Positions 1 to 64,000 of a stretch of DNA of 64,000 nucleotides are shown here, piece after piece. The stretch covers positions 2,204,818 through 2,268,817 of the forward strand of contig NZ_HG326652.1 in NCBI RefSeq assembly GCF_000308295.2, written 5' to 3'. Each line of letters starts with the position of its first letter. Within the stretch, counting starts at the first letter, position 1. Under the pieces are notes generated by a model. That model saw only the letters and a list, made by a program, of their open reading frames with translations. It had not been told where the DNA came from and searched no databases. The DNA is from Afipia birgiae 34632 (GTDB lineage: Bacteria > Pseudomonadota > Alphaproteobacteria > Rhizobiales > Xanthobacteraceae). The translations under genes were made by a program, and so were the position numbers.

Positions 1-151
1 CGGCGCTCCATGCCCCTCACCTTTTGGGGGGGCAAGACCAAAGCTCACCTCGCGCGATGCGCGAGAGCGAATACGCGTGCGTGAATGAACGGGCTGTTTG
101 AAAATCGAATCTGGAATGATGAGGTGATGCACACCAGCGCAACACCGCAGT

Positions 152-276
152 CGTCGTCCCCGCGAAAGCGGGGACCCATAACCACAAAACACGGTGATGA
201 TCGCAAGAAGATTGCTCCAACACCTCCCTCCAATCGAGAACTCAGGGAGTATGGGTCCCGGCCTTCGCCGGGACGA
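152..276. repeat. Inverted pair of tetraloop hairpin repeats
   Basis: Two copies of one short repeat unit face each other. The left copy has an 8-bp stem (156-163 with 168-175) closed by a GAAA tetraloop; the right copy has an 8-bp stem (255-262 with 267-274) with loop CTTC, which reads GAAG on the other strand. Both are flanked by the same CGTC and CCCATA bases in opposite orientation, so 152-180 and 250-276 also pair with each other over most of their length. The unit resembles a dispersed palindromic repeat I recall from Bradyrhizobium genomes. It lies just 3' of the mlaD stop codon and could end transcription of that operon. The rest of 1-289 holds no gene that I can support. Confidence 0.75.
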
Positions 277-289
277 CCAGTGAGAGGTC

Positions 290-1129
290 TTACCGCTGCC
301 GCGCGCGGGCGTCGCTGGGGTTCCGGGCCGGAGTTGGAGCCGGAGCTGGCTGGGCCGGAACAGCGTCGCGTCCGCTGGCGCCGAACAGCACGCGGGTCGG
401 GTTGCGGTCGAAGTTGTTCACCGCCCGGCTGATGTCGGCCAGCGTGCGGCGGCCGTCGATGATCAGGCCGGCAGAGCGCTTGTCGAGATTGTCGGCCAGT
501 TCGCGGAACGACTTGGCGGCCGCATGCAACTCGCCCTTCTCACCCATCAGGCCATCGACGCCGGCCATGATGCTGTCAATGCGCGCGGAGTTCTCTGCAA
601 GGCTCTTCGAGAACACCTCGATGTTGGCCATGCTGTTGTGCAGGGTCTCCTGGTTTTCGAGGACCAGCCTGTTGACGTTCTGCAGCACGCCGCGCACCGC
701 CTCGCCGATGTCCTGGATCGCGTTGGGATCAGCCGTCAGCGTCGGCACGCCATCTTCGGCGACCGGCACGCCCCCCGCTTCGACCGAGCCGCCCTTGAGC
801 GACACCGAGGAGACGCCGGTGAGGCCCGCGAATTCGAGGCCGACCAGCGAGTCCTTGCGGATCGGCGCATTCTTGTCGACGTTGGCAATGACGACCACGC
901 GCTTCGGATCGTCGAGCTTGATCGAGGTGACTTCACCGATCTTGATGCCGTTGAAGTTGACGTTGCCGCCGGTGCGCAGGCCGGAGGCCGCGCCCTCGAA
1001 TACGATGCGCAGCGGAATGCGCTGGGCCGCCGCACCAAGGTTCTGGAACCAGAACACAAAGCCAAACGCCGCCGCGACCACCGCCAGCGTGAACGCCCCA
1101 ATGAGGACGAAATTTGCCTTTGTTTCCAT
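290..1129 (-). CDS. mlaD: MlaD-like MCE-domain substrate-binding protein
   Basis: Periplasmic, membrane-anchored MCE subunit of the Mla phospholipid transporter that works between outer and inner membrane. One N-terminal transmembrane helix (about residues 6-28) is followed by a single MCE domain (about 38-115, with the Gly-rich turn NGIKIGEV). A long helical, probably coiled-coil region follows (about 125-220), then a Pro/Ala-rich tail. The ATG is preceded by GGAG at 8 nt; an in-frame TTG directly upstream is less likely. It is the last gene of mlaE-mlaF-mlaD, 27 nt after mlaF. No mlaC or mlaB is adjacent; the usual partners may lie elsewhere. The family is clear, the exact substrate is inferred. 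Confidence 0.9.
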   Translation of the reverse strand: METKANFVLIGAFTLAVVAAAFGFVFWFQNLGAAAQRIPLRIVFEGAASGLRTGGNVNFNGIKIGEVTSIKLDDPKRVVVIANVDKNAPIRKDSLVGLEFAGLTGVSSVSLKGGSVEAGGVPVAEDGVPTLTADPNAIQDIGEAVRGVLQNVNRLVLENQETLHNSMANIEVFSKSLAENSARIDSIMAGVDGLMGEKGELHAAAKSFRELADNLDKRSAGLIIDGRRTLADISRAVNNFDRNPTRVLFGASGRDAVPAQPAPAPTPARNPSDARARQR

Positions 1130-1156
1130 CAACTTAACTCCAAATACGCAATGTGC

Positions 1157-1927
1157 TTATGCGATCACGGCACGGGCGCGATTGCCATGAAAATAGGCCC
1201 GCAGCCAAGGATGCTGCGAGGCCAGCATGTCATCCATCGTGCCTACCAAGAGAACCTTGCGATCCCCCAACACTGCAATCCGGTTGCAGGCCGTTTTAAG
1301 ACTGTCGAGATCATGGGTTACCATAAAAACGGTCAGCCCCAAAGTGCGCTGCAACGTCATCACAAGCTGATCGAAATCGCCGGCGCTGATCGGATCGAGG
1401 CCGGACGTCGGTTCGTCGAGGAACACGATCTCCGGGTCGAGCGCGAGCGCACGGGCCAGCGCCACGCGCTTGATCATGCCGCCCGACAGTTCCGACGGGA
1501 ACCGGTCGGCGACCTCCGGCTTGAGGCCGACCATGGCGAGCTTGGCGATGGCGATTTCATCGAGCAGCCGCCCGGACACGTTCATGAATTCGCGGACCGG
1601 AAACTGGATGTTCTGCCGCACGTTCAGCGACGAGAACAGCGCGCCGTGCTGGAACAGCACGCCCCAGCGGCGCTCCACCGCGCGGCGCTGATCCTCGTTC
1701 GCCTTGCCCATATCGACGCCGAACACCTCGATATTACCGGCGAGCTTCGGGATCAGACCGATGATCGTGCGCGTCAGCACCGACTTGCCCGCGCCCGATG
1801 CGCCGACGAAACCGAGGATCTCGCCCCGCCGCACGTCAAGGTCGAGATGATCGAGAATGAGGTTCTCGTTCAGCTTCACCGTGAGATCGCGCACGCGGAT
1901 GATCGCATCGTCGGAATAAGCCGCCAT
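1157..1927 (-). CDS. mlaF: MlaF-like ABC transporter ATP-binding protein
   Basis: Cytoplasmic ATPase of the Mla lipid transporter; it powers lipid movement through the MlaE permease. The 256 residues hold a complete nucleotide-binding domain: Walker A GASGAGKS (42-49), signature LSGGM (147-151), Walker B ending in VFLDEP (168-173) with the following TSGLD, and a switch histidine in MVTHD. LSGGM in place of LSGGQ is typical of MlaF. The gene starts 9 nt after the mlaE stop and is followed by mlaD, so the three subunits are co-transcribed. Length matches the family. Confidence 0.94.
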   Translation of the reverse strand: MAAYSDDAIIRVRDLTVKLNENLILDHLDLDVRRGEILGFVGASGAGKSVLTRTIIGLIPKLAGNIEVFGVDMGKANEDQRRAVERRWGVLFQHGALFSSLNVRQNIQFPVREFMNVSGRLLDEIAIAKLAMVGLKPEVADRFPSELSGGMIKRVALARALALDPEIVFLDEPTSGLDPISAGDFDQLVMTLQRTLGLTVFMVTHDLDSLKTACNRIAVLGDRKVLLVGTMDDMLASQHPWLRAYFHGNRARAVIA

Positions 1928-1936
1928 CGTCTGGTC

Positions 1937-3112
1937 CTAAATATTGATCGTCGCGAAAAAGATCGCGAACAGGCCGTCCATGACGATGACGAAGAAAATC
2001 GATTTCACCACCGACGCCGTGGTGTGCTGGCCGAGCGACTCGGCGCTGCCCTTGACTGCAGCGCCTTCCACACACGCCACAATGCCGATCACCAGCGCCA
2101 TGAACGGCGCCTTCACCATGCCCACCGTGAAATGATTGATCGAAATTGCTTCCTTCAGGCGGATGAGAAACGCGTCGGGCTGCACGCCGCCGTAACCCCA
2201 CGCGACAAGCCCGCCGCCATAGAGCGCAGCCATCGCGCCAAGGAAGGCCAGAATGGGCATGGCGATGATCAGCGCAACGATCCGCGGCAGGATCAGCACT
2301 TCGGTCGGATCAAAACCCATGGTGCGCAGCGCATCGACTTCCTCGCGCATCCGCATCGAGCCCAGTTCGGCCGTATAGGCGCTGCCGGAGCGGCCGGCGA
2401 CCATGATCGCCACCAGCAATACGCCGAGTTCGCGCAGCACCAGCACACCGAGCATGTCGACCACGAAGACGTCGGCGCCGAACTTGCGGAAATGGAAGAT
2501 ACCCTGCTGGGCGATGATGCAGCCGATCAGGAACGTGATCAGCACCACGATCGGCACCGCACGCCAGCACACCTGTTCGAGATGATGGATCATCGAGGTG
2601 AAGCGGAAGCTGGTCGGATGGCGGATCACCCGGAACATCGCGTTGAGGATCGCCCCCAGCATGCCGATCAGCCCGACCAGCGTACCGCCGACATCGACGA
2701 CGCTGCGGCCTATGCCGTCAAGCATGCCAAGCAGGGTTTGCCGCTGGCGCTTGTGCACGATGCTGGATTTTACCTGGCGGACCTCGTTCACGAGGCTTGC
2801 ATAGTTGGCGGACAGGCCGGCGACATTGGGCTCGACGCCGCCCTGGGTCAGGCTGCGGCGCAGCCGTTCGATCAGCCAGGCCCCGAAGGTGTCGAGACTG
2901 GAGACCTGCGACACGTCGATCACGATGTTGGCAGGCCGGCCGGACAGCCGTTCGGTGTCTTCGACGATCTTTTCGAGGTCGGGCGCGTGATGGACGGTCC
3001 ATTGGCCAGCCGCGCGCAGCGCGAGACCTGCGCCGACGGTCACCTGCTCCAATGTCGGATTGCCGTTCAAGCCCAACTCCTGCGCCGATTCCGCGTCCGG
3101 CTGACCAAGCAA
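1937..3112 (-). CDS. mlaE: MlaE-like permease with N-terminal STAS-type domain
   Basis: Inner-membrane permease of the Mla lipid transporter. At 391 residues it is much longer than E. coli MlaE (about 260). The extra N-terminus (about residues 20-110) has a STAS-like pattern (IVIDVSQVSSLDTFGAWLIE), so a MlaB-like domain appears fused to the permease. The permease part (about 150-390) has the MlaE hallmarks: helix pairs, a conserved LGVLVLRELGVLL segment and a GRSGSAYTAELGSM loop that contacts MlaF. The start used is TTG; no ATG lies nearby, so the true start could shift slightly. First gene of the operon, divergent from the epimerase gene at 3208. Confidence 0.9.
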   Translation of the reverse strand: MLGQPDAESAQELGLNGNPTLEQVTVGAGLALRAAGQWTVHHAPDLEKIVEDTERLSGRPANIVIDVSQVSSLDTFGAWLIERLRRSLTQGGVEPNVAGLSANYASLVNEVRQVKSSIVHKRQRQTLLGMLDGIGRSVVDVGGTLVGLIGMLGAILNAMFRVIRHPTSFRFTSMIHHLEQVCWRAVPIVVLITFLIGCIIAQQGIFHFRKFGADVFVVDMLGVLVLRELGVLLVAIMVAGRSGSAYTAELGSMRMREEVDALRTMGFDPTEVLILPRIVALIIAMPILAFLGAMAALYGGGLVAWGYGGVQPDAFLIRLKEAISINHFTVGMVKAPFMALVIGIVACVEGAAVKGSAESLGQHTTASVVKSIFFVIVMDGLFAIFFATINI

Positions 3113-3207
3113 CCTACCACGATGCCAACAATCTGTACGGGGATGACCTTAAGAGCCATAATTGGCGCGTCTGAGCAAGCCCGCCCTCACGAAAATCGAT
3201 TTCACAA

Positions 3208-4212
3208 ATGATGCCATCGCTGACTCTCGCCGCCCGGATCGAGCGCTGGCCCATTGCCGGCGGCTTCACCATCAGCCGGGGCGCCAAGACAGAAGCCGTT
3301 GTGATTGTGGCTGAGGTAAGTCGCCAAGGTCTTAATGGTAAGGCCATTATCGGGCGCGGCGAATGCGTTCCCTATGCCCGCTACAACGAGACACCGGAGG
3401 CAACGCTCGGGGCCATTCTTAGCCTGCAGGACGCGTTGCACGGCGGTTTGGACCGGCAGGCGCTGCAATCGCAGATGCGCCCTGGAGCGGCCCGTAACGC
3501 GCTCGATTGCGCGCTGTGGGATCTGGACGCCAGGGTGGCAAAAATGCGTATCTGGGAACTCCTCGGACGCCCCGAGCCGCGCCCGCTGACCACCGCCTAC
3601 ACGATCTCGCTGGGCACGCCGCAGACCATGGCGGAGGCGACCGCGAAAGCCGCCCATCGCCCGCTGCTCAAGATCAAGCTCGGCGGCGACGGCGACGAGG
3701 CCCGAATCGCGGCCGTCCGCAAGGCCGCCCCGGCCAGCGAGCTGATTGTCGATGCCAACGAGGCCTGGACCGAGGCTGATCTGGAACGGCATCTGGCGGC
3801 CTGCGCCGATGCCGGGGTGACCATGATCGAGCAGCCCCTGCCCGCCGGTCAGGATCAGGCTCTGGCGCGCATCAAGCGGCCCGTGGCCGTCTGCGCCGAT
3901 GAAAGCGTGCATGACCGCGCGTCGCTCGAAGGCCTGCGCGATCGCTACGACGCCATCAATATCAAGCTCGACAAGACGGGCGGCCTCACTGAGGCGCTGG
4001 CGATGGCCGAAGCCGCCCGAGCGCTGGGATTTGACCTGATGGTCGGCTGCATGGTCGCCACATCGCTGGCGATGGCCCCCGCGATGATGATCGCGCAGGG
4101 CGCCCGCGTGGTCGATCTCGACGGCCCGTTGCTGCTGGCTGAGGACCGCGACAACGGCCTGCGCTATGATGGCAGCACGGTGTATCCGCCTGATGCCAGC
4201 CTCTGGGGTTAG
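3208..4212 (+). CDS. Dipeptide epimerase (L-Ala-D/L-Glu type), enolase superfamily
   Basis: Probably epimerises L-Ala-D-Glu to L-Ala-L-Glu during recycling of murein peptides in the cytoplasm. The 334-residue length fits the muconate-lactonising subgroup. Expected catalytic residues are present: Lys-x-Lys in LKIKLGG (K155 and K157), metal ligands D182 (VDANEAW), E208 (IEQPLP) and D231 (ADES), and K253 in NIKLDKTGG. Two ATG codons stand side by side; the first is used. It is divergent from mlaE and its stop codon touches the stop of the MFS gene on the other strand. A related alternative is the N-acetyl-D-glutamate racemase DgcA, but no dgcN partner is adjacent. Confidence 0.85.
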   Translation: MMPSLTLAARIERWPIAGGFTISRGAKTEAVVIVAEVSRQGLNGKAIIGRGECVPYARYNETPEATLGAILSLQDALHGGLDRQALQSQMRPGAARNALDCALWDLDARVAKMRIWELLGRPEPRPLTTAYTISLGTPQTMAEATAKAAHRPLLKIKLGGDGDEARIAAVRKAAPASELIVDANEAWTEADLERHLAACADAGVTMIEQPLPAGQDQALARIKRPVAVCADESVHDRASLEGLRDRYDAINIKLDKTGGLTEALAMAEAARALGFDLMVGCMVATSLAMAPAMMIAQGARVVDLDGPLLLAEDRDNGLRYDGSTVYPPDASLWG

Positions 4213-5469
4213 TCAGTCCATCACCGCGCGATGGGCGTCGAGGCGCTTGCGCGCGAGGGTCATCACGATACCGCCTGCAAGCGCTATCGCAGCCATCGCA
4301 TAATAGACGCCCTCGCCGACCCGGGCGTAGATCAGTCCAGAGCACACCATGGCCACACTAAAGCTGATGCCTGTCAGGGCGGACAAATAGCCCTGCGCGC
4401 TGGCGAGGAGCTGATGCGGCACGTTGCGAACCAGCAACGCCACAGTACCGACCTGAGTGATACCGAAGGTCAGTCCGTGCATGAGCTGAGCGACGGCAAG
4501 AACCTCGATCCGAGGCTCCTGTGCGGTAATCACCCAGCGCAACACGCCGCTCGCCGCGCCGATCATGACAAGGACCGCCGGCGACAGGGTGAAGCGCGGC
4601 GAGATCGCGAAGATCACGATCTCGGCGATCACGCCGAGCGACCACAGCGCCGCAATGGTGATGCCGCCAAGGCTGGCATTCTGCCAGGTGATTGCAGAGA
4701 AACCGTAATAGGCCGCGTGGCTGGCCTGGATCAGCGCCGAAGCACCGATGATCGAGAGAAACAGCGGCCTTCGTAGCAAGCGGCTGGCACGTGCAGGAGG
4801 AGCCGCGCTGGCAGGTGCATCCAGCGGCGCGAGACCGAGGCTGACGAATGCACTCAGGAAAGCCACCGCCACGATGGCCCAGATCAGATATTGCGGGTCG
4901 ATCGTTGACAGCAGCAGCCCGGCTCCAATCGCGCCGACGATGAAGGCAGCGGATCCCCAGAGCCGCATCGGCCCATAGTTCAGGCCGTAGCGCACCACAC
5001 CTTTCAGCGCGTAACCGTCAGTCAGCGGCGCCAGCGGCGTCCAGGCGCAGGCCATCAGGCCGAAGACGATCAGGATCGCGAGCGGCTGATGCAGCAATCC
5101 TACGGCCACGAACCCGAAGGCGGTGACGAAGGCCAGCACGATCATGGCCTCGCGCAAGATCTGACGCCGCTCAGCGAAGGCGGTCACGAACGGCAGGACG
5201 GTGAACCGGGAGAACGACGGCACCGCCGTGATAATGCCGATCCACGACACGTCCACGCCGATAGCCTTCAGCCAAACCGGAAAGAACGGCAGGTATGTTC
5301 CGCCCATGCCCAGTGTCGAGGCGTAAAACAGGCTGGCGCCGACGGCAAATCGGCGAGCAACGGATTGCCCGGCCGGATGCTTTTGTGATTCTCTGGTGAG
5401 CAAGGGAATTGCGATTCGCCGCGGTTCGTGTTGGTGAATGTTTAGCGCGTGTTCGGCGTATCTGGACAT
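4213..5469 (-). CDS. MFS transporter, HcaT / MFS_1-like family
   Basis: Inner-membrane carrier with about 12 hydrophobic segments over 418 residues. The N-terminal half has the MFS_1-like pattern of the phenylpropionate carrier HcaT (YLPFFPVWLKAIGV, then a short Arg-rich loop, and a GPMRLWGSAAF segment). The substrate cannot be read from the sequence. The first 40 residues before helix 1 are hydrophilic and no strong ribosome-binding site precedes the ATG, so the real start may lie further in. It shares a 49-nt divergent spacer with the gene at 5519 and converges with the epimerase gene without any gap. Confidence 0.8.
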   Translation of the reverse strand: MSRYAEHALNIHQHEPRRIAIPLLTRESQKHPAGQSVARRFAVGASLFYASTLGMGGTYLPFFPVWLKAIGVDVSWIGIITAVPSFSRFTVLPFVTAFAERRQILREAMIVLAFVTAFGFVAVGLLHQPLAILIVFGLMACAWTPLAPLTDGYALKGVVRYGLNYGPMRLWGSAAFIVGAIGAGLLLSTIDPQYLIWAIVAVAFLSAFVSLGLAPLDAPASAAPPARASRLLRRPLFLSIIGASALIQASHAAYYGFSAITWQNASLGGITIAALWSLGVIAEIVIFAISPRFTLSPAVLVMIGAASGVLRWVITAQEPRIEVLAVAQLMHGLTFGITQVGTVALLVRNVPHQLLASAQGYLSALTGISFSVAMVCSGLIYARVGEGVYYAMAAIALAGGIVMTLARKRLDAHRAVMD

Positions 5470-5518
5470 CGCTTTTGCGTGCGGATTGCGTCAACGCGTT
5501 TCTGTCCTACAGGTTTTT

Positions 5519-6553
5519 ATGGCCAACGAAGCCTTCGCCCTGTCGCCGATCTCAGCCCGCGCCGCGTCTCCGACGGACGCGGACTTTGAGGCTATTCGCG
5601 AGGCCTTTCTGGAGACTGCGCGCGGCCGCTGGTTTCTGGACGAATACACGAAGCGCAACCGGAACGCCGACACCGCCATGGTGCTGGAAGCGGTCGCGCG
5701 GATCGAAAGCTCGCTTGCCGCCCAGAAGGAAGAACAAAAGCAGCAAGCGCTGAGCGAACCGCCACCTATTGAACCGCGTTCAAACGAGTTGCCCCAAGCA
5801 ATAGCCGCGGTCCAGGCGATCGTCGCGGCTGCCCGCGAAAGCGTCTCGGTGACGCTGTCAGGTCCGGTTTTCGATGAAGCCCTCGCGCCGTCGCGCAAAT
5901 GCGCGCGCGTGATCCGCGAAATCGCATGGGGACTGCGCGAGTCCGGCGCGGACGGCCGCATCTGCTCTCTGCTTGAGTCTCAGGTCGATGCAATCAACGC
6001 GGCCTGCGATCACGTCGCGGCCGGCGGACTTCGCGATGGCGTTTTGCAAGCCTTCGATCAAGCCGCGCGAGACATCGAAGCTATCGCCCCTTCCACGATG
6101 GAGCCGCAGGCCGAACCCGGACCTGTTGCGGTCCTCCATACCGTCGATTTCAGTCCGGTGCCGGCGGAAACGTCCGACGAACTGCAGATGGCCATCGTCG
6201 ATGACGAACTGTTCGACGTAGCGATCTCCGCTTCGGAAGAGTCGTTGCCAGAAATGGTGGCCGAAACGGTTCTGCTGACGGACGACATCCCGCCAATAGA
6301 AATGGCTGCGGCGATCATAGACTTGGATGAAGCGCCGGAGCCGGTTAAGACGGTGCATCTGGAGCTTGTGCCGGAGCCCGCACCGGAACCGGTTCTTGGG
6401 ATTGAGCCTGAGATAGCGGCAACTGCGCCGGCGTCGCTGGGCGCAAGCCTGCTCGCCAGCGGCATTATCGCAAGGCCGGTTTCACCGCGCAGCGATCCGC
6501 TCGCGCCCATTCGGCGCATGAGCCAGGCGGAAAAAGTCGCGTTCTTCAGCTAA
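5519..6553 (+). CDS. Conserved hypothetical acidic protein
   Basis: I do not recognise a defined domain. The predicted 344-residue protein has an N-terminal helical part with the motif RGRWFLDEYTKRNRNADT (about residues 36-53), a helical middle with several Ala-rich stretches, and a long acidic Pro/Glu/Val-rich C-terminal half (about 200-330). It ends in a short basic/polar tail. There is no signal peptide and no membrane segment. The ATG at 5519 is chosen because AGG stands 5 nt upstream and the conserved-looking region starts soon after; an upstream in-frame ATG at 5438 would overlap the divergent MFS gene. It could be a cytoplasmic scaffold or regulator; function unknown. Confidence 0.75.
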   Translation: MANEAFALSPISARAASPTDADFEAIREAFLETARGRWFLDEYTKRNRNADTAMVLEAVARIESSLAAQKEEQKQQALSEPPPIEPRSNELPQAIAAVQAIVAAARESVSVTLSGPVFDEALAPSRKCARVIREIAWGLRESGADGRICSLLESQVDAINAACDHVAAGGLRDGVLQAFDQAARDIEAIAPSTMEPQAEPGPVAVLHTVDFSPVPAETSDELQMAIVDDELFDVAISASEESLPEMVAETVLLTDDIPPIEMAAAIIDLDEAPEPVKTVHLELVPEPAPEPVLGIEPEIAATAPASLGASLLASGIIARPVSPRSDPLAPIRRMSQAEKVAFFS

Positions 6554-6611
6554 AGGCAGAATGGCGGCAATCTTCGCTGCAAAAGGCGAGAAAAAGACCG
6601 AATTGTGACGC

Positions 6612-7592
6612 CTACTGAATCAACCGCGCGTAGAGATCCGCGTCGACATTGCCGCCGGACAGCACGATCGCAACCGTCTTGCCCCTGGCATCGATATGCC
6701 CTGCGAGAAGCGCGGCCAGCGCGACGGCACCGCCCGGCTCGACCACGAGTTTCAACTCGCGAAACGCGAATGCCACGGCCTTCGCGACTTCATCGTCGGT
6801 TGCCGTGACGCCCTGCACGCCATTCTTCTGGTTGACCGCGAACGTGATCTCGCCGGGAATCGATGCCATCAGCGCGTCGCAGATGGTACGGCCAACCGCC
6901 CGGTGAGGCTCGCGCTTCCCAGCGCTGAATGACCGGGCGTGATCATCGAAACCGCAGGGCTCGACAGTCATCAGACCGGCATTCGGAAACTTCGCTTTCG
7001 TCGCGAGAGCAATGCCGGCCATCAAGCCGCCGCCGGACGCGGGCGCGGACACGATGTCGGGCGTCAAGCCAAGCGCGGCAAAGTCCTCCGCGATCTCGCG
7101 GCCGACTGTCCCCTGCCCCGCGATCACCCACGGATCGTCATAGGGCGGAACAACAGTGGCCCCGCGCTTGCTCGCAAGACCCCGCGCGATGGCATCGCGG
7201 TCTTCCTTGTCGCGGTCATAAGGAACGACCTCTGCGCCATAGCTCTTGGTGCGCTCGATCTTGGAGACCGGTGCATCGGACGGCATCACGATCACCGCCG
7301 GCATGTTCAGGATCTGCGCCGCAGCCGCGACGCCCTGCGCGTGGTTGCCCGACGAGAACGCGACGACACCAGCCTTCCGCGCCGCTTCCGGAATGGAGGA
7401 TAATTTGTTGAAAGCGCCGCGAAACTTGAAAGAACCTGTTCGCTGCAGCACCTCGGGTTTGAGGAAGATACGTCCGCCAGTCAGCGCATCGAGCGCAGGT
7501 GACGTGATGAGACGGGTTCTGACGGCGACGGGCGCGAGAACGCGCGCGGCGGCTTCGATATCGACATTTGTCGGGAGAACAAGAGAGGCCAT
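6612..7592 (-). CDS. Threonine/serine dehydratase (PLP fold type II)
   Basis: PLP enzyme that deaminates L-threonine or L-serine to the 2-oxo acid. The 326 residues form one catalytic domain without a C-terminal ACT domain, as in the catabolic TdcB/serine-racemase group and unlike biosynthetic IlvA. The PLP lysine is K56 in GSFKFRGAFN; the substrate loop SSGNHAQG and the phosphate-binding loop ASGGGLMAG are intact. Related enzymes in this family act on serine (racemase) or on 3-hydroxyaspartate, so the exact substrate is not certain. It stands alone, converging with the hypothetical gene that ends at 6553. Confidence 0.87.
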   Translation of the reverse strand: MASLVLPTNVDIEAAARVLAPVAVRTRLITSPALDALTGGRIFLKPEVLQRTGSFKFRGAFNKLSSIPEAARKAGVVAFSSGNHAQGVAAAAQILNMPAVIVMPSDAPVSKIERTKSYGAEVVPYDRDKEDRDAIARGLASKRGATVVPPYDDPWVIAGQGTVGREIAEDFAALGLTPDIVSAPASGGGLMAGIALATKAKFPNAGLMTVEPCGFDDHARSFSAGKREPHRAVGRTICDALMASIPGEITFAVNQKNGVQGVTATDDEVAKAVAFAFRELKLVVEPGGAVALAALLAGHIDARGKTVAIVLSGGNVDADLYARLIQ

Positions 7593-7631
7593 GGCGCATG
7601 TATAGCGCGCCAGCCTTTCAGAGCAAGATCG

Positions 7632-7707
7632 CTAGTGTCCCGAATCCGAAGTTCGCCTCATTCTGCAGCACCTGCCCGAGCGAACTTCGGATTCGGAAGG
7701 ACACTAG
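7632..7707. repeat. Palindromic element A (CTAGTGTCC...GGACACTAG)
   Basis: A 76-bp imperfect palindrome. The left arm 7632-7655 pairs with the right arm 7681-7707 over 24 bp; the only flaw is three extra bases in the right arm, 9 bp from the end. The loop is 25 nt. Both ends are CTAGTG/CACTAG. It stands 12 bp from element B, which has the same ends and layout but a different core. No transposase is present. It resembles dispersed palindromic repeats of rhizobial genomes. Confidence 0.75.
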
Positions 7708-7719
7708 CAATTAGTGATT

Positions 7720-7796
7720 CTAGTGTGGTTTTGGTTCGCAAGTCCGCAAAAGAATGCGCTGTAGAAATGATGCGGACTTGCGAACCACCACACTAG
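7720..7796. repeat. Palindromic element B (CTAGTGTGG...CCACACTAG)
   Basis: A 77-bp imperfect palindrome. Left arm 7720-7748 pairs with right arm 7771-7796, again with a three-base insertion in one arm, 9 bp from the end. The loop is 22 nt. Ends match element A (CTAGTGT), but the inner arm (GGTTCGCAAGTCCGCA) does not. It lies between two genes on the - strand, 18 nt beyond the end of the glycosyltransferase gene, so its transcript form could serve as a terminator or mRNA stabiliser. Confidence 0.75.
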
Positions 7797-7814
7797 GGAA
7801 CAACGGCTATGCGA

Positions 7815-8888
7815 TCAGGCGGTGGGAACGGATTCCGAAGTCAATCGGAGCCGCCGGGCCAGCCGCCGCCGCCAGCGGCGCTTGACCTGAGGCGGCCGCT
7901 CGCGCGTCACATTGTCAATGAACGCCTGCGCACAAGCACCCCAGCTTCGGGACGCAGCAAAATCGCGGCAGGCTTCGCGCGGAATATCCAGCGCGGCCAG
8001 ACAGGCCGCACGCAGATCGTTGTTCAGCACGCCGACCGGCGCATCACCGATCACATCGAGCGGGCCGGACACCGGCAGCGCCGCGACGGGTACGCCACTG
8101 GCCAGCGCCTCAAGCAGCACCAGACCGAAGGTGTCGGTCTTGCTCGGAAATACGAACACATCGGCGGCAGAATATGTTTCCGCGAGCGCCTCACCCTGCA
8201 TGGTGCCGAGAAACACCGCATCGGGATACTTGCGCTCAAGTTCGGTCTTCGCCGGGCCGTCGCCGACCACGACCTTGGTGCCGGGTAAATCCAGCCCCAG
8301 AAACGCCTCGAGGTTCTTCTCGACAGCGACGCGGCCGACCGAGAGAAAGACCGGCCGCGGCAGAGCGAGATCGAAATCGCGCGGCCGGAACAGTTCGGCA
8401 TCGACACCGCGCGACCACAGCACGACATTACGGAAGCCGCGTCCGCGCAATTCATCCGCGAGCGCGGGCGTCGCCGCCATCACAGCATCGCTGGTGCCAT
8501 GAAAGTAACGCAACGCCGCCCAGACCCAGGATTCCGGAATCGGGAATCGCGCGGAGACATATTCGGGAAAACGGGTATGGAAGCTCGTCGTAAACGGCAC
8601 CTTGTTCTTCTGGCAATAGCGCCGCGCCAGAATTCCGATCGGACCTTCGGTCGCGATATGGATGTAGTCCGGCTGTGCCTCTTCGATCATGCGCGCGATC
8701 TTGCCCGGGCTTGGCAGCGCGACATGCAGATCGGCGTAGCCTGGCAGTGCAATAGTCCGAAACGATTGCGGCGTGAGGAATTCGACGTCGACGCCCATCG
8801 AGGCGGCGGCTTCCGCCATCTTGGTGAGCGTTCTCACCACACCGTTGACTTGTGGATGCCAGGCGTCCGTTGCGACAAGAATGCGCAT
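7815..8888 (-). CDS. GT4-family glycosyltransferase
   Basis: Cytoplasmic GT-B glycosyltransferase of 357 residues. The N-terminus MRILVATDAW and the GVVRT motif (about 16-20) are typical of the group. The C-terminal domain carries SVGRVAVEKN (183-192) and the E-x7-E-type nucleotide-sugar motif in SKTDTFGLVLLEA. The ATG at 8888 is chosen because it overlaps the stop of the upstream phosphoesterase gene as TGATG; a longer reading would run into that gene. The coupling suggests a joint role in envelope lipid or glycolipid metabolism. Similar proteins transfer mannose or glucuronate to diacylglycerol; acceptor and donor here are unknown. Confidence 0.87.
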   Translation of the reverse strand: MRILVATDAWHPQVNGVVRTLTKMAEAAASMGVDVEFLTPQSFRTIALPGYADLHVALPSPGKIARMIEEAQPDYIHIATEGPIGILARRYCQKNKVPFTTSFHTRFPEYVSARFPIPESWVWAALRYFHGTSDAVMAATPALADELRGRGFRNVVLWSRGVDAELFRPRDFDLALPRPVFLSVGRVAVEKNLEAFLGLDLPGTKVVVGDGPAKTELERKYPDAVFLGTMQGEALAETYSAADVFVFPSKTDTFGLVLLEALASGVPVAALPVSGPLDVIGDAPVGVLNNDLRAACLAALDIPREACRDFAASRSWGACAQAFIDNVTRERPPQVKRRWRRRLARRLRLTSESVPTA

Positions 8889-9700
8889 CAGGCAGCCTGC
8901 GCCGTCACGCGAGGCACCGGCTGAGATCGGCGCAGCGGATCGGTCCATACCAGGATTTCGAAACGCCCGTCCTCGTGCTCGACCAGCGCGGTGCAGCTCT
9001 CGACCCAGTCGCCGCAGTTCATGTAGCGGATGCCGTTCTCGTCGCGGATCGTCGCGTAGTGAATGTGGCCGCAGATCACGCCATCGGCGCCGTGGCGCCT
9101 GGCTTCACCGGCCAGCGTCTGTTCGAACGCGCCGATATAGTTGACCGCGTTCTTCACCTTTTGCTTGGCCCACTGCGAGAGCGACCAGTAAGGCACGCCG
9201 AACAGTTTGCGGAAGGCATTCACCAGCCGGTTCATCTGGATCGCGAAGTCATAGGCCTTGTCGCCAAGATGCGCGAGCCAGCGCGCGTTCTGAACGACAA
9301 GATCGAAGATATCGCCGTGAATGACGAGATAGCGCTTGCCGTCGGCACCTTCGTGAACGGCGTTCTCGACAACTTCGACACCGCCGAAGTGCGTGCCGTA
9401 ATAGGAGCGCAGGAATTCGTCGTGATTGCCGGGGATGTAGATGACGCGCGCGCCCTTGCGGACTCTGCGCAGCATCTTCTGGACAAAGTCGTTGTGAGAT
9501 TGCGGCCAGTGCCAGCTGGACTTCAAAGCCCATCCGTCGATGATATCGCCAACGAGATAGATGGTGTCGGCATCGTGACAACGGAGGAAGTCAAGAAGGC
9601 GGTCGGCTTGCGAACCGCGGGCTCCGAGATGAACATCGGAGATAAACAAAGTGCGAAAGCGTCGTTCGGGACTGCTATCGCTGATAGCCTGTCTTTCCAT
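8888..9700 (-). CDS. Calcineurin-like metallophosphoesterase (LpxH-like)
   Basis: Two-metal phosphoesterase of 270 residues. All five motifs are visible: SDVHLG (21-26), GDIIDGW (51-57), GNHDE (91-95), HGD (128-130) and GHIH (211-214). The family includes UDP-2,3-diacylglucosamine pyrophosphatase LpxH. Alphaproteobacteria usually use LpxI for that step, so the LpxH label is only a family statement. The stop codon overlaps the start of the glycosyltransferase gene (TGATG), and the pair is likely one operon. A role in phospholipid or glycolipid turnover is possible. Confidence 0.82.
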   Translation of the reverse strand: MERQAISDSSPERRFRTLFISDVHLGARGSQADRLLDFLRCHDADTIYLVGDIIDGWALKSSWHWPQSHNDFVQKMLRRVRKGARVIYIPGNHDEFLRSYYGTHFGGVEVVENAVHEGADGKRYLVIHGDIFDLVVQNARWLAHLGDKAYDFAIQMNRLVNAFRKLFGVPYWSLSQWAKQKVKNAVNYIGAFEQTLAGEARRHGADGVICGHIHYATIRDENGIRYMNCGDWVESCTALVEHEDGRFEILVWTDPLRRSQPVPRVTAQAA

Positions 9701-9742
9701 GCGCGAGCCTTTATCAAAAATCCATGACAGCGTGATGACAGA

Positions 9743-10402
9743 TCACGCGGCCTGCGAATTGAGAGTCCGCTCGAAACAAACCAGTGTGTAGATGCCGAAG
9801 GGCGCAACTTTGCGCCGCTCGACAAGGGTCGTGCCTGCGTTTGATTGCGCCCAGGCCTGCAGCCGCGCGAAGGGAAATTCAGGGCGCAGCCCCAGCGCCC
9901 GGGTTTTCTGCGCGGCCCAGCGCTCGACCGCAGCCGCCACACCCACTTCCGAGTAGAGGTGGTTGACGAGGATGATCCGGCCGCCCGGCTTCACCACACG
10001 ATGGCATTCGGACAGCACCTGCTCGGGATTGGCGACCAGCGTGATGACGAACTGCGCCACGACGCAATCGAAGGTGGCATCCGCGAACGTCATCTGATGA
10101 GCGTCCATCTGGTGCACGGCTTTGACGAACGGGTACTTCCCGCTCGTCATCTTGGCTCGCGCCTTCTCGAGCATCGGCGCGCTCATATCGATGCCGGTGA
10201 TCTCGGTGCTGGTGTCGTAGTCGTCGAACGACAATCCCGTGCCGACGCCGACCTCAAGAATCTTGCCGCCGATGGCCCGCGCTGCCGCAGCAGCTGCGCG
10301 CCGGCCCTTCACCATGACCGGTCCGCACACGGCGTCATAGATCGGCGCCCAACGCGCGTAAGCAGTTTGAACAACGGATTTGTCGAGATCGGATGAGATC
10401 AT
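9743..10402 (-). CDS. pmtA: Phosphatidylethanolamine N-methyltransferase (PmtA type)
   Basis: Class I SAM methyltransferase of 219 residues that probably makes phosphatidylcholine by threefold methylation of phosphatidylethanolamine. The N-terminal AYARWAPIYD block, motif I LEVGVGTG (49-56), GIDMSAPMLEKA, and the C-terminal FGIYTLVCFER ending match the Rhodobacter/Bradyrhizobium PmtA type as I know it. A generic UbiE-like methyltransferase is the alternative. The gene lies 42 nt upstream of the phosphoesterase gene on the same strand, so lipid genes are grouped here. Confidence 0.75.
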   Translation of the reverse strand: MISSDLDKSVVQTAYARWAPIYDAVCGPVMVKGRRAAAAAARAIGGKILEVGVGTGLSFDDYDTSTEITGIDMSAPMLEKARAKMTSGKYPFVKAVHQMDAHQMTFADATFDCVVAQFVITLVANPEQVLSECHRVVKPGGRIILVNHLYSEVGVAAAVERWAAQKTRALGLRPEFPFARLQAWAQSNAGTTLVERRKVAPFGIYTLVCFERTLNSQAA

Positions 10403-10551
10403 CTTGGTTCCAATAAGCGATCTGAGGAATCAGATTTTTATTCGCTTATTGGCGATTACCAGCGGAGTGCGACAAACAGGCGACAAGCGCGGCAGCTTGT
10501 CGCGCGCTGGGTCACGGTGACCTCAGATGTGACCGAGACTTCACCACAAAT

Positions 10552-10636
10552 CGTCATTGCGAGGAGCACTTGCGACGAAGCAATCCAGTTCTTGCTATGC
10601 CTAAGACTGGATTGCTCCGCTTCGCTCGCAATGACG
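10552..10636. repeat. Palindromic repeat CGTCATTGCGAG...CTCGCAATGACG
   Basis: An 85-bp imperfect palindrome between pmtA and thiD. The outer 12 bp are perfect (CGTCATTGCGAG), and the inner CAATCCAG pairs with CTGGATTG; between them the arms differ in length. This matches a dispersed repeat I recall from many Bradyrhizobium genomes. The surrounding region 10403-10669 holds no gene that I can support. Confidence 0.75.
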
Positions 10637-10669
10637 TCCGGGGACAGTTCGGCCGGAACTCATCGGCTC

Positions 10670-11473
10670 TTAAGTGTCGAAGGCGTGGAAGTGATGGATC
10701 GGCCCGTGGCCGTGACCGACGTCGAGCCGGTCGGCCGCGGCGATGGCTGCGCTGACGTACGCCTTGGCATTGCGAACGGCAGCTTCAAGGCCGTCGCCCC
10801 TGGCAAGACCTGCTGCGACGGCCGATGACAGCGAACAGCCCGTCCCGTGGGTGTTGCTGGTTGCGATGCGCGGGGCAGCGAGCCGCACGACGGAATGTTT
10901 GTCGATCAGATAGTCGGTGCTCTCGGGACCGGTTCCGTGACCACCCTTGATCAGAACGGCGGGACAGCCCAGTGCCAGCAGCCGCCTGCCCTGACGCTCG
11001 ATGTGTGCCTCGCTCTCGGCCATGGCCTCATTGAGAAGCGCAGCGGCTTCCGGCAGATTGGGCGTGATCAGGCCGACGCGCGGAAAGAGCTTGATGCGCA
11101 GGGCGTCGATCGCGTCGGACGACAGCAGCCGGTCGCCCGATGTCGCAACCATCACCGGATCGAGCACCACGTACCTTGGCGACCAGCGATCGAGGCCGGC
11201 AGCGATGGCGTCGATCGCCTCATGGCGGGCCACCATGCCGATCTTGACGGCCTTGACGTCGAGATCGGAGAATACCGCATCGATCTGCGCGGTGATGAAG
11301 TCGGCCGGGACATCATGGATGCCGGTCACGCCCTGCGTGTTCTGCGCCGTCAGCGCGGTAATCACGGACGCGCCATAGACGCCGCAGGCCGCGAACGTCT
11401 TGAGGTCGGCCTGAATGCCGGCGCCTCCGCTCGAATCCGAGCCGGCAATCGTGAGCGCAATCGGTATGCTCAT
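10670..11473 (-). CDS. thiD: Hydroxymethylpyrimidine / phosphomethylpyrimidine kinase
   Basis: Phosphorylates HMP and HMP-P in the pyrimidine branch of thiamine synthesis in the cytoplasm. The 267 residues show the ribokinase-fold ThiD signatures: AGSDSSGGAG at the N-terminus (10-19), LDPVMVATSGD (104-114) and the catalytic loop HGTGC (209-213). The ATG at 11473 is chosen because the protein then begins MSIPIALTIAG like other ThiD proteins; the open frame extends 57 codons further without similarity. No other thi gene adjoins it. Confidence 0.93.
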   Translation of the reverse strand: MSIPIALTIAGSDSSGGAGIQADLKTFAACGVYGASVITALTAQNTQGVTGIHDVPADFITAQIDAVFSDLDVKAVKIGMVARHEAIDAIAAGLDRWSPRYVVLDPVMVATSGDRLLSSDAIDALRIKLFPRVGLITPNLPEAAALLNEAMAESEAHIERQGRRLLALGCPAVLIKGGHGTGPESTDYLIDKHSVVRLAAPRIATSNTHGTGCSLSSAVAAGLARGDGLEAAVRNAKAYVSAAIAAADRLDVGHGHGPIHHFHAFDT

Positions 11474-11612
11474 GGCAATCTCATGGTATTCAGGGCCTTT
11501 CGCCCCCTGCTCTAACGCGCTGAATAAACTCCAGCAAGCCGGGTTGCCACCGTGGCCGGATTTGGCTCTATTGCGCTCCAAGAGATAGCCACCCGCGCCG
11601 GGAGAGACAGTG

Positions 11613-11855
11613 ATGGTCCCCTTCTTTGTCCAGATCAAATGCAAGCTGGGCCAGTCCTATACGGTCGCCAATGCGATCGCCGAGGCCGAAATCGCCTCCG
11701 AAATCTATTCGACGGCGGGCGACTATGACCTGCTGGTCAAGTTCTATGTCGACAGCGCCACCGACATCGGGCATTTCGTCAACGAGAAGCTCCAGGTCAT
11801 TCCCGGCATCCAGGACACCTACACCATCATCACGTTCAAGGCGTTTGGCACGTAG
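11613..11855 (+). CDS. Stand-alone Lrp/AsnC ligand-binding (RAM) domain protein
   Basis: An 80-residue protein that consists only of the alpha-beta ligand-binding domain of Lrp/AsnC regulators, without a helix-turn-helix. Typical features are the start VPFFVQIKCKLG, the AGDYDLLVKFYV strand, and the end IPGIQDTYTIITF. GGAG stands 8 nt before the ATG; an in-frame GTG just upstream is less likely. Such stand-alone domains form oligomers and may bind amino acids or tune full-length Lrp proteins. It is divergent from thiD and converges with the exporter gene. Confidence 0.88.
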   Translation: MVPFFVQIKCKLGQSYTVANAIAEAEIASEIYSTAGDYDLLVKFYVDSATDIGHFVNEKLQVIPGIQDTYTIITFKAFGT

Positions 11856-11865
11856 AGTTTGCGGG

Positions 11866-11934
11866 GGCATGGTCTTCTCCGAAGACCGGCCCACCCTCCG
11901 GTCAAGCCGGAGGGCAGTTTTCGGGATCATGCCC
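11866..11934. terminator. Palindromic repeat acting as bidirectional terminator
   Basis: This lies between the ends of two convergent genes (11855 and 11937). The centre is a perfect 8-bp stem (11894-11901 with 11907-11914) with a 5-nt loop. The outer ends GGGCATG (11866) and CATGCCC (11928-11934) also pair. The unit resembles another dispersed rhizobial repeat. Its place suits a shared terminator, though there is no long U tract. Confidence 0.6.
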
Positions 11935-11936
11935 TG

Positions 11937-12914
11937 TCAGGCCGCTTTGGAGGCGCCTGAAACCGGCGCGTCCGGATCCTCTTCGTCATCTGCAATGGTG
12001 GCGATAGCCGCGACCGGCGTATCGCGCAGCCGCTTCAGGCCGAGATAGCGCTCGCGCAGGATCACGAAAATCCCGGCGCTGGCGACAATGATCGCCCCCA
12101 CAACAACGTAGAGTGTCGGCACCTCTCCGAAGAACCAGTAACCCAGCATGAACGCCCACAGCATGGCGGTGTAATCGAACGGCGCCAGAAACGATGCCGG
12201 CGCATAACGATAGCTGTCGGTGAAGAAAATCTGCCCGAGTCCTCCCGCGATGCCGATCCCGGCCAGGATCGCAACATCCTGCCACGTGGAAGGCATGCGC
12301 CAGCCGAACGGCGCGGTCAGCAGCGAAACCAACAGAACAAGCAACGTCATGAAGATGACGATGGATGAGGTCGTCTCGGTCGCCGTCAGCCGCCGGATCT
12401 GGATCGATGCACCGCCTGATGTGAAGGCATTGGTCAGCGCGAACAGAAGGCCAATGGCCATGGATGTTGTGAGCGCCGCATGGTCGCGCGCATAGGGCGT
12501 CAGCATCAGGATCACCCCGCTGAAACCGAAGGCCACCGCCGACCAGCGATACGCGTGAACCTGTTCTTTCAGGAATACTGCCGCGAAGATGACGGTAATC
12601 AACGGAGCCACGAACGCGATGGCAGTAAAGTCAGCAATCGGAATTCGCGCAAGTGCGGCAAACGTGCAGAAGGTGCCGACGACGCTGAAGACACCGCGCA
12701 GCAGGTGTTCCGATGGCCGCTCGGTTTGCAGGGCGCCCTTGAGTTGTCCGCGCCAGCCGAACACGATCAGGATCGGGATCAGCGCGAATATCGAGCGGAA
12801 AAACGCCACCTGCCCTTCCGGATACGCTCCGCCCAGATAGCGCACCTGGGCACCCATGACCGCAAACATCAGCGTACTGGCGATCTTGAACGAAACGGCT
12901 TTGACAATATTCAT
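11937..12914 (-). CDS. EamA/DMT-superfamily membrane transporter
   Basis: Inner-membrane protein of 325 residues with about ten hydrophobic helices in two EamA repeats. The first repeat has FFRSIFALIP, the second GGLGQIFFTDSYRYAPASFLAPFDYTAMLW, cut here only for description. Members export metabolites or take up compounds such as S-adenosylmethionine; the substrate is not readable. The C-terminus is short, acidic and cytoplasmic. The ATG at 12914 is preferred over a GTG 45 nt upstream because the protein then starts near helix 1; the ribosome-binding site is weak in both cases. Confidence 0.82.
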   Translation of the reverse strand: MNIVKAVSFKIASTLMFAVMGAQVRYLGGAYPEGQVAFFRSIFALIPILIVFGWRGQLKGALQTERPSEHLLRGVFSVVGTFCTFAALARIPIADFTAIAFVAPLITVIFAAVFLKEQVHAYRWSAVAFGFSGVILMLTPYARDHAALTTSMAIGLLFALTNAFTSGGASIQIRRLTATETTSSIVIFMTLLVLLVSLLTAPFGWRMPSTWQDVAILAGIGIAGGLGQIFFTDSYRYAPASFLAPFDYTAMLWAFMLGYWFFGEVPTLYVVVGAIIVASAGIFVILRERYLGLKRLRDTPVAAIATIADDEEDPDAPVSGASKAA

Positions 12915-13036
12915 GGAGAAAAGCGGGAATCCTGCGGCAATTGCCGCCCGACAAAGCACGCGGCGGCAACCCGGAAAACCCCGCTCTCAACATGGCTTGT
13001 TGAGCGGCTATGCAGACGGCAGGAACAACCCGGCGC

Positions 13037-13954
13037 TCAGGTCTTCTTTTTCGGCTTCACCGGGCCATCCACCGGAGGCAAGGACTTGAGATAGGCCGCC
13101 ACTGCCGCACGATCCTCGTCGTTCAATTCCGACGTGTTCTTGATGACCCGCACCATTGAGCCGCCGGCGGTGTCACCGCTGGGCAGTTCGCCGGTCTTGA
13201 GGAACCAGGCGATTTCCTTCTCACTCCAGTCCTTGAGGCCCTTTTGGGTAATGTTCGGCACCCAGCCCTCACCTTCAGGATTCGGTCCGCCGGCAAACCG
13301 CTGCGAGGACACGATGCCGCCGAGGAAATTGCGGGGGCTGTGACACTCGGCGCAATGGCCGAGCCCATTGACCAGATAGGCGCCGCGATTCCACGCCGCC
13401 GATTGTTTCGGATCAGGGGTAAGCGGCTTGCCATCCACGAACAGGAACTTCCATCCACCCACAAGGCGGCGGATGTTGAACGGAAAGCTTACATCGTGAG
13501 GGCGCGGACGGCCGGAGAGCGAAGGCAAGGTTTTGATATAGGCAAACAGGTCGCGGATGTCGTTGTCAGTCGCGTGAACGTATGAGCCGTAAGGAAACGA
13601 CGGGAAATAATGCGCCCCGGCCGGTGAAGTCCCCTTCCTCACAGCGGTGACGAAGTTTGCCTCGGTCCAGTCGCCGATGCCGTTCTGCTTGTGGGGCGAA
13701 ATGTTCGGCGCATAGAACGTGCCGAACGGCGACGGAATGGCCAGTCCCCCTCCGAGCATGGTGCGCGGCTCGCCAACCACCGCATGACATGACGCGCAAC
13801 CGCCGGCGTTGAACACCGTTTGTCCGTTGGCGACGTTGGGCGAGTAAGCCGGCAAGGCTTCGGCGGACACCACTGCCGGAATGGTGACGAGCCAGAAAAC
13901 ACCCATGCTGGCGATCAGAGCGACAGCCACCAGCAGGAAAAGCTTCCGAAACAT
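13037..13954 (-). CDS. Diheme c-type cytochrome
   Basis: Periplasmic or membrane-anchored electron carrier of 305 residues. A hydrophobic N-terminal segment (about 4-27) is a signal peptide or anchor. Two heme-binding motifs are visible: CASCH (53-57) and CAECH (201-205), each with a following domain that offers Met ligands. This is the architecture of the cytochrome subunits that serve alcohol or aldehyde dehydrogenases. The CoxL-like gene at 15125-17434 lies close and could be a partner. The Lys-rich C-terminus is short. The ATG at 13954 follows a G-rich ribosome-binding stretch. Confidence 0.87.
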   Translation of the reverse strand: MFRKLFLLVAVALIASMGVFWLVTIPAVVSAEALPAYSPNVANGQTVFNAGGCASCHAVVGEPRTMLGGGLAIPSPFGTFYAPNISPHKQNGIGDWTEANFVTAVRKGTSPAGAHYFPSFPYGSYVHATDNDIRDLFAYIKTLPSLSGRPRPHDVSFPFNIRRLVGGWKFLFVDGKPLTPDPKQSAAWNRGAYLVNGLGHCAECHSPRNFLGGIVSSQRFAGGPNPEGEGWVPNITQKGLKDWSEKEIAWFLKTGELPSGDTAGGSMVRVIKNTSELNDEDRAAVAAYLKSLPPVDGPVKPKKKT

Positions 13955-14053
13955 ATGCGCCCCCAATGGGAGTAACTGGAAATCGACAGGAACCAAACGG
14001 CTGCGGCCAGTGTTCAATCGGTATCGGCAGTCCGAAAACTACGGGAGAAAACG

Positions 14054-14482
14054 ATGAACAGCAAAAGATTTGCGACTATGGCCGCGGCCGCAGGCCTGTG
14101 CATTTCACTTGGCGGACCGGCAGTTGCCGAAATGATGACCATGAAGGTCAACCTCACGGGAGCGGCCGAGGTGCCCGCTGTCACCAGTCCCGGCAAGGGC
14201 ACGGCCGATGTCAGCTTCGATAGCGCGACCAAAACGCTGACCTGGAAGGTCACCTATTCGGGCCTTACGGGACCCGCCACCATGGCGCATTTTCATGGTC
14301 CCGCTGAAGCCGGCAAGAATGCTCCGGTCGCCGTTCCATTGAAGGATGCAGCCAGCGGCGCCGAGGGCAGCGCGACCCTGACTGACGCGCAGGCCGCCGA
14401 CCTGATGGCCGGGAAGTACTACATCAACATTCATACTGCAGCACATCCCGCGGGCGAAATTCGCGGACAGGTCACGAAGTAA
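14054..14482 (+). CDS. Secreted CHRD-domain protein
   Basis: A 142-residue exported protein. Residues 1-25 form a signal peptide with a likely cleavage after AVA. The remainder is a CHRD domain: the opening LTGAAEVPAV, the middle LTGPATMAHFHGPA and the end YYINIHTAAHPAGEIRGQV are characteristic. CHRD domains occur in chordin and in bacterial proteins of unknown role. The gene is divergent from the diheme cytochrome gene (99-nt spacer) and is followed by a strong hairpin. Confidence 0.9.
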   Translation: MNSKRFATMAAAAGLCISLGGPAVAEMMTMKVNLTGAAEVPAVTSPGKGTADVSFDSATKTLTWKVTYSGLTGPATMAHFHGPAEAGKNAPVAVPLKDAASGAEGSATLTDAQAADLMAGKYYINIHTAAHPAGEIRGQVTK

Positions 14483-14507
14483 ACGCTGCTGCATTGATGC
14501 AGAAACA

Positions 14508-14536
14508 AAGGGCGGGCGCCACTGGCACCCGCCCTT
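14508..14536. terminator. Bidirectional terminator hairpin
   Basis: Left arm 14508-14520 (AAGGGCGGGCGCC) pairs with right arm 14524-14536 (GGCACCCGCCCTT) over 13 positions with one mismatch; the loop is 3 nt. AA/TT ends flank the GC-rich stem. It stands between the convergent ends of the CHRD gene and the cytochrome c' gene and suits termination on both strands. Confidence 0.8.
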
Positions 14537-14560
14537 CAAATTGCGGAGCGTAGTCTCGGA

Positions 14561-15010
14561 TCAGCTGTTCTTTACGCGGAATGTCTCATGACAGCCCGAG
14601 CATGACTTGCCGATCGTCGGCAGCGTCGCTTTCAAGCTGTCCGCATCCTTGATCTTGCCCTTGGCTTCGGTCACGGCCTTGCCGAAAGCAGCGATAGCCG
14701 CATCAAATCCAGCTCGATCGTCCCAGATCTTGGGAGACGGAGTGTATTCGCTGGTCTGCTTCACAGCCTTGACGCTTGCGGGATAGAGCGAGGGGAGCTT
14801 TTTGGCCGTGTCATCAAGCTGCGCCAGCGCCGCATCGATCGCCGCCTGGTCGTAAGGCTTCTCGCCTCTCGCCATCGGACTGAGAACACCGCCCAGATTC
14901 TTGCCGTTCGCTTTCATCAGCGCATGGCTTTGCTCGATCAGAGCCTGGTCGGCAACGACCGCGGTTGCACCGAGCACAATCATCGCGGCCACGAGAACAG
15001 AACGCTTCAT
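14561..15010 (-). CDS. Cytochrome c' / c556-family protein
   Basis: Periplasmic monoheme cytochrome of 149 residues. A signal peptide (about 1-20) is followed by an all-helical body, and the heme motif CSGCH sits near the C-terminus (137-141), which defines the cytochrome c' class. Members carry electrons or bind NO. An intact HETFR end supports completeness. It lies upstream of nothing on its own strand except the CHRD terminator; 114 nt separate its start from the end of the CoxL-like gene. Confidence 0.9.
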   Translation of the reverse strand: MKRSVLVAAMIVLGATAVVADQALIEQSHALMKANGKNLGGVLSPMARGEKPYDQAAIDAALAQLDDTAKKLPSLYPASVKAVKQTSEYTPSPKIWDDRAGFDAAIAAFGKAVTEAKGKIKDADSLKATLPTIGKSCSGCHETFRVKNS

Positions 15011-15124
15011 TCGGTATTTCCTTCCCTAAAATTTGAAACGACGCCCTTACACACAAGTCGACAGAATCGAACACTCCGGCTGCAGCCTGACAAGCCCAAC
15101 ATTTTCTTTCTGCGCCGGGAATTT

Positions 15125-17434
15125 TTACAAACGGTGCTCGCGACGGCTCTGCGCGATGGCCATCCACACGCGCTCCGCCGTGGCCGGCATGTCGATGTGG
15201 CCGATGCCATACTCGCGCCAGAGCCCGTCAATGATGGCGTTCACCACGGCGGGACACGAGCCGATCGCGCCCGCTTCGCCAGCCCCCTTGACGCCGAGCG
15301 GATTTGTCTTGCACGGCACATTGTGGGTCTCGAACTTGATCGACGGTCCGTCCGCGGCGCGCGGCAGCGCATAGTCCATGAAAGTGCCGGTCACGAGTTG
15401 GCCGTCGGCGGCGTCATAGACCGCCTGCTCCATCAGGGCCTGACCGATGCCTTGCATGGTACCGCCGTGAACCTGGCCCGCCAGCAGCAGCGGATTGAGC
15501 GTCACGCCGAAATCGTCGACGATAACGTAGTTCACGACCTGGATCACGCCGGTGGCGGGATCGATCTCGACCTCGGCGATATGCGTGCCATTCGGATAGG
15601 TGCCGTCGGCGCTCGTAAATTTGGCGCTTGCACTCAGCTTCGACGGATCGGCGCCAGCGCGCTTTGCGAGATCGGCAAACGAGACCGTACGGTCGGTGCC
15701 GACAATACGGATCGCCCCGTCGTTGAACTCAAGATCGCCCGCACCTGTCTCCAGTAGATCGGCGGCGATGTCCTTCAAATTCGCACCGAGTGTGCGCGTC
15801 GCCCGTTCCACGCTGACGCCGCCGGATGGAATCGAGCTCGAACCGCCGGTGCCAAGACCGGTTGCGATCTCATCGGTATCACCCTGATGAATATGGACTC
15901 GCTCGGGTGCGATTCTGAACTGCTCCGCAACGATTTGGGCATACGCGGTCTGGTGTCCCTGCCCGCTGGACTGCGTGCCGATCAAAATCGTCACATCGCC
16001 ATTGGGATCGAGCCGAACCTGAGCCGTTTCTGGCTCTCCCATCGAGCCGCACACCTCGACATAGGTGCCGAGACCGATACCGCGCACCAGTCCCTGCTTC
16101 TTCGCAGCCTTGGCGCGCTTCGGGAATTCCTTCCAGTCGGCAACATCCATCGCGCGCTTCATATGCGCGGCAAAATCACCGGAATCGTAGATCTTCCCGG
16201 TGGCCGTTGTGTACGGCATTGCCTTCGGCTGAATGAAATTCTTGCGGCGGATCGCGTCCGGCGTCATGCCCAGCTTGCGTGCCGCCGCATCGACAAGCCG
16301 CTCGACCACATAGGCCGCCTCGGGACGTCCCGCTCCGCGATAGGCATCCACCGGCACAGTATTGGTGAACACGGTGCGGACGCGGCAATGGAACGCCTGA
16401 ATATCGTAGAGACCCGGCAACATTCCCGCGCCGCCATGTGGAATATACGGTCCAAAGGTCGAGAGATAAGCGCCCATGTCGCCCATCAGATCGACATCCA
16501 TGGCCAGGAATTTCCCGTCCTCAGCCAGCGCCATGCGCGCGGTGGTGACGTTGTCGCGCCCCTGCGCATCGCCGACAAAATGATCGGCGCGCTCGGCGGT
16601 CCATTTCACCGTCTTCTTCAGCTTGCGTGCGGCAACTGCCGCGAGCGCATATTCGCGATAGGGAAACAGTTTGGTCCCGAATCCGCCGCCGACGTCCGGG
16701 CAGATGACCCGCATCTTCTCGACGGGGATGTTGAGAACGTTCTGACAGAGAATATCGCGCAGCCTATGGCTGCCCTGGCTACCCATCGTCAGCGTCAGAT
16801 GATCGCGCTTGGCGTCGTATTCGCAAACCACCGCGCGGGTTTCCATGTAGTTCGTCACGATGCGCGGATTGACGATGGTGATTTCCGCCACCGCATGCGC
16901 CTTGGCGAAGGCTGCCTCGGTTGTTTTCTTGTCGCCCAACGACGTGTCAAACAGGACATTGCCCGCGTGGCTCGGCCAGACCTGCGGCGCCCCCTTCTTT
17001 ACCGCGTTGACCAGACCGACGGCCGCCGGCAGCGCGGTCCACTCGACCTGGATCGCCTCGATCGCGTCCCGCGCCTGCTCAACGGTGTCCGCCACGACGA
17101 ACGCAACCGCGTCGCCGACATGCCGCACGACATCGCGCGCAAGGATCGGATACGGAGGACCGATAAAGGGCTCATCAGGCAGATTGAACAGGCAGGGAAG
17201 ACTGCCGAGATCCTTGACGTCGTCGGCTGTTAGAATCGCAGCAACGCCCGGCAATCCGCGAGCCTGCGACACATCGAGCTTGAATTTTGCGTGCGCATGC
17301 GGAGACCGCAGCACAAGGGCGTGCATCGCTGATGCTGGCGTGTAGTCGTCGGTGTAGCGGCCCTTGCCGCGGATAAGAGCGTCATCCTCCTTGCGAAGGA
17401 CGCTTTGACCGACACCGAATTTGACGGGAGCCAT
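15125..17434 (-). CDS. CoxL-like molybdopterin-binding hydroxylase subunit
   Basis: Large subunit of the xanthine dehydrogenase / aldehyde oxidase / CO dehydrogenase family, 769 residues. The Mo-site loop is AYRGAGRPEA (364-373), the form II type, and not the AYxCSFR loop of true form I CO dehydrogenase, so CO oxidation is not implied. Other family blocks are PDVGGGFGTK (247-255), QSSGQGHQTAYAQ, and the C-terminal GAGEAGAIG with the catalytic Glu. No medium (FAD) or small (2Fe-2S) subunit gene and no Mo chaperone is adjacent, which is odd. The diheme cytochrome downstream could be an electron acceptor. The substrate is probably an aldehyde or N-heterocycle, but this is a guess. Confidence 0.88.
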   Translation of the reverse strand: MAPVKFGVGQSVLRKEDDALIRGKGRYTDDYTPASAMHALVLRSPHAHAKFKLDVSQARGLPGVAAILTADDVKDLGSLPCLFNLPDEPFIGPPYPILARDVVRHVGDAVAFVVADTVEQARDAIEAIQVEWTALPAAVGLVNAVKKGAPQVWPSHAGNVLFDTSLGDKKTTEAAFAKAHAVAEITIVNPRIVTNYMETRAVVCEYDAKRDHLTLTMGSQGSHRLRDILCQNVLNIPVEKMRVICPDVGGGFGTKLFPYREYALAAVAARKLKKTVKWTAERADHFVGDAQGRDNVTTARMALAEDGKFLAMDVDLMGDMGAYLSTFGPYIPHGGAGMLPGLYDIQAFHCRVRTVFTNTVPVDAYRGAGRPEAAYVVERLVDAAARKLGMTPDAIRRKNFIQPKAMPYTTATGKIYDSGDFAAHMKRAMDVADWKEFPKRAKAAKKQGLVRGIGLGTYVEVCGSMGEPETAQVRLDPNGDVTILIGTQSSGQGHQTAYAQIVAEQFRIAPERVHIHQGDTDEIATGLGTGGSSSIPSGGVSVERATRTLGANLKDIAADLLETGAGDLEFNDGAIRIVGTDRTVSFADLAKRAGADPSKLSASAKFTSADGTYPNGTHIAEVEIDPATGVIQVVNYVIVDDFGVTLNPLLLAGQVHGGTMQGIGQALMEQAVYDAADGQLVTGTFMDYALPRAADGPSIKFETHNVPCKTNPLGVKGAGEAGAIGSCPAVVNAIIDGLWREYGIGHIDMPATAERVWMAIAQSRREHRL

Positions 17435-17506
17435 GATATCTCCAACTGCAATCTGGAACGCTTCTAAGGTCCATCATGCAGCGGAATGGCTGGAAGCGCA
17501 AATGGC

Positions 17507-19033
17507 TTACCGGCGAATCAGCGTTGCCAGCCATCGCTTTCCGAACAGTAGCAGTATGCAGCTTCCGTAAACGGCGGCCGCAACCACGATCAAAATTCCG
17601 AGAGCGGTTTCATCGCGTAAAGAGGTCATGCTGGCCAGCGCGGACACCTCCCAGCGCGACGTGAGCCAGAGTGCCGCAGCGAGCACCACGCCTGCTGCGG
17701 AGAATTTCACCAGCGAAATGAGGAACGCGCGGTCGAACGCAAAATACTTGCGGCGCGTCGCGAAAAGAACAACGAGCAGCAGATTCACCCACGCGCCAAC
17801 CGCAGTGGCCAGCGCCAGCCCGATCTGCGCTAGCGATCCCACCAGCGCGATTTTCAGAGCGACATTGACCGCAACGCCTGTGAGCGCGGCCTTGACCGGC
17901 GTGGCGGTGTCCTTGCGGGCATAGAACGTCGCAACGGCGCTTCGGATCAAGACGAACGGAATAAGCCCGACTGCGTAGGCTGCAAGCGTGGCGCCAGCCG
18001 CCGCAGCATCCGCCTTGGAGAATGCCCCGCGCGCGAACATCGCGCGCATGATGACGTCAGGCACCACAAGGAACGCCGCGACGAACGGAATCGAGAACAG
18101 CAGGGTGAAATCGAATGCGCGCCGCTGCGAAGCGAGCGCGCCTTCATGGTCTCCGGCCGTAATCCGCCGCGACATCTCCGGCAGGAGCACTGTGCCAATG
18201 GCAATGCCGATCACACCGATCGGCAACTGGTTGAGCCGGTCGGCGTAGTAGAGCGCCGAGAGCGCGCCAGCGGCCAGGAATGTTGCGATGATGGTATCCG
18301 CAAACAGCGCGACCTGCGTTCCCATCGAGCCCAGTGTCGCGGGACCCAGCGCGCGAAAGAAGCCACGCACATCTGCGTCGAGCTTGAACGACGTGAATTT
18401 TGGAAGAATGCCGCTGCGGCCAGCATCGCCCGCGACCAGAAAGAACTCCAGAAAGCCAGCCAGCAGCACGCCCCATGCTGCAGCATATCCCGCGTTCGGG
18501 AAAAATGCCGCAAGCGCCAGCGTCAGCATCATCGACAGGTTGAGGAATATCGGCGCTGCGGCCGGGCTCGCGAAGCGATGCATCGCATTGAGCATGCCGC
18601 CGTAGAGCGTCACCAGCGTGATGAGCAGAAGGTAGGGAAACGTGATGCGCGTCAGGGATATTGCCAGCTCCGCACGTGCGGGATCGCTGGCAAATCCCGG
18701 CGCGAGCAGCGCAATAACCTGCGGCATGAACAGCCATGCGACCACCAGCAGCGCGGCCTGCGCACTCAGCAGCAGCGTGAAGATGCGATCGGCGAACAAT
18801 CGCGCAGCCAGTGCATCGCGATTATGGAGATGCGTGTAAGCCGGGACGAACGCGGCGGAGAATGCACCCTCTGCGAAAATCGCACGGAAATGATTGGGGA
18901 GCCGCAGCGCGACGAAGAACGCGTCCGCAATCGGCCCCGCGCCGAGGATCGCCGCGAGCATGATGTCGCGCGCGAATCCGGTGACCCGCGAGAGAAGGGT
19001 ATAGCCGCCGACGGTGAAGATTCGTCCGAGCAT
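17507..19033 (-). CDS. murJ: Lipid II flippase MurJ
   Basis: Inner-membrane flippase that moves lipid II to the periplasmic face for peptidoglycan synthesis. The 508 residues carry about 14 helices. The N-terminus shows the MurJ blocks LLSRVTGFARDIMLA, ADAFFVALRLPNHFR and FAEGAFSAAFVPAY; the second half has the VLLPEMSR and SIPFVAAFL segments. Length and motifs are normal. In many alphaproteobacteria glnD lies upstream of murJ; here the upstream neighbour is a repeat and then an aminotransferase gene. Confidence 0.95.
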   Translation of the reverse strand: MLGRIFTVGGYTLLSRVTGFARDIMLAAILGAGPIADAFFVALRLPNHFRAIFAEGAFSAAFVPAYTHLHNRDALAARLFADRIFTLLLSAQAALLVVAWLFMPQVIALLAPGFASDPARAELAISLTRITFPYLLLITLVTLYGGMLNAMHRFASPAAAPIFLNLSMMLTLALAAFFPNAGYAAAWGVLLAGFLEFFLVAGDAGRSGILPKFTSFKLDADVRGFFRALGPATLGSMGTQVALFADTIIATFLAAGALSALYYADRLNQLPIGVIGIAIGTVLLPEMSRRITAGDHEGALASQRRAFDFTLLFSIPFVAAFLVVPDVIMRAMFARGAFSKADAAAAGATLAAYAVGLIPFVLIRSAVATFYARKDTATPVKAALTGVAVNVALKIALVGSLAQIGLALATAVGAWVNLLLVVLFATRRKYFAFDRAFLISLVKFSAAGVVLAAALWLTSRWEVSALASMTSLRDETALGILIVVAAAVYGSCILLLFGKRWLATLIRR

Positions 19034-19090
19034 CGGATAGTCCTACCGCATACTGCCCAGATCGCGAACCAGCGAGGCTTCGACCTGCGC

Positions 19091-19213
19091 CGTCATGGCC
19101 GGATTTATTCCGGCCATCCACGTCTTTTTAGGTTGCCGCCAAGACGTGGATGCCCGGGACATCGGCGAGCGGAAGCGACGCCGTTCTACGAACGGCTATG
19201 CCCGGGCATGACG
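19091..19213. repeat. Composite palindromic repeat between murJ and the aminotransferase gene
   Basis: The segment CATCCACGTCTT (to 19126) pairs with AAGACGTGGATG (from 19141). Outside it, CGTCATGGCCGG at the left end pairs imperfectly with CCCGGGCATGACG at the right end, and GGCCGG...CCGGCC forms an internal hairpin at the left. This gives a nested structure of about 123 bp. It resembles a dispersed repeat of Bradyrhizobium. Nothing else is seen in the 206-nt gap. Confidence 0.7.
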
Positions 19214-19239
19214 GCATTTTTGCAATCTTGAGTCCGAAA

Positions 19240-20403
19240 TCAGGAAAGAGCTTCGCGCACAGCCTTGATGACGCGGTCCTGAGCCGCCTGGTCGAGATAG
19301 GCATGCATCGGCAGGCTGATGACATCCTCCGACAGCTTCTCGCTGACCGGCAGCCCGCCTTCAGCGGTCGGATAGTGCTTATAGGCTGTCTGCTGGTGCA
19401 TGGACTTCGGATAGTAGATCGCGGTCGGAACTCCCTGCGCCTTGAGACCCTCGGCGAAGGCATCACGGCCCCCGCGTGGCAGCCGGATGGTGTACTGCGC
19501 CCAGACCGACGTGTTGCCGTCGGCCACGCGCGGCGGCGTCACGATGTTGTGCAGCGCGTCGAAATAGCGGCTCGCGACTTTGTTGCGCGCCTCGATCTCG
19601 TCGTCGAAAATCTTCAGTTTCTCGATCAGGATCGCGGCCTGCATGGTGTCCAGCCGCGCCGTCAGGCCGAGGCGAACGTTGTCATACTTCTCGGTGCCCT
19701 GCCCGTGGACACGAATGCTGCGCAGCCGTTCCGCGAGCGCGGCATCGTCGGTGAAAATCGCGCCGCCGTCTCCAAAGCAGCCGAGCGGCTTGGCGGGAAA
19801 GAAGCTGGTCGCCGTCGCAAGGCCGAACGTGCCGAGCCGGCGGCCCTTGTACGTTGCACCGAACGACTGCGCGGCGTCGTCCAGCACAAACAGCCCCTCG
19901 CTCTTGGCGACCTCGGCGATGGCGTCGTGGTCCGCGCTCTGACCGAACAGATCGACCGGAACGATTGCTTTCGGCTTGAGGCCGAGCTTCTTCGCAGTAG
20001 CGATACCGGCCTTGAGCGATGCGATGTTGATGTTGAACGTCGTTTCATCGACGTCAACGAACACCGGCGTCGCGCCAGCCAGCGCGACCACTTCACCCGT
20101 GGCGCAGAACGTGAACGATGGGCAGATCACAGCGTCGCCGGGGCCTACACCCTGCGCCATCAGCACCATCAGCAAGGCGTCGGTGCCGCTCGCGCATGCG
20201 ACGACGTGCTTGGCGCCGCAGTAGGCAGCCAGATCGGCCTCAAGCTGGGTGACCTCGGGACCATTGATGAACTGGCAGTGCGTCAGCACGCGCGCGACGG
20301 CGTCATCGATCTTCGTACCCAAGCGTCGGCGCTGGGCGCCGATATCGATGAAAGCCACGGGTTCTGATCGCAAATGCTGGTTCATGATGCGTGCCGGATC
20401 CAT
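19240..20403 (-). CDS. DegT/DnrJ/EryC1-family sugar aminotransferase (GnnB/WbpE-like)
   Basis: PLP aminotransferase of 387 residues that acts on a nucleotide-linked keto-sugar. The PLP lysine is K205 in FFPAKPLGC; the phosphate-binding ASGTDAL (71-77) and DDAAQSFGA (175-183) are intact. The N-terminal FIDIGAQRRRL and INGPEV resemble WbpE, which aminates the 3-keto group. The neighbour upstream (21 nt) is a 3-dehydrogenase-like Gfo/Idh protein. The pair matches the GnnA-GnnB arrangement that makes UDP-GlcNAc3N for lipid A with 2,3-diaminoglucose, known from Bradyrhizobium relatives. A second ATG at 20385 is an alternative start. Confidence 0.88.
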   Translation of the reverse strand: MDPARIMNQHLRSEPVAFIDIGAQRRRLGTKIDDAVARVLTHCQFINGPEVTQLEADLAAYCGAKHVVACASGTDALLMVLMAQGVGPGDAVICPSFTFCATGEVVALAGATPVFVDVDETTFNINIASLKAGIATAKKLGLKPKAIVPVDLFGQSADHDAIAEVAKSEGLFVLDDAAQSFGATYKGRRLGTFGLATATSFFPAKPLGCFGDGGAIFTDDAALAERLRSIRVHGQGTEKYDNVRLGLTARLDTMQAAILIEKLKIFDDEIEARNKVASRYFDALHNIVTPPRVADGNTSVWAQYTIRLPRGGRDAFAEGLKAQGVPTAIYYPKSMHQQTAYKHYPTAEGGLPVSEKLSEDVISLPMHAYLDQAAQDRVIKAVREALS

Positions 20404-20424
20404 TTCGAAGAACAGGGTTTGCCG

Positions 20425-21438
20425 TCAACCTGCGACGGCGCGCGGTCCCTTGCGCAGCGGCGCGGCGATGGAGCCGGCCGGGACGTCGAGACACTTGATC
20501 GCGATTTCGAGGCTCGCGACGCCTTCGTCGCCAGTCACGGCAGGCGCGTTGCCGGTCCGCACCGCGTCGAGGAACGCAACCAGTTCGGCACGCAGCGGCT
20601 CGTCATGACCGACCGAAAGATGCCGCATCGAATAACTGCCGTCGCGCTGGAAACCGAAACATTCGGTCACCTGCCGCGTCAGCAGGTCGCCCTGAACATA
20701 CTTGCCACGCGTCGCCACAGTGACGCTGCGGGCCTTGAACGGCGTCAGCCAGTTGGTGTTGATATGCGCGAGCACACCGGAAGCGGTACGGAACTGGAGC
20801 AGCGCGATGTCCTCGCGCTCAGCCACGGCGCTCGCAAGCTGCGGCTGCACATCGACAATGTCGGATTCGGTGAACCAGCGGATCAGATCGATATCGTGAA
20901 CGGCGAGATCGATCACCACGCCGACATTCGACATGCGCGGCGGAAACGGACCGACGCGGGTGATGGCGATCGAGAGGATTTCTTCATCCTTGATCGCCTG
21001 CTTGATGGCGGCGACGGCCGGATTGAAGCGCTCGACATGGCCAACCATGAGCGTCACACCCGCGTTGCGCGCAGCGTTGACAATCTCGTTGCCCTCCTCG
21101 ACCGAAGACGCAATCGGCTTTTCGACGAGAACGTGAATCTTTCGCGCGATGCAGGCAAGCGCGACGTCGCGGTGAAGGTGTGTCGGCGCGGCGATGGTCA
21201 CCGCATCGGGACCTGCCTCGAGCATCTCTTCCAGAGTCGCGAAGGTCGGACAGCCGACAATCTCCACCGCTCGCGTGCGGTGCGCAGGAAGCGGATCAAC
21301 AATACCGACCAGTTCGACACCAGGCAAACCGGCCAGCACGCGGGCGTGATTGGTCCCCATCACCCCCGCGCCCACGACGCCAACGCGCAGCGGCCGATCG
21401 TTGCTCGCAGTACTTTTTGTCGACACCGTCGAACTCAT
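20425..21438 (-). CDS. Gfo/Idh/MocA oxidoreductase, UDP-GlcNAc 3-dehydrogenase-like (GnnA-like)
   Basis: NAD(P)-dependent dehydrogenase of 337 residues. The dinucleotide fold has GVVGAGVMG (20-28), and the catalytic-lysine motif is EKPIA (106-110). The segments GHVERFNPAV, RVGPFPPRMSNVGVVIDLAVHD follow in order and resemble the archaeal UDP-N-acetylglucosamine 3-dehydrogenases. With the aminotransferase downstream it could convert UDP-GlcNAc to UDP-2-acetamido-3-amino sugar, either for lipid A or for a diamino uronic acid. No matching N-acetyltransferase is adjacent, which favours the lipid A route. The first 15 residues are a Ser/Thr-rich leader. Confidence 0.82.
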   Translation of the reverse strand: MSSTVSTKSTASNDRPLRVGVVGAGVMGTNHARVLAGLPGVELVGIVDPLPAHRTRAVEIVGCPTFATLEEMLEAGPDAVTIAAPTHLHRDVALACIARKIHVLVEKPIASSVEEGNEIVNAARNAGVTLMVGHVERFNPAVAAIKQAIKDEEILSIAITRVGPFPPRMSNVGVVIDLAVHDIDLIRWFTESDIVDVQPQLASAVAEREDIALLQFRTASGVLAHINTNWLTPFKARSVTVATRGKYVQGDLLTRQVTECFGFQRDGSYSMRHLSVGHDEPLRAELVAFLDAVRTGNAPAVTGDEGVASLEIAIKCLDVPAGSIAAPLRKGPRAVAG

Positions 21439-21638
21439 CTTTTGAAATCCCTGAAATCTCTGAATTTCGGGCGAGTCGCTCGCCAGTCACATGCCGACTT
21501 TCCTAGCATGCCGTCACATATGTGGCGAACGCCGCAGCCTCGATCCCCTACACGTTTTGATTCAAAGAATTACATCGGACACCGGTATAACCCATTGAAA
21601 ACTGGAATCTTTCTAGACTTTCCGCGGATGATTCCGCG

Positions 21639-23051
21639 TCATGACCGCCGGTAGTCATCCTCGATGCGGATGATGTCGTCCTCACCCAGATAGCTGCCCG
21701 TCTGGACCTCGATCAGTTCCAGCGGAATCTTGCCGGGGTTTTCCATGCGATGGACCGCACCGATCGGAATGTAGATGGACTCATTTTCGTGAACCATCTT
21801 TTGCAGATCGTTCACCGTAACCAGCGCAGTTCCCCGCACCACGATCCAGTGTTCGGATCGGTGATGATGCTTCTGCAGCGAAAGCCTGCCGCCAGCCTTC
21901 ACGATAATTCGCTTCACCTGATGGCGCTCGCCAATATCAAGCGACTGATACGATCCCCATGGCCGGTGAACCTTGATGTGATCTTCGGTCACCTGCGGAG
22001 CGACGGTCCTCAGTTTCCCGACCAACCGCTTCAATCCGTTCGGATCGCTCTGGCGGGAAACAAGAATAGCGTCCTGCGTCGCCACCACGACAAGATCATC
22101 GACGCCTTCCAGCGCGACCAGCGCCTTGTCGGTTGAGACGTTGCAGTTGCGCGAGTCCTCGAACACGGTGAGACCCTGCGATACATTGCCGTGTTCGTCC
22201 TTGTCGGACAACTCCCATACCGCATGCCAGGAGCCGACGTCGGACCATCCACAGGATACGGGGATCACGGCGGCTTGCGTGGTTTTCTCCATCACAGCGT
22301 AATCGATGGAAATCGGAGTGGCCTTGCCGAACGATTCCAGCGGCAGCGTCACAAAGCCGAGATCACGGCCGGCACTGCCCACAGCTTCGACCAGCGTGCC
22401 CACGCTGTCAGCATCGACGCTGCGATACTCATCAAGCAGCATTTGCGCGCGAAACATGAAGTTGCCGCAGTTCCACAGGTAACCGTCGGCAACGTATCCA
22501 GCGGCGGTCGCGGGATCAGGTTTCTCGACGAACTTCGCAACCTTTCGCACATCCCCGGATACAACATCACCGGGCCGGATGTAGCCGTACTCAGTCGCAG
22601 GCCGCTCCGGCAAAACGCCGAACGTGACGATGCGGCCGGCATTGGCGACGCTCAACGCTTTTCGGCAGGCCTCAACGAAAGCCGCCGGGTGACGCACGAC
22701 GTGATCGGCAGCCAGCGCCAGTACAACCGCATCTGGGTCGCGGGTCAGCGCAAACGCCGCACCCGTAGCAATCGCCGGACCGGAATCGCGCCGGGCCGGC
22801 TCGAGAAGGATGTCGGCTTCGAGATCGATCTCGTTCAACTGCTCCAGCACCATGAAGCGATAGGCCGCATTGGTGATGACGATAGGACGCACAAACAAGC
22901 CTTGATCGCTGACGCGAAGCATCGTGTCCTGAAACGTCGAATGCGAGCCGAACAACCGCAGAAACTGCTTTGGACGCCCCTCGCGTGAGGCAGGCCACAG
23001 GCGGGTGCCTGCCCCGCCGCACATGATCAATGGAATAATGCGCTCGCTCAT
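21639..23051 (-). CDS. manC: Mannose-1-phosphate guanylyltransferase / mannose-6-phosphate isomerase
   Basis: Bifunctional enzyme of 470 residues that makes mannose-6-P from fructose-6-P and GDP-mannose from mannose-1-P. The N-terminal nucleotidyltransferase has GGAGTRLWPASR with RPKQFL (12-31) and FVEKP; the C-terminal cupin (about 355-465) has the type II isomerase motif with KHHHRSEHW and a final EVQTGSYLGEDDI block. The ATG at 23051 has GAGGA upstream and gives the usual MSERIIPLIM start. GDP-mannose would feed mannosyl or deoxyhexose units in the polysaccharide. It follows the epimerase gene by 17 nt. Confidence 0.93.
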   Translation of the reverse strand: MSERIIPLIMCGGAGTRLWPASREGRPKQFLRLFGSHSTFQDTMLRVSDQGLFVRPIVITNAAYRFMVLEQLNEIDLEADILLEPARRDSGPAIATGAAFALTRDPDAVVLALAADHVVRHPAAFVEACRKALSVANAGRIVTFGVLPERPATEYGYIRPGDVVSGDVRKVAKFVEKPDPATAAGYVADGYLWNCGNFMFRAQMLLDEYRSVDADSVGTLVEAVGSAGRDLGFVTLPLESFGKATPISIDYAVMEKTTQAAVIPVSCGWSDVGSWHAVWELSDKDEHGNVSQGLTVFEDSRNCNVSTDKALVALEGVDDLVVVATQDAILVSRQSDPNGLKRLVGKLRTVAPQVTEDHIKVHRPWGSYQSLDIGERHQVKRIIVKAGGRLSLQKHHHRSEHWIVVRGTALVTVNDLQKMVHENESIYIPIGAVHRMENPGKIPLELIEVQTGSYLGEDDIIRIEDDYRRS

Positions 23052-23068
23052 GCGTCCTCGAAATGATC

Positions 23069-24088
23069 TCAGGAGAGCTGATGATACTCGCGATACCACG
23101 CCGCGAACCGCGCAATACCATCTTCAATCGTTGTTGAAGGACGGAAGCCGACCTCGCGCATCAAATCGTCGACGTCCGCATATGTGGCCGGCACATCTCC
23201 GGGCTGCATCGGCAGCATTTCCTTTGCTGCCTTGCGCCCGAACTCTTTCTCGAGAATCTCGACGACTTTTGAGAGTTCCTCGGGATGGTTGTTGCCGACG
23301 TTGAACACCCGCCAGGGAGCCGCGCTCGTTCCAGGATCAGGGGTTGCGTCCGGTGCCCTGGCCTGCCCGACCGGCGCATGATCGATCAGCCGCACGATCG
23401 CTTCCGTCACATCGTCGACGTAGGTGAAGTCACGGCGCATATCGCCGTGATTGAACAGCTTGATCGGCTGACCTTCAAGAATGGCCTTGGCGAATAGATA
23501 TATCGCCATATCCGGCCGGCCCCACGGCCCGTATACCGTAAAGAAGCGCAAGCCGGTCGACGGAATACGATAGAGATGACTGTAGGCGTGCGCCATCAGC
23601 TCGTTGGCCTTCTTCGAGGCCGCATAGAGACTGACCGGATGATCGACACTGTCGTGCACGGAGAATGGCAGCTTGGTATTGGCGCCATAGACCGACGACG
23701 AGGATGCGTACAGCAAATGCCGGCATTCGTTATGACGGCAACCCTCGAGTATGTTCGCGAAACCCTGAAGATTTGCATCCACATAGGCATGTGGATTCTC
23801 GAGCGAGTAGCGCACACCTGCCTGCGCCGCGAGATGAATGACCACCGGAAAACGTTTCGCGCTGAATAATTCCGCCACGCCGACCCTGTCGGCAAGGTCC
23901 AGCTTGACGAAACTGAACGAGGGATCGTTCTTCAGCACGTCAAGGCGCGCTTCCTTCAGCTTCGGATCATAATAGCTGTTGATGTTATCCAATCCGATGA
24001 CACGGCGGCCGGCTTGCAAGAGTTTCTGCGTGACGTGGAAGCCGATAAAGCCCGCAGCTCCCGTAACAAGTATTGTCTCATCCGACAT
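23069..24088 (-). CDS. UDP-glucuronate 4-epimerase
   Basis: Extended SDR enzyme of 339 residues. The NAD-binding motif is TGAAGFIGFHV (9-19); the catalytic pair is Ser plus Tyr-x-x-x-Lys in YAASKKANE. The block LDNINSYYDPKLKEARL and the end WYREYHQ are typical of the CapI/LpsL group that turns UDP-GlcA into UDP-GalA. Rhizobial LPS cores and O-chains often contain GalA. Another ATG lies 12 nt upstream. Gaps to both neighbours are under 20 nt, so it shares an operon with manC and the 6-dehydrogenase gene. Confidence 0.9.
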   Translation of the reverse strand: MSDETILVTGAAGFIGFHVTQKLLQAGRRVIGLDNINSYYDPKLKEARLDVLKNDPSFSFVKLDLADRVGVAELFSAKRFPVVIHLAAQAGVRYSLENPHAYVDANLQGFANILEGCRHNECRHLLYASSSSVYGANTKLPFSVHDSVDHPVSLYAASKKANELMAHAYSHLYRIPSTGLRFFTVYGPWGRPDMAIYLFAKAILEGQPIKLFNHGDMRRDFTYVDDVTEAIVRLIDHAPVGQARAPDATPDPGTSAAPWRVFNVGNNHPEELSKVVEILEKEFGRKAAKEMLPMQPGDVPATYADVDDLMREVGFRPSTTIEDGIARFAAWYREYHQLS

Positions 24089-24107
24089 TCTTTTCACCAT
24101 CCGGCGA

Positions 24108-25406
24108 TCAAAGACGCCACAACTCAATGCCGTCAGGCAAGCTGTCGCGATCGAGCCTCATCTTTACGTCCAGAACAAGACCACGCCCGCCGATCAGAAG
24201 TTTCTGGATCAGCGGCCAGCCTGCATCGATGTACGTCTTGTGAGCAACAGCCATGATGATCGCATCAGCGGGCTGCAGCGCATCGACATCGACCAGCTTC
24301 ACGCCGTATTCGTGCATGGCGTCTTCAGAGTCCGCCATCGGATCGCTGACCTGCACCGTGAGCCCGAAGGATTCCAGTTCGCGAATAATATCGATCACGC
24401 GTGAGTTGCGCGTGTCGGGCACGTCTTCCTTGAACGTCAGGCCGAGAATGGTGACTACGCCGCCATTGCTCTTCCGGCGCAGCAATCCCCGGATACATTC
24501 GCGCGCGACGCGCTGGCCCATGCCATCATTGATGCGGCGCCCGGCAAGAATGACTTCTGGATGGTAGCCGGCCCGCTCAGCGCGATATGTCAGATAGTAT
24601 GGATCGACCCCGATGCAGTGCCCGCCAACAAGCCCCGGCTGAAACGGCATGAAATTCCACTTGGTCCGCGCCGCAGCAAGCACGTCGCCGGTATCGATAC
24701 TCAACGCCTGGAAAATCAGCGACAGTTCGTTCATGAACGCTATGTTCAGATCGCGCTGCGTGTTCTCGATCACCTTCGCTGCTTCAGCGACCTTTATGGA
24801 CGGTGCCCGGTGAATGCCGGCAGTCACGACCGATCCATAAACACTGGCCACGATGTCGAGCGTCGGAGCATCTTGCGCCGACACCACCTTGGTGATCGTC
24901 TCAAACCGGTGCTGTTTGTCGCCGGGATTGATGCGTTCCGGCGAGTAACCGACCTTGAAATCAGATCCAGCCTTCAACCCGGACGCCTGCTCCAGAAGCG
25001 GCACGCAGTCGTCTTCTACCGCCCCGGGATAAACTGTCGATTCATAGACGACGATGTCACCTTTTTTGAGCGCTGCTCCGACGGTGCGCGAGGCAGCGAA
25101 CATGGCGCCGAGGTCAGGCTGCCGCGCTTCATCGATCGGCGTCGGAACGGTGACGATAAAGAAATCCGACGACGCCAGTTCCTTCACCTCGTGAGTGAAC
25201 GAAAGCGACGTATGACGCAGATCGGCGGCTTCAACTTCATGTGTGCGATCGTGAAACGCGCGCAGTTCGGCGATGCGTCTCTGATCGATGTCGAAACCTG
25301 TGACCGGAACCCCGGCGCGCGCAAATGCAGCAGCGACCGGCAGTCCGACATAACCAAGCCCGATGACCGCGATTTTACGCCCGTGTGTCACGAATTCCGT
25401 CCCCAA
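24108..25406 (-). CDS. tviB: UDP-HexNAc 6-dehydrogenase, TviB/WbpA type
   Basis: Oxidises UDP-N-acetylglucosamine (or -galactosamine) to the uronate with two NAD+. The 432 residues show the Rossmann motif IGLGYVGLP (15-23), VPTPI, YESTVYPG, GYSPERINPGD and the catalytic cysteine C264 in GGHCIGVDPYY. The run KVAEAAKVIENTQRDLNIA marks the TviB subgroup and not UDP-glucose dehydrogenase. The start at 25406 is TTG; GTG at 25391 is an alternative with a purine-rich stretch before it. First gene of the manC operon, divergent from the gene at 25583; the 176-nt spacer between them holds no clear motif. Confidence 0.9.
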   Translation of the reverse strand: MGTEFVTHGRKIAVIGLGYVGLPVAAAFARAGVPVTGFDIDQRRIAELRAFHDRTHEVEAADLRHTSLSFTHEVKELASSDFFIVTVPTPIDEARQPDLGAMFAASRTVGAALKKGDIVVYESTVYPGAVEDDCVPLLEQASGLKAGSDFKVGYSPERINPGDKQHRFETITKVVSAQDAPTLDIVASVYGSVVTAGIHRAPSIKVAEAAKVIENTQRDLNIAFMNELSLIFQALSIDTGDVLAAARTKWNFMPFQPGLVGGHCIGVDPYYLTYRAERAGYHPEVILAGRRINDGMGQRVARECIRGLLRRKSNGGVVTILGLTFKEDVPDTRNSRVIDIIRELESFGLTVQVSDPMADSEDAMHEYGVKLVDVDALQPADAIIMAVAHKTYIDAGWPLIQKLLIGGRGLVLDVKMRLDRDSLPDGIELWRL

Positions 25407-25582
25407 CCCCGGCGGATCTGGCCTACGCCGGCCGCCCTCTTTAGCCGCCGTGCGGTGGCTGCCGCAATAGGCGGAGCTTACCTATTGCCAGAACAGCCCT
25501 AAACCCATACCAAGACCTTGAAAATGGGCCCTGTTATTCAGGCCCTTCTCAGATTCAGCAACGTTAACCATCGCGGTCCGGA

Positions 25583-26545
25583 ATGCGCGGATTTCTCCTT
25601 CTTGCCGCTCGAATACTGGTGTCGGCGGCCCTGCTCTATTTTGCATTCCGCGGCATCAATTTCGCGGCGATCCAGTCCCGCCTGAGTCAGATCAGCGTTG
25701 GATGGTTTCTGCTTGCCGTGCTGGCGACCATGTTTCAGATTTTCCTTGGCGCACTGCGCTGGCGGGAAATCAGCACGCGATGCACCGCCCCGCTCGGAAC
25801 CGGACAGGCATTCCGTTACAATATGATCGGCGCGTTCTTCAATCAGACGCTGCCATCCACCATCGGCGGCGACGCCATGCGGCTTTGGCTGGTGCGACAG
25901 ACCGGTGCGGGCTGGCGCGCAGCCACATATTCTGTCCTCGTCGACCGCGCCATTGGCCTGATCGCGCTCGCGCTCATCGTCGTCGCAAGCCTGCCCTGGA
26001 GCTACGACCTGATCGCCAACGCGCGGGGCCGTCTGGCCCTGCTGCTGGTCGATATCGGCGCGATTTCAGCGGGCCTCGGCTTTCTTGTTCTGGGCAGGCT
26101 GCCGTGGCCATGGCTGAAAACATTCTGGCCGCTACGGCATATCCATGCCTGCTCGGTTATCGCCAACCAGGTGATCTTCAACCGCAACAGCGGACCGAAA
26201 GTCGCGGTCCTGTCCCTGCTCATTCATGTGATGGCTGTGGTGATCGCCTGGTGCGCGGTTCGCTCGATCGCGGCTCCGGCGGCGTTCGAACAGTTGTTCA
26301 TGCTGATACCGCCGATCATGCTGATCACCATGCTGCCCATTTCAATTGCCGGCTGGGGCGTGCGCGAAGCAACAATGATGGTGGCATTCGGTTACGCCGG
26401 CCTCGCACAGACCGATGGCACCGTGGTTTCGCTTCTGTTCGGCGCTTCGTCGTTCCTGGTAGGAGCTATCGGTGGCCTCGTCTGGGTTCTGAGCGCAGAG
26501 AAGGCTGCTGCGCCTGAAGATATCGAGCCGAAGGAAGAGTTGTAG
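25583..26545 (+). CDS. YbhN / UPF0104-family membrane protein (LPG synthetase TM-like)
   Basis: Polytopic inner-membrane protein of 320 residues with about eight helices. The fold is that of the lysylphosphatidylglycerol synthetase transmembrane region (Pfam LPG_synthase_TM). Marker segments are ALRWREIS, FFNQTLPSTIGGDAMR and WGVREATMM. Members often sit in polysaccharide or hopanoid loci and are suspected lipid or glycolipid flippases. It ends 7 nt before the end of the convergent gene. The acidic C-terminus is cytoplasmic. Confidence 0.85.
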   Translation: MRGFLLLAARILVSAALLYFAFRGINFAAIQSRLSQISVGWFLLAVLATMFQIFLGALRWREISTRCTAPLGTGQAFRYNMIGAFFNQTLPSTIGGDAMRLWLVRQTGAGWRAATYSVLVDRAIGLIALALIVVASLPWSYDLIANARGRLALLLVDIGAISAGLGFLVLGRLPWPWLKTFWPLRHIHACSVIANQVIFNRNSGPKVAVLSLLIHVMAVVIAWCAVRSIAAPAAFEQLFMLIPPIMLITMLPISIAGWGVREATMMVAFGYAGLAQTDGTVVSLLFGASSFLVGAIGGLVWVLSAEKAAAPEDIEPKEEL

Positions 26546-26552
26546 CCGGCGA

Positions 26553-28199
26553 CTAGGACAGCTTCGGCGGCATGGCGCACCACGGCAGCGGAAGCCGTGG
26601 CAGATAGTGCTGGTTCCACTCGCAGATACCTTCCGGACCGGCGCGTTTGGTCATCGACTTGACGGGTTCGGCCTGACTGATGCCGACATGAAGCACGATC
26701 AGGGTTGCGCCGATGGCATAAGCCCATCTTTGAAATCTGACATCGCTCATTCGATCCAGCAGAACCATACCGGCGATGATGATCAGCGGATCGGTCAGAA
26801 TGAAATACTCGGCCTTCAGTCCACGGCGAATGCCGAGCGCGTCGATACCGATCGCCGACACCATGAGCATGGCCGCCTGCAGCGCGGCCTGCCGTTCACC
26901 CTGTCGCCACGCATAGACAATCCCCGGCAAGATGAGCCATGTCAGGAAAACCGCGGGCCGCGGTGACGTAAACAAAAAGAACGTGTAGCGTTGCAGCACG
27001 CTCATCACGCCGGACAGCAGCAACCCGACAGCCGCGAACGGTCCACTCGCTCCCGCCGCCGAGATCGCCTGCGGATCGGCGAAGGTCAGCATCTCTTCCA
27101 GCGGATTGAGAACGATCACGACATTGCTGGCATCGAAGTCGATGAACAATGCCAGAAGACCCAACGCCGCCCCCGCAACGACCGCAAACATCGCCGCCAG
27201 GGTTTCCGTAAGCCGGACACGCCAGACTTTAGCGAACGCAAGCATGCATATGAAAATCCAACTAAGCAGCGCAGCCTGATAGACGCCGAACCTGCCGAAA
27301 AGCAGCGGCTTGAGCGACGCCATGTCGGTCCGAGCCGGATTAATCCCCAGCGCGATCAGGGGCCCCGACAGATAGACCATCAGCGCCGCGGCCAATGCCG
27401 CGACCAGAACAGCGAGCCCGGCGCGGGTCGTATCGTTCCAGAAAACGGCGCTCGCGCCGGACGCCGATCCGAACGGCAGGATCAAGACCGGCAAGGCCGC
27501 AATCAGCAGGATTGCATGAATCTTGTTCTCCAGAGCCAGCACGCAGAGCATTGCCGCAAAGCCGACCGCCAGCGGCCGCCATCCCGTTCCCCGGCGCGCG
27601 ACGGCGATCAGGATCATCAGGGCAAACACGAAGAAACAGCCCGCAATCATCTCGCTGCGCAGGATGCGCATGTGAACCGCAACACCGCCTGAAAACGCGA
27701 AAGCGAAGGTTGCGAGCAGCGCGACCCGCCAATCGCGAACGAGAAGCCGCGCAAGACCCGCGAAAGCGAGGACAAAGGTCGTTGCCGTGAAGAATGCGAG
27801 CACCCTGCCCGCGCGAATGGCCGCCGTCATGGCCGCATCGAATGCGGGGACGTTCGACGCGGACGGAATTGCCGACAGCGACGGCGCATCAAGCAGGCCA
27901 ATCTGGTGCAGGAACTGAAACCATCGGCTGACTGAGATAATCGTCAGATACGCCGGATGCGGAAAGAACACATACCGGCCGTCGTTCAGCGACAGGGCGC
28001 TGTAGACGACCATGAAATCCATATCTGCATTGCGCCAGTAGGCGATGAAATAGCCCGCGAGCAGAAACGAGGCAGCGAGCAGAAGCAAAATAACGGCGAG
28101 ACCGCCCCACCAGCCAAACGGCGTCAGGCGCACAAGCGCGTCGGACATGGCTCCGGTTTTCGCCGGGATGAATTGCGGTGTTTCAGCAGACCGTGACAT
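26553..28199 (-). CDS. Polytopic GT-C-like membrane protein of unknown function
   Basis: I do not recognise a named family with certainty. The 548 residues include an N-terminal cytoplasmic part, a first helix (about 32-54), a periplasmic loop with WRNADMDFMVVYSALSL and an Asp that could act like the GT-C catalytic acid, then ten or more further helices. The last 50 residues are periplasmic with two cysteines (in GICEWNQ and PWCAMP) that could form a disulfide. The layout is that of lipid-linked sugar transferases such as the PMT/ArnT/GT39 group. It is divergent from the FkbM gene at 28307. Confidence 0.72.
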   Translation of the reverse strand: MSRSAETPQFIPAKTGAMSDALVRLTPFGWWGGLAVILLLLAASFLLAGYFIAYWRNADMDFMVVYSALSLNDGRYVFFPHPAYLTIISVSRWFQFLHQIGLLDAPSLSAIPSASNVPAFDAAMTAAIRAGRVLAFFTATTFVLAFAGLARLLVRDWRVALLATFAFAFSGGVAVHMRILRSEMIAGCFFVFALMILIAVARRGTGWRPLAVGFAAMLCVLALENKIHAILLIAALPVLILPFGSASGASAVFWNDTTRAGLAVLVAALAAALMVYLSGPLIALGINPARTDMASLKPLLFGRFGVYQAALLSWIFICMLAFAKVWRVRLTETLAAMFAVVAGAALGLLALFIDFDASNVVIVLNPLEEMLTFADPQAISAAGASGPFAAVGLLLSGVMSVLQRYTFFLFTSPRPAVFLTWLILPGIVYAWRQGERQAALQAAMLMVSAIGIDALGIRRGLKAEYFILTDPLIIIAGMVLLDRMSDVRFQRWAYAIGATLIVLHVGISQAEPVKSMTKRAGPEGICEWNQHYLPRLPLPWCAMPPKLS

Positions 28200-28266
28200 G
28201 CGATGTTTTCTGGAAGATGAGAGCGAAGGCTATTTTGCTTGCGGATTAAACCGGCTAAGAGAGCGG

Positions 28267-28290
28267 GCGCGCGCTACCGTCAGCGCGCGC
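28267..28290. other. Perfect 9-bp stem-loop in a divergent promoter region
   Basis: GCGCGCGCT (28267-28275) pairs perfectly with AGCGCGCGC (28282-28290) around a 6-nt loop, 16 nt before the ATG of the + strand FkbM gene. It may act as an operator or as a hairpin in the 5' leader. No T tract follows. The remainder of 28200-28306 shows no clear promoter motif. Confidence 0.45.
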
Positions 28291-28306
28291 TCTTAAGAGA
28301 ACCCGA

Positions 28307-29149
28307 ATGAAGACCGTCCACAAGCTCGCACTGGCGCGCATCGCCTATCGAAACATTCACATTGCGCGCGCGCTCATTGGACGTTCGGATCGATGCCTCG
28401 CGACACGAAACGGCGTGACGTACGATCTCGATCTGTCGCAAGGGATCGATCTTGCGATTTATCTCGGAAACATGTTCGAGCGGGGCACGCAGAATGCGCT
28501 GCGCAAATGGGTCAAGCCAGGATCGACGGTACTCGACGTCGGCGCCAATATCGGCGCGCATTCCCTTCCGCTCGCGCAACTCGTGGGGTCATCCGGACGC
28601 GTCCTGTCGTTCGAGCCGACCGACTACGCGTACCGCAAATTGCGCCGCAATCTCGATCTCAATCCCGATCTCGCTGCGCGCATCACGACATTTCACTGCT
28701 TCCTTGCGGGACAGGATGACGTGAGCGTGCCGGACTCAATCTATTCGAGCTGGCCCTTGACGGAGCAGGACGATCTGCACGCCAAACATCGGGGGCAAGC
28801 TATGCCGACAAACAAAGCGCGCGCCCTTAGTATCGACGGCGTCCTCGCTGAAATGGGCAACCCGGCCGTGCAACTCATCAAGCTCGATGTCGATGGATTT
28901 GAAACCGAAGTCCTGCGCGGCGCGACCGGATTGCTGCGCGACAGCCGGCCGGTTTTCCTGATGGAACTCTCACCCTATGTGCTCGACGAGCGCGGCTCAT
29001 CGCTGGAAGAGCTGCTGGCCTGCTTCGCGCCGCATAGCTATCGATTTTATCACGAGCGGAGCGAACGGTTGCTGCCCCTTGCGCCGGAGGAGCTTCGCCG
29101 ACTTGTTGGCGACGGTGCAAGCATCAATGTTATCGCGCGCGCGGGTTAG
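28307..29149 (+). CDS. FkbM-family methyltransferase
   Basis: SAM-dependent methyltransferase of 280 residues, likely O-methylating a sugar hydroxyl. Motif I is VLDVGANIG (75-83), followed by SFEPTDYAYRKL and the LIKLDVDGFE block (about 185-194) typical of FkbM proteins; the C-terminus has FLMELSPYVL. It is the only + strand gene right of 26.6 kb. Its end overlaps the end of the GT2 fusion gene by 4 nt, so the two are convergent. Confidence 0.87.
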   Translation: MKTVHKLALARIAYRNIHIARALIGRSDRCLATRNGVTYDLDLSQGIDLAIYLGNMFERGTQNALRKWVKPGSTVLDVGANIGAHSLPLAQLVGSSGRVLSFEPTDYAYRKLRRNLDLNPDLAARITTFHCFLAGQDDVSVPDSIYSSWPLTEQDDLHAKHRGQAMPTNKARALSIDGVLAEMGNPAVQLIKLDVDGFETEVLRGATGLLRDSRPVFLMELSPYVLDERGSSLEELLACFAPHSYRFYHERSERLLPLAPEELRRLVGDGASINVIARAG

Positions 29150-30579
29150 ATCGCCTTGATCTTGAAGAAGGCGAAGACAACCATCTTCAGCAACATGACG
29201 CCGTGCCTAAACCGCGAGATTTGCGTCTCGCCATACGCACGCGCTGCGTAGCGGATCGGCAGATCGATTGCCTTGAGGTTCAGCTTCGAGGCTCCGAAGA
29301 TCAGATCGAAATCGCCGAACGGATCGAAATCGCCGAAATACGCCTTGCCCTCGCGCAGCCGATAATAATCGCTCCTGCGCATCACCTTGGTGCCACACAG
29401 CGTGTCGGTATAACGCTCGTTGAGCAGCCACGAGAACAGATATGAGAAAATCTTGTTGGCGATCAGGTTGAGGAAGCGCATAGCGTCTTCCTCAAGTGGA
29501 TAAACCAGACGCGAACCATTCACGAACTCGCCCTTGCCCGACTTGATCGCGTCCCAGAACTTCGGAAGCTGCTCCGGCGGCATGGTGAGATCCGCGTCGA
29601 GGATCATCAGAACATCGCCGCGCGCAACGTCGTAGGCGGTGAAGACGGCATCGGCCTTGCCCTTGCCGGGCTGGCGCATCGCCTTGATGTCTTTATCGGG
29701 ATAGGCGGCCTTGACCCGCTCGATCTCCTCGAAGGTTCCGTCCTTGCTGTGACCCTCGATAAAGATGATCTCGATATCGTCGCAGAATTGCGGCAGGCGC
29801 TGCACGGCAGGCTCGATATTGCCGCGCTCGTTACGGGCCGGGATCACCACCGTCACCGATTTAAGGTCGTCGCCCGTCACGCGCAGCGACCGGCAAACCA
29901 CATAATGACGAAGGGAGAGCAGCCGAATTCCCGGCAGCACGCTGATGAAACGATTCACCAGCCGCCCGATCCCAAAAAGCGACACTGGCATCAGCATGCG
30001 CCGCTCCGCCTTGACGGGATCGAAATCGGCCAGATCGGCCAGCGCGGCAACGTCATCCGGCGCAAGCACGTTCTGCCAGGGATATGGCATTCGCTGACCG
30101 ATGATTTCGGCAAACCTCAGGATCGGGTGCCACAGATGCGAGAAATGCCCGATGACAACGCGCGTCTCCCGCGTGCAGAGCGGATGCAACTGTTCGAGAA
30201 ACTTCTGGCAATCGTCCAGCGACCCGATGGTGTCTTGCACCAGAATGACGTCAAACGGGCCGCCGAGCGCCGCCATCGTCGCCGCATCCTCCGCATCGCC
30301 AACGTGAAAGGTGAGATCGGGATGCAGCCTGCGCGCCTGCTCGATCATGCCCGGACTGAAATCAATTCCAACGCCGTGCGACGGCGACAGCGACGCCAGC
30401 GTGTCGCCCGTCCCGCAGCCGATTTCCAGCACGCGCACGCCCTTCGGAATCAGGAAGCGAAGATAGATTTCATCTTCACGATGAAAGAACGCCGAACGCC
30501 TGCGCCAGTCTTCGCGGGTCGCAGCGTACTTTTCCGAGTGCGCGAGAATTGCGGCCTTACGGCCCGTCATAACCGTCAT
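29146..30579 (-). CDS. Fusion: SAM methyltransferase + GT2 glycosyltransferase
   Basis: A two-domain protein of 477 residues. The N-terminal class I methyltransferase carries LEIGCGTG (51-58) and a GIDFSPGMIEQAR block. The C-terminal half, from about residue 240, is a DPM1-like GT-A domain with VVIPARNERGNI, the DADL metal motif (ILDADLTMPPE) and a C-terminal KMVVFAFFK hydrophobic stretch that may attach it to the membrane. DPM1-type enzymes transfer a sugar from a nucleotide to polyprenyl phosphate. Two ATGs (30579, 30570) are possible. It follows the asparagine synthetase gene by 49 nt. Confidence 0.85.
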   Translation of the reverse strand: MTVMTGRKAAILAHSEKYAATREDWRRRSAFFHREDEIYLRFLIPKGVRVLEIGCGTGDTLASLSPSHGVGIDFSPGMIEQARRLHPDLTFHVGDAEDAATMAALGGPFDVILVQDTIGSLDDCQKFLEQLHPLCTRETRVVIGHFSHLWHPILRFAEIIGQRMPYPWQNVLAPDDVAALADLADFDPVKAERRMLMPVSLFGIGRLVNRFISVLPGIRLLSLRHYVVCRSLRVTGDDLKSVTVVIPARNERGNIEPAVQRLPQFCDDIEIIFIEGHSKDGTFEEIERVKAAYPDKDIKAMRQPGKGKADAVFTAYDVARGDVLMILDADLTMPPEQLPKFWDAIKSGKGEFVNGSRLVYPLEEDAMRFLNLIANKIFSYLFSWLLNERYTDTLCGTKVMRRSDYYRLREGKAYFGDFDPFGDFDLIFGASKLNLKAIDLPIRYAARAYGETQISRFRHGVMLLKMVVFAFFKIKAI

Positions 30580-30628
30580 GGGAAAAACTTGGATCAGAGA
30601 AAAAGAATAGCCGGGCGGGAGTGACCGA

Positions 30629-32596
30629 TCAGCTTGCACACCATTCGTCGTGCCAAGCCTGGGCCATCAGCACGTTCCATAGCCAATATCCGTGGTTTCG
30701 TCGACCGCTCATATGCTGATGCAGCATCAATTCGATGCGCATTACGTTGAACAGTCCCTGCTGCCGCAGCCGCGCTGGCGCCAGAAGATCGTAGGCCCAT
30801 GATTTCAGCGGCCCGCGCAGCCATTGATCGAGCGGAATACTGAACCCGGTTTTAGGACGGTCGATCAATGCAGCAGGCACATGCTTGTAAAGCACCTGAC
30901 GGACCAGCCATTTGCCGCGCCCTTCCCTGATCTTCATCGAAGGAGGGACGAGGGATGCAAACTCCACGACATCCCGATCCAGAAACGGAACGCGCGTCTC
31001 AAGACTGACCGACATCGCCGCCCGATCGACTTTCTGCAAGATGTCGTCGCTCAGATAGCTCAGCGAATCCGCTAGCATCATGCGATCCAGCGGATCAAGG
31101 CGAGTGGCGATTGCGCTCATTTCGCCGTCGGCCCAGCTTGCGGTCTCATGGCCTCCGATCACACTGTCGGATGGCGTGCTGTCGATCGAACACAGCAGCC
31201 GATACAGGTCACCGGCAGACTTGGCGCCTACGATCCGCGCGATTTTCGCGACCTGATCGCCGGCGCGGCGGGTGCGTAAACTTTTCGGCAAAACCGGCTC
31301 GAGCAACTGCACAATCGTATTGGCAGGCTCAGGCGCAACCGCGGCGAGCGCTGCTCCCAAAACCCTTCGAACAGGATGCGGCAGACCCGACAACCGCGCG
31401 TTCAGCGCCGTCCCCCAGACATGGCGATTGTAACCACCGAACAGTTCATCACCCGCGTCGCCCGTTAGCGCCACAGTCACATGCTGGCGCGCGAGGGAGG
31501 CGACGAGATGCGTTGGAATTTGTGAAGAGTCCGCAAATGGTTCGTCGTACATACGCGACAGATTCGGGATAACGTCCATCGCCGTTTTTGCATCGACGTA
31601 GAGTTCGGTGTGCGAGGTTCCGAGATGGCGGGCCACATCGCGCGCTTCGCCGGCTTCGTCAAAACCGCCTTCCGAAAACCCGATGGTGAAGGTGCGGATC
31701 GGCTGCGACGACTGCTTTTGCATCAGCGCAACCACGGTGGATGAATCGACGCCGCCGGACAAAAAAGCGCCGAGCGGAACGTCGGACAGGCATTGACGGC
31801 TGATGGCCTGCGACAGCAGGCGCTCGAATTCGTCCGCCGCATCCGCTTCGCTCTCGATACGCGAGCCTTGGCCGGCGACGACACAGTCCCTGTGCGACCA
31901 GTACTGCACCGGCTGCGGCATCCCGCGATCCGGCGCATTCGCGGCAAAGGTGACCAGCGATCCGGGCGGCAGTTTCCGGATGTCGCTCCAGATCGTCTGC
32001 GGCGCGGGTACATAACAATAGCGCATGAACGCCGTCAGCGCCGAACGGTCCAGAGATGGCGACCAGTCCGGATGAACGCTTAACGCCTTCAGTTCAGACG
32101 CAAAGACCAGATCGCGCCCGCTCCATCCGTAGAACAGCGGCTTTTCACCGAACCGGTCGCGGCAGAGCGTCAGCTCCTGCTTCGCTTCATCCCACACCGC
32201 GAGCGCGAACATGCCGGTGAAACGGTTCATCGCATCGGGGATGCCCCATTGCCGGATGGCATAGACGAGCGTCTCGGTGTCCGAATGGCCGCGCCAGTTC
32301 GGCGCGCCGCCGACCGCCTCCAGCTCCTTGCGAATGTCGAGATGATTGTAAATCTCGCCGTTGAACGTGACCGTGAAGCGACCGCATTCGCTATGCATCG
32401 GCTGTGCGCCCGCCTCCGTGAGATCGAGAATGGCCAGGCGGCGATGACCGAACGCGATTCCCGCACGATCGTGGGTCCAGACGTTCTCCGCGTCCGGGCC
32501 GCGGTGCTGCAACGTCGCGGTCATCGCGCCGGCAAGGCCCGCGAGCGCGCTGAAGTCGCCGCCGCCGGGCCTGAGAAGTCCCGCTATTCCGCACAT
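30629..32596 (-). CDS. asnB: Asparagine synthase (glutamine-hydrolysing), AsnB family
   Basis: Class II amidotransferase of 655 residues. The glutaminase nucleophile Cys2 is present (MCGIAG), with HRRLAILDL, FNGEIYN (78-84) and the Arg motif intact. The synthetase domain has the ATP PP-loop SGGVDSS (280-286) and DAGDELFGGY. Polysaccharide-locus copies like this one may amidate uronic acids in the glycan instead of making free asparagine. Two further homologues lie at 49343 and 55193. The start is fixed by the need for Cys2. Confidence 0.9.
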   Translation of the reverse strand: MCGIAGLLRPGGGDFSALAGLAGAMTATLQHRGPDAENVWTHDRAGIAFGHRRLAILDLTEAGAQPMHSECGRFTVTFNGEIYNHLDIRKELEAVGGAPNWRGHSDTETLVYAIRQWGIPDAMNRFTGMFALAVWDEAKQELTLCRDRFGEKPLFYGWSGRDLVFASELKALSVHPDWSPSLDRSALTAFMRYCYVPAPQTIWSDIRKLPPGSLVTFAANAPDRGMPQPVQYWSHRDCVVAGQGSRIESEADAADEFERLLSQAISRQCLSDVPLGAFLSGGVDSSTVVALMQKQSSQPIRTFTIGFSEGGFDEAGEARDVARHLGTSHTELYVDAKTAMDVIPNLSRMYDEPFADSSQIPTHLVASLARQHVTVALTGDAGDELFGGYNRHVWGTALNARLSGLPHPVRRVLGAALAAVAPEPANTIVQLLEPVLPKSLRTRRAGDQVAKIARIVGAKSAGDLYRLLCSIDSTPSDSVIGGHETASWADGEMSAIATRLDPLDRMMLADSLSYLSDDILQKVDRAAMSVSLETRVPFLDRDVVEFASLVPPSMKIREGRGKWLVRQVLYKHVPAALIDRPKTGFSIPLDQWLRGPLKSWAYDLLAPARLRQQGLFNVMRIELMLHQHMSGRRNHGYWLWNVLMAQAWHDEWCAS

Positions 32597-32672
32597 GAGA
32601 TTATTGTTGACTCAAACAGGCCGAGATTCGCCCGCAACTCGCGTACCTGTTTCGCAGCCAAAGAGAAAATAC

Positions 32673-33449
32673 TCACGATCTAGAATCGTTTTGAATCAAG
32701 CGCTTGTTAACAGCCAGATAGTTTGTCGTTGAGAAAAATTCATCGCTCTCTGCGTACTGCAAAATTCTTTCCGACCCAAATGGTGTCACTCGATAAAGAT
32801 CAAATTCCAGTTCTTTGAACAAATACCAAAAATCCTGAAAATATGTTCGTGTGTCTATGTTGCATCCACCAAACTCGAGCTGAATGATCCGCGTCGCATT
32901 TAATGCTTCACCAAAGCCTTTTAGAACTGCGAGTTCGTGCCCTTCAACGTCGATCTTCACTATATCAAGCTGTCGAATCTGGAGCCGCTCTTTCCAGTAA
33001 TCCTCAAAGCGAATTGTTTCTATGCTCTCCGTTGCATCAAAAGCGATGCTGAAATGGTCAAGCCTACGCTTTGTAAGACTGCTCAGACCCGAACCGGGCT
33101 CGTTAGAAAACAAGGTTGCTGAGCCCGCTTTGTCAGATACTGCGAGTGGGACAAGCTTGATCAATTCGTCGTCTTTGAAGCGAGCGCTTAGTTTCGCTAT
33201 GTTGGCAACAGACGGCTCAAACGTGTGAATTTCCAAATGAGGGTTTCTTCTCCTGAGCTCTGCTGTGTAGCTCCCAACGTTTCCGCCGATATCAATTGCA
33301 AGTTCAGGTCGGTTCTTAAGAAAACTCTGAAGAAGACCGATCTCCCGCTCGATTGTCGCCGCGCCATACCCCTTGCCTTGCGCGTACGCTGCGGCCCGCT
33401 CAATAAGGCTCAACACTTTGAAGAAGCGCTTCGGCGCTGTGAATGTCAT
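32673..33449 (-). CDS. FkbM-family methyltransferase
   Basis: SAM methyltransferase of 258 residues. Motif I is AIDIGGNVGSYT (about 53-64), then HTFEPSVANI and the IVKIDVEGHE block. The coding sequence looks clearly AT-richer than its neighbours, and several codons end in A or T, so it may be a recent arrival. Its ATG overlaps the stop of the upstream GT2 gene (ATGA), which makes it the second gene of a coupled pair. Confidence 0.87.
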   Translation of the reverse strand: MTFTAPKRFFKVLSLIERAAAYAQGKGYGAATIEREIGLLQSFLKNRPELAIDIGGNVGSYTAELRRRNPHLEIHTFEPSVANIAKLSARFKDDELIKLVPLAVSDKAGSATLFSNEPGSGLSSLTKRRLDHFSIAFDATESIETIRFEDYWKERLQIRQLDIVKIDVEGHELAVLKGFGEALNATRIIQLEFGGCNIDTRTYFQDFWYLFKELEFDLYRVTPFGSERILQYAESDEFFSTTNYLAVNKRLIQNDSRS

Positions 33450-34276
33450 TTACTGTTGCGCTTCCCTGCAAGCCAGCTCATGGCGCGTCGAAAGGATACG
33501 ATGACAACACGCCTGCAGTACTTGAGCAAACTCCAGACGAGCACAGCTGCATGCTCACTCTTGGTTATTAATCCTTCTCTCAGCAGAAAGTCACGAGCCC
33601 GCATCTCGCCAAGCTGCATCGCATGCAAGCGGCCGCTTAGGCCACCAGCACCGAAAGCTTCCTTATCCGCTCGCGCAAGGATTTGATTCAACAGAGCCGA
33701 TGGAGCACCGGAGAGCACGTTCGCTGCGACGAACACATAATCCTCGCCCGCATAGGCTGGAGAAAAGAGGTACTTTATTGCGTCCTTTTTTATAATGACC
33801 GTAGAGATTGACGCACAATTGGAAAGCAATATTGATCGTCGCTGAATCGGAGAACGTTTCACTGGCTCGCTCAGCTTCGGCCAGGAAATTCCATCAAAGC
33901 CCTTTTCATGACCGGTCAATAGTGGCGCACCAGGCTCGAGCATAACGGACATCTGGCGCTCAAGTTTCTCCGGATGCCATTCATCATCCGCATCCAGGAA
34001 CGCGATGAACCGCTCGCGGCTCGCGGCAATGCCTGCATTGCGAGCTTCACCCGGCCCCACGTTCTGATTCAGGGTTATCAGCTGGACAGTCTTCAAGCTT
34101 GAAGCCGCACAGACTTTGTCTGCGTTGTCATCGGGACTCCCGTCATCGACGACGATGACCTGCGCGGGTTGGAGTGTCTGATTCTCAACCGAGACCAGCG
34201 CCCGCCGCAACGCATCTCCATCACGGTACGTCGGAATGACAACGCTTACCGGCGCGACTTCTGTGTTTTTCACCAC
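33446..34276 (-). CDS. GT2-family glycosyltransferase
   Basis: GT-A glycosyltransferase of 276 residues. The nucleotide-binding start SVVIPTYRDG, VVDDGSPDDN and the metal-binding FLDADDEWHP are typical. No membrane helix is evident, so it acts at the cytoplasmic face. Two GTG codons in a row serve as possible starts. The stop overlaps the start of the FkbM gene by 4 nt. Donor and acceptor are not readable. Confidence 0.88.
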   Translation of the reverse strand: MVKNTEVAPVSVVIPTYRDGDALRRALVSVENQTLQPAQVIVVDDGSPDDNADKVCAASSLKTVQLITLNQNVGPGEARNAGIAASRERFIAFLDADDEWHPEKLERQMSVMLEPGAPLLTGHEKGFDGISWPKLSEPVKRSPIQRRSILLSNCASISTVIIKKDAIKYLFSPAYAGEDYVFVAANVLSGAPSALLNQILARADKEAFGAGGLSGRLHAMQLGEMRARDFLLREGLITKSEHAAVLVWSLLKYCRRVVIVSFRRAMSWLAGKRNSK

Positions 34277-34331
34277 TGACCTGCGCTGCCTGTTTCAATC
34301 TGGCGCTGCATGCATCGAATGCAAAGCGCCC

Positions 34332-35246
34332 TCACCGTTGGACCCAGCCAGACGGATAGAGGTCCCGAGTGTCGCGGGTGAGCAGGCCTCTTTGAGTAAA
34401 CCATAAGCGAGGCGCAATGACGATCTTGTCGTGCGACTGATTGAGCCAGGCACCCCACCAACTGAAGGAACTGTTCGCGAGCACATGATGGCGACAGCGT
34501 GCAATAAGTGCCATGTCCTCCCAAGGTCGATTCGGATCACCTTGAACATATGTTACTCGCGTCGGCGGAATAGAATTCAGAACCTGAGCGGCAGCATCAC
34601 GATCATCCGAAAAAACGAACAGGTCTGGCGAGTGACCGACGCGATCTTCAATTTCTGCCAGCGCCTTTCGATAATAGTCCTCGTCCAGGATACCGTGAAC
34701 TGCAGCAGTAGAGGCCTGAACATAATCGCCGCGCCGAACATGAACGGAAACCGGCAACCCGCTCTGTGCAATCTTGTCCGCTGTTACTCGGGCTTCCGTC
34801 CCCAGTGGTTCACGCGGCTCGAAATGGCGGCGGATTTCGTCCGCAATTGAACTGAAGTAACGTTCACTCTGGAAATAGCCGAACAGCTCCGTATTCGGTC
34901 CCAGCGATTCAAACGCATGATCGAAATGGAAATGAGGCTCGCGGTAGCTGTTGGGAGACGAGCGTAACTTTGGCAATCCAATGAGGGCCGTTACGCGATT
35001 AATCCTCTCGCGTCGTCGCGCGCGGAAGAAGTAACCCGCAGCTTCTCCTGAAGCCGATGATTCATCGTGTTCCGGCATCACCTCCGGCACCCGCAACCGA
35101 TCCAGTAAGAACGAACGTAACCGATCGACCCGAAATCCGCTGAGATCGAGCGCCAATTCGACTCCATGACGTTCGGCGAGAGCTTTTCCGGCGGCGTACT
35201 GGAACATCTGGTTGCCCAGCCCGCCGAACAGCGAGACCGTAATCAT
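34332..35246 (-). CDS. GT11 alpha-1,2-fucosyltransferase-like protein
   Basis: Probable fucosyl- or other deoxyhexosyltransferase of 304 residues. The opening SLFGGLGNQMFQYA (about 5-18), the GDP-sugar motif HVRRGDY (169-175) and the block SNSSFSWWGAWL (NSSFSWWGAWL here) are the three conserved motifs of GT11. The ATG at 35246 is chosen because the motif starts at once; the longer frame adds 52 residues without similarity and would run into the next gene. No gmd or fcl genes for GDP-fucose lie in the window, so the donor must be made elsewhere, possibly from ManC-derived GDP-mannose. Confidence 0.9.
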   Translation of the reverse strand: MITVSLFGGLGNQMFQYAAGKALAERHGVELALDLSGFRVDRLRSFLLDRLRVPEVMPEHDESSASGEAAGYFFRARRRERINRVTALIGLPKLRSSPNSYREPHFHFDHAFESLGPNTELFGYFQSERYFSSIADEIRRHFEPREPLGTEARVTADKIAQSGLPVSVHVRRGDYVQASTAAVHGILDEDYYRKALAEIEDRVGHSPDLFVFSDDRDAAAQVLNSIPPTRVTYVQGDPNRPWEDMALIARCRHHVLANSSFSWWGAWLNQSHDKIVIAPRLWFTQRGLLTRDTRDLYPSGWVQR

Positions 35247-35331
35247 CCGCGGCAACTTTTTTGCGGTAGAATCGGGCGAGAAAGTTGCTGCCCACCCTGA
35301 CGAAATTTCATTTCGCGAACTGCTAAAGCCA

Positions 35332-36072
35332 TTACTTGCGAAACTCAAAAAAGCCGCATCCGTACTCGATACGCGGAACCTGCGCTGGAGAGACGTCGTC
35401 ATGGAGCGAGCCGTCGTCAGACACGTACGAAAATCGAGTCAATTTCAATTGCGAAAACATTGCCAGGATGGTCGCTGGCGCAAACACTCGATGCGCGTTG
35501 AAGCAAACTCGTTCTCGCCCAATTGGAGTCGATATATACAACGTTCCGCCCTCACCGACCACGCGTTGCAGTTCCTCGGCGGCTCGCCGAGCTCCCTTCG
35601 GGTCGATGGGATCGCCGTAACGGCCCAGGCCGACATGCTCAATCACATGCAGGCATGACAGGCTCGATACTGACCGGTCGGCAAACGGCAAATGATTGAT
35701 ATCGGCTGCAACACAGTTCAGGCCGCTTTGCTGCACAACCAGCGGCCGGTAGTCGACGAATATGGTCGGTACATGCGCCGAGAGCACCCCGACCATCAGC
35801 ACGCTCGATCCGATGTCGACATGCTGTCGCGGCTCGGCCTCCGCCAATCGCCGCGCAAGCCAGTTTCCCTGATAGAAGTAATGTGGATCGAACGGAGTTG
35901 TCGGCAACCGATCCGCAAGGCATGGATAACTATCGGCCACAGCGACCGACCACGTCCCAGCCCGCCTGTGAAACGCCCGCCAATCAGACAGATAGCGCGG
36001 CAGGTACCGCAACGAGACGAGACGACGCCAGTCCACGACCGCGCCGACCCATCGTTTTGCAAACTCCATCAT
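35332..36072 (-). CDS. DUF268-like putative methyltransferase
   Basis: A 246-residue protein with a methyltransferase-like core. HVDIGSSVLMVG (about 84-95) replaces the usual glycine-rich loop, FVDYRPL supplies the acidic SAM-contact, and LSCLHVIEHVGLGRYGDPIDPKG is the most conserved stretch, shown only in part here. DUF268 members are found in surface-polysaccharide loci. The altered motif I leaves activity uncertain. It lies 85 nt upstream of the GT11 gene. Confidence 0.72.
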   Translation of the reverse strand: MMEFAKRWVGAVVDWRRLVSLRYLPRYLSDWRAFHRRAGTWSVAVADSYPCLADRLPTTPFDPHYFYQGNWLARRLAEAEPRQHVDIGSSVLMVGVLSAHVPTIFVDYRPLVVQQSGLNCVAADINHLPFADRSVSSLSCLHVIEHVGLGRYGDPIDPKGARRAAEELQRVVGEGGTLYISTPIGRERVCFNAHRVFAPATILAMFSQLKLTRFSYVSDDGSLHDDVSPAQVPRIEYGCGFFEFRK

Positions 36073-36088
36073 TACAGGCCGATCAACG

Positions 36089-36931
36089 CTAGAGTGAGTT
36101 TGGTGCGGCCGGCCAATAGACCCCGCAGGGTAGTCCGATAAGCGGACGGCCTATGAGGTCCGGACGACGCCATACCAGCGGAGCAAGGCGGGCCCGGACA
36201 CTCATGGCCACCCGGTTGATCCCGCGGTAAAGCATCTTGAGCATCGGTGCGTCGTGATATGAGCCGATTTCCCTGGCGCGGACTCGCCTACGCTCGTCAT
36301 TGTAGGCCGCCGAACCAGAGATCGACTTCTGCCCCGCATGACGCCGGAAGGCGCTGAAGCTAACCGGCACATAGCCGGCGCGACCGGCAAGTGCCATCCG
36401 CAGGAACAGGTCATAGTCCGCGGCGTAGCGCAGCGAGCGATCGATTCCCCCGATGTCCTGATAGAGGCTGCGGCGCCAGAAACAGGCGTCCTGCAACGGC
36501 GTCCAGCCCCCGTAAAGCATTGCCGCGCGTAAGTCCGGCACCCATCCACGGCTGAAGGCCAGTATCCGATTGTCTTCGCCGATGTAAAAATCATCGCCGA
36601 AGATCATGTCGAGATCACCGGCCATCCTGTTCCGCGCCGCGTCAAGTGCGCCAGCCAGATACAGATCGCCCGTATTGATCCAACACAGGATATCACCGGT
36701 CGCGCGATCAAAGCCCTTGGCGAGCGCATCCGCATAGCCAGCATCCTTTTCGCTGAACCAACCCGTAAGACTCTTGGCATGGCGACGAATAATATCCACG
36801 CTGCCATCGGTCGAGCCGCCATCGATAATGAAGTATTCGTCGCCCTCCCGCAGGTTCGCCAAGACAGACTTGATCGTGTCTTCGAGATAAGGCGCCATGT
36901 TGAACGACGGCGTGACGACGGAGATGCGCAT
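36089..36931 (-). CDS. GT2-family glycosyltransferase
   Basis: GT-A enzyme of 280 residues, similar to WcaA-type transferases. It has VVTPSFNMAPYLEDTI at the N-terminus, IIDGGSTDGS, and WINTGDLY where the DxD-like motif is expected (N-x-G-D variant). The ATG at 36931 gives the family start MRISVVTPSF. It begins 7 nt after the GT4 gene stop and ends 16 nt before the DUF268-like gene, so these form an operon. Confidence 0.87.
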   Translation of the reverse strand: MRISVVTPSFNMAPYLEDTIKSVLANLREGDEYFIIDGGSTDGSVDIIRRHAKSLTGWFSEKDAGYADALAKGFDRATGDILCWINTGDLYLAGALDAARNRMAGDLDMIFGDDFYIGEDNRILAFSRGWVPDLRAAMLYGGWTPLQDACFWRRSLYQDIGGIDRSLRYAADYDLFLRMALAGRAGYVPVSFSAFRRHAGQKSISGSAAYNDERRRVRAREIGSYHDAPMLKMLYRGINRVAMSVRARLAPLVWRRPDLIGRPLIGLPCGVYWPAAPNSL

Positions 36932-36938
36932 GGCGTGT

Positions 36939-38186
36939 TTAGCTCGCCAGCAATTTTGAATAGAGTTCAATGTGTTGCTTCGCAACAACCGCATACGAAT
37001 AATGGTCGGAGACATGCTGACGAGCTAATTTACCGGCCTTCAACGCCATCTCCGGATCTCCGATGAGAAAAGAGACGCCAGCGGCAAGATCATCGACATC
37101 GAATGGTTCCGCGAGATAGCCGCTCTGCTTGTGCTCGATTAAATCTGCTAGTCCACCGATCTTGAATGCCACAGAAGGCACACCACAACTTGCCGCCTCC
37201 ATTACTGCGTTCGGCAGATTGTCTTCCATAGAGGGCACGATCAGCACATCAGCCGATGAATAAGCGCGAGCGATGATCTTGTCATCGTTGAGCACTCCAA
37301 GATATGTGACCGGAAAAGGAAGCGGTTGACGATCCTCAGGCTCTTTCATTCCGAGAACAGCTAGATGGATATTCTGCAGCGTCGAATTTTCAGCCAGCTT
37401 GTTCAACAGCGGGCCGAGAAAATGAAAGCCTTTCCGCTTGTCACCGTCGCTAGTGAGCGCGCCAAAGAACAATACAGTTCCCTCAGTTGGCAGACCAAAT
37501 TCAGAACGTGCCGCACGCTTATCCGTGGGAGCAAACGTATGCATATCGATAGCATTTGGAATTGTCTGGATTTGCGTATGCCGCAGAATTTCACTCGACA
37601 ATACTGTATCTGCCAGCCATCGACTCGGGGTCACAACATTGATGGCGGTTTTACTCCAAGCAGCTTTTTTTCGCATGAAGGTGTTATACGACAGGTCTTG
37701 CGGGCTACTTGAGTGCAGTTGAGGACAATTGCCGCAAGAATGCATGTACCTCTGACATCCATTCGAGTAGTGGCAACCGCCTGTAATTGGCCACATATCG
37801 TGGAATGTCCACACGATCGGCTTCTCAAATTTGGGCAGCGTTTCGATCTTCATGTATCCGTTGTTGACCCAGTGCAGATGAAGGAGATCGGGCGAGCGCC
37901 TCGACAGCCGCCGCCTTAGAAGATCCGGAGCCCTTGCAACTGAAAAAAGAGTCCTTTCGCGATGCGGATACCAAGTGAGCGGAATTTGGTCAATTCGCGC
38001 CAGCACTCGCGCAAGGATGCTTTCAATTCTACTCGATGGACGTTGTTGTCCCAATTCATCTACGTAGCCATTGACCGACATGATACCGGATTGAATGCCG
38101 GACTGATTCAAGGCTTCGTTGAGACGCGACGTGGCCCGCGCGGCACCGCCGTGTCGGTCGGACCAAGACAGATGAAGTATTTTCAC
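36939..38186 (-). CDS. GT4-family glycosyltransferase
   Basis: GT-B glycosyltransferase of 415 residues. The N-terminal KILHLSWSDRHGGAARA and WTFHDMWPITGGCHY, then four clustered cysteines (in GGCHYSNGCQRYMHSCGNCPQ, given here only partly) mark the WcaC-like group. The C-terminal E-x7-E type motif is PSMEDNLPNAVMEAASCG. The GTG start at 38186 overlaps the galE stop as GTGA; a longer frame adds 25 unlikely residues. Acceptor unknown. Confidence 0.87.
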   Translation of the reverse strand: MKILHLSWSDRHGGAARATSRLNEALNQSGIQSGIMSVNGYVDELGQQRPSSRIESILARVLARIDQIPLTWYPHRERTLFSVARAPDLLRRRLSRRSPDLLHLHWVNNGYMKIETLPKFEKPIVWTFHDMWPITGGCHYSNGCQRYMHSCGNCPQLHSSSPQDLSYNTFMRKKAAWSKTAINVVTPSRWLADTVLSSEILRHTQIQTIPNAIDMHTFAPTDKRAARSEFGLPTEGTVLFFGALTSDGDKRKGFHFLGPLLNKLAENSTLQNIHLAVLGMKEPEDRQPLPFPVTYLGVLNDDKIIARAYSSADVLIVPSMEDNLPNAVMEAASCGVPSVAFKIGGLADLIEHKQSGYLAEPFDVDDLAAGVSFLIGDPEMALKAGKLARQHVSDHYSYAVVAKQHIELYSKLLAS

Positions 38187-39187
38187 GAATGCACGTGAAA
38201 ATTTTTCTGATGCCAGCGAAAGGCCGTTCCGATTATCTCGCTCAAGCTGGAATGGCTGCAATTAAAGCCTAGCGATTTCCGCGAGTTTGTAGGGTCTGCA
38301 ATCAACACAGGAGGGTCTCCTACGCGGCGATCGGAAAACGTCACCGCTATTTTCTTTCCAGACACCTCAGATATCATCGAAACGATTTCTTTGACAGAAT
38401 ATCCGGCTCCGGTGCCAAGGTTAAACGGGCCACCAACAAATCCCTGCCTCAGTAACTGAAGAGCCAAAACGTGAGCCGCTGCAATGTCCGCGACGTGGAC
38501 ATAATCCCGGACAGCTGTCCCATCAGGCGTCTCATAATCATCACCGTAAATCGTAAACTTCCGCGTCGGATCAAAAAGCGCAGCAATTGCCAGCGGAATG
38601 AGATGGGTTTCTACAGCGCGTAACTCCCCGATTTCACAGTCAGGATCAGCGCCAGCAGCATTGAAGTATCGCAACACCATGGCGCGCATTCCGTGGGCGC
38701 TCCGATAGAAATTCAATATGTCTTCAATTGCCGCCTTTGAGTGTCCATATGGGTTGATGGGCACGCGTGGCGCGTCTTCAGAAATAGGAACCACGGACGG
38801 AATTCCGTAGACTGCACAGCTACTCGAAAAAACCAGATCAAGGCAGTTGGCTTGCAACATCGCGTCTAGCAGCGACAACGTCCCAGCGATATTGGTGAGA
38901 AAACATTCATTGGGTGAGACTACCGATCTGGACACAATGGAAGCAGCAGCGAAATGGAATACAGAGCTAATTTGATATTCCTCAAAAACCGATCTCAGGC
39001 GATCTCTGTCAAGAATATTGCCCTCGACAAGGGGCCCCCATTTCACAAAGCTTCTATTCCCGGTCGATAGATCGTCATACACAATTGGCTGCAACCCGGA
39101 AATCGATAGAGCCTTGCAAACGTGGCTACCGATGTATCCCGCGCCCCCGGTTACCAAAACAAAGCGTTTATCAATCGAATTTCTCAC
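38183..39187 (-). CDS. galE: UDP-glucose 4-epimerase
   Basis: Converts UDP-glucose and UDP-galactose (perhaps also the GlcNAc/GalNAc pair). The 334 residues hold TGGAGYIGSHV (14-24), the DLSTGN loop, the catalytic Ser in SSSCAVYG and the YGHSKAAIE motif. GTG start with AGG 6 nt upstream. The stop overlaps the GT4 start by 4 nt, so supply of the sugar and its transfer may be coupled. Confidence 0.92.
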   Translation of the reverse strand: MRNSIDKRFVLVTGGAGYIGSHVCKALSISGLQPIVYDDLSTGNRSFVKWGPLVEGNILDRDRLRSVFEEYQISSVFHFAAASIVSRSVVSPNECFLTNIAGTLSLLDAMLQANCLDLVFSSSCAVYGIPSVVPISEDAPRVPINPYGHSKAAIEDILNFYRSAHGMRAMVLRYFNAAGADPDCEIGELRAVETHLIPLAIAALFDPTRKFTIYGDDYETPDGTAVRDYVHVADIAAAHVLALQLLRQGFVGGPFNLGTGAGYSVKEIVSMISEVSGKKIAVTFSDRRVGDPPVLIADPTNSRKSLGFNCSHSSLSEIIGTAFRWHQKNFHVHS

Positions 39188-39248
39188 GAACGCCTAACCA
39201 GCACCTGGAACCAAAATTTAGTTCTCGATCATTGCGGGAAATTCCGCA

Positions 39249-40064
39249 TCACGATCTCACTGCTTCGATAAACAGCGAGTCTGGCTTTCGAACCCCTCCA
39301 TTGAACGTATCGAGATTGAAAGCGTTGAACTGCTCGATACGACTCTCGTCCGCTGAACATATCCTGACATCAGTAAATCCGGCATCCTCCAGCAAAAGCT
39401 TGAGGGAAATCCGGTCATACATCCAGTTGTGAATCTGGCCCGAACGACGAAACAGGCCCTCTCTAAGTGCTGCGACGCCCTCTGCCCCCAGAACCAACCC
39501 AGCTAAAAGTCCAGCAGCCTCCTCCCGGACTCGACGGATATAATGAGACATCCTCGCGAACGAGAGCCGACGGCGCTCATCGCTATCGGCGAAAGAAAAT
39601 ACGTTTTCAGCTTCCATGCCAATTCGGTGAACAGCAAACTTGCGAAGATCGCTATCGGCCCCAACAAGCAAGCGGTGCATTTCGCCCCCACCAACTTGCC
39701 TGACCATTTGATCTATTAACTCGACCGTCATCCATTGATGCTGCTCATTGGGAGCCCTATTATTGGCAACATCGTTTAAGCTCTTGAGATAGGCCGATGC
39801 AATATTCTCGAGATCCGGAACCACAAGCCTTATGATCCCGCCTTGCCGCAGAATACGATGACACTCTCGTAACAAGTCTTTGGCGCTTGAGCGGGGAAGA
39901 TGTTCCAGAACGTGGGACGCATAGCAGGCGTCAACTTCACCGATCTCAAAGGGTAAAGACTTGCGGATATCCCAACGGCGGACGAGAGCAGTGGCCGGAA
40001 TGCTGTCCAAATTCACCCAGTCTGGATGATAGACCGAACCACACCCGAGATTGACGCGGATCAC
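39249..40064 (-). CDS. Class I SAM methyltransferase
   Basis: A 271-residue protein that opens directly with the SAM motif (RVNLGCGS, 3-10), followed by PDWVNLDSIP and, at about 48-56, YASHVLEHL. The middle (about 110-200) is an insertion with a WMTVELIDQM segment seen in methyltransferases of polysaccharide loci. GTG start. It follows the TylF gene by 12 nt. Substrate unknown. Confidence 0.82.
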   Translation of the reverse strand: MIRVNLGCGSVYHPDWVNLDSIPATALVRRWDIRKSLPFEIGEVDACYASHVLEHLPRSSAKDLLRECHRILRQGGIIRLVVPDLENIASAYLKSLNDVANNRAPNEQHQWMTVELIDQMVRQVGGGEMHRLLVGADSDLRKFAVHRIGMEAENVFSFADSDERRRLSFARMSHYIRRVREEAAGLLAGLVLGAEGVAALREGLFRRSGQIHNWMYDRISLKLLLEDAGFTDVRICSADESRIEQFNAFNLDTFNGGVRKPDSLFIEAVRS

Positions 40065-40076
40065 TTGTTCAAGACC

Positions 40077-40838
40077 TTATTCAAACGCCTTGATGGCCAC
40101 GCGCCCAGTATAATCCGTTCGAGACAGGAACAGTTTAAGGCTGTTCCTTTCGATATATTCGTCTACAGCCTTCCGCGCGCCTTGCCAATGACCATAGTCA
40201 TCCAGGATGAGAACGCCTCCACGCACAAGACGCGGATAAAGAGTTTCCAGTTCGTGACGTGTCGACTCGTACCAATCGGTATCCAGCCTCAACAGAGCTA
40301 TTTGTTCCGGCGCCGCGCCAGGAAGCGTCTCTTCGACGCGACCTTTCACAAAGTTCACTTTCTCTTCCGGATAGCCCGTCGACAGAACCGCCTGCTTGAC
40401 CGCCTCCAGCGGAGCGTAACACCAAAAGAGGTCGGACTCGGACTTCGTGTGCTGCTCAATTAGTTCGGACGCCCTCTCTCCGGCAAGCGAAACATCGTTG
40501 TCATCCGGCGAACTCATGCCGTCGAATGTATCAAAGAGAAAAAGCTCTCGATTTCCTGCGTTCATAGACAATAGCGTTCGCGCCAAAGCCATCATGCTTC
40601 CGCCGCGCCACACACCGCATTCTACAATTGCACCCGGGATATTGTTCGCCTCAATATAGCGCGCGGCCTCACACACCGCATGAATGCGCTCGGCGGACGT
40701 CATCGTGTAATCTTTCACGCTGCGTATCGTCTCACGATCGCCTTCCGGAATATCCGGAAGCGAAGCATTATTCGGACGCGGCTCAATCAGCCGACGCACG
40801 ATAGCTCCCGCATGAGATCGAATTGAACGAAGCAACAC
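40077..40838 (-). CDS. TylF/MycF-family O-methyltransferase
   Basis: A 253-residue enzyme of the macrocin O-methyltransferase family, which methylates sugar hydroxyls with SAM and Mg2+. The family blocks are MTSAERIHAVCEAARYI, GAIVECGVWRGGSMMA, LFLFDTFDGMS, LLRLDTDWYEST and ILDDYGHWQGA; the Asp pair in LDDYG and DTDWY are metal ligands. The start is GTG one base after the stop of the upstream methyltransferase gene, so the two are coupled. Confidence 0.9.
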   Translation of the reverse strand: MLLRSIRSHAGAIVRRLIEPRPNNASLPDIPEGDRETIRSVKDYTMTSAERIHAVCEAARYIEANNIPGAIVECGVWRGGSMMALARTLLSMNAGNRELFLFDTFDGMSSPDDNDVSLAGERASELIEQHTKSESDLFWCYAPLEAVKQAVLSTGYPEEKVNFVKGRVEETLPGAAPEQIALLRLDTDWYESTRHELETLYPRLVRGGVLILDDYGHWQGARKAVDEYIERNSLKLFLSRTDYTGRVAIKAFE

Positions 40839-40839
40839 C

Positions 40840-41535
40840 TTAAAGCACCTTCGTTCCGGGGTTACGCAGGACGATCATCGAGTCTCTTGCGAGCAATCCT
40901 ATGTCGGGCGTTTCAATTTCCCATCCCGCATTGATGGCAGCTCTTGACATCTTTTCCTGATTGTTGCGCGGCCACCAGATATCCGCGTCTGGCTTCTCCC
41001 TGAAGGCTTCAGGGACTCTTCCCTTCTCCCAGCCATATCTGTCCAACTTGCTCCAATCGCCATACTGATGAATCGCGATTGCGCCCGCCTTCATCGTTGA
41101 CCTGGCATTAACAAGAATCGTTTCGATATTCTCGATGTTGTTATGGCAAAGCACGCCAAAGGACCAAAAAACGTCGAAGGAATTGTCTGGCAGTTCGCTA
41201 AACGAATTGTCGGTGACCTGATGGCACACCAGGCGACCGCTATACTTTGACGGTTCGAGCCATTCACGCACATCGACATAGTCGACCGTATGAAGTTCGC
41301 CTTTTGTGATGCGTGACAGGATAGCCCGTGACCATGATCCTCTTCCCGGACCCAGCTCAAGCACGCGGGAATTCGGCTTGAGGTACGGAGCCAACCCCTG
41401 CAAGAATACACGACGATAGGAGGCTCCTATCGCTTTTTCTTCGCGATACCGAGTTAAACTCGGAATCCGTGACAAGACGTTCCCACTATCGTACCCATAA
41501 GAAAACTCAGTTTTGAGCCAGTCAATGGTCGGCAC
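40840..41535 (-). CDS. Class I SAM methyltransferase
   Basis: A 231-residue enzyme with motif I LELGPGRGSWS (about 60-70), a TVDYVDVREWL acidic strand, and FDVFWSFGVLCHN as motif II. GTG start with GAGG 6 nt upstream. It lies between the frameshifted GT2 gene and TylF with very short gaps. The exact target is unknown; a methylated sugar is likely from the context. Confidence 0.83.
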   Translation of the reverse strand: MPTIDWLKTEFSYGYDSGNVLSRIPSLTRYREEKAIGASYRRVFLQGLAPYLKPNSRVLELGPGRGSWSRAILSRITKGELHTVDYVDVREWLEPSKYSGRLVCHQVTDNSFSELPDNSFDVFWSFGVLCHNNIENIETILVNARSTMKAGAIAIHQYGDWSKLDRYGWEKGRVPEAFREKPDADIWWPRNNQEKMSRAAINAGWEIETPDIGLLARDSMIVLRNPGTKVL

Positions 41536-41546
41536 AGCATCCTCTT

Positions 41547-42460
41547 CTAGTGAATGAGTTTAACGAGCGACTGTTTCAAGCCAATCAAAAGGCGCTTCAA
41601 GATCGACCCACGTTGCGTTCTAAAGAACTCCCGAATTTTCGCTTCACCAATTTCGGAAACGCTGATCTCTTCTGGGAATCTTGCCGGAACTTTTTCCGTA
41701 AGGGAGACGTCATAAGCATCCGACGGACCGCAGTGTACACCCGAACCATCCATTCCGATATTGCTGACCAAGGAGTACGAAGGATAGAGGCAAAGCCCCC
41801 CCTTCAGGAACATGCTCGCATACCAACGCACTCCCCATACATCCAACACACCGCGACTCTGATCCTTGAGCATCTGCGAATAGGCGAACTGACCATCTAG
41901 GTCAAAAGAAGTGATATCGCCTGGCTTCAGTTGGTTAAGCAGAGTTTTTGCGTCTATTTCAAAAGAATCCCAAGCTCGTCGCCAAGTTGCCCATCCCCAA
42001 CTTGTAGGAAGGCTAGAAAAAAAGATTCCGGCAATTCTTCGGGGTGAGAGACGGGAAACATATATCCCGAGATCTGCATTGCTTTCTCATCCGGCGCATA
42101 CTGATCTAGAGCACGGTTCATATAAGAAAGAAACTCGGGAACAACAACGATGTCGTCCTCAAGCACAATTACTCGGCCGGACGCATTACAAACCTCTGTC
42201 ACACCTTGGATGATTGAACGCGCCAGACCAAAGTTTTCATCCCTCTCTACCAGAGAAATCGACTTGAAGCCTGTCGCAGCCCGGACGATCGCACGCGTTG
42301 CCGACACAGACGTTGCATGCTCCGGCTTTTTCGGGCCGTCCGCATAAATGATCAAATCGCTGTCGATAGCCAATGGATTAGCGGCAAGCGCGGCCAGCGT
42401 CCTGCGCGTATGCTCCGGCCGGTTGTAGACGAACAGAACGATCGGCGTGAGATCAGACAC
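41547..42460 (-). pseudogene. GT2-like glycosyltransferase split by a one-base frameshift
   Basis: Two frames together give a normal protein of about 304 residues. The first starts at GTG 42460 (strong GGAGGAGG upstream), runs LFVYNRPEHTRRTL, VLEDDIV and SGYMFPV to PESFF, and then hits a stop at 41954. The second frame begins at the same place with SLPTSWGWATWRRAW and continues to MLKDQS, WYASMF and YDVSLTEKVP, ending at 41547. The total is 914 nt, one base short of a whole number of codons. The break sits next to an A7 tract (42017-42023; T7 in the coding strand). A phase-variable tract, a fresh mutation or a sequencing error would all give this picture. Confidence 0.85.
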
Positions 42461-43199
42461 CAACCCCTCCTCCCCCAGACACCTGACCATCCTCAAAAAT
42501 CAGCGTGTTAAGCGTCTTCGCAATCAACTGATAGCCAGCGGCAACGGCAAATAAGTTGATCGGATCGCTCTCGATAGCCTGGACGGTTCGTTCGTGTGCT
42601 TCGACCAGCAACAGTTGCGGACGGAACCTGTTCCAGTCGTTGGATCGAAGAACGGACAAATCCAGACCTTCGACGTCGATCGACAGGAAATCGATCTTCT
42701 GATTCGGTGGCAGGAATTCAGCAAGAAGGTCGTCCAGCCGCCGGACCGGTACACTTCTGGTCTCCAGCAAGCGGTAACCCGGAATACGACTGCGTTCGGC
42801 AGCCAGTTGAACGTCAAATGTATTCAGGGCTGGTTCGTTGAAAAAATGAAATGCAATATTTCCTGGTGTGTCTGAAACGCCGAAACAAAGGTTGATATCG
42901 GAAGGGCGATCCCGAAGAAAAGCTTTGATCGCCTCAGGATTGGGATCGATGTTGAGTCCCCTCCAGCCACGACGGTAAAAATAGCATGTGTTCGAAAATC
43001 GAAACGGATGGTGCGCGCCGACATCGACATAAAAACCCGACGCCTGTCGCTCAAACAGGCGGCGGAGCACCATGTCCTCGCCATCCTGCGAGTAGGCCAG
43101 ATTGACGAAGGGATCGAACTTTTCCAACGCCCACCCGAGTCCCCGTGGGATAAACGGCGGAATAAACGCGCGGAACAAACTTCCGGACCGCGAACTCAT
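42453..43199 (-). CDS. FkbM-family methyltransferase
   Basis: A 248-residue SAM methyltransferase. It has YSQDGEDMVLRRLF (about 36-49), the motif I variant FYVDVGAHHPFRFSN, LNIDPNPEAI and the DFLSIDVEGLD block. These are marks of the FkbM subgroup common in O-antigen loci. The end (SGGGGVGV) is Gly-rich because the gene overlaps the purine-rich ribosome-binding region of the next gene by 8 nt. The start forms TGATG with the ABC-transporter stop. Confidence 0.87.
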   Translation of the reverse strand: MSSRSGSLFRAFIPPFIPRGLGWALEKFDPFVNLAYSQDGEDMVLRRLFERQASGFYVDVGAHHPFRFSNTCYFYRRGWRGLNIDPNPEAIKAFLRDRPSDINLCFGVSDTPGNIAFHFFNEPALNTFDVQLAAERSRIPGYRLLETRSVPVRRLDDLLAEFLPPNQKIDFLSIDVEGLDLSVLRSNDWNRFRPQLLLVEAHERTVQAIESDPINLFAVAAGYQLIAKTLNTLIFEDGQVSGGGGVGV

Positions 43200-44932
43200 C
43201 AGGCCGCGCTCTCTCTTGATGCCGCCGAACCAGACTCATCGATAGAGCTGATATCGGCCATGTCAAACACTTGATCGACCTGAGAAGCAACAAATTCATC
43301 ATGCGAAACGAACACAATGATCCGATCTCTAAATTCTTCGCGTAGGCTCGAAACCACATGCTCGCGCGTCACCGCGTCAAGCGCGCTCGTGCTCTCATCC
43401 AGCAACAAAACGTCGGGACGCCTCAGGACCGCGCGTGCAATGCCAATACGTTGCTTTTGGCCACCTGATAGATTGCTGCCGCGATACTGCAGCAAAGTCT
43501 CATAGCCCTCGGGTAGATTCTGAATGAAATCGTGAATGCCCGCAATGGCACACGCTCTTTCGAGCTCGCGCTGCGTTACGTCCATTCCGAGCTTCAGATT
43601 GCTCGCTACCGTGTCGTTGAAAATTGCCGCATCCTGCGAGACCAGCAGAATTCTCTGCCGCAATTTGAACTCACCCAACTCGGCTAGGTCGATGCCGTTG
43701 GCAAAGATATGACCCTTATCCGGGGTATAGAATCCCAAAATGAGATCGAGCAATGTTGACTTGCCGGAGCCTGATCGGCCGACGATCGCGTAGCTTCTCC
43801 CCTTCTCTAAGCTGACGTTCAGATTCCGAAGCACAAGCTTGCCATCGATATGAGAAAAGCAAACATCGCTCGCCTGGATGCGCTCGACAGCGGATAGCGC
43901 TGTTTGCCGACTGCTTTCAAGTCTCAATCCGCTATACTCGGTGATGATGTGGGTTACGTCGCGACCGGCGCGAGAATCCGTGGCAATCCGTAAAGTCAGG
44001 TTCAGCGCTTGCCCGGCGATAGGAAAGAATCGCATCAGCAAGATGACGATCGTCACAAGAAACGGAAGGTCGAACATGAACCGACTGCCAACGGACGGCC
44101 AGAACACAGCCACCGCACCGCAAACGAGTAATAAAAATGCCGGCCCCAGTCGCGCGGACAGGGAAATGACATCGACCAGGGCAAGGGTCTTCATGTAGGC
44201 GAGTATCTGACCATAGTAGCTTGCTGTGACGTAATTCTCAGCCGAATACGAGCGCACAGATCGCAGGCTGTTCAAAGCGTCAAGAAACATCGAATTCGCT
44301 GCCTGGGACTGTTCGACCTGTCTGAATCCGAGCCGGTGCGAAACGCGAAACGCTTCCAATAACATTAAAAATGTTATCGCAAGGAAGATAACAACGGCGA
44401 GAGCAACAGGCGGCGAATAGGACGCGATCGCCAGAAAATACAAGATACCAAGTAGTATCGTCGACACAAACTGTCCGATGAAAACTATCAAATTGCTGGC
44501 GCGATTAGCTTCATCTCCCGCGAGCGTAATATAGTATCCGATGCTGCGGCTCTCCAGCTCCTTGATCGGTACATTTCTGATTAGAGCCGAGAAGGCTTGC
44601 GATGTGAGTTGAAGAAGCAATCTCCTCCCAACATAAATCGTTGAAATCTGGCTCAGGAACTGGGTCATCACCCGCACGGCGAACAGCCCAATGAAAAGCA
44701 ACAGAAGTGATCGACCATCCGAAGAAAGTCCAAGCTTACCGAGCACCTGAACGGCAAAAGCACCTGCCTGCGGACTGCCGCCACCAGCGACGCTTGCCAG
44801 CGGCATCAATACGCTCATCGCAGCAAGCTCGATGAAAACGGACGCGACCGAAATGCCAAGGCTCACGTAAAGCAAGGGATTATGCTTAAACGCGTAGCGG
44901 AAGAGCGAGTATAGATAGTTGAGATGGACCAC
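43199..44932 (-). CDS. PglK/MsbA-like ABC flippase for lipid-linked glycan
   Basis: Fused permease-ATPase half-transporter of 577 residues, a likely flippase for an undecaprenyl-linked oligosaccharide across the inner membrane. Six helices lie within about 15-310. The ATPase domain has Walker A GRSGSGKST (385-393), Q-loop SQDAAIF, signature LSGGQ (488-492), Walker B VLLLDE (508-513) and the switch HD. No Wzx/Wzy pair is visible in the window, so this may be the main export route. The start is GTG with a weak ribosome-binding site, 63 nt after the FkbM stop. Confidence 0.9.
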   Translation of the reverse strand: MVHLNYLYSLFRYAFKHNPLLYVSLGISVASVFIELAAMSVLMPLASVAGGGSPQAGAFAVQVLGKLGLSSDGRSLLLLFIGLFAVRVMTQFLSQISTIYVGRRLLLQLTSQAFSALIRNVPIKELESRSIGYYITLAGDEANRASNLIVFIGQFVSTILLGILYFLAIASYSPPVALAVVIFLAITFLMLLEAFRVSHRLGFRQVEQSQAANSMFLDALNSLRSVRSYSAENYVTASYYGQILAYMKTLALVDVISLSARLGPAFLLLVCGAVAVFWPSVGSRFMFDLPFLVTIVILLMRFFPIAGQALNLTLRIATDSRAGRDVTHIITEYSGLRLESSRQTALSAVERIQASDVCFSHIDGKLVLRNLNVSLEKGRSYAIVGRSGSGKSTLLDLILGFYTPDKGHIFANGIDLAELGEFKLRQRILLVSQDAAIFNDTVASNLKLGMDVTQRELERACAIAGIHDFIQNLPEGYETLLQYRGSNLSGGQKQRIGIARAVLRRPDVLLLDESTSALDAVTREHVVSSLREEFRDRIIVFVSHDEFVASQVDQVFDMADISSIDESGSAASRESAA

Positions 44933-44995
44933 TATGGAAGTTCGTTTTACTGGAGGGAGGTGTCAGACGCTTACGTCAAAGAAAGCGTGACAGGA

Positions 44996-46111
44996 TTATC
45001 CGCTCGGATAGTTCTGATACATATACTGACACCATCTGGGCGAACTCCGCGGAGCCACGCGCTCGCCGATCCGGCGCATCGATCTCCAGAATCGATTATT
45101 CCCGAGCCATGGCCGAGATTCGCGAACACGATGAATTTCAACTATCAGTTTCCGCAAATGGGAAGCTTCGGCCTCCGAGAAAATCTTCAGTTCTCCCGCG
45201 CCTTCGATAAGATTAAATGCTTCTGCAAAAAAATTATAAGTCAGATAACATACCGCCATTCTGCGGATTTTCTCGGCATTTCTTTCAGCCAGAAGCAGAG
45301 AGCGCCTTCTAAAGTAGACTGCGTCAAACTCCCAAATGCGGGCAGAGATTGTCGGGCTGTTGCCGTAAGTGGAAAATATCTCTGTCTGAAAAGCTCCTTG
45401 CTGGCCTCGATACGGCAGATGCGCTCTGGCAACGCGGACATCGAACAGATCAAATCCACGAGAAATCATGAACTCTTGACAGGCACCAAAATTAGCAGCC
45501 TCCGGATAAATACCCGTCATTCCGATCTCAAGCTCTCCCCCCAGTAATTCGTTCAAATAATTGTCCCCGAGCCCTTGAAGCGCTTCGAGTTCAGCCCCCT
45601 GAATGTCGAGCTTAATCAGATCTGCGCGAGCCTCCGACAACTCATCAAGTATCGATCGAAGGGTACGAGTTTCTATGGTTTGCTCAACGATGGGAAAAAA
45701 ATAATCCTCGGAAAGATATGCTCCCGCATCGGCCACCGCGGAGAAATCAGGAGGAAACAACGAGGTTCCAGTCGGCGCGTTTGACACGTACAAAGTACGT
45801 GGTCCTTCTGTGCCAGCGACTGCTGCACGAACGACTCGATAAAACTCCGGATGGCTGCTCGCCGCATTAATCCTTCCGAGTTCCGCGCAAGCCTCGTCCC
45901 GAGGCTCGATCTGATAAATGCAGGCAATGCCATGAAGGGCATGCCAATGCGGCAGAATCCCATGCGCAGCGCCAACATCGACAGCAACCAGTCGCTGATT
46001 GCCGAGCAATTCTTGCACATAGTTCCTTGCTACCCGCAACCCATACCGACCTGGCGAGAGATAGCGTTCAAAACTCTTCGGAAGAACTTTCACCACTCTT
46101 TCAAATGCCAC
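44996..46111 (-). CDS. FkbM-family methyltransferase, long form
   Basis: A 371-residue protein, longer than usual for FkbM. The SAM motif VAVDVGAAHGI (about 42-52) and the DLIKLDIQGAELEAL block (about 165-179) are intact. The C-terminal 120 residues (about 250-371) form a helical extension without recognised motifs. GTG start with GAGGGA upstream. It follows the dioxygenase gene by 12 nt. AT-richer than genes at the ends of the window. Confidence 0.85.
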   Translation of the reverse strand: MAFERVVKVLPKSFERYLSPGRYGLRVARNYVQELLGNQRLVAVDVGAAHGILPHWHALHGIACIYQIEPRDEACAELGRINAASSHPEFYRVVRAAVAGTEGPRTLYVSNAPTGTSLFPPDFSAVADAGAYLSEDYFFPIVEQTIETRTLRSILDELSEARADLIKLDIQGAELEALQGLGDNYLNELLGGELEIGMTGIYPEAANFGACQEFMISRGFDLFDVRVARAHLPYRGQQGAFQTEIFSTYGNSPTISARIWEFDAVYFRRRSLLLAERNAEKIRRMAVCYLTYNFFAEAFNLIEGAGELKIFSEAEASHLRKLIVEIHRVRESRPWLGNNRFWRSMRRIGERVAPRSSPRWCQYMYQNYPSG

Positions 46112-46123
46112 AGTGACAATCCC

Positions 46124-47389
46124 TCAACGCTGACCTTTGAGATATTTCAGCGCCAGCCAGCGCAACTGCAGTTTCAATCTTGTCATCAAACTCAGCGGCG
46201 GGGCGATATCGAAGATGACCTGAAAGACGAACCGCTCGCCACTGCGCACAAGCGCGCCCCGGTGAATGCCGTAATTTCCATCAAAAACGATGCAATTTCC
46301 GACATCTTTCGTCATTCGGATCTCATTGCGGAGTAGTTCATCGGACAGTGCCGTTCCATCCAACACATCGTCGCCAAAATGACTGCTACCCTGTAGAGCG
46401 GTGGGCAAGGAAAGCAGCTCCCGGCGATACCGCTCGCTTGCAAACCGAGGGCGATAGTTAGCTCCAACCGCCGGATGGCTTTCTTCGGCCTGAAAGCCAT
46501 AATCCAATGCGGTCATCATGAAATGCAGGAAAGTCGAGCGATTCTGCTTGTGGCTCCCTCGAACAAAGCTCGTCGGACCATTTTCCTCGGTGACGTCGGT
46601 GATTGCGATAATAGCTTTGGGATCACGACTCCCCTTATCGTAGTGCATATAGGTTGCGTTGCTGTCTGCAAGACCGATATCCGAATAAACACCCCGCCAC
46701 CATTTCTGTCGTGCATAGGAGTACTCAAGCGCGAATCCTGAAAAATTGACGTTGCTGCCCACGTAACTCGAGAGACCATCGAGTATGCCCTCCCGTCGGA
46801 AGAAGCTCAAAAGCTCTGATCCGACTGCGCCGTAAAGTTCGAAATTATGAACGATTCTCTCGTTCGGCTGAGATTTTGAACGCTCGCGCAGCTCTTTCAT
46901 GAACGGCGCGCAAAGAGCGAGCAACTTTTCATGACTTTCACGATCCAGTTTGCAAATGTGGGCACCATCGCGCTCAAGGTCGCGAGCGACGATAGAGCCC
47001 AAGGGGCTTTTGGCTCGATGATCCGCCGTCTCGTGGCGACGGTTCACCACATGGATCCGCTCGCGCAAATCTTTCATAACCAGTGCAAAAGATCGATTTA
47101 ACCAAGCGATTGTTCTCTGGTCAGTGATCGTCTCGGAGAGGAAATCTTGAAGCGCTGCCACGCGCGCCGCTACTTCTAAATCGAACACTCGATCGATCTC
47201 CGCATCCCCACCGAGCCGGGAGACATTCATTTTCTCAAGCGCTAAATCGATTGCAGAAATTAGGGCGTTTACCTCTGTTTCACGGGCATATGGAGCAACG
47301 TCCAGGTCGCGGAAAGCCGGATGGGCCCGATAGTCGATACGCGGATAGAAATATTTCGGTGAAGTCAAGTTATCGGCCACCACATTCAT
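46124..47389 (-). CDS. Phytanoyl-CoA dioxygenase (PhyH)-family protein
   Basis: A putative Fe(II)/2-oxoglutarate oxygenase of 421 residues. The proximal iron motif His-x-Asp is YMHYDKG, the distal His is probably in YGIHRGA, and the Arg that binds oxoglutarate may be in the RSGERFVFQV strand. The N-terminal half is an unrecognised helical region with many acidic residues. The ATG at 47389 has a near-perfect ribosome-binding site (GGGAGGAAGAG) and is preferred over an earlier one. It may hydroxylate or oxidise a sugar or a lipid carrier in this locus; this is inference. Confidence 0.82.
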   Translation of the reverse strand: MNVVADNLTSPKYFYPRIDYRAHPAFRDLDVAPYARETEVNALISAIDLALEKMNVSRLGGDAEIDRVFDLEVAARVAALQDFLSETITDQRTIAWLNRSFALVMKDLRERIHVVNRRHETADHRAKSPLGSIVARDLERDGAHICKLDRESHEKLLALCAPFMKELRERSKSQPNERIVHNFELYGAVGSELLSFFRREGILDGLSSYVGSNVNFSGFALEYSYARQKWWRGVYSDIGLADSNATYMHYDKGSRDPKAIIAITDVTEENGPTSFVRGSHKQNRSTFLHFMMTALDYGFQAEESHPAVGANYRPRFASERYRRELLSLPTALQGSSHFGDDVLDGTALSDELLRNEIRMTKDVGNCIVFDGNYGIHRGALVRSGERFVFQVIFDIAPPLSLMTRLKLQLRWLALKYLKGQR

Positions 47390-47476
47390 CTCTTCCTCCC
47401 AACAATCACGATTAATTTGAATTAGTTCTCGCAACGAGAGCCCGATAAATTTCTGCCTTGTTGCTTGCCCCGATCA

Positions 47477-49249
47477 CTATGCAACGTCTGTTCTGCGTCT
47501 CGTCGTACCGAGAAGCTTGGGGTACAGGCGGCTTTGCGCGCGTGAAGTTTCGTTGGGATACAGCGCCCTCGCTATTCGTGTTGTTTCCCGCTCAAGCGCA
47601 GCTGTTTCACTTTCAAGCGCCCCTTGCTGGATTTTAGCTGTATCCATCAAGTCGATGAGCGATGGGGCTTGCGATTCAAAAAAGAGGCGTATCTGTTCGA
47701 GAGCCTTGGGCGTGGCCGGTCGCCGCGCGCAATCCCATGCCTGTTCAAGTCCCGGATGCAGCCTGCGATCGGCTTGCTCCACGAGTCTTTGACTGAGGCT
47801 GCGATTATGGCCGGACAGCTTGGCGTAGCTGTCTCCAATAAAGACTGTGGCCCGAATGAATTCGAAGACATACCAGCGGAACGCGCGACGAATGCGCTCA
47901 AAATTCCATCCATCCGTCAGAGCCTGTTCAATCGCCCGGAAATAGCCGGCTTCGGTTGTCGCTACATATCCGAGATCAGCCGGATAAAAGGCCAGTTCCG
48001 GAGCATAGAGAACAACGGGTATCCCCAGCAGCGCCATTTCTTTTCCAACGCTCGACCAGGAGTTCAGAAAGACATCCGTCTGATCAGCCAGATCATACAT
48101 CGAGATGTCGTCATCCGGCCAGTTCACGGCAACATTGGAGGGAACGTCTGCAAAAGCTTCCTTAAGTTGCAAGGCGTGGTGAGACATCACACCTTCACGC
48201 TTATTTGGAAATTCTCTCGGATGAACACGCAGGATTAAAAACAGATCCGGCCGTTTTTTTGCATACGATACCAGCGATTGAACCCACCGAATCTGTGTTG
48301 CAAACAAGGGCGTAGTTGCATGTACACGTGCACCGACAATTTCAGCTGCCCGTTCCTCATCGTAGCTGCTGAGGGTCGCTACGAGTAGCTTTTGCTCAGA
48401 CTTCACGCCGAAATATTTTCGAATATTCTTGTAATCCAACGACTTTGGCTTGGAATAAACGAATGCACTGCGGCCGCGCAAAAGCTCGAAGTAATGCTCG
48501 GTAATCATGGAAATATCTTCGATACGACAAGGTATTCCCGAGAACCGGGGCCATTGTTGAAGCAAATGAGGGAAAAAGGAAAAGGTATCCCCTCGTCCGA
48601 TCCATAGAGTTTGCAGCCTGTTGAACAGATTCCCTCCGGCGTGCAAAAAGTAATGGGGGATTCCGCGACGTTCAGCCAGCTGACAGATAACGCGATTTAT
48701 CGAATACAAGGCGTTGTAAACGACCACACAATCCGGGTTCTCAAGATCAAGCAGCATCTTCCCAGCCTGCCAGGCGTATATCGTGTTTCGCAGCTCCACC
48801 ACGTAATCGGAAAGCTCTTCCGGCGACAGATCCGTTTCGATGCGTTTTCTTCGCAGCATCAACTGGTAAAGCGCGATTTTGCCGATTTGAATCCCTTCGA
48901 TTTCAAGATCAATCAGGGAGCGTTGATCAGGAACGGCGAGAATTGCATCCGCTTCGCGTACCAGATCATCATCGACAAGCCCTGACAAAAGCGGGCCTTC
49001 GAAACCGAATTTTTTCCGAATGAGCGAATCGTGTTCACAGCATCGCTGGCAGACCCTGTGTCGCTCCGAACCCGCAGTTTGGAACGTCATACCATGCGCA
49101 GCCATCGGAACACAGAAGCGATCCAGCTTCTTACCGCAGCCGACGTACACTACCTGATGGCCCGCCTTAACGAGCGCCTCCGCAACTAATGCTTCAGGAA
49201 ATGCATGTTCCCAAAGTGCTGCATGAGGAGAAAAGAACAACGCTTTCAT
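47477..49249 (-). CDS. Large unknown protein of the capsule/surface-glycan type (GT-B-like)
   Basis: I do not recognise the exact family. The 590 residues begin MKALFFSPHAALWEHAFPE, with VVYVGCGKK after it, as in GT-B folds. A Cys cluster follows in RHRVCQRCCEHD (about 64-75). The C-terminal half has RVHPREFPNKREG, DDISMYDLADQTDVFLNSWSSVG and ALLGIPVVLY, which match the pattern of capsule or CDP-glycerol-type transferases. The tail is helical and charged. No membrane helix is seen. The ATG at 49249 is preferred to a TTG 24 nt upstream. It ends 87 nt before the dioxygenase start. Confidence 0.75.
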   Translation of the reverse strand: MKALFFSPHAALWEHAFPEALVAEALVKAGHQVVYVGCGKKLDRFCVPMAAHGMTFQTAGSERHRVCQRCCEHDSLIRKKFGFEGPLLSGLVDDDLVREADAILAVPDQRSLIDLEIEGIQIGKIALYQLMLRRKRIETDLSPEELSDYVVELRNTIYAWQAGKMLLDLENPDCVVVYNALYSINRVICQLAERRGIPHYFLHAGGNLFNRLQTLWIGRGDTFSFFPHLLQQWPRFSGIPCRIEDISMITEHYFELLRGRSAFVYSKPKSLDYKNIRKYFGVKSEQKLLVATLSSYDEERAAEIVGARVHATTPLFATQIRWVQSLVSYAKKRPDLFLILRVHPREFPNKREGVMSHHALQLKEAFADVPSNVAVNWPDDDISMYDLADQTDVFLNSWSSVGKEMALLGIPVVLYAPELAFYPADLGYVATTEAGYFRAIEQALTDGWNFERIRRAFRWYVFEFIRATVFIGDSYAKLSGHNRSLSQRLVEQADRRLHPGLEQAWDCARRPATPKALEQIRLFFESQAPSLIDLMDTAKIQQGALESETAALERETTRIARALYPNETSRAQSRLYPKLLGTTRRRTDVA

Positions 49250-49342
49250 TTTAGTTAGATCAACTGTCCGCAATCGCCGGCGATCCGGATTCCCAGCCGC
49301 CGTGATCAGCTGCTGGCTGGTGCGTATAAGTTCCTTGCATCC

Positions 49343-51199
49343 TCATGCCGCCACCAGTTCCGGCACACGATCGACTACTTCCTGGAACCACAATTCGACA
49401 TTGAGCAGCTGCCACAGGAACATCATGTGATTATCCTGCGCCGCTCCACTTTTCACGATCGAACGATGCTCTTCGATCAGGCGAACAACTTCAGCAACAT
49501 CATAGATGCCGCGCTCCCGGAAGCTTTGCGAATGAACCAGATCGAGCAGTTGTTCGACGGCCGGGCCGTTGAACCAGATATGGGCCGGCGCGTTCCAGCC
49601 GGTCTTCTTGATGCGGGTGCGGGTCTCTTCCGGTAGAATCCCCTTCATCGCTTCACGCAGCAGCCGCTTGGTCACGCCATCGCGGATCTTCATGCTGCCC
49701 GGCACCCGGAACATGAACTCCACCAGCCTGTAGTCGAAGAACGGATCGGCATGACCAAGCCCGGCGGCTTCGCAGTTACGATCCTCTGCACGGAGACAGC
49801 ATGGCGCTGTTTCACGGAAGATGTCCTGATAGGTGCGGTTCTTCAGCCAGCTCGAAAATGGATGATCGAGTACGGGCTGGAAACCGCGCAAATCGTAATA
49901 AGAGGCTTTAACTGCTGGATAGTAACGGCTCAGACGTTCGCAATCGACGAGAACCTCTCCCGTCGTGTTACCGGCCAGTCGCGCCAGATGTCCCATCGCA
50001 GCGTCGCGGTGCTTGCGATAAATCGGATGGTCATGATGCTTCGCCCATGTTGAAATTTCATGGTCGAGATCGGCGTGCAGCCCGCGATGCCGGAGATCTG
50101 CAAAGTTAAAAACGAAGTACTCATATTCGCCAGCATTCAGCTCATCGCCACCAAGACCGCCGAAAACAACGTCGTAGCCCTGCTCCGCGACAGATTTCGT
50201 CAATAGAAAATGTGACAGCCATGTTGCCGTGGCAACCGGTTCATCATGGGCACGCACCATTTGGCGCACGACGTCGAACAAATCGAAATCCTCGATCGGT
50301 ATCGGCTGCCATCGCCGAACTTTCTCGGTGACGAAACCGCGGATATCGTCGCTCTCGTCATACGTCTTGTCCGCGTAAACTGACGAAACAGCTTCCTGTC
50401 GTGCGCCTGTCAGTTGAACGGCGCTTGCCAGTACTGACGAACTGTCCATCCCCCCCGAGAGAGTGAAGACGGGTTTGTGTGATGCTTTCAGGCGGTCTCC
50501 GACCGCATTGAGTAGAAGTTCACGATAGCGTTCCGCCAATACGGCTTCGCTATCGGTCCACTCCGGTTGCTCGTCCAAAGACCAGTAACGGCTTACCAGA
50601 ACGGTCTCACCTTTCCACTGCAGGAAGCTGGCGGCAGGAAGCTGGCGAATATCCGCGAATGGCGATTCATCCGGTGCATTATCGATATAGCGATAGTGAC
50701 TCCCGGCAAACACCGCGACATGACGCCGGTTAACGTCATGCGATACGCCTGGCAGCGACCGGAGGGCTCGAGGCCGGGATGCGAACGCAAAGACACCGGA
50801 CCGAGTGTAATAATAAAGTGGGCGCACGCCGATCCGATCGCGCCCGAGCCATAAGGTTCCGCTCTGCTCGTCGAACAGAGCAACCGAGAAATCGCCATTG
50901 ATGCACTTCAAGGCATCGGCAAAGCCTCTCTGGCGATAAGTTGCGATCAGCTGGTGGGCCGGCCCGCGTCCTGCATCACCTGCGAGTTCAGTGGGATTGT
51001 AGAAAACGCCGTCGACGACCGCGACACATCCGCTTTCCTGGGCAATTTCGAGATTCCCGGCACCGGCAGTCGCAAGCGCCCCGCTCGGGAAGCCGAACGA
51101 TCTGGCTTTGCCAGCCGCCATCAGCCGCGCCATTCCTGCAGCGAACAGTTCTGACTGGGACTTTGACCGCCCGCCGAAGAAACCTGAAATTCGTGACAT
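49343..51199 (-). CDS. Asparagine synthetase homologue lacking Cys2
   Basis: AsnB-like protein of 618 residues. It starts MSRISGFFGG: residue 2 is Ser, so the glutaminase nucleophile is absent. The glutamine-binding FNGEIYN motif is altered to VDGVFYN (62-68). The synthetase half looks intact: PP-loop SGGMDSS (248-254), GGLGGDELNAGEYEY and a C-terminal basic KKTGWNAP block. It may use free ammonia or another amine, or form another acyl-adenylate product, as in beta-lactam synthetase. It starts one base after the stop of the methyltransferase gene. Confidence 0.87.
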   Translation of the reverse strand: MSRISGFFGGRSKSQSELFAAGMARLMAAGKARSFGFPSGALATAGAGNLEIAQESGCVAVVDGVFYNPTELAGDAGRGPAHQLIATYRQRGFADALKCINGDFSVALFDEQSGTLWLGRDRIGVRPLYYYTRSGVFAFASRPRALRSLPGVSHDVNRRHVAVFAGSHYRYIDNAPDESPFADIRQLPAASFLQWKGETVLVSRYWSLDEQPEWTDSEAVLAERYRELLLNAVGDRLKASHKPVFTLSGGMDSSSVLASAVQLTGARQEAVSSVYADKTYDESDDIRGFVTEKVRRWQPIPIEDFDLFDVVRQMVRAHDEPVATATWLSHFLLTKSVAEQGYDVVFGGLGGDELNAGEYEYFVFNFADLRHRGLHADLDHEISTWAKHHDHPIYRKHRDAAMGHLARLAGNTTGEVLVDCERLSRYYPAVKASYYDLRGFQPVLDHPFSSWLKNRTYQDIFRETAPCCLRAEDRNCEAAGLGHADPFFDYRLVEFMFRVPGSMKIRDGVTKRLLREAMKGILPEETRTRIKKTGWNAPAHIWFNGPAVEQLLDLVHSQSFRERGIYDVAEVVRLIEEHRSIVKSGAAQDNHMMFLWQLLNVELWFQEVVDRVPELVAA

Positions 51200-51200
51200 A

Positions 51201-51908
51201 TCAGCTCTTTATTGGGGACACTGCGCGGTCTGCCACCATGAACGTCCAATAGTGCGGATGGCCAATGACAAGTTCCGGTCGCCCGCCGCTTCGTCGATCC
51301 ACGACGATCTCGGAGTTGAAACCATGGGACGCGACGAACTGCGTGACTTCATCGATATCGTAGTGATTGACGTGGACCTTCAGATCGACCCCTTGGTCCA
51401 GAAAATTGTCTCGTACGTAGTGATACTCCGCACCCTGCTTGAAAGATTCGCGCAGGATGACGCTCTTTCGCGCCATCTTAAGGAAGCGCTCGAGCGGCCT
51501 GTGAAAGTTGTCCAGATTGCTGAGCACGTTCAGGCAAACCACATGGTCGACCTCGCCGCTCAGATCTTCGATCCGCGCGTTGATCAGGCGCTCCGCCGGA
51601 AGACCGAAGTTCGGGAGAATTTCGCGGCCGATGCCGATCAACGTATCGCATGCATCAAGTCCCCAATACTCGACAGGCAGATTGCGGCTGGCGAGCGAAT
51701 GATAAAAGTAGCCGCTGCCGCACCCGATATCGAGAACGCTATCGCCGGCGCCGATACGGCCCGCAAGTATCTCCGCCGCCTGAGCGTGAGCCGTCATTTC
51801 CTCGGCTTCCTTGTGACACCTGCGCGCATATAGCTCGCGGACGGTGACGCTGTGTCCCCAAATAGAAAAACGGTCCCAACCATCCAGGGAAATGCTGGCG
51901 ATAGCCAT
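51201..51908 (-). CDS. Class I SAM methyltransferase
   Basis: A 235-residue methyltransferase with motif I VLDIGCGSGYFYHS (about 58-71), YWGLDACDTLI and VVCLNVLSNLDN. The ATG at 51908 is 4 nt after the stop of the upstream methyltransferase gene; an in-frame TTG at 51935 would overlap that gene. Role unknown, but it is sandwiched between a methyltransferase and the Cys2-less AsnB homologue. Confidence 0.82.
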   Translation of the reverse strand: MAIASISLDGWDRFSIWGHSVTVRELYARRCHKEAEEMTAHAQAAEILAGRIGAGDSVLDIGCGSGYFYHSLASRNLPVEYWGLDACDTLIGIGREILPNFGLPAERLINARIEDLSGEVDHVVCLNVLSNLDNFHRPLERFLKMARKSVILRESFKQGAEYHYVRDNFLDQGVDLKVHVNHYDIDEVTQFVASHGFNSEIVVDRRSGGRPELVIGHPHYWTFMVADRAVSPIKS

Positions 51909-51912
51909 CAGT

Positions 51913-52830
51913 TCAAGCGCGTTGCGCGACGACAAAGAATGCCGACGCCATGAACAAACCCCGCCAATCCTGCGAATTGTTTTCCATCTGCAAGCTGACC
52001 TCTTGAAACAGCCGCGGCGCGTGGCTGCTCACCATTGGAGGCAGACAATGGAAGTGGTAGTAATGGAGCTGTACATCTCGGAAACCGCCCGCCAGGAACC
52101 GTTGCTGAAGCAGCAGAGGATTGTGCGTTCTCGACAGGACCTCGTCGTAGCCCGGTTCGGTTTCCTTGCCCCGCCGGATCGGCGGCAGGTCGGTGCGGAA
52201 CATGCCTTCGACCTGCGCCAGCGCCGCGTTCAGGCCATCGCGCTCGTCGCCAGCCTGTTCGCGAAGCGCATCCACGGGAAGAAGCTGCTTGAGATAAAAT
52301 TCATGCGAATAGCGATTGAGCGTGAACATCGAGAACAGTTCATTGCGGGCCTCGACAATCGCATGGCCTCCCGGGCGCAAGGCATGACGGATGTTCGCAA
52401 TGACATTGTCCTCAATCGCGTCGGGAATATGCGGCATCACCCCGCTGCAGAGAACGCAGTCATAGTCCGCTTTGCCGGCAGGTGACGCAAAGTCGGCGCC
52501 AACGGCAACGCTTCCGTCCCAGACGTGATCGTGCGGCACGCCTTGCTCAGCGAGCACACGCCGCGCTTCAGCGACCATCTCGGGCGTCAGATCGAAACCA
52601 TAAACATCGCGGCCCGGCTCGATGAAATGCCTGAGCATAGAGGCGGGTCCGCATCCGGCATCGAGCAACCGCTTGACGCCGCGTTCCGCAACAAGGCGTT
52701 TGACGAGGTCGAGATGGACAGGAGGATACGGCGCATCGGAACCATAATAGTCCGCGTAATACGACGTTCCCCATGTTGAATAGCAGTGCTTGATGCTGCG
52801 TTCGACTGAATCTCTTTCCGGCGCATTCAT
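51913..52830 (-). CDS. Class I SAM methyltransferase
   Basis: A 305-residue protein with YSTWGTSYYADYYG near the N-terminus, motif I LLDAGCGPASML (about 55-66) and YDCVLCSGVMPHIPD as motif II. The region around 165-235 is an insertion that may bind the acceptor. The length and the ALRPGGHAIVEARNELF block suggest a C- or N-methyltransferase of modified sugars, without proof. It is 13 nt downstream of the next methyltransferase gene. Confidence 0.83.
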   Translation of the reverse strand: MNAPERDSVERSIKHCYSTWGTSYYADYYGSDAPYPPVHLDLVKRLVAERGVKRLLDAGCGPASMLRHFIEPGRDVYGFDLTPEMVAEARRVLAEQGVPHDHVWDGSVAVGADFASPAGKADYDCVLCSGVMPHIPDAIEDNVIANIRHALRPGGHAIVEARNELFSMFTLNRYSHEFYLKQLLPVDALREQAGDERDGLNAALAQVEGMFRTDLPPIRRGKETEPGYDEVLSRTHNPLLLQQRFLAGGFRDVQLHYYHFHCLPPMVSSHAPRLFQEVSLQMENNSQDWRGLFMASAFFVVAQRA

Positions 52831-52843
52831 GAAATCACCGTGC

Positions 52844-53674
52844 TCATGTCATCGCCGCCAGAAACGCGCGCAGCGTGAATTTAGTACTCGGCTCCTGCAG
52901 CCGTTCGACAAGCATCGGCCGGAAGCCGGCCCGGTCCGCCAGCATCGCGATCGACACAAAGCTGAAGACATGCAGGTGCTCGACGAAGAACTCCTCGCGC
53001 CCTGCTCCCGACTGCGCCGCGATCTCGCCGTCCGGCAGTTCGAGATAGACGAAGCCGCCCGGCGCCAGAAACTGCCGCGCCCGGCGCAGCATGGCGACGG
53101 GATCGTCCACGTGCTCAAGCACCTTGTTTAAGGTGACAATATCGAACCGACCGAGACCTTCGACCGCCATGAAGTCACCGCTAACTGCATCGACGCCGAC
53201 ATGGTCCTGCATGTGAGACACCGCGCGCTGGTCAGGATCGATGGCCGTGCAATGCCAGCCGGCTTGCTTCACGACATGCGGGAAAACGCCGAGGCCCGCG
53301 CCGACATCGAGCAACCGGATGTTTTTCTTGTTGCCGAAGCAGGCCTCTGCGTAGGCGTGGACTCGGGCCATCCGTCCTGCATTGTCCGACCGCTCCGGGG
53401 GCAACGCTATTACTCGCTCAAACGCAGCGCGCAGGCCCGCATCGTCTCCGTAGGTGGCGTTGACGTAGTCACCGCTGTAATCCGTCGCGACCGTCATAGC
53501 GTGACGCGACACAAAATGCTTCGACTGCGCGAACTGCCAGACCTCGCGGCGATACGGTTCGCCATCGGGGCGGCGAAACCCGATCTCACCGTTGGGCGGG
53601 GCATCGTAGGCGAACACAAGCGCGGCCTGCGTATCGCCGGAAATCGGACAAGCCGTGGGGCGCAGATCGCTCAC
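52844..53674 (-). CDS. Class I SAM methyltransferase
   Basis: A 276-residue methyltransferase. Motif I is LLDVGAGLGVFPHV (about 119-132), then TAIDPDQRAVSHM, FDIVTLNKVLEHVDDP and LAPGGFVYLELPDG; the order is typical of the UbiG-like fold. The N-terminal 90 residues (CPISGDTQAALVFAYD, PPNGEIGFRR) resemble the leader of sugar C-methyltransferases but lack a full zinc-binding Cys set. The GTG start overlaps the stop of the upstream small gene as GTGA. Longer frames run through that gene and are rejected. Confidence 0.84.
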   Translation of the reverse strand: MSDLRPTACPISGDTQAALVFAYDAPPNGEIGFRRPDGEPYRREVWQFAQSKHFVSRHAMTVATDYSGDYVNATYGDDAGLRAAFERVIALPPERSDNAGRMARVHAYAEACFGNKKNIRLLDVGAGLGVFPHVVKQAGWHCTAIDPDQRAVSHMQDHVGVDAVSGDFMAVEGLGRFDIVTLNKVLEHVDDPVAMLRRARQFLAPGGFVYLELPDGEIAAQSGAGREEFFVEHLHVFSFVSIAMLADRAGFRPMLVERLQEPSTKFTLRAFLAAMT

Positions 53675-54054
53675 GGCCGGCGCTCCAGCGCGCTTTCCAG
53701 CGCCTGCAGGGATTCGAGCGTGTCGAGCCAGGCAATAATTTTCAGTGGCTCCGCGCGGACGTAACGGTTGAACGCCTCTTCCATGCCGCGTTCGACGAGG
53801 AGGACGAAAAAGCGGTCGATGCGATTCTTGACCAGCACTGCGCGAAGATTGAAGCCCGCCAGCCGTCCGTTCAACGACGGGGTTGCGTAAAAGCCCCATT
53901 CCTTACGGGTGAGATCGTATTCGCCGCCGTCGTCGGTGACGAATGTGATCTGCTCGTCCGGCGCCAGCCGCATCGTGCCGCAATCGCGGATGACGCCCTT
54001 GACGTCGTAACCGACTTCAAATTCCCGCGGCGGGCTCTTCGGCTCGAACTTCAT
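53671..54054 (-). CDS. Small conserved hypothetical protein paired with the WbpG homologue
   Basis: I do not recognise this 127-residue protein. It has a beta-rich first half with a VIRDCGTMRLAPDEQITFV strand set and a helical second half (RYVRAEPLKIIAWLDTLESL, listed in part). No signal peptide or membrane helix. Its ATG overlaps the WbpG-type stop as ATGA, and its stop overlaps the next start as GTGA, so it is made together with both. A role as a partner or chaperone of the amidotransferase is a guess from position. Confidence 0.78.
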   Translation of the reverse strand: MKFEPKSPPREFEVGYDVKGVIRDCGTMRLAPDEQITFVTDDGGEYDLTRKEWGFYATPSLNGRLAGFNLRAVLVKNRIDRFFVLLVERGMEEAFNRYVRAEPLKIIAWLDTLESLQALESALERRP

Positions 54055-55193
54055 GCGCTCAGCCTTTGCCCGGCATCGCGCCATGTCCAATCCGGGACAA
54101 CGAAGTCCTGGATTTTCCAAGTCGAACCGTCGCGCACCCAGACATCGCGGTTCCGGAATGTCTCCGCGATGTCAAAAAACTCCCGCACCGAGATGCCGAG
54201 AAACTCACACAGCTTCTCTATGTCCTTGTGAGGCGTCTCATCGCCACGCGCGCGGACAACAGCGACGGCCTGCTCGCGTGTCACGCGGCCGTTACGGATT
54301 TCCAGCGAAAGATTGTCGAACAGCCGGGTGAATCCGAACTTGTACCATTTCAGCCAGTGGTGAATGGAAATGAAGTCGTCGTCGATGTCGGCATAATCGT
54401 AGAGACCTGTTCGCGGCCCCTGCCGGTCCGCCACGAAGCCGTGCTCGGCCGCAACCCGCCGCGTAACTTCAGGATCCCATTCGAGATAGTAGCCCAGGAA
54501 AACCGCGAGAACGTCGGCGGCCTTCAGTTCAGCATCGTTCGGCCCGAAATACGGCGTCAATTCCCGTTCGGTCAGACGCTCGGAAATCCAGTCCTTCGCC
54601 GTGGTGCCGTGAGTCACCCCGTGACGCTGCAACCATGCACTGTCGAGCTGGAAGCCGGTTCTCTCTTCTTCCCGCCCGCCGTATTCGAAAGCCGAGTTCT
54701 CGCCCCAGACCACCAGCGGGATTCCCAATTTCACAGCGAGCTTCGCGGGGATTGCGAAAATGGCCATGTGCATCGGTACGGCCGTCGAGCCGAAGCGTAC
54801 AAGCGCGTCGTACATGAACTTCCGCTCGACCTTCGGATTGATCTGATAGTCAATATGATCGACACCGAGCGCCACGAGATTGTCCAGATTGCGCTGGCCG
54901 ATAGATGTGCGGCCCGGCGTCTTCCACGTCGCAGCAAGCGGATTGAGACCGGCTTCAAGGCATTTCACGACCTGCCATGTGCTGTCCTTGCCGCCGCTGA
55001 CCGGAATGAGACAGTCGTAACCCGTGCTGCGAGATTTGGCATGCGCAACGACAGCCTGGAATGCGCGTTGCCGGGCATCCCAATCAATTTCTTTCTTGGT
55101 GCCGTGAGACTGGCAGGCGTTGCATACGCCGTCCGGCCCGATGACGAGATTGGGGCGCGTATCCGGCAGGATGCAGTTGCTGCAATAACGCAT
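54051..55193 (-). CDS. N-acetyl sugar amidotransferase, WbpG/PseA family
   Basis: PP-loop enzyme of 380 residues that converts an acetamido group of an activated sugar into an acetamidino group. The N-terminal zinc ribbon has C4, C7, C24 and C27; the ATP motif is SGGKDST (66-72). GENSAFEYGGREEER and the C-terminal DIEKLCEFLGIS are family blocks. In Pseudomonas the ammonia for WbpG comes from HisH2/HisF2; no hisH or hisF homologue is in this window. The start codon forms TGATG with the AsnB stop. Confidence 0.92.
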   Translation of the reverse strand: MRYCSNCILPDTRPNLVIGPDGVCNACQSHGTKKEIDWDARQRAFQAVVAHAKSRSTGYDCLIPVSGGKDSTWQVVKCLEAGLNPLAATWKTPGRTSIGQRNLDNLVALGVDHIDYQINPKVERKFMYDALVRFGSTAVPMHMAIFAIPAKLAVKLGIPLVVWGENSAFEYGGREEERTGFQLDSAWLQRHGVTHGTTAKDWISERLTERELTPYFGPNDAELKAADVLAVFLGYYLEWDPEVTRRVAAEHGFVADRQGPRTGLYDYADIDDDFISIHHWLKWYKFGFTRLFDNLSLEIRNGRVTREQAVAVVRARGDETPHKDIEKLCEFLGISVREFFDIAETFRNRDVWVRDGSTWKIQDFVVPDWTWRDAGQRLSA

Positions 55194-57025
55194 CAGGTAG
55201 CGAACTCTTCGAGGAACATTTTGCAGTTCAGGAAATAGAACAGAAACTTGCTCTGGCTGTTCGGCAGATCGCGCTGGCCGATCAACTGCTCGATGCGATC
55301 CTTGCGGACATATTCATAGACCGGGCCTTCATCCAGCAGATAGCTGCGGACGTCCGGATCCTTGACGTCGAGATAATCCATAATCGGGGCGTTGAAGCCG
55401 ACCTTGCGGCGGTTGTCGATAATGCTGTCGGGTGCGATCCCGCGCACCGCCTCGCGAAGGATAGCCTTCGCCTTTCCGTCATCGATCAGATGCCGAGTCG
55501 GAATGCTGTTGCAGAACTCGAATAGATCTCGATCGAGAAACGGCGAGCGGTTCTCCACCGAGAAATACATCGCGTTGAGATCGTCCTCGTGCAGGATCAC
55601 CGGCACCGACTCGTGAAACAATTCGTTGAGCATCCGGTTACGGAGCAGATTGCCGCTGTAGGCCGACTCCGCGAACGACTCGCTCCAGTCCGATGTCATG
55701 AACGTGCTGAATTCGTCGGCATCGAGATAAATGTGATCGCGGAAAGTCGGGTCTTTCACGAACAGATCGGGATTGCTCAAGTGCGGATTGCGAACCACGG
55801 GTTTGATATGTGACTGCCACGCGGCCAGTGACCGTGCATGGTGGTCCTTGTCGCCCTTCACCTCCTGCAGGTAGGCAAGGTGATGATCGTAATATCCGCT
55901 GAACAATTCGTCGGCGGCCGTTCCGCTGATGGAGATGCGATACCCGGCATCAGCAATCGCCTTCTGCAGCATCCACTGAGCGTAATACGTAATCGTATAG
56001 ACCGGCGCATCGTGCTGCTTCACCAGCGCACGCAGGCCCGGCAAAAAACCGTCCGTGGACACGGGGATCGACGTATGGCGCACGCCAAGCTCGCGCACCG
56101 CGAGATCGACCATGTCGGATTCTTGGTAACGCGAGTCCGTATTGACGATCGTGAAACCGTGAACGTCGTGGCCGAAGACCCGCTTGGCGATGCTGATCAG
56201 CGCATTGGAATCGACACCGCCGCTCATGCAGAATGCCAACGGCACATCGGCCCGCAATCGCAATTCTACTGAGCGGATCAGCCGCTCCCTCGCGCCGGCG
56301 ACGGCGTCCTGAAAACTCATGTCGTCGTTCACTGCGATGCGCGGCGACCAGTAAGGCTTGTGACCAACAATCTCGCCGTCACGGCATTCCAGGTTATGGC
56401 CGGATGCAACTTCGCGGATGCCGTGAAAAAAGCCGTGCGGCTTCTTGTACAGCGCCTTGTAACCGTTGATGAGGTAGCGCCACAGATGATCGTGGTTGAT
56501 CGCGATCTTCTCGCCGATCAGCGCCGCGATGAACTTGATTTCCGAGCCGAAATAGATGCCGTCCTCGGTCTGATAATAGTACAGCGGCTTTTCGCCGAAC
56601 CTATCGCGCGACAGCGTCAGCTGCCCGCTTTGCTCATCGTAAAGCCCGAAAGCCCACATGCCCTCGCATTTGTCGAGCACGTCCCATCCGAAACGGCGCA
56701 GCGACGCGAGCAGCACCTCCGTATCCGACCGCGTCTTGAGCGCGACACCGGCGGCTTCAAGCTCCTTACGCCGTTCGACAAAGTTGTAGATCTCGCCGTT
56801 CAGCGAAATCCACGCTTTCTCGAAGCCCATCGGCTGATTGGCGCGCGGATCGAGGTCGATGATCGACAACCGACTATGCAGCAGCGTTGTGTGTGTCCCG
56901 GAAGGCGTCTGCCAGCTTCGCGCCTCACGATAATCAGGACCACGGCGATTCATCAACGCAAGACAAGCGTCGATCCGCGCCTGCGCGAGCGGCTTCCGAC
57001 CCTGATATCCTGCGATTCCGCACAT
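55193..57025 (-). CDS. asnB: Asparagine synthase (glutamine-hydrolysing), AsnB family
   Basis: Complete class II amidotransferase of 610 residues: Cys2 (MCGIAGYQG), SRLSIIDL, LNGEIYN (75-81), the PP-loop SGGVDSN (268-274) and SGTAADELFSGYYDHH. The last Ser of the usual PP-loop SGGVDSS is Asn here. The start is fixed by Cys2. It touches the upstream deacetylase gene (TAATG) and the downstream WbpG gene (TGATG), a position that suggests an ammonia or amide-supplying role in the same pathway. Confidence 0.91.
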   Translation of the reverse strand: MCGIAGYQGRKPLAQARIDACLALMNRRGPDYREARSWQTPSGTHTTLLHSRLSIIDLDPRANQPMGFEKAWISLNGEIYNFVERRKELEAAGVALKTRSDTEVLLASLRRFGWDVLDKCEGMWAFGLYDEQSGQLTLSRDRFGEKPLYYYQTEDGIYFGSEIKFIAALIGEKIAINHDHLWRYLINGYKALYKKPHGFFHGIREVASGHNLECRDGEIVGHKPYWSPRIAVNDDMSFQDAVAGARERLIRSVELRLRADVPLAFCMSGGVDSNALISIAKRVFGHDVHGFTIVNTDSRYQESDMVDLAVRELGVRHTSIPVSTDGFLPGLRALVKQHDAPVYTITYYAQWMLQKAIADAGYRISISGTAADELFSGYYDHHLAYLQEVKGDKDHHARSLAAWQSHIKPVVRNPHLSNPDLFVKDPTFRDHIYLDADEFSTFMTSDWSESFAESAYSGNLLRNRMLNELFHESVPVILHEDDLNAMYFSVENRSPFLDRDLFEFCNSIPTRHLIDDGKAKAILREAVRGIAPDSIIDNRRKVGFNAPIMDYLDVKDPDVRSYLLDEGPVYEYVRKDRIEQLIGQRDLPNSQSKFLFYFLNCKMFLEEFAT

Positions 57026-57933
57026 TAGCTCACCATCACCCGATGAAGGTGAAATGGGTCCGCGCCTGGCCGGTTGGTGCCGTCAATGGCCGTCGGGCAG
57101 CAAGCGATCCCCCTCGCCTTGAGCGCCCGGATAACTTCCTCGGAATAACAGTGTGCGAGGCCTTCGGGATAGGAATAGTGGGAAGCGACGATACCTGTTC
57201 TCTCCTTCAACATCCGGAGACTGATATCAATCTCTTGCTCCAGTCGCGGCCCTGAGAGGAAGCTCAAGATCGCGTGCGTATGACTGTGGCCGCCCACTAA
57301 GCAACCGCCCGTGCGCCAGCTCCGCACTTGATCCCATGTCATCTTTCGATCAAGCTGATCATCACTCGACCGCACCTCCTCCAAGTCCAATTGCCGAAAG
57401 ACATCGCTGACAAATCCATCAACGTCGAGACCAGGCGTCGATTTGACGTTCCTGCGAATGTCGTTGAGGATCGCTATCTTTTCTGCAGGGTTCGCGAAGT
57501 GGGATGCCCGTTGCGACCAGGGTAATCTCAAAACGCCGTGCCGAGTCTTTTCTATCGCATACTCGATCCGGTCTACCCACGACATGCCGTTTTCGTCGAC
57601 AAAGCCCGACGTCACATAAACGGTGGCCGGAATGCCAAGCCGATCGAGAACCGGGCGGGCAACAGTCAAGTTGTTCTCAAAGCCATCGTCAAACGTAACC
57701 GCAAAGGCCCCCCTCGGAAACTGTTCTCCACTCAGACAAGTCCCGAGCACGTCATCCATCGACATAGCTTTGCCGACTCGACCAACGCCTGCAAGGATCG
57801 CCTCAAACTCAACCACGGGGAGATGCTTGCGCGTATAATTGCGAACCTGATGCTCTTGGCGTTCAATCACACCGTGAAAAAGGAAGATCGTCAGGCCACC
57901 ATCATTGGTCAGACGGTCGGTCAAACTACTCAT
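57025..57933 (-). CDS. NodB-type polysaccharide deacetylase
   Basis: Carbohydrate esterase family 4-like protein of 302 residues. The catalytic Asp and first metal ligand lie in TFDDGFENN (80-88), and the metal HxxxH is in GGHSHTH (H216 and H220). LFHGVIE at the start and YPEG later are further family blocks. No signal peptide is seen, so it may act in the cytoplasm on a precursor. GGAG stands 9 nt before the ATG at 57933, which overlaps the formyltransferase stop by 8 nt. Confidence 0.87.
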   Translation of the reverse strand: MSSLTDRLTNDGGLTIFLFHGVIERQEHQVRNYTRKHLPVVEFEAILAGVGRVGKAMSMDDVLGTCLSGEQFPRGAFAVTFDDGFENNLTVARPVLDRLGIPATVYVTSGFVDENGMSWVDRIEYAIEKTRHGVLRLPWSQRASHFANPAEKIAILNDIRRNVKSTPGLDVDGFVSDVFRQLDLEEVRSSDDQLDRKMTWDQVRSWRTGGCLVGGHSHTHAILSFLSGPRLEQEIDISLRMLKERTGIVASHYSYPEGLAHCYSEEVIRALKARGIACCPTAIDGTNRPGADPFHLHRVMVS

Positions 57934-58669
57934 CGGGATGCTCTCCTTCGGCATCGTTGACCAACGCTTTCGTGTAGTTGTCGAATTTCCTTCGGCAGAT
58001 ATCCTTGAGCGGGCTCGGCATGAATGAATAATATCTCCCCTTACGCCGCTGCTTGCGGCTCGGTACCGCCCCTTGATCGCGAAAAGCCGCCAGCGCGGCA
58101 AGTGTCAGTCGAATACACGTTTCGGTATTTGCCCGCCGCAAGGCATAAAGGGGCATGCCTGCCGAGAGGTGGACATCTTCTTGCAAACAGATGTCACCGT
58201 CGTCGATCATCGGGTTGAGAGTGTGCAGCGTCGTGACGAGCCCATCAAAGTCACCATGGTAGATGGCCCAGAGATGCGTATCCAACCCCCGATAGTCCTC
58301 TGGATCCCCGCCGTGCAGGTTGAGGAAGCATTGAGGACCGTTTTTGAGCACAGCCTCCGACAGCCGGCCCGTACCAAAGACGATTGCGATATCCGCGCGC
58401 CAATCCGCAAGAGCTCTTATCGCGTCAATGCCATTCATCGTGTCAAAGGCTGTCACTGGCGCGAACACATCAAGTTGGGGATTGGCTCCCTTAAACCAGA
58501 ACTCTCGCTCGAAAGAATCGCGCTCTGTCTCATAGTGGTGAAACGTCTCGAACGGAGCTTTTAGACTACTATTTTCGGCAAAAACATGCACGTCTTCAAA
58601 TCTAGCTACAATCTCCCGAACGAAGAACGCATGATGTGGGGTTTGCGTTGTCAACAGAGCTATCTTCAT
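57926..58669 (-). CDS. Formyltransferase-family protein
   Basis: A 247-residue enzyme with the fold of methionyl-tRNA formyltransferase and sugar N-formyltransferases. The catalytic set N117-x-H119 is in LNLHGGDPEDYRG, and D157 is in DDGDI. It is expected to move a formyl group from N10-formyltetrahydrofolate to an amino sugar. It starts 5 nt after the NeuB-type stop and overlaps the deacetylase start, so the three are produced together. The C-terminal region is basic. Confidence 0.85.
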   Translation of the reverse strand: MKIALLTTQTPHHAFFVREIVARFEDVHVFAENSSLKAPFETFHHYETERDSFEREFWFKGANPQLDVFAPVTAFDTMNGIDAIRALADWRADIAIVFGTGRLSEAVLKNGPQCFLNLHGGDPEDYRGLDTHLWAIYHGDFDGLVTTLHTLNPMIDDGDICLQEDVHLSAGMPLYALRRANTETCIRLTLAALAAFRDQGAVPSRKQRRKGRYYSFMPSPLKDICRRKFDNYTKALVNDAEGEHPDE

Positions 58670-58674
58670 GACGC

Positions 58675-59688
58675 TCAGCGAAAGTCGTCGTCGTTCAATA
58701 TCTGTCCGAGCAACACGTCGCGACTGAGGGCCCGACCGACAACGAGTGCCTCATCACCGGGCGCGAACCCGCCCCCGGGCCGAACCCAAGTCAAATCATT
58801 GTCGGACAGAACATGACCAGCCCTCATCGCCCTACCGGCCGCGATAGAACGGCGCATCGCCAATCGATTTGGCTCCTCGACCTCTGTCGTCTCCCCAGCC
58901 TCATCGCCAATAAGTTCCTCGGCCAAACGCACACCACGCACAAGACTGGCCATTTCCATCGGATCAGCAGAGAGTTGATGATCGCGAAAATCGGAAAAAT
59001 CCTTTCTCAGCGTAAAGTGCTTCTCGATGATTCTAGCGCCAAGACCGACGCTGAGGATCGCAGCGTCATTGCCGAGTGTGTGATCCGAATAACCAATCAC
59101 GTGTTCGCGGAAGCGGATCGACAAAGCACGAATCGCGGCGAGATTCGCAAATGCGGAAGGGGTGGGATAACTGGACACGCAATGCAGCAAAGCAAGCTCC
59201 CCCGTATGATCGAGATCAGACCAGACTTTCATCAGGCGATCGATCGCCTTCTCAACATCCGCAAAGCTGGCTAGTCCGGTCGAGAAAATTACAGGTTTAC
59301 GAAAGGACGCCACGCGCTCTATAAGAGGGAAAAAGCTGTTATCACCCGATGATATCTTGATTGCAGGGCAGAATGATGCAAGCGCATCAGCACTCGTAAG
59401 ATCGAACGGTGTCGAGAAAAACTGAAGGCCCTGCTGGTTTGCGAGTCGTGCCAAACTGCAAAACTGCTCGAAGCTTAAGGCGAATTTTCTTAGCCGCTCC
59501 AACCGCTCGTTCTGATCCCGTGACACATAATTTTCCGGTACGAACGTCTGAAACTTGACCGCATCAACACCCGCAGCGGCGGCCTGGCCGATGAGTTCCT
59601 CTGCTAGCGAAAAACTTCCCTCGTGATTGTTCCCAATTTCGGCAACAACGAAGACGCGTTTAAGCAAATCGAAGTTCCCGATCTTCAT
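58675..59688 (-). CDS. NeuB-family nonulosonic acid synthase
   Basis: Condenses phosphoenolpyruvate with a hexosamine-type sugar to give a nine-carbon 2-keto acid. The 337 residues show AEIGNNHEGS (16-25), AVKFQTF (43-49), the FSTPFD and GYSDHTLGN blocks and the metal-binding EKHFTL. The C-terminal SAF (antifreeze-like) domain spans about 280-335, ending in GRALSRDVLLGQIL. The subgroup (sialic, legionaminic, pseudaminic) cannot be told from motifs alone. The gene overlaps the GNAT stop by 4 nt (ATGA). Confidence 0.92.
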   Translation of the reverse strand: MKIGNFDLLKRVFVVAEIGNNHEGSFSLAEELIGQAAAAGVDAVKFQTFVPENYVSRDQNERLERLRKFALSFEQFCSLARLANQQGLQFFSTPFDLTSADALASFCPAIKISSGDNSFFPLIERVASFRKPVIFSTGLASFADVEKAIDRLMKVWSDLDHTGELALLHCVSSYPTPSAFANLAAIRALSIRFREHVIGYSDHTLGNDAAILSVGLGARIIEKHFTLRKDFSDFRDHQLSADPMEMASLVRGVRLAEELIGDEAGETTEVEEPNRLAMRRSIAAGRAMRAGHVLSDNDLTWVRPGGGFAPGDEALVVGRALSRDVLLGQILNDDDFR

Positions 59689-60437
59689 GCCGCAAGCGCT
59701 CCGTTGTTGACGTGGGCGTGCAGGACGTACGACGTTTCAGTCACCCGGAAACCAATCGATTCATAAAGCCGGATCGCCGGAATGTTGGAAATCTGCGTGC
59801 CGACGCGAAGTCGGTCCGAGCGGGTCCGCCATTGCTCTATGAACATCTTGCACAGCGCTTGGCCAGTGCCCTGTCCTTGACACCCTGCCCCCACTCCAAC
59901 CAGATCAATGATCGCGTCCGTTTCCTTGATTGATTTGCTTTCGAGCACGGCCAAGAAGCCTCTCACGGTATTTTTCTGCCGTGCAACGTAAATGGCGCTG
60001 GCGCGTCCCTGGCAGGCGTCACGAGCCCACTGCCGCTTGACTTCGTTCGCTCGGTCCAGACCGATGGCTGGATCGAGATGAAACCGCGAAAATACAAAGC
60101 AGTGTCCAGCAATTGCCTCCACGGCCAAGGTGTCACCCGCAGTCGCAGACTCGATGTTCGAGGTGCTGTAGTCACTTCGGAAATTGCTGGCTGCGCCATC
60201 CTCCCAATCGAACGTTACATTGACATCGATCACGGAAAATCCCGCCCGCGTTGCATTCGTCACGGCAGCCACGTCCCGAGTCGGGATTTTTGCAGAGAAG
60301 AAGGCTGCGCCGTGCCCGGCACGATCCAGCATTGTCGCCAGGATTTCCGCGGGCGGCACAGCTGCCCCCATACCAAACACTTTCCAGCTTGAGACGCCGA
60401 GAACATCAGACAACCAGTCGTCTCTTTCAGCGCGCAA
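59685..60437 (-). CDS. GNAT acetyltransferase, WecD-like
   Basis: N-acetyltransferase of 250 residues. The acetyl-CoA loop is GVGAGCQGQGTGQAL (181-195), followed by NIPAIRLYESIGFR. The N-terminal half has the DWLSDVLGVSSWKV block seen in dTDP-Fuc4N acetyltransferases. It probably acetylates the amino group that the DegT aminotransferase adds. The start appears to be TTG: the only codon upstream in the same frame is GCC-GTC-GTT and then the TGA of the epimerase gene. It overlaps NeuB by 4 nt. Confidence 0.85.
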   Translation of the reverse strand: MRAERDDWLSDVLGVSSWKVFGMGAAVPPAEILATMLDRAGHGAAFFSAKIPTRDVAAVTNATRAGFSVIDVNVTFDWEDGAASNFRSDYSTSNIESATAGDTLAVEAIAGHCFVFSRFHLDPAIGLDRANEVKRQWARDACQGRASAIYVARQKNTVRGFLAVLESKSIKETDAIIDLVGVGAGCQGQGTGQALCKMFIEQWRTRSDRLRVGTQISNIPAIRLYESIGFRVTETSYVLHAHVNNGALAA

Positions 60438-60446
60438 GGCGACAAC

Positions 60447-61478
60447 TCAAGCAAAATAGCCTGGGTGTTCAGCCGCCATTTGCTTGTACCACTCGATATA
60501 GCGGGGGAAGCCCTTCTCGAGCGGATACTGCGGCTCATAACCAATCAGGCGCTTTGCCTTATCGACCGACAACGTGCCTCGCTCCGGCATCAGGCCATCT
60601 CTCGGATTGTGCACCACCTCGATGTTAGGGAATGCCTGCCTCATCAGATCGATCATTTGATTGAGTGTCCGGGCGCTGCCGTAAGTCAGATTGAACGTCT
60701 GATTTCTTGCCTCTGGCAACGCGATGGATCGCAGCAAACCCTGCACAAGATCTTCAATATAGGTGAAGTCGAGCGCATCATTGCCATCGCCGTTCACAGT
60801 GAGACGCATACCCCGCAGCGCGTTCTCGATAAACGCCTGCCCGACGCGTCGGCTAACGCACCGCTCGCCATAGAGCGCCGAAGGCCGGACGATTGTGTAA
60901 GGCGTATTGAACACCTGATTGTGTGCAATCACTAGCTTTTCGCCGCCATACTTCAGAGCACCGTAGATACCCATTGGTTCGCAGTGGCGTTCTTCGACGG
61001 CAGCCTCACCTTCGAAATTTCCGTACACCATCGATGATGAGAAATAGACGAAGTGAACGTTCTGATCGCGCGCGGTATCCAGCGCATTCTCCAAGGTACG
61101 GAACGAATGGTCGAACGTGCTGTACGGATCCTTGTTGGAACGATTGGCGTGAGCAATCGCCGCGAGTTGGACAAAGCAGTCCGCTTTGATGTCGGACAGG
61201 CACCGCGACAGCGCGTGATAATCGCGCGCGTCCAGAACGTGCATTGGAATTCCGACCTCGCGCAACAGCCTCATGCGTTCGAAAATGAAATTGACGTAGA
61301 GAGTCTTGTTCGGATCTTCACCGGAGTTGGTAAACGCACCCAGGTTGTTCACCTGAAGCCCGTCAATGACGTGCGGATCAGCGCCATGCCGTTTCAGCGC
61401 TAGCGCAAGATTATGACCAATGAAACCCGCGCCGCCGATCAGCGCAATAGTACGGCCCTTCAGCTTTTCTTCGAACAC
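60447..61478 (-). CDS. NAD-dependent epimerase/dehydratase
   Basis: Extended SDR of 343 residues. The NAD motif is GGAGFIGHNLA (15-25), the catalytic Ser is in SSSMVYG, and the YxxxK motif is YGALK in YGALKYGGE. The block GDGNDALDFTYIEDL and LTYGSARTLNQMIDL are typical of nucleotide-sugar 4-epimerases or 4,6-dehydratases. The GTG start has GAGGGA upstream and overlaps the aminotransferase gene by 19 nt. No LegB/PseB-type motif beyond this can be claimed. Confidence 0.87.
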   Translation of the reverse strand: MFEEKLKGRTIALIGGAGFIGHNLALALKRHGADPHVIDGLQVNNLGAFTNSGEDPNKTLYVNFIFERMRLLREVGIPMHVLDARDYHALSRCLSDIKADCFVQLAAIAHANRSNKDPYSTFDHSFRTLENALDTARDQNVHFVYFSSSMVYGNFEGEAAVEERHCEPMGIYGALKYGGEKLVIAHNQVFNTPYTIVRPSALYGERCVSRRVGQAFIENALRGMRLTVNGDGNDALDFTYIEDLVQGLLRSIALPEARNQTFNLTYGSARTLNQMIDLMRQAFPNIEVVHNPRDGLMPERGTLSVDKAKRLIGYEPQYPLEKGFPRYIEWYKQMAAEHPGYFA

Positions 61479-62629
61479 ATCAAATCCCTCACGATCGTGG
61501 TCAATACTTGTGCGATGTGATTCATGTCATCGATTTCCAAATGCGGCCCTACTGGGAGCGCAATCGACTGATCGCTGATGCGGGCAGCATTCGGAAAACG
61601 TGAAAGGTCTTCATCATACTTTTCGCGATAGTAGGCAAGCCGTGGAATCGGGTGTGGGTAATAGACGCTGGTCCCGACGCCCGCAGCATTAAGCCGTCGA
61701 ATGACTTCCGTGCGCTGGCTGGCCAAGGCACCGTCCAGTACTGCAGTCAGGCAGTAATGGCTATTGATCTGGTTGGCGGCCGTGGCATCGAGGATCGCAA
61801 CATGTTCGAGATCGGCCAGCCCGCTCTTGAGGGCGGCGAAGTTCCGAGCACGTCGCTCCAGGATAATTCCAAGGCGCTTTAATTGCTCGCGCCCGATCGC
61901 AGAATTGATGTCGCTCAAGCGATAATTGATGCCCAACGAAAGCACGTCATAAACGCCGGGAACGGTGCGCTCGGCGAAGGTTCGATCCACACCAAAGGCC
62001 CTCGCCTTCGATATCTTTTGTGCGAGATCCCCATGCCGGGTGATCAGCATTCCGCCGTCGCCCGTCGTAATATGTTTGACGGGATAGAACGAAAATGTTC
62101 CCGCATCACCGAACAGCCCGGCGTGGATTCCGTCCCACCGCGTCCCAAGCGCTAACGCACAGTCCTCGACAACCTTCAGGCCGTGCTTCGCCGCAATCTT
62201 CATAATCGCTGGCATGTCGCATGGCATGCCCACAAAGTGCACCAACCCGATTGCACGTGTCCGGGGAGTTATCGCCGCCTCGATTGCCTCAGGCGTCATA
62301 TTGCCAGTGGCTCGGTCGCAATCCACGAACACCGGCCGCGCCCCGACAACTTCGACGGCATGGACAGTCGCCACATGAGTCTGGGCTGGAACGATCACCT
62401 CGTCGCCCACCCCGATACCAAGTTGCCAATAGGCGAGATGCAGCGCTGCAGTGCCGTTACTTAGGGTGAGCGCATGCCCTCCTCCGACGGCAGCGGCGAA
62501 TTCCTTCTCGAATTCGTGAGCCTGAGGGCCATGCGTGAGAACGTCGCCTGCCAGAACGCCGAGGACGGCATTGCGTTCCGCATCCGTGATCCAGGGTTTT
62601 CCGAATGCGATTTTACGTTGCTGGGTCAT
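61460..62629 (-). CDS. DegT/DnrJ/EryC1-family sugar aminotransferase
   Basis: PLP aminotransferase of 389 residues. The PLP lysine is K185 in FYPVKHITTGDGG; SNGTAALHL and EDCALALG complete the site. The N-terminal FGKPWIT and the LTHGPQAHEFEKEF block match the PseC/LegC/ArnB-like group that aminates C4 of a keto sugar. It likely works with the epimerase/dehydratase and GNAT downstream. The ATG overlaps the Gfo/Idh stop (ATGA). Confidence 0.9.
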   Translation of the reverse strand: MTQQRKIAFGKPWITDAERNAVLGVLAGDVLTHGPQAHEFEKEFAAAVGGGHALTLSNGTAALHLAYWQLGIGVGDEVIVPAQTHVATVHAVEVVGARPVFVDCDRATGNMTPEAIEAAITPRTRAIGLVHFVGMPCDMPAIMKIAAKHGLKVVEDCALALGTRWDGIHAGLFGDAGTFSFYPVKHITTGDGGMLITRHGDLAQKISKARAFGVDRTFAERTVPGVYDVLSLGINYRLSDINSAIGREQLKRLGIILERRARNFAALKSGLADLEHVAILDATAANQINSHYCLTAVLDGALASQRTEVIRRLNAAGVGTSVYYPHPIPRLAYYREKYDEDLSRFPNAARISDQSIALPVGPHLEIDDMNHIAQVLTTIVRDLMCSKKS

Positions 62630-63654
62630 TGATAACTGATCTGCACTGATGAAGAGATGGAAACCGACTCGTCACAAGCGACCGCAATCGCAATCGAGTC
62701 GAGCGTAGCGTCGAGATTCCGCGTCTGCCGTTTTGCGTTCGACACGATCCCTTCCACGAAAGACGGGATCAGCACGCCCTTATGAGACGGCCTTGCCGCA
62801 AGATCGACCGGCGACGGCAGAGACACAGATTCACCCGGACGAATGGGATCGCGGGATGTCATGATGCGCGCGCCGGCATCGTCCAGAATGAACGTCTTGC
62901 GGGTGCCGAAAATCCGCACCACGTGCTGATGCCGATGGACGCAGCCAAAATTGGCCGTGATCCTCGCCGCCAGCCCTGAAGCGAATGTCATCGTCGCGGC
63001 GGTGAAGTCATTGTATTGGAACGCCGTACCTCGGGCACAAATCCCGTTGCCGACGGCATGAACCGAAACCGGGCGCTGGCCCGTCAGCCAGAGCATCAAA
63101 TCGATCATGTGGATGCCGCCGCCGAGCATGACCGAATACTGCTCCGTCTCGCCGCGCCATCCATCGGTGATCTTGTGCAGGCGGCCATAGAGATAGTCGC
63201 CATCGAACGCGTATATTTCGCCGAACGAGCCGGACTCGATTTCCGCCTTGAGCCAGCGATAGAGGTCCGCGCCGCGAAGCAACAGATTGCTGGCAAGATG
63301 CAGATCGTCATGTGCGGCAAGGGTCTTTCGAATATCGGCCAGTTCCGACGCATTACGGCACAGCGGCTTCTCGACAAAAACGTGCTTTTTCGCCAGAAGC
63401 GCACTCTTGACCTGGGTGAAATGCATATCGTCGAACGAGGCAATCGATACGACATCGATGTCGTTACGTTCCAGCACATCCTCGTAGCGATCGAGCGCAT
63501 CACAATCGGAAAACTCCGACGCCAGAGCCTCTGCGCGATGGCGGTCAAGATCGACAAGCGCGCGAACCCGGCATGAAGGAAGCGTGGCATACATCCGGGC
63601 ATGCTGCTCGCCGATCCCGAGCCCAATCACCGCAACGCCGAGTTCTCCCTGCAT
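62626..63654 (-). CDS. Gfo/Idh/MocA-family oxidoreductase
   Basis: NAD(P)-dependent dehydrogenase of 342 residues with AVIGLGIGEQHA near the N-terminus and the catalytic motif VEKPLCRNASEL (about 93-104). The GGGIHMIDLMLWL block holds the second active-site His/Asp pair. The GTGATG start region offers two codons; ATG at 63654 overlaps the upstream stop by one base. Members oxidise or reduce sugars in nucleotide form; in this cluster it may adjust a keto position before condensation. Confidence 0.87.
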   Translation of the reverse strand: MQGELGVAVIGLGIGEQHARMYATLPSCRVRALVDLDRHRAEALASEFSDCDALDRYEDVLERNDIDVVSIASFDDMHFTQVKSALLAKKHVFVEKPLCRNASELADIRKTLAAHDDLHLASNLLLRGADLYRWLKAEIESGSFGEIYAFDGDYLYGRLHKITDGWRGETEQYSVMLGGGIHMIDLMLWLTGQRPVSVHAVGNGICARGTAFQYNDFTAATMTFASGLAARITANFGCVHRHQHVVRIFGTRKTFILDDAGARIMTSRDPIRPGESVSLPSPVDLAARPSHKGVLIPSFVEGIVSNAKRQTRNLDATLDSIAIAVACDESVSISSSVQISYQ

Positions 63655-64000
63655 CACGCTTCGATGTCCGCCAGCGCGGCCAGCGATGCCGACGGGTCCG
63701 TGGCAAGGGTCTCCAGCGCTCTGAGATCATCGAGACTATCGACAACCATCCGGGTGCTGGCCAGATGCGGCTCGCGGCAGACGATGCTGCGCAGCCGCCA
63801 GTTTCCCTGTCCGTCGTAGAAAACTTTTGTCACGTGCTCCTGCTGCGCCGCCGTCAGCGCATCGGCCTGCAAGGCGGCGAACACGTCGCTCCGTATGCAC
63901 TCAACGCTTTGGCCGGGCGGAAAAGTCCGCTTCGCGACGTTGGAAACAACATCGTGTCCGGGGCCCCTGAAGCCGAGCATAGTCTTCACCAAAGCACCGC
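63654..64000 (-). CDS. Sugar cytidylyltransferase (NeuA/SpsF-like), C-terminal part
   Basis: Only the last ~115 codons are in the window; the gene begins beyond 64000. The segment QQEHVTKVFYDGQGNWRL (in part) and MVVDSLDDLRAL near the end match the C-terminus of CMP-sugar synthetases of the SpsF/LegF/NeuA type, where EHVT...FY and VDT-x-EDL are conserved. It would activate the NeuB product as a CMP-sugar. The stop overlaps the Gfo/Idh start. Confidence 0.75.
   Translation of the reverse strand, partial: GALVKTMLGFRGPGHDVVSNVAKRTFPPGQSVECIRSDVFAALQADALTAAQQEHVTKVFYDGQGNWRLRSIVCREPHLASTRMVVDSLDDLRALETLATDPSASLAALADIEA

What the first reader, a model, noticed from the sequence alone, without database searches (positions are those of the whole stretch)
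57025..64000. Nonulosonic-acid-like cluster with a non-canonical gene set
A NeuB-type synthase and a cytidylyltransferase end are joined by Gfo/Idh, DegT aminotransferase, epimerase, GNAT, formyltransferase and deacetylase genes. Canonical sialic, legionaminic and pseudaminic pathways use a hydrolysing 2-epimerase (NeuC/LegG) or UDP-sugar hydrolase (PseG), and none is seen here. A Gfo/Idh oxidoreductase and an N-formyl branch are additional. I infer a CMP-activated C9-type sugar with a variant route.
Basis: partly seen in the sequence, partly recalled or inferred. Interest (0 to 1): 0.75.

Follow-up and report, generated by a model that had tools for sequence, protein, structure and literature searches.

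The report
Widespread sialic-acid-like operon lacking hydrolase
This bacterium carries an operon for an unusual sialic-acid-like sugar in which the usual sugar-releasing enzyme is missing, and almost the same gene set turns up in many distant bacteria and one archaeal assembly, which points to an undescribed route to such sugars.

Summary
Confirmed. Window 57025-64000 holds a NeuB synthase with Gfo/Idh, DegT, SDR, GNAT, formyltransferase and deacetylase genes; the SpsF-type cytidylyltransferase cut by the edge ends at 64313. No NeuC, LegG or PseG follows within 26 kb; the nearly complete genome has no PseG, AGE or NanE, and its one Epimerase_2 protein is WecB. A WbpM-type dehydratase lies 14 kb away. 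The set is a conserved cassette, spsF-gfo-degT-sdr-gnat-neuB-asnB-wbuX: of 80 loci fetched by the SDR, 60 hold five core genes and 44 all eight, over 14 named phyla including one archaeal record. Eight of 34 carrier genomes searched have no Epimerase_2 protein over the cut-off. The 69 cassette NeuBs form one clade (SH-aLRT 99) apart from PseI, LegI, NeuC-linked and phosphatase-linked references; catalytic residues are kept, the substrate loop is changed. The SDR lacks the dehydratase motif and an Arg that 37 of 39 other extended SDRs have. I infer a route without nucleotide-sugar intermediates, ending in a CMP-ulosonic acid, N-formylated here and possibly amidated. neuB-fmt-deac is a swapped segment relative to close relatives. 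Substrate, carbon number and product are not shown.

The parts
63654..64000 (-). spsF: SpsF-type cytidylyltransferase (219 aa), cut by the window edge; the gene runs to 64313 (L002:7471-8130)
   Evidence: CTP_transf_3 4e-16; full ORF; best solved relative 6oew 'Cytidylyltransferase' 7e-17
62626..63657 (-). gfo: Gfo/Idh/MocA oxidoreductase, core cassette gene
   Evidence: PF01408 9e-19, PF22725 2e-20; EKP Lys and the downstream His kept in 67 of 67 aligned cassette copies
61460..62629 (-). degT: PLP aminotransferase, PseC/ArnB-like (C4-aminotransferase type)
   Evidence: PF01041 5e-112; PseC model 294 bits against cut-off 423.5; best PDB hit ArnB-type 8sng
60447..61478 (-). sdr: extended SDR of the 4-epimerase fold; subfamily with L236 and S-S-S-M150
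59685..60437 (-). gnat: WecD-like N-acetyltransferase
   Evidence: WecD models NF008212 82 bits and TIGR02382 58 bits, both below cut-off; PF00583
58675..59688 (-). neuB: NulO-type synthase of the cassette clade, with SAF domain
   Evidence: PF03102 1.5e-65, PF08666; tree; residues
57926..58669 (-). fmt: formyltransferase; N-x-H and D residues present in the sequence
   Evidence: PF00551 5e-8; ArnA relative
57025..57951 (-). deac: NodB-type polysaccharide/sugar deacetylase (TFDD and HSHTH motifs present in the sequence); start uncertain
   Evidence: PF01522 1e-16
55193..57025 (-). asnB: glutamine-hydrolysing AsnB-type amidotransferase, core cassette gene
   Evidence: PF00733, PF13522, PF13537; in 66 of 80 loci
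54051..55193 (-). wbuX: N-acetyl sugar amidotransferase
   Evidence: TIGR03573 321 bits against cut-off 203; in 56 of 80 loci by tblastn
53671..54054 (-). orf9: conserved 127-aa protein of unknown family, between wbuX and mt
   Evidence: no Pfam or NCBIfam match; relatives in 42 of 80 loci; model pLDDT 94.7 without a clear fold match
52844..53899 (-). mt: class I methyltransferase, conserved downstream cassette gene (start uncertain)
   Evidence: PF13489 6e-24; in 38 of 80 loci

Best explanation
The operon is one copy of a widespread, apparently uncharacterised cassette that makes and CMP-activates a sialic-acid-like (ulosonic) sugar without a nucleotide-sugar hydrolase. Proposed order: Gfo/Idh oxidises a hexose or hexose phosphate; DegT transaminates the ketone; the GNAT acylates the amine; the SDR sets a configuration; NeuB condenses the free or phosphorylated amino sugar with PEP; SpsF adds CMP. 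AsnB and WbuX then add nitrogen (an amide and/or an acetamidino group); deacetylase plus formyltransferase exchange one N-acetyl for N-formyl in this strain. Because the intermediates are not nucleotide sugars, no NeuC, LegG or PseG is needed. Shown: gene content, conservation, absence of the known hydrolases and 2-epimerases, a separate NeuB clade, altered SDR and NeuB substrate sites. Inferred: substrates, order of steps, product.
For: Own genome: no PseG, no AGE, no NanE, sole Epimerase_2 protein is WecB. Of 34 carrier genomes searched whole, 26 have an Epimerase_2 protein over the cut-off, so 8 have none, among them Methylocystis sp. B8 with the full cassette; PseG over the cut-off in 1 of 34. 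PseG model: 0 of 80 loci; NeuC model: 4 of 80, weak (56-72 bits against 517-581 for its reference proteins), outside the cassette. Cassette: 60 of 80 loci with the five core genes, 44 with eight, 14 named phyla. NeuB: 69 cassette rows one clade, SH-aLRT 99, against 21 references; metal and PEP residues kept in 69 of 69; loop residue R235 in 65 of 69 against 0 of 13 references. SDR: L or I at position 236 in 80 of 80 rows (79 loci and the window) where 37 of 39 other extended SDRs have Arg; M150 in 80 of 80, so no TDE dehydratase motif; R210, R211 and R300 in 80 of 80. That Arg binds the NDP phosphate in GalE (recalled). SpsF is the only candidate CMP activator of its family left in the genome: of the other two CTP_transf_3 hits one is KdsB (413 bits against 281) and one a MocA-like protein. 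SpsF domains may replace NeuA in a Vibrio cluster (PMC7371886, passages).
Against: No enzyme was assayed and no product is known. The closest structural relatives of the SDR use nucleotide sugars, and one lost Arg does not prove another substrate. DegT (PseC/ArnB-like) and GNAT (WecD-like) belong to families whose known members use NDP-sugars. A hydrolase of an unknown family, inside or outside the cassette, cannot be excluded; orf9 and unlinked genes are candidates. 26 of 34 carrier genomes do hold some Epimerase_2 protein, typed only in the window genome. Seven of the eight carriers without one are MAG records (titles) and may be incomplete. D116 is not unique to the clade (4 of 13 references have it).
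Confidence: 0.45

Rival explanations
1. Late-modification route: NeuB first makes an ordinary ulosonic acid from a common sugar, and Gfo/Idh, DegT, SDR and GNAT then oxidise, aminate, epimerise and acylate that acid before or after CMP activation, as in 8-amino-Kdo synthesis.
For: The 8-amino-Kdo transaminase 5k8b is among the DegT's structural hits; the SDR lacks the usual NDP-phosphate Arg and has invariant Arg residues that could hold a carboxylate or a monophosphate; explains the missing hydrolase equally well.
Against: The NeuB loop is changed in nearly the whole clade, which suggests an unusual NeuB substrate; no NeuC, AGE or NanE supplies ManNAc in this genome, though mannose or another free sugar would do.
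Confidence: 0.24
2. Classical nucleotide-sugar route with an unrecognised hydrolase: intermediates are UDP-, GDP- or dTDP-sugars as in Leg/Pse synthesis, perhaps started by the unlinked WbpM-type dehydratase, and a non-homologous enzyme releases the free sugar.
For: DegT is nearest PseC and ArnB, GNAT nearest WecD; the SDR fold is a nucleotide-sugar 4-epimerase fold; a Polysacc_synt_2 protein of 671 aa lies 14 kb from spsF; orf9 is an unassigned recurrent protein.
Against: No 4,6-dehydratase motif in the cassette SDR and loss of the Arg that 37 of 39 other extended SDRs keep; no PseG in 80 loci and only 4 weak NeuC-model hits outside the cassette; orf9 relatives were found in only 42 of 80 loci.
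Confidence: 0.23
3. The product is a ulosonic acid other than a C9 sugar (for example C7 or C8), because NeuB takes a shorter aldose; otherwise as in the best explanation.
For: Nothing in the sequence fixes carbon number; the NeuB substrate loop differs from the references; nearest HMMs of the SpsF protein are Kdo cytidylyltransferases, though far below cut-off.
Against: The NeuB family members known to me make C9 acids (recalled); NeuB keeps the SAF-domain Arg in 69 of 69.
Confidence: 0.06
4. A decayed or split canonical Leg/Pse/Neu pathway whose missing steps are encoded elsewhere in the genome.
For: A WecB-WecC pair lies on another contig and a WbpM-type dehydratase 14 kb away.
Against: WecB is the non-hydrolysing type; no PseG, AGE or NanE in the genome; the same gene set is conserved over 14 named phyla, with no PseG-model hit in the 80 loci and NeuC-model hits only outside the cassette.
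Confidence: 0.02

Closest known systems
Legionaminic and pseudaminic acid pathways (LegB/C/H/G/I/F; PseB/C/H/G/I/F)
   Same: PLP C4-type aminotransferase, N-acetyltransferase, NeuB-family PEP condensation, CMP activation, polysaccharide/glycan operon setting
   Different: no 4,6-dehydratase in the cassette (a WbpM-type protein lies 14 kb off), no NeuC/LegG or PseG; Gfo/Idh, an SDR of its own subfamily, AsnB and WbuX as core genes; NeuB outside the PseI and LegI clades
SpsF-containing Pse clusters (e.g. Priestia megaterium plasmid)
   Same: a 'spore coat protein' gene (SpsF type) and no pseF among the annotated genes, beside a PseI-type synthase
   Different: that cluster keeps PseC, PseH and PseG; here PseG is absent and the synthase is of another clade
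Animal-like (9-phosphate) sialic acid route, NeuB plus phosphatase (Leptospira, PMC3438082 passages; E. coli loci)
   Same: also needs no NeuC-type hydrolase at the condensation step
   Different: cassette NeuBs do not group with the phosphatase-linked synthases and no phosphatase was among the recurrent cassette families that I identified
Kanosamine NtdABC route (Gfo/Idh + DegT on glucose-6-phosphate; recalled)
   Same: Gfo/Idh and DegT pair making a free amino sugar without a nucleotide sugar; NtdA is among the DegT structure hits
   Different: no NtdB-type phosphatase seen; product there is a C6 sugar and there is no NeuB
8-amino-Kdo synthesis KdnA/KdnB (recalled)
   Same: DegT aminotransferase in a ulosonic acid pathway followed by a KdsB-type cytidylyltransferase
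   Different: KdnB is an alcohol dehydrogenase, not Gfo/Idh; no NeuB, SDR or GNAT

Membership tests
NeuB superfamily (PF03102 + SAF) | profile match and conserved metal/PEP residues | tested here: met
   PF03102 1.5e-65 and PF08666; E17, K45, K111, H203, H224 kept in 69 of 69 cassette rows; their roles are recalled from N. meningitidis NeuB
N-acetylneuraminate synthase equivalog (TIGR03569) | score over the curated cut-off | tested here: not met
   284 bits against 399.65
Pseudaminic acid synthase PseI (TIGR03586) | score over the curated cut-off; grouping with PseI references | tested here: not met
   219 bits against 340.25; PseI references lie outside the cassette clade; control: PseI of G030 scores 491
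Legionaminic/Neu pathway | hydrolysing 2-epimerase NeuC/LegG | tested here: not met
   only WecB in the genome; NeuC model 4 weak hits in 80 loci, none in the cassette, none in the 26 kb right of the window
Pseudaminic pathway | UDP-sugar hydrolase PseG | tested here: not met
   none in own genome, over cut-off in 1 of 34 carrier genomes, 0 of 80 loci
Leg/Pse pathway | 4,6-dehydratase (LegB/PseB) in the gene set | tested here: inconclusive
   cassette SDR has S-S-S-M in 80 of 80, LegB 72.7 against 475 and PseB 18.9 against 408, so it is no LegB/PseB; but a Polysacc_synt_2 protein (PseB model 148 against 408) lies 14 kb away and other unlinked dehydratases were not searched for
Animal-like 9-phosphate route | NeuB grouping with phosphatase-linked synthases, phosphatase gene in the cluster | tested here: inconclusive
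   grouping not seen, but the two E. coli reference rows are long-branched and no animal sequence was in the tree; an unlinked phosphatase was not searched for
CMP-NulO synthetase | cytidylyltransferase fold and transfer of CMP to the NeuB product | tested here: inconclusive
   CTP_transf_3 4e-16 but only half the profile, and KdsB models far below cut-off; activity not testable
N-acetyl sugar amidotransferase WbuX (TIGR03573) | score over the curated cut-off | tested here: met
   321 bits against 203.2
Any NulO pathway | C9 2-keto acid product | not testable with these tools
   needs mass spectrometry

The most novel reading that the evidence does not exclude
A nucleotide-sugar-independent route to a new class of CMP-activated ulosonic acid: Gfo/Idh, DegT, a dedicated SDR and GNAT build an amino sugar as free sugar, sugar phosphate or sugar acid; a new NeuB clade condenses it; AsnB and WbuX amidate it. 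The cassette has moved between distant bacteria, at least one archaeal assembly, and possibly phages.
Probability: 0.37. Interest if true: 0.82.

Novelty: new variant of a known kind. Interest (0 to 1): 0.67.

Why it matters
Bacterial sialic-acid-like sugars are predicted from genomes by NeuB phylogeny and by NeuC/LegG/PseG. A cassette that keeps NeuB but drops those steps will be missed or misassigned. One paper on 'Ca. Accumulibacter' left less conserved NeuB sequences out of its tree and said they might represent unknown specificities (PMC8053191, passages). Carriers here include Nitrospira, Rhodocyclaceae, SAR116, Pelagibacter-type, cyanobacterial and archaeal records, so the sugar could be common in water and sludge. 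Amidino-type Pse/Leg signals have been measured in an environmental enrichment (PMC11337218, passages); whether they come from such a cassette is open. The cassette is compact enough to express and assay as a whole.

Tried and rejected
Papers: ten searches; in the listings that I saw no title or abstract start describes this gene set. Some lists were capped (20 of 61 papers, 12 of 429, 8 of 11). The last, for NeuB with asparagine synthetase, amidotransferase, cytidylyltransferase, SpsF or 'sialic acid-like' (4 of 6 terms), returned no paper. The library lacks most subscription papers.

Limits: the 80 loci were chosen by SDR similarity and are the best 80 of 391 relatives; several are short contigs, so absences in them are lower bounds. 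Of the 53 loci long enough on both sides, 47 hold the five core genes and 40 all eight. Two of the sixty core-gene loci have no named phylum. L048 appears to be the contig of L040 (both 9142 bases) and L072 that of L038 (contig length 215813 in both). The trees are quick LG+G4 trees with SH-aLRT only; the program warned of long branches meeting among references, and the PseI outgroup was not one side of a branch. Rows dropped or set apart: L072_19598 (duplicate of a reference row) and L114_4076 (a second NeuB far from the cassette; outside the clade). In one search wbuX types were split at 48% identity after seeing the values. Searches were given 34 of the 80 loci.
Full report
What is there. 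The minus-strand operon in the finding is real. From its start beyond the window edge it reads: winged-helix gene (L002:8834-9475), NusG/RfaH-like antiterminator (L002:8322-8837), spsF (from 64313 to 63654), gfo, degT, sdr, gnat, neuB, fmt, deac, asnB, wbuX, a small ORF, a methyltransferase and further methyltransferases. Right of it come a Mutator-type transposase and YqaJ- and ERF-type recombinase genes, a group-1 glycosyltransferase (L002:18282-19421), and then LPS-type genes: Glycos_transf_4, a 671-aa Polysacc_synt_2 protein, O-antigen ligase, a PfkB/CTP_transf_like protein, heptose epimerase, heptosyltransferase and GalE. The window is part of a 5.33-Mb genome in 5 contigs, reported 99.97% complete.

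No canonical hydrolase. The genome has one NeuB, no PseG even at E 0.1, and one Epimerase_2 protein that is WecB by a wide margin and lies beside a UDP-ManNAc dehydrogenase. GlcNAc 2-epimerase (AGE) and NanE are also not found, so no enzyme known to me supplies free ManNAc. Models of NeuC and PseG hit nothing in the 26 kb right of the window; the PseG model does find the PseG of G030, which was not in its training set. As a control, NCBIfam models score that Pse cluster in family relative G030 over their cut-offs: PseB 518, PseC 473, PseI 491 bits. One point against a clean gap: the Polysacc_synt_2 protein (L003:1945-3960), about 14 kb from spsF, is of the WbpM/CapD type, which makes UDP-4-keto-6-deoxy sugars (recalled), and sits among LPS genes.

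A conserved cassette. A scan of named genomes with an SDR alignment gave 391 relatives, of which the best 80 loci were kept. By tblastn, 75 hold degT, 71 gfo, 71 neuB, 66 asnB, 65 gnat, 65 spsF, 56 wbuX, 15 fmt and 11 deac. Within 9 kb of the SDR, 60 of 80 hold spsF, gfo, degT, sdr and neuB, and 44 of 80 also gnat, asnB and wbuX; 22 show exactly the order spsF-gfo-degT-sdr-gnat-neuB-asnB-wbuX; the sixty fall in 14 named phyla, one of them archaeal by a single MAG. All-against-all clustering added a small ORF in 42 of 80 loci. An annotated copy on an Azospirillum brasilense plasmid carries generic names only, with gfo listed in two overlapping pieces and no degT or spsF in the incomplete gene table. 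Within the window's own family the cassette SDR is rare: 6 of 296 genomes at E up to 1e-60, the window's genome included and one at only 40% identity. Breadth between phyla and rarity within the family suggest horizontal transfer (inference).

Carriers without any NeuC/WecB. Of 34 carrier genomes searched whole, 26 have an Epimerase_2 protein over the cut-off and 1 has PseG over the cut-off. Eight thus have no Epimerase_2 protein over the cut-off; one is Methylocystis sp. B8, a non-MAG record with the cassette at 62-92% identity in spsF, gfo, degT, sdr, gnat, asnB and wbuX. The other seven are MAGs. In the 80 loci a NeuC model found 4 weak hits outside the cassette and a PseG model none.

The synthase. 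NeuB falls below both NCBIfam cut-offs. In a tree of 91 rows, the 69 cassette NeuBs are one side of a branch with SH-aLRT 99 against 21 references: PseI, LegI, NeuC-linked, phosphatase-linked, sialyltransferase-linked and others. Metal and PEP residues (numbering recalled from N. meningitidis NeuB) are kept in 69 of 69. The loop before the substrate-binding Asp differs: cassette rows have mostly F-R-D-H with one inserted residue, Arg in 65 of 69, where none of 13 references has Arg. I read this as a changed, possibly anionic substrate (inference).

CMP activation. The genome has three CTP_transf_3 proteins: KdsB, a MocA-like protein and the cassette's SpsF, so SpsF is the natural candidate.

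Decorations. wbuX is a solid member of the N-acetyl sugar amidotransferases. Cassettes with the window-like wbuX (48% identity or more) have a HisH/HisF-like gene in 1 of 44 loci, while those with a distant wbuX have one in 5 of 9 (families confirmed for two representatives). This fits AsnB as the ammonia source in the first kind (inference). deac is always with fmt (11 of 11 loci with deac), as expected if one N-acetyl is removed and replaced by N-formyl. A Synechococcus plasmid has the same logic with an LmbE-like gene beside a synthase that groups with PseI references.

A swapped segment. DNA similarity to Methylocystis B8 (L047) and to L048 runs up to about 59617, some 70 bases inside neuB; to L039 it ends already at 60481, in the SDR gene. 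Over neuB-fmt-deac it is nearly lost (one 123-base match to L047 inside neuB), and it resumes at 57025, the start of asnB, in all three. Protein identity to L047 is 72% for gnat and 84% for asnB but 41% for neuB, and fmt and deac have no match there. So this strain probably exchanged its synthase and gained the formyl module. The order neuB-fmt-deac-asnB also occurs in Desulfobacterales, Fibrobacteres, Methanomicrobiaceae and Spirulina records (L081, L088, L092, L106).

Literature. PMC7371886 (passages) reports an SpsF-like domain that may replace NeuA in a Vibrio Pse cluster. PMC8053191 (passages) describes four NeuB classes and says that less conserved sequences were left out. PMC3438082 (passages) describes the phosphatase-fused animal-like route in Leptospira. 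PMC11337218 (passages) reports (Pse/Leg)AcAm sugars in an enrichment. None of the passages seen describes this cassette. That Gfo/Idh-like PtmF occurs in Campylobacter legionaminic loci is recalled and was not checked.

Verdict. This is a new variant of a known kind, the ulosonic-acid operon. Substrate, step order, carbon number and product remain open.

Noticed in passing
L002:8322-9475; L046:1677-2836; L038:2030-3189: A winged-helix plus NusG/RfaH-like gene pair heads the cassette here and also heads a canonical Pse cluster in family relative G030 (62% and 59% identity), like a portable operon header for different sugar clusters.
   Followed up: partly
L149:1457-9937; L150 and L151:1185-6963: Contigs from the viral collection carry cassette-like sets (spsF, degT, sdr, neuB, wbuX; L149 also gfo and gnat) at 27-46% identity, so phages may carry a version of the pathway.
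   Followed up: partly
window 49343-51199: A second AsnB-like gene whose N-terminus begins M-S-R instead of M-C-G, so it lacks the usual catalytic Cys of the glutaminase domain and may be an AsnB-like ligase with another nitrogen source (sequence, domains).
   Followed up: no
window 53671-54054: A conserved 127-aa protein of no known family, confidently modelled (pLDDT 94.7), present next to wbuX in many cassettes; function unknown.
   Followed up: partly
window 47477-49273: A 598-aa protein without any Pfam match in the polysaccharide region next to the operon.
   Followed up: no
L003:1945-3960: A 671-aa Polysacc_synt_2 (WbpM/CapD-type) protein among LPS-type genes about 14 kb right of the operon; it might share an intermediate with the cassette.
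   Followed up: partly
L132:1784-7005 (Roseovarius pelagicus plasmid): A NeuB-like gene beside an aldolase/citrate-lyase family gene, asnB and DegT, another unusual NeuB neighbourhood.
   Followed up: no
L002:10086-14459: A Mutator-family transposase followed by YqaJ- and ERF-type recombinase genes sits just upstream of the operon header, in line with horizontal arrival.
   Followed up: partly
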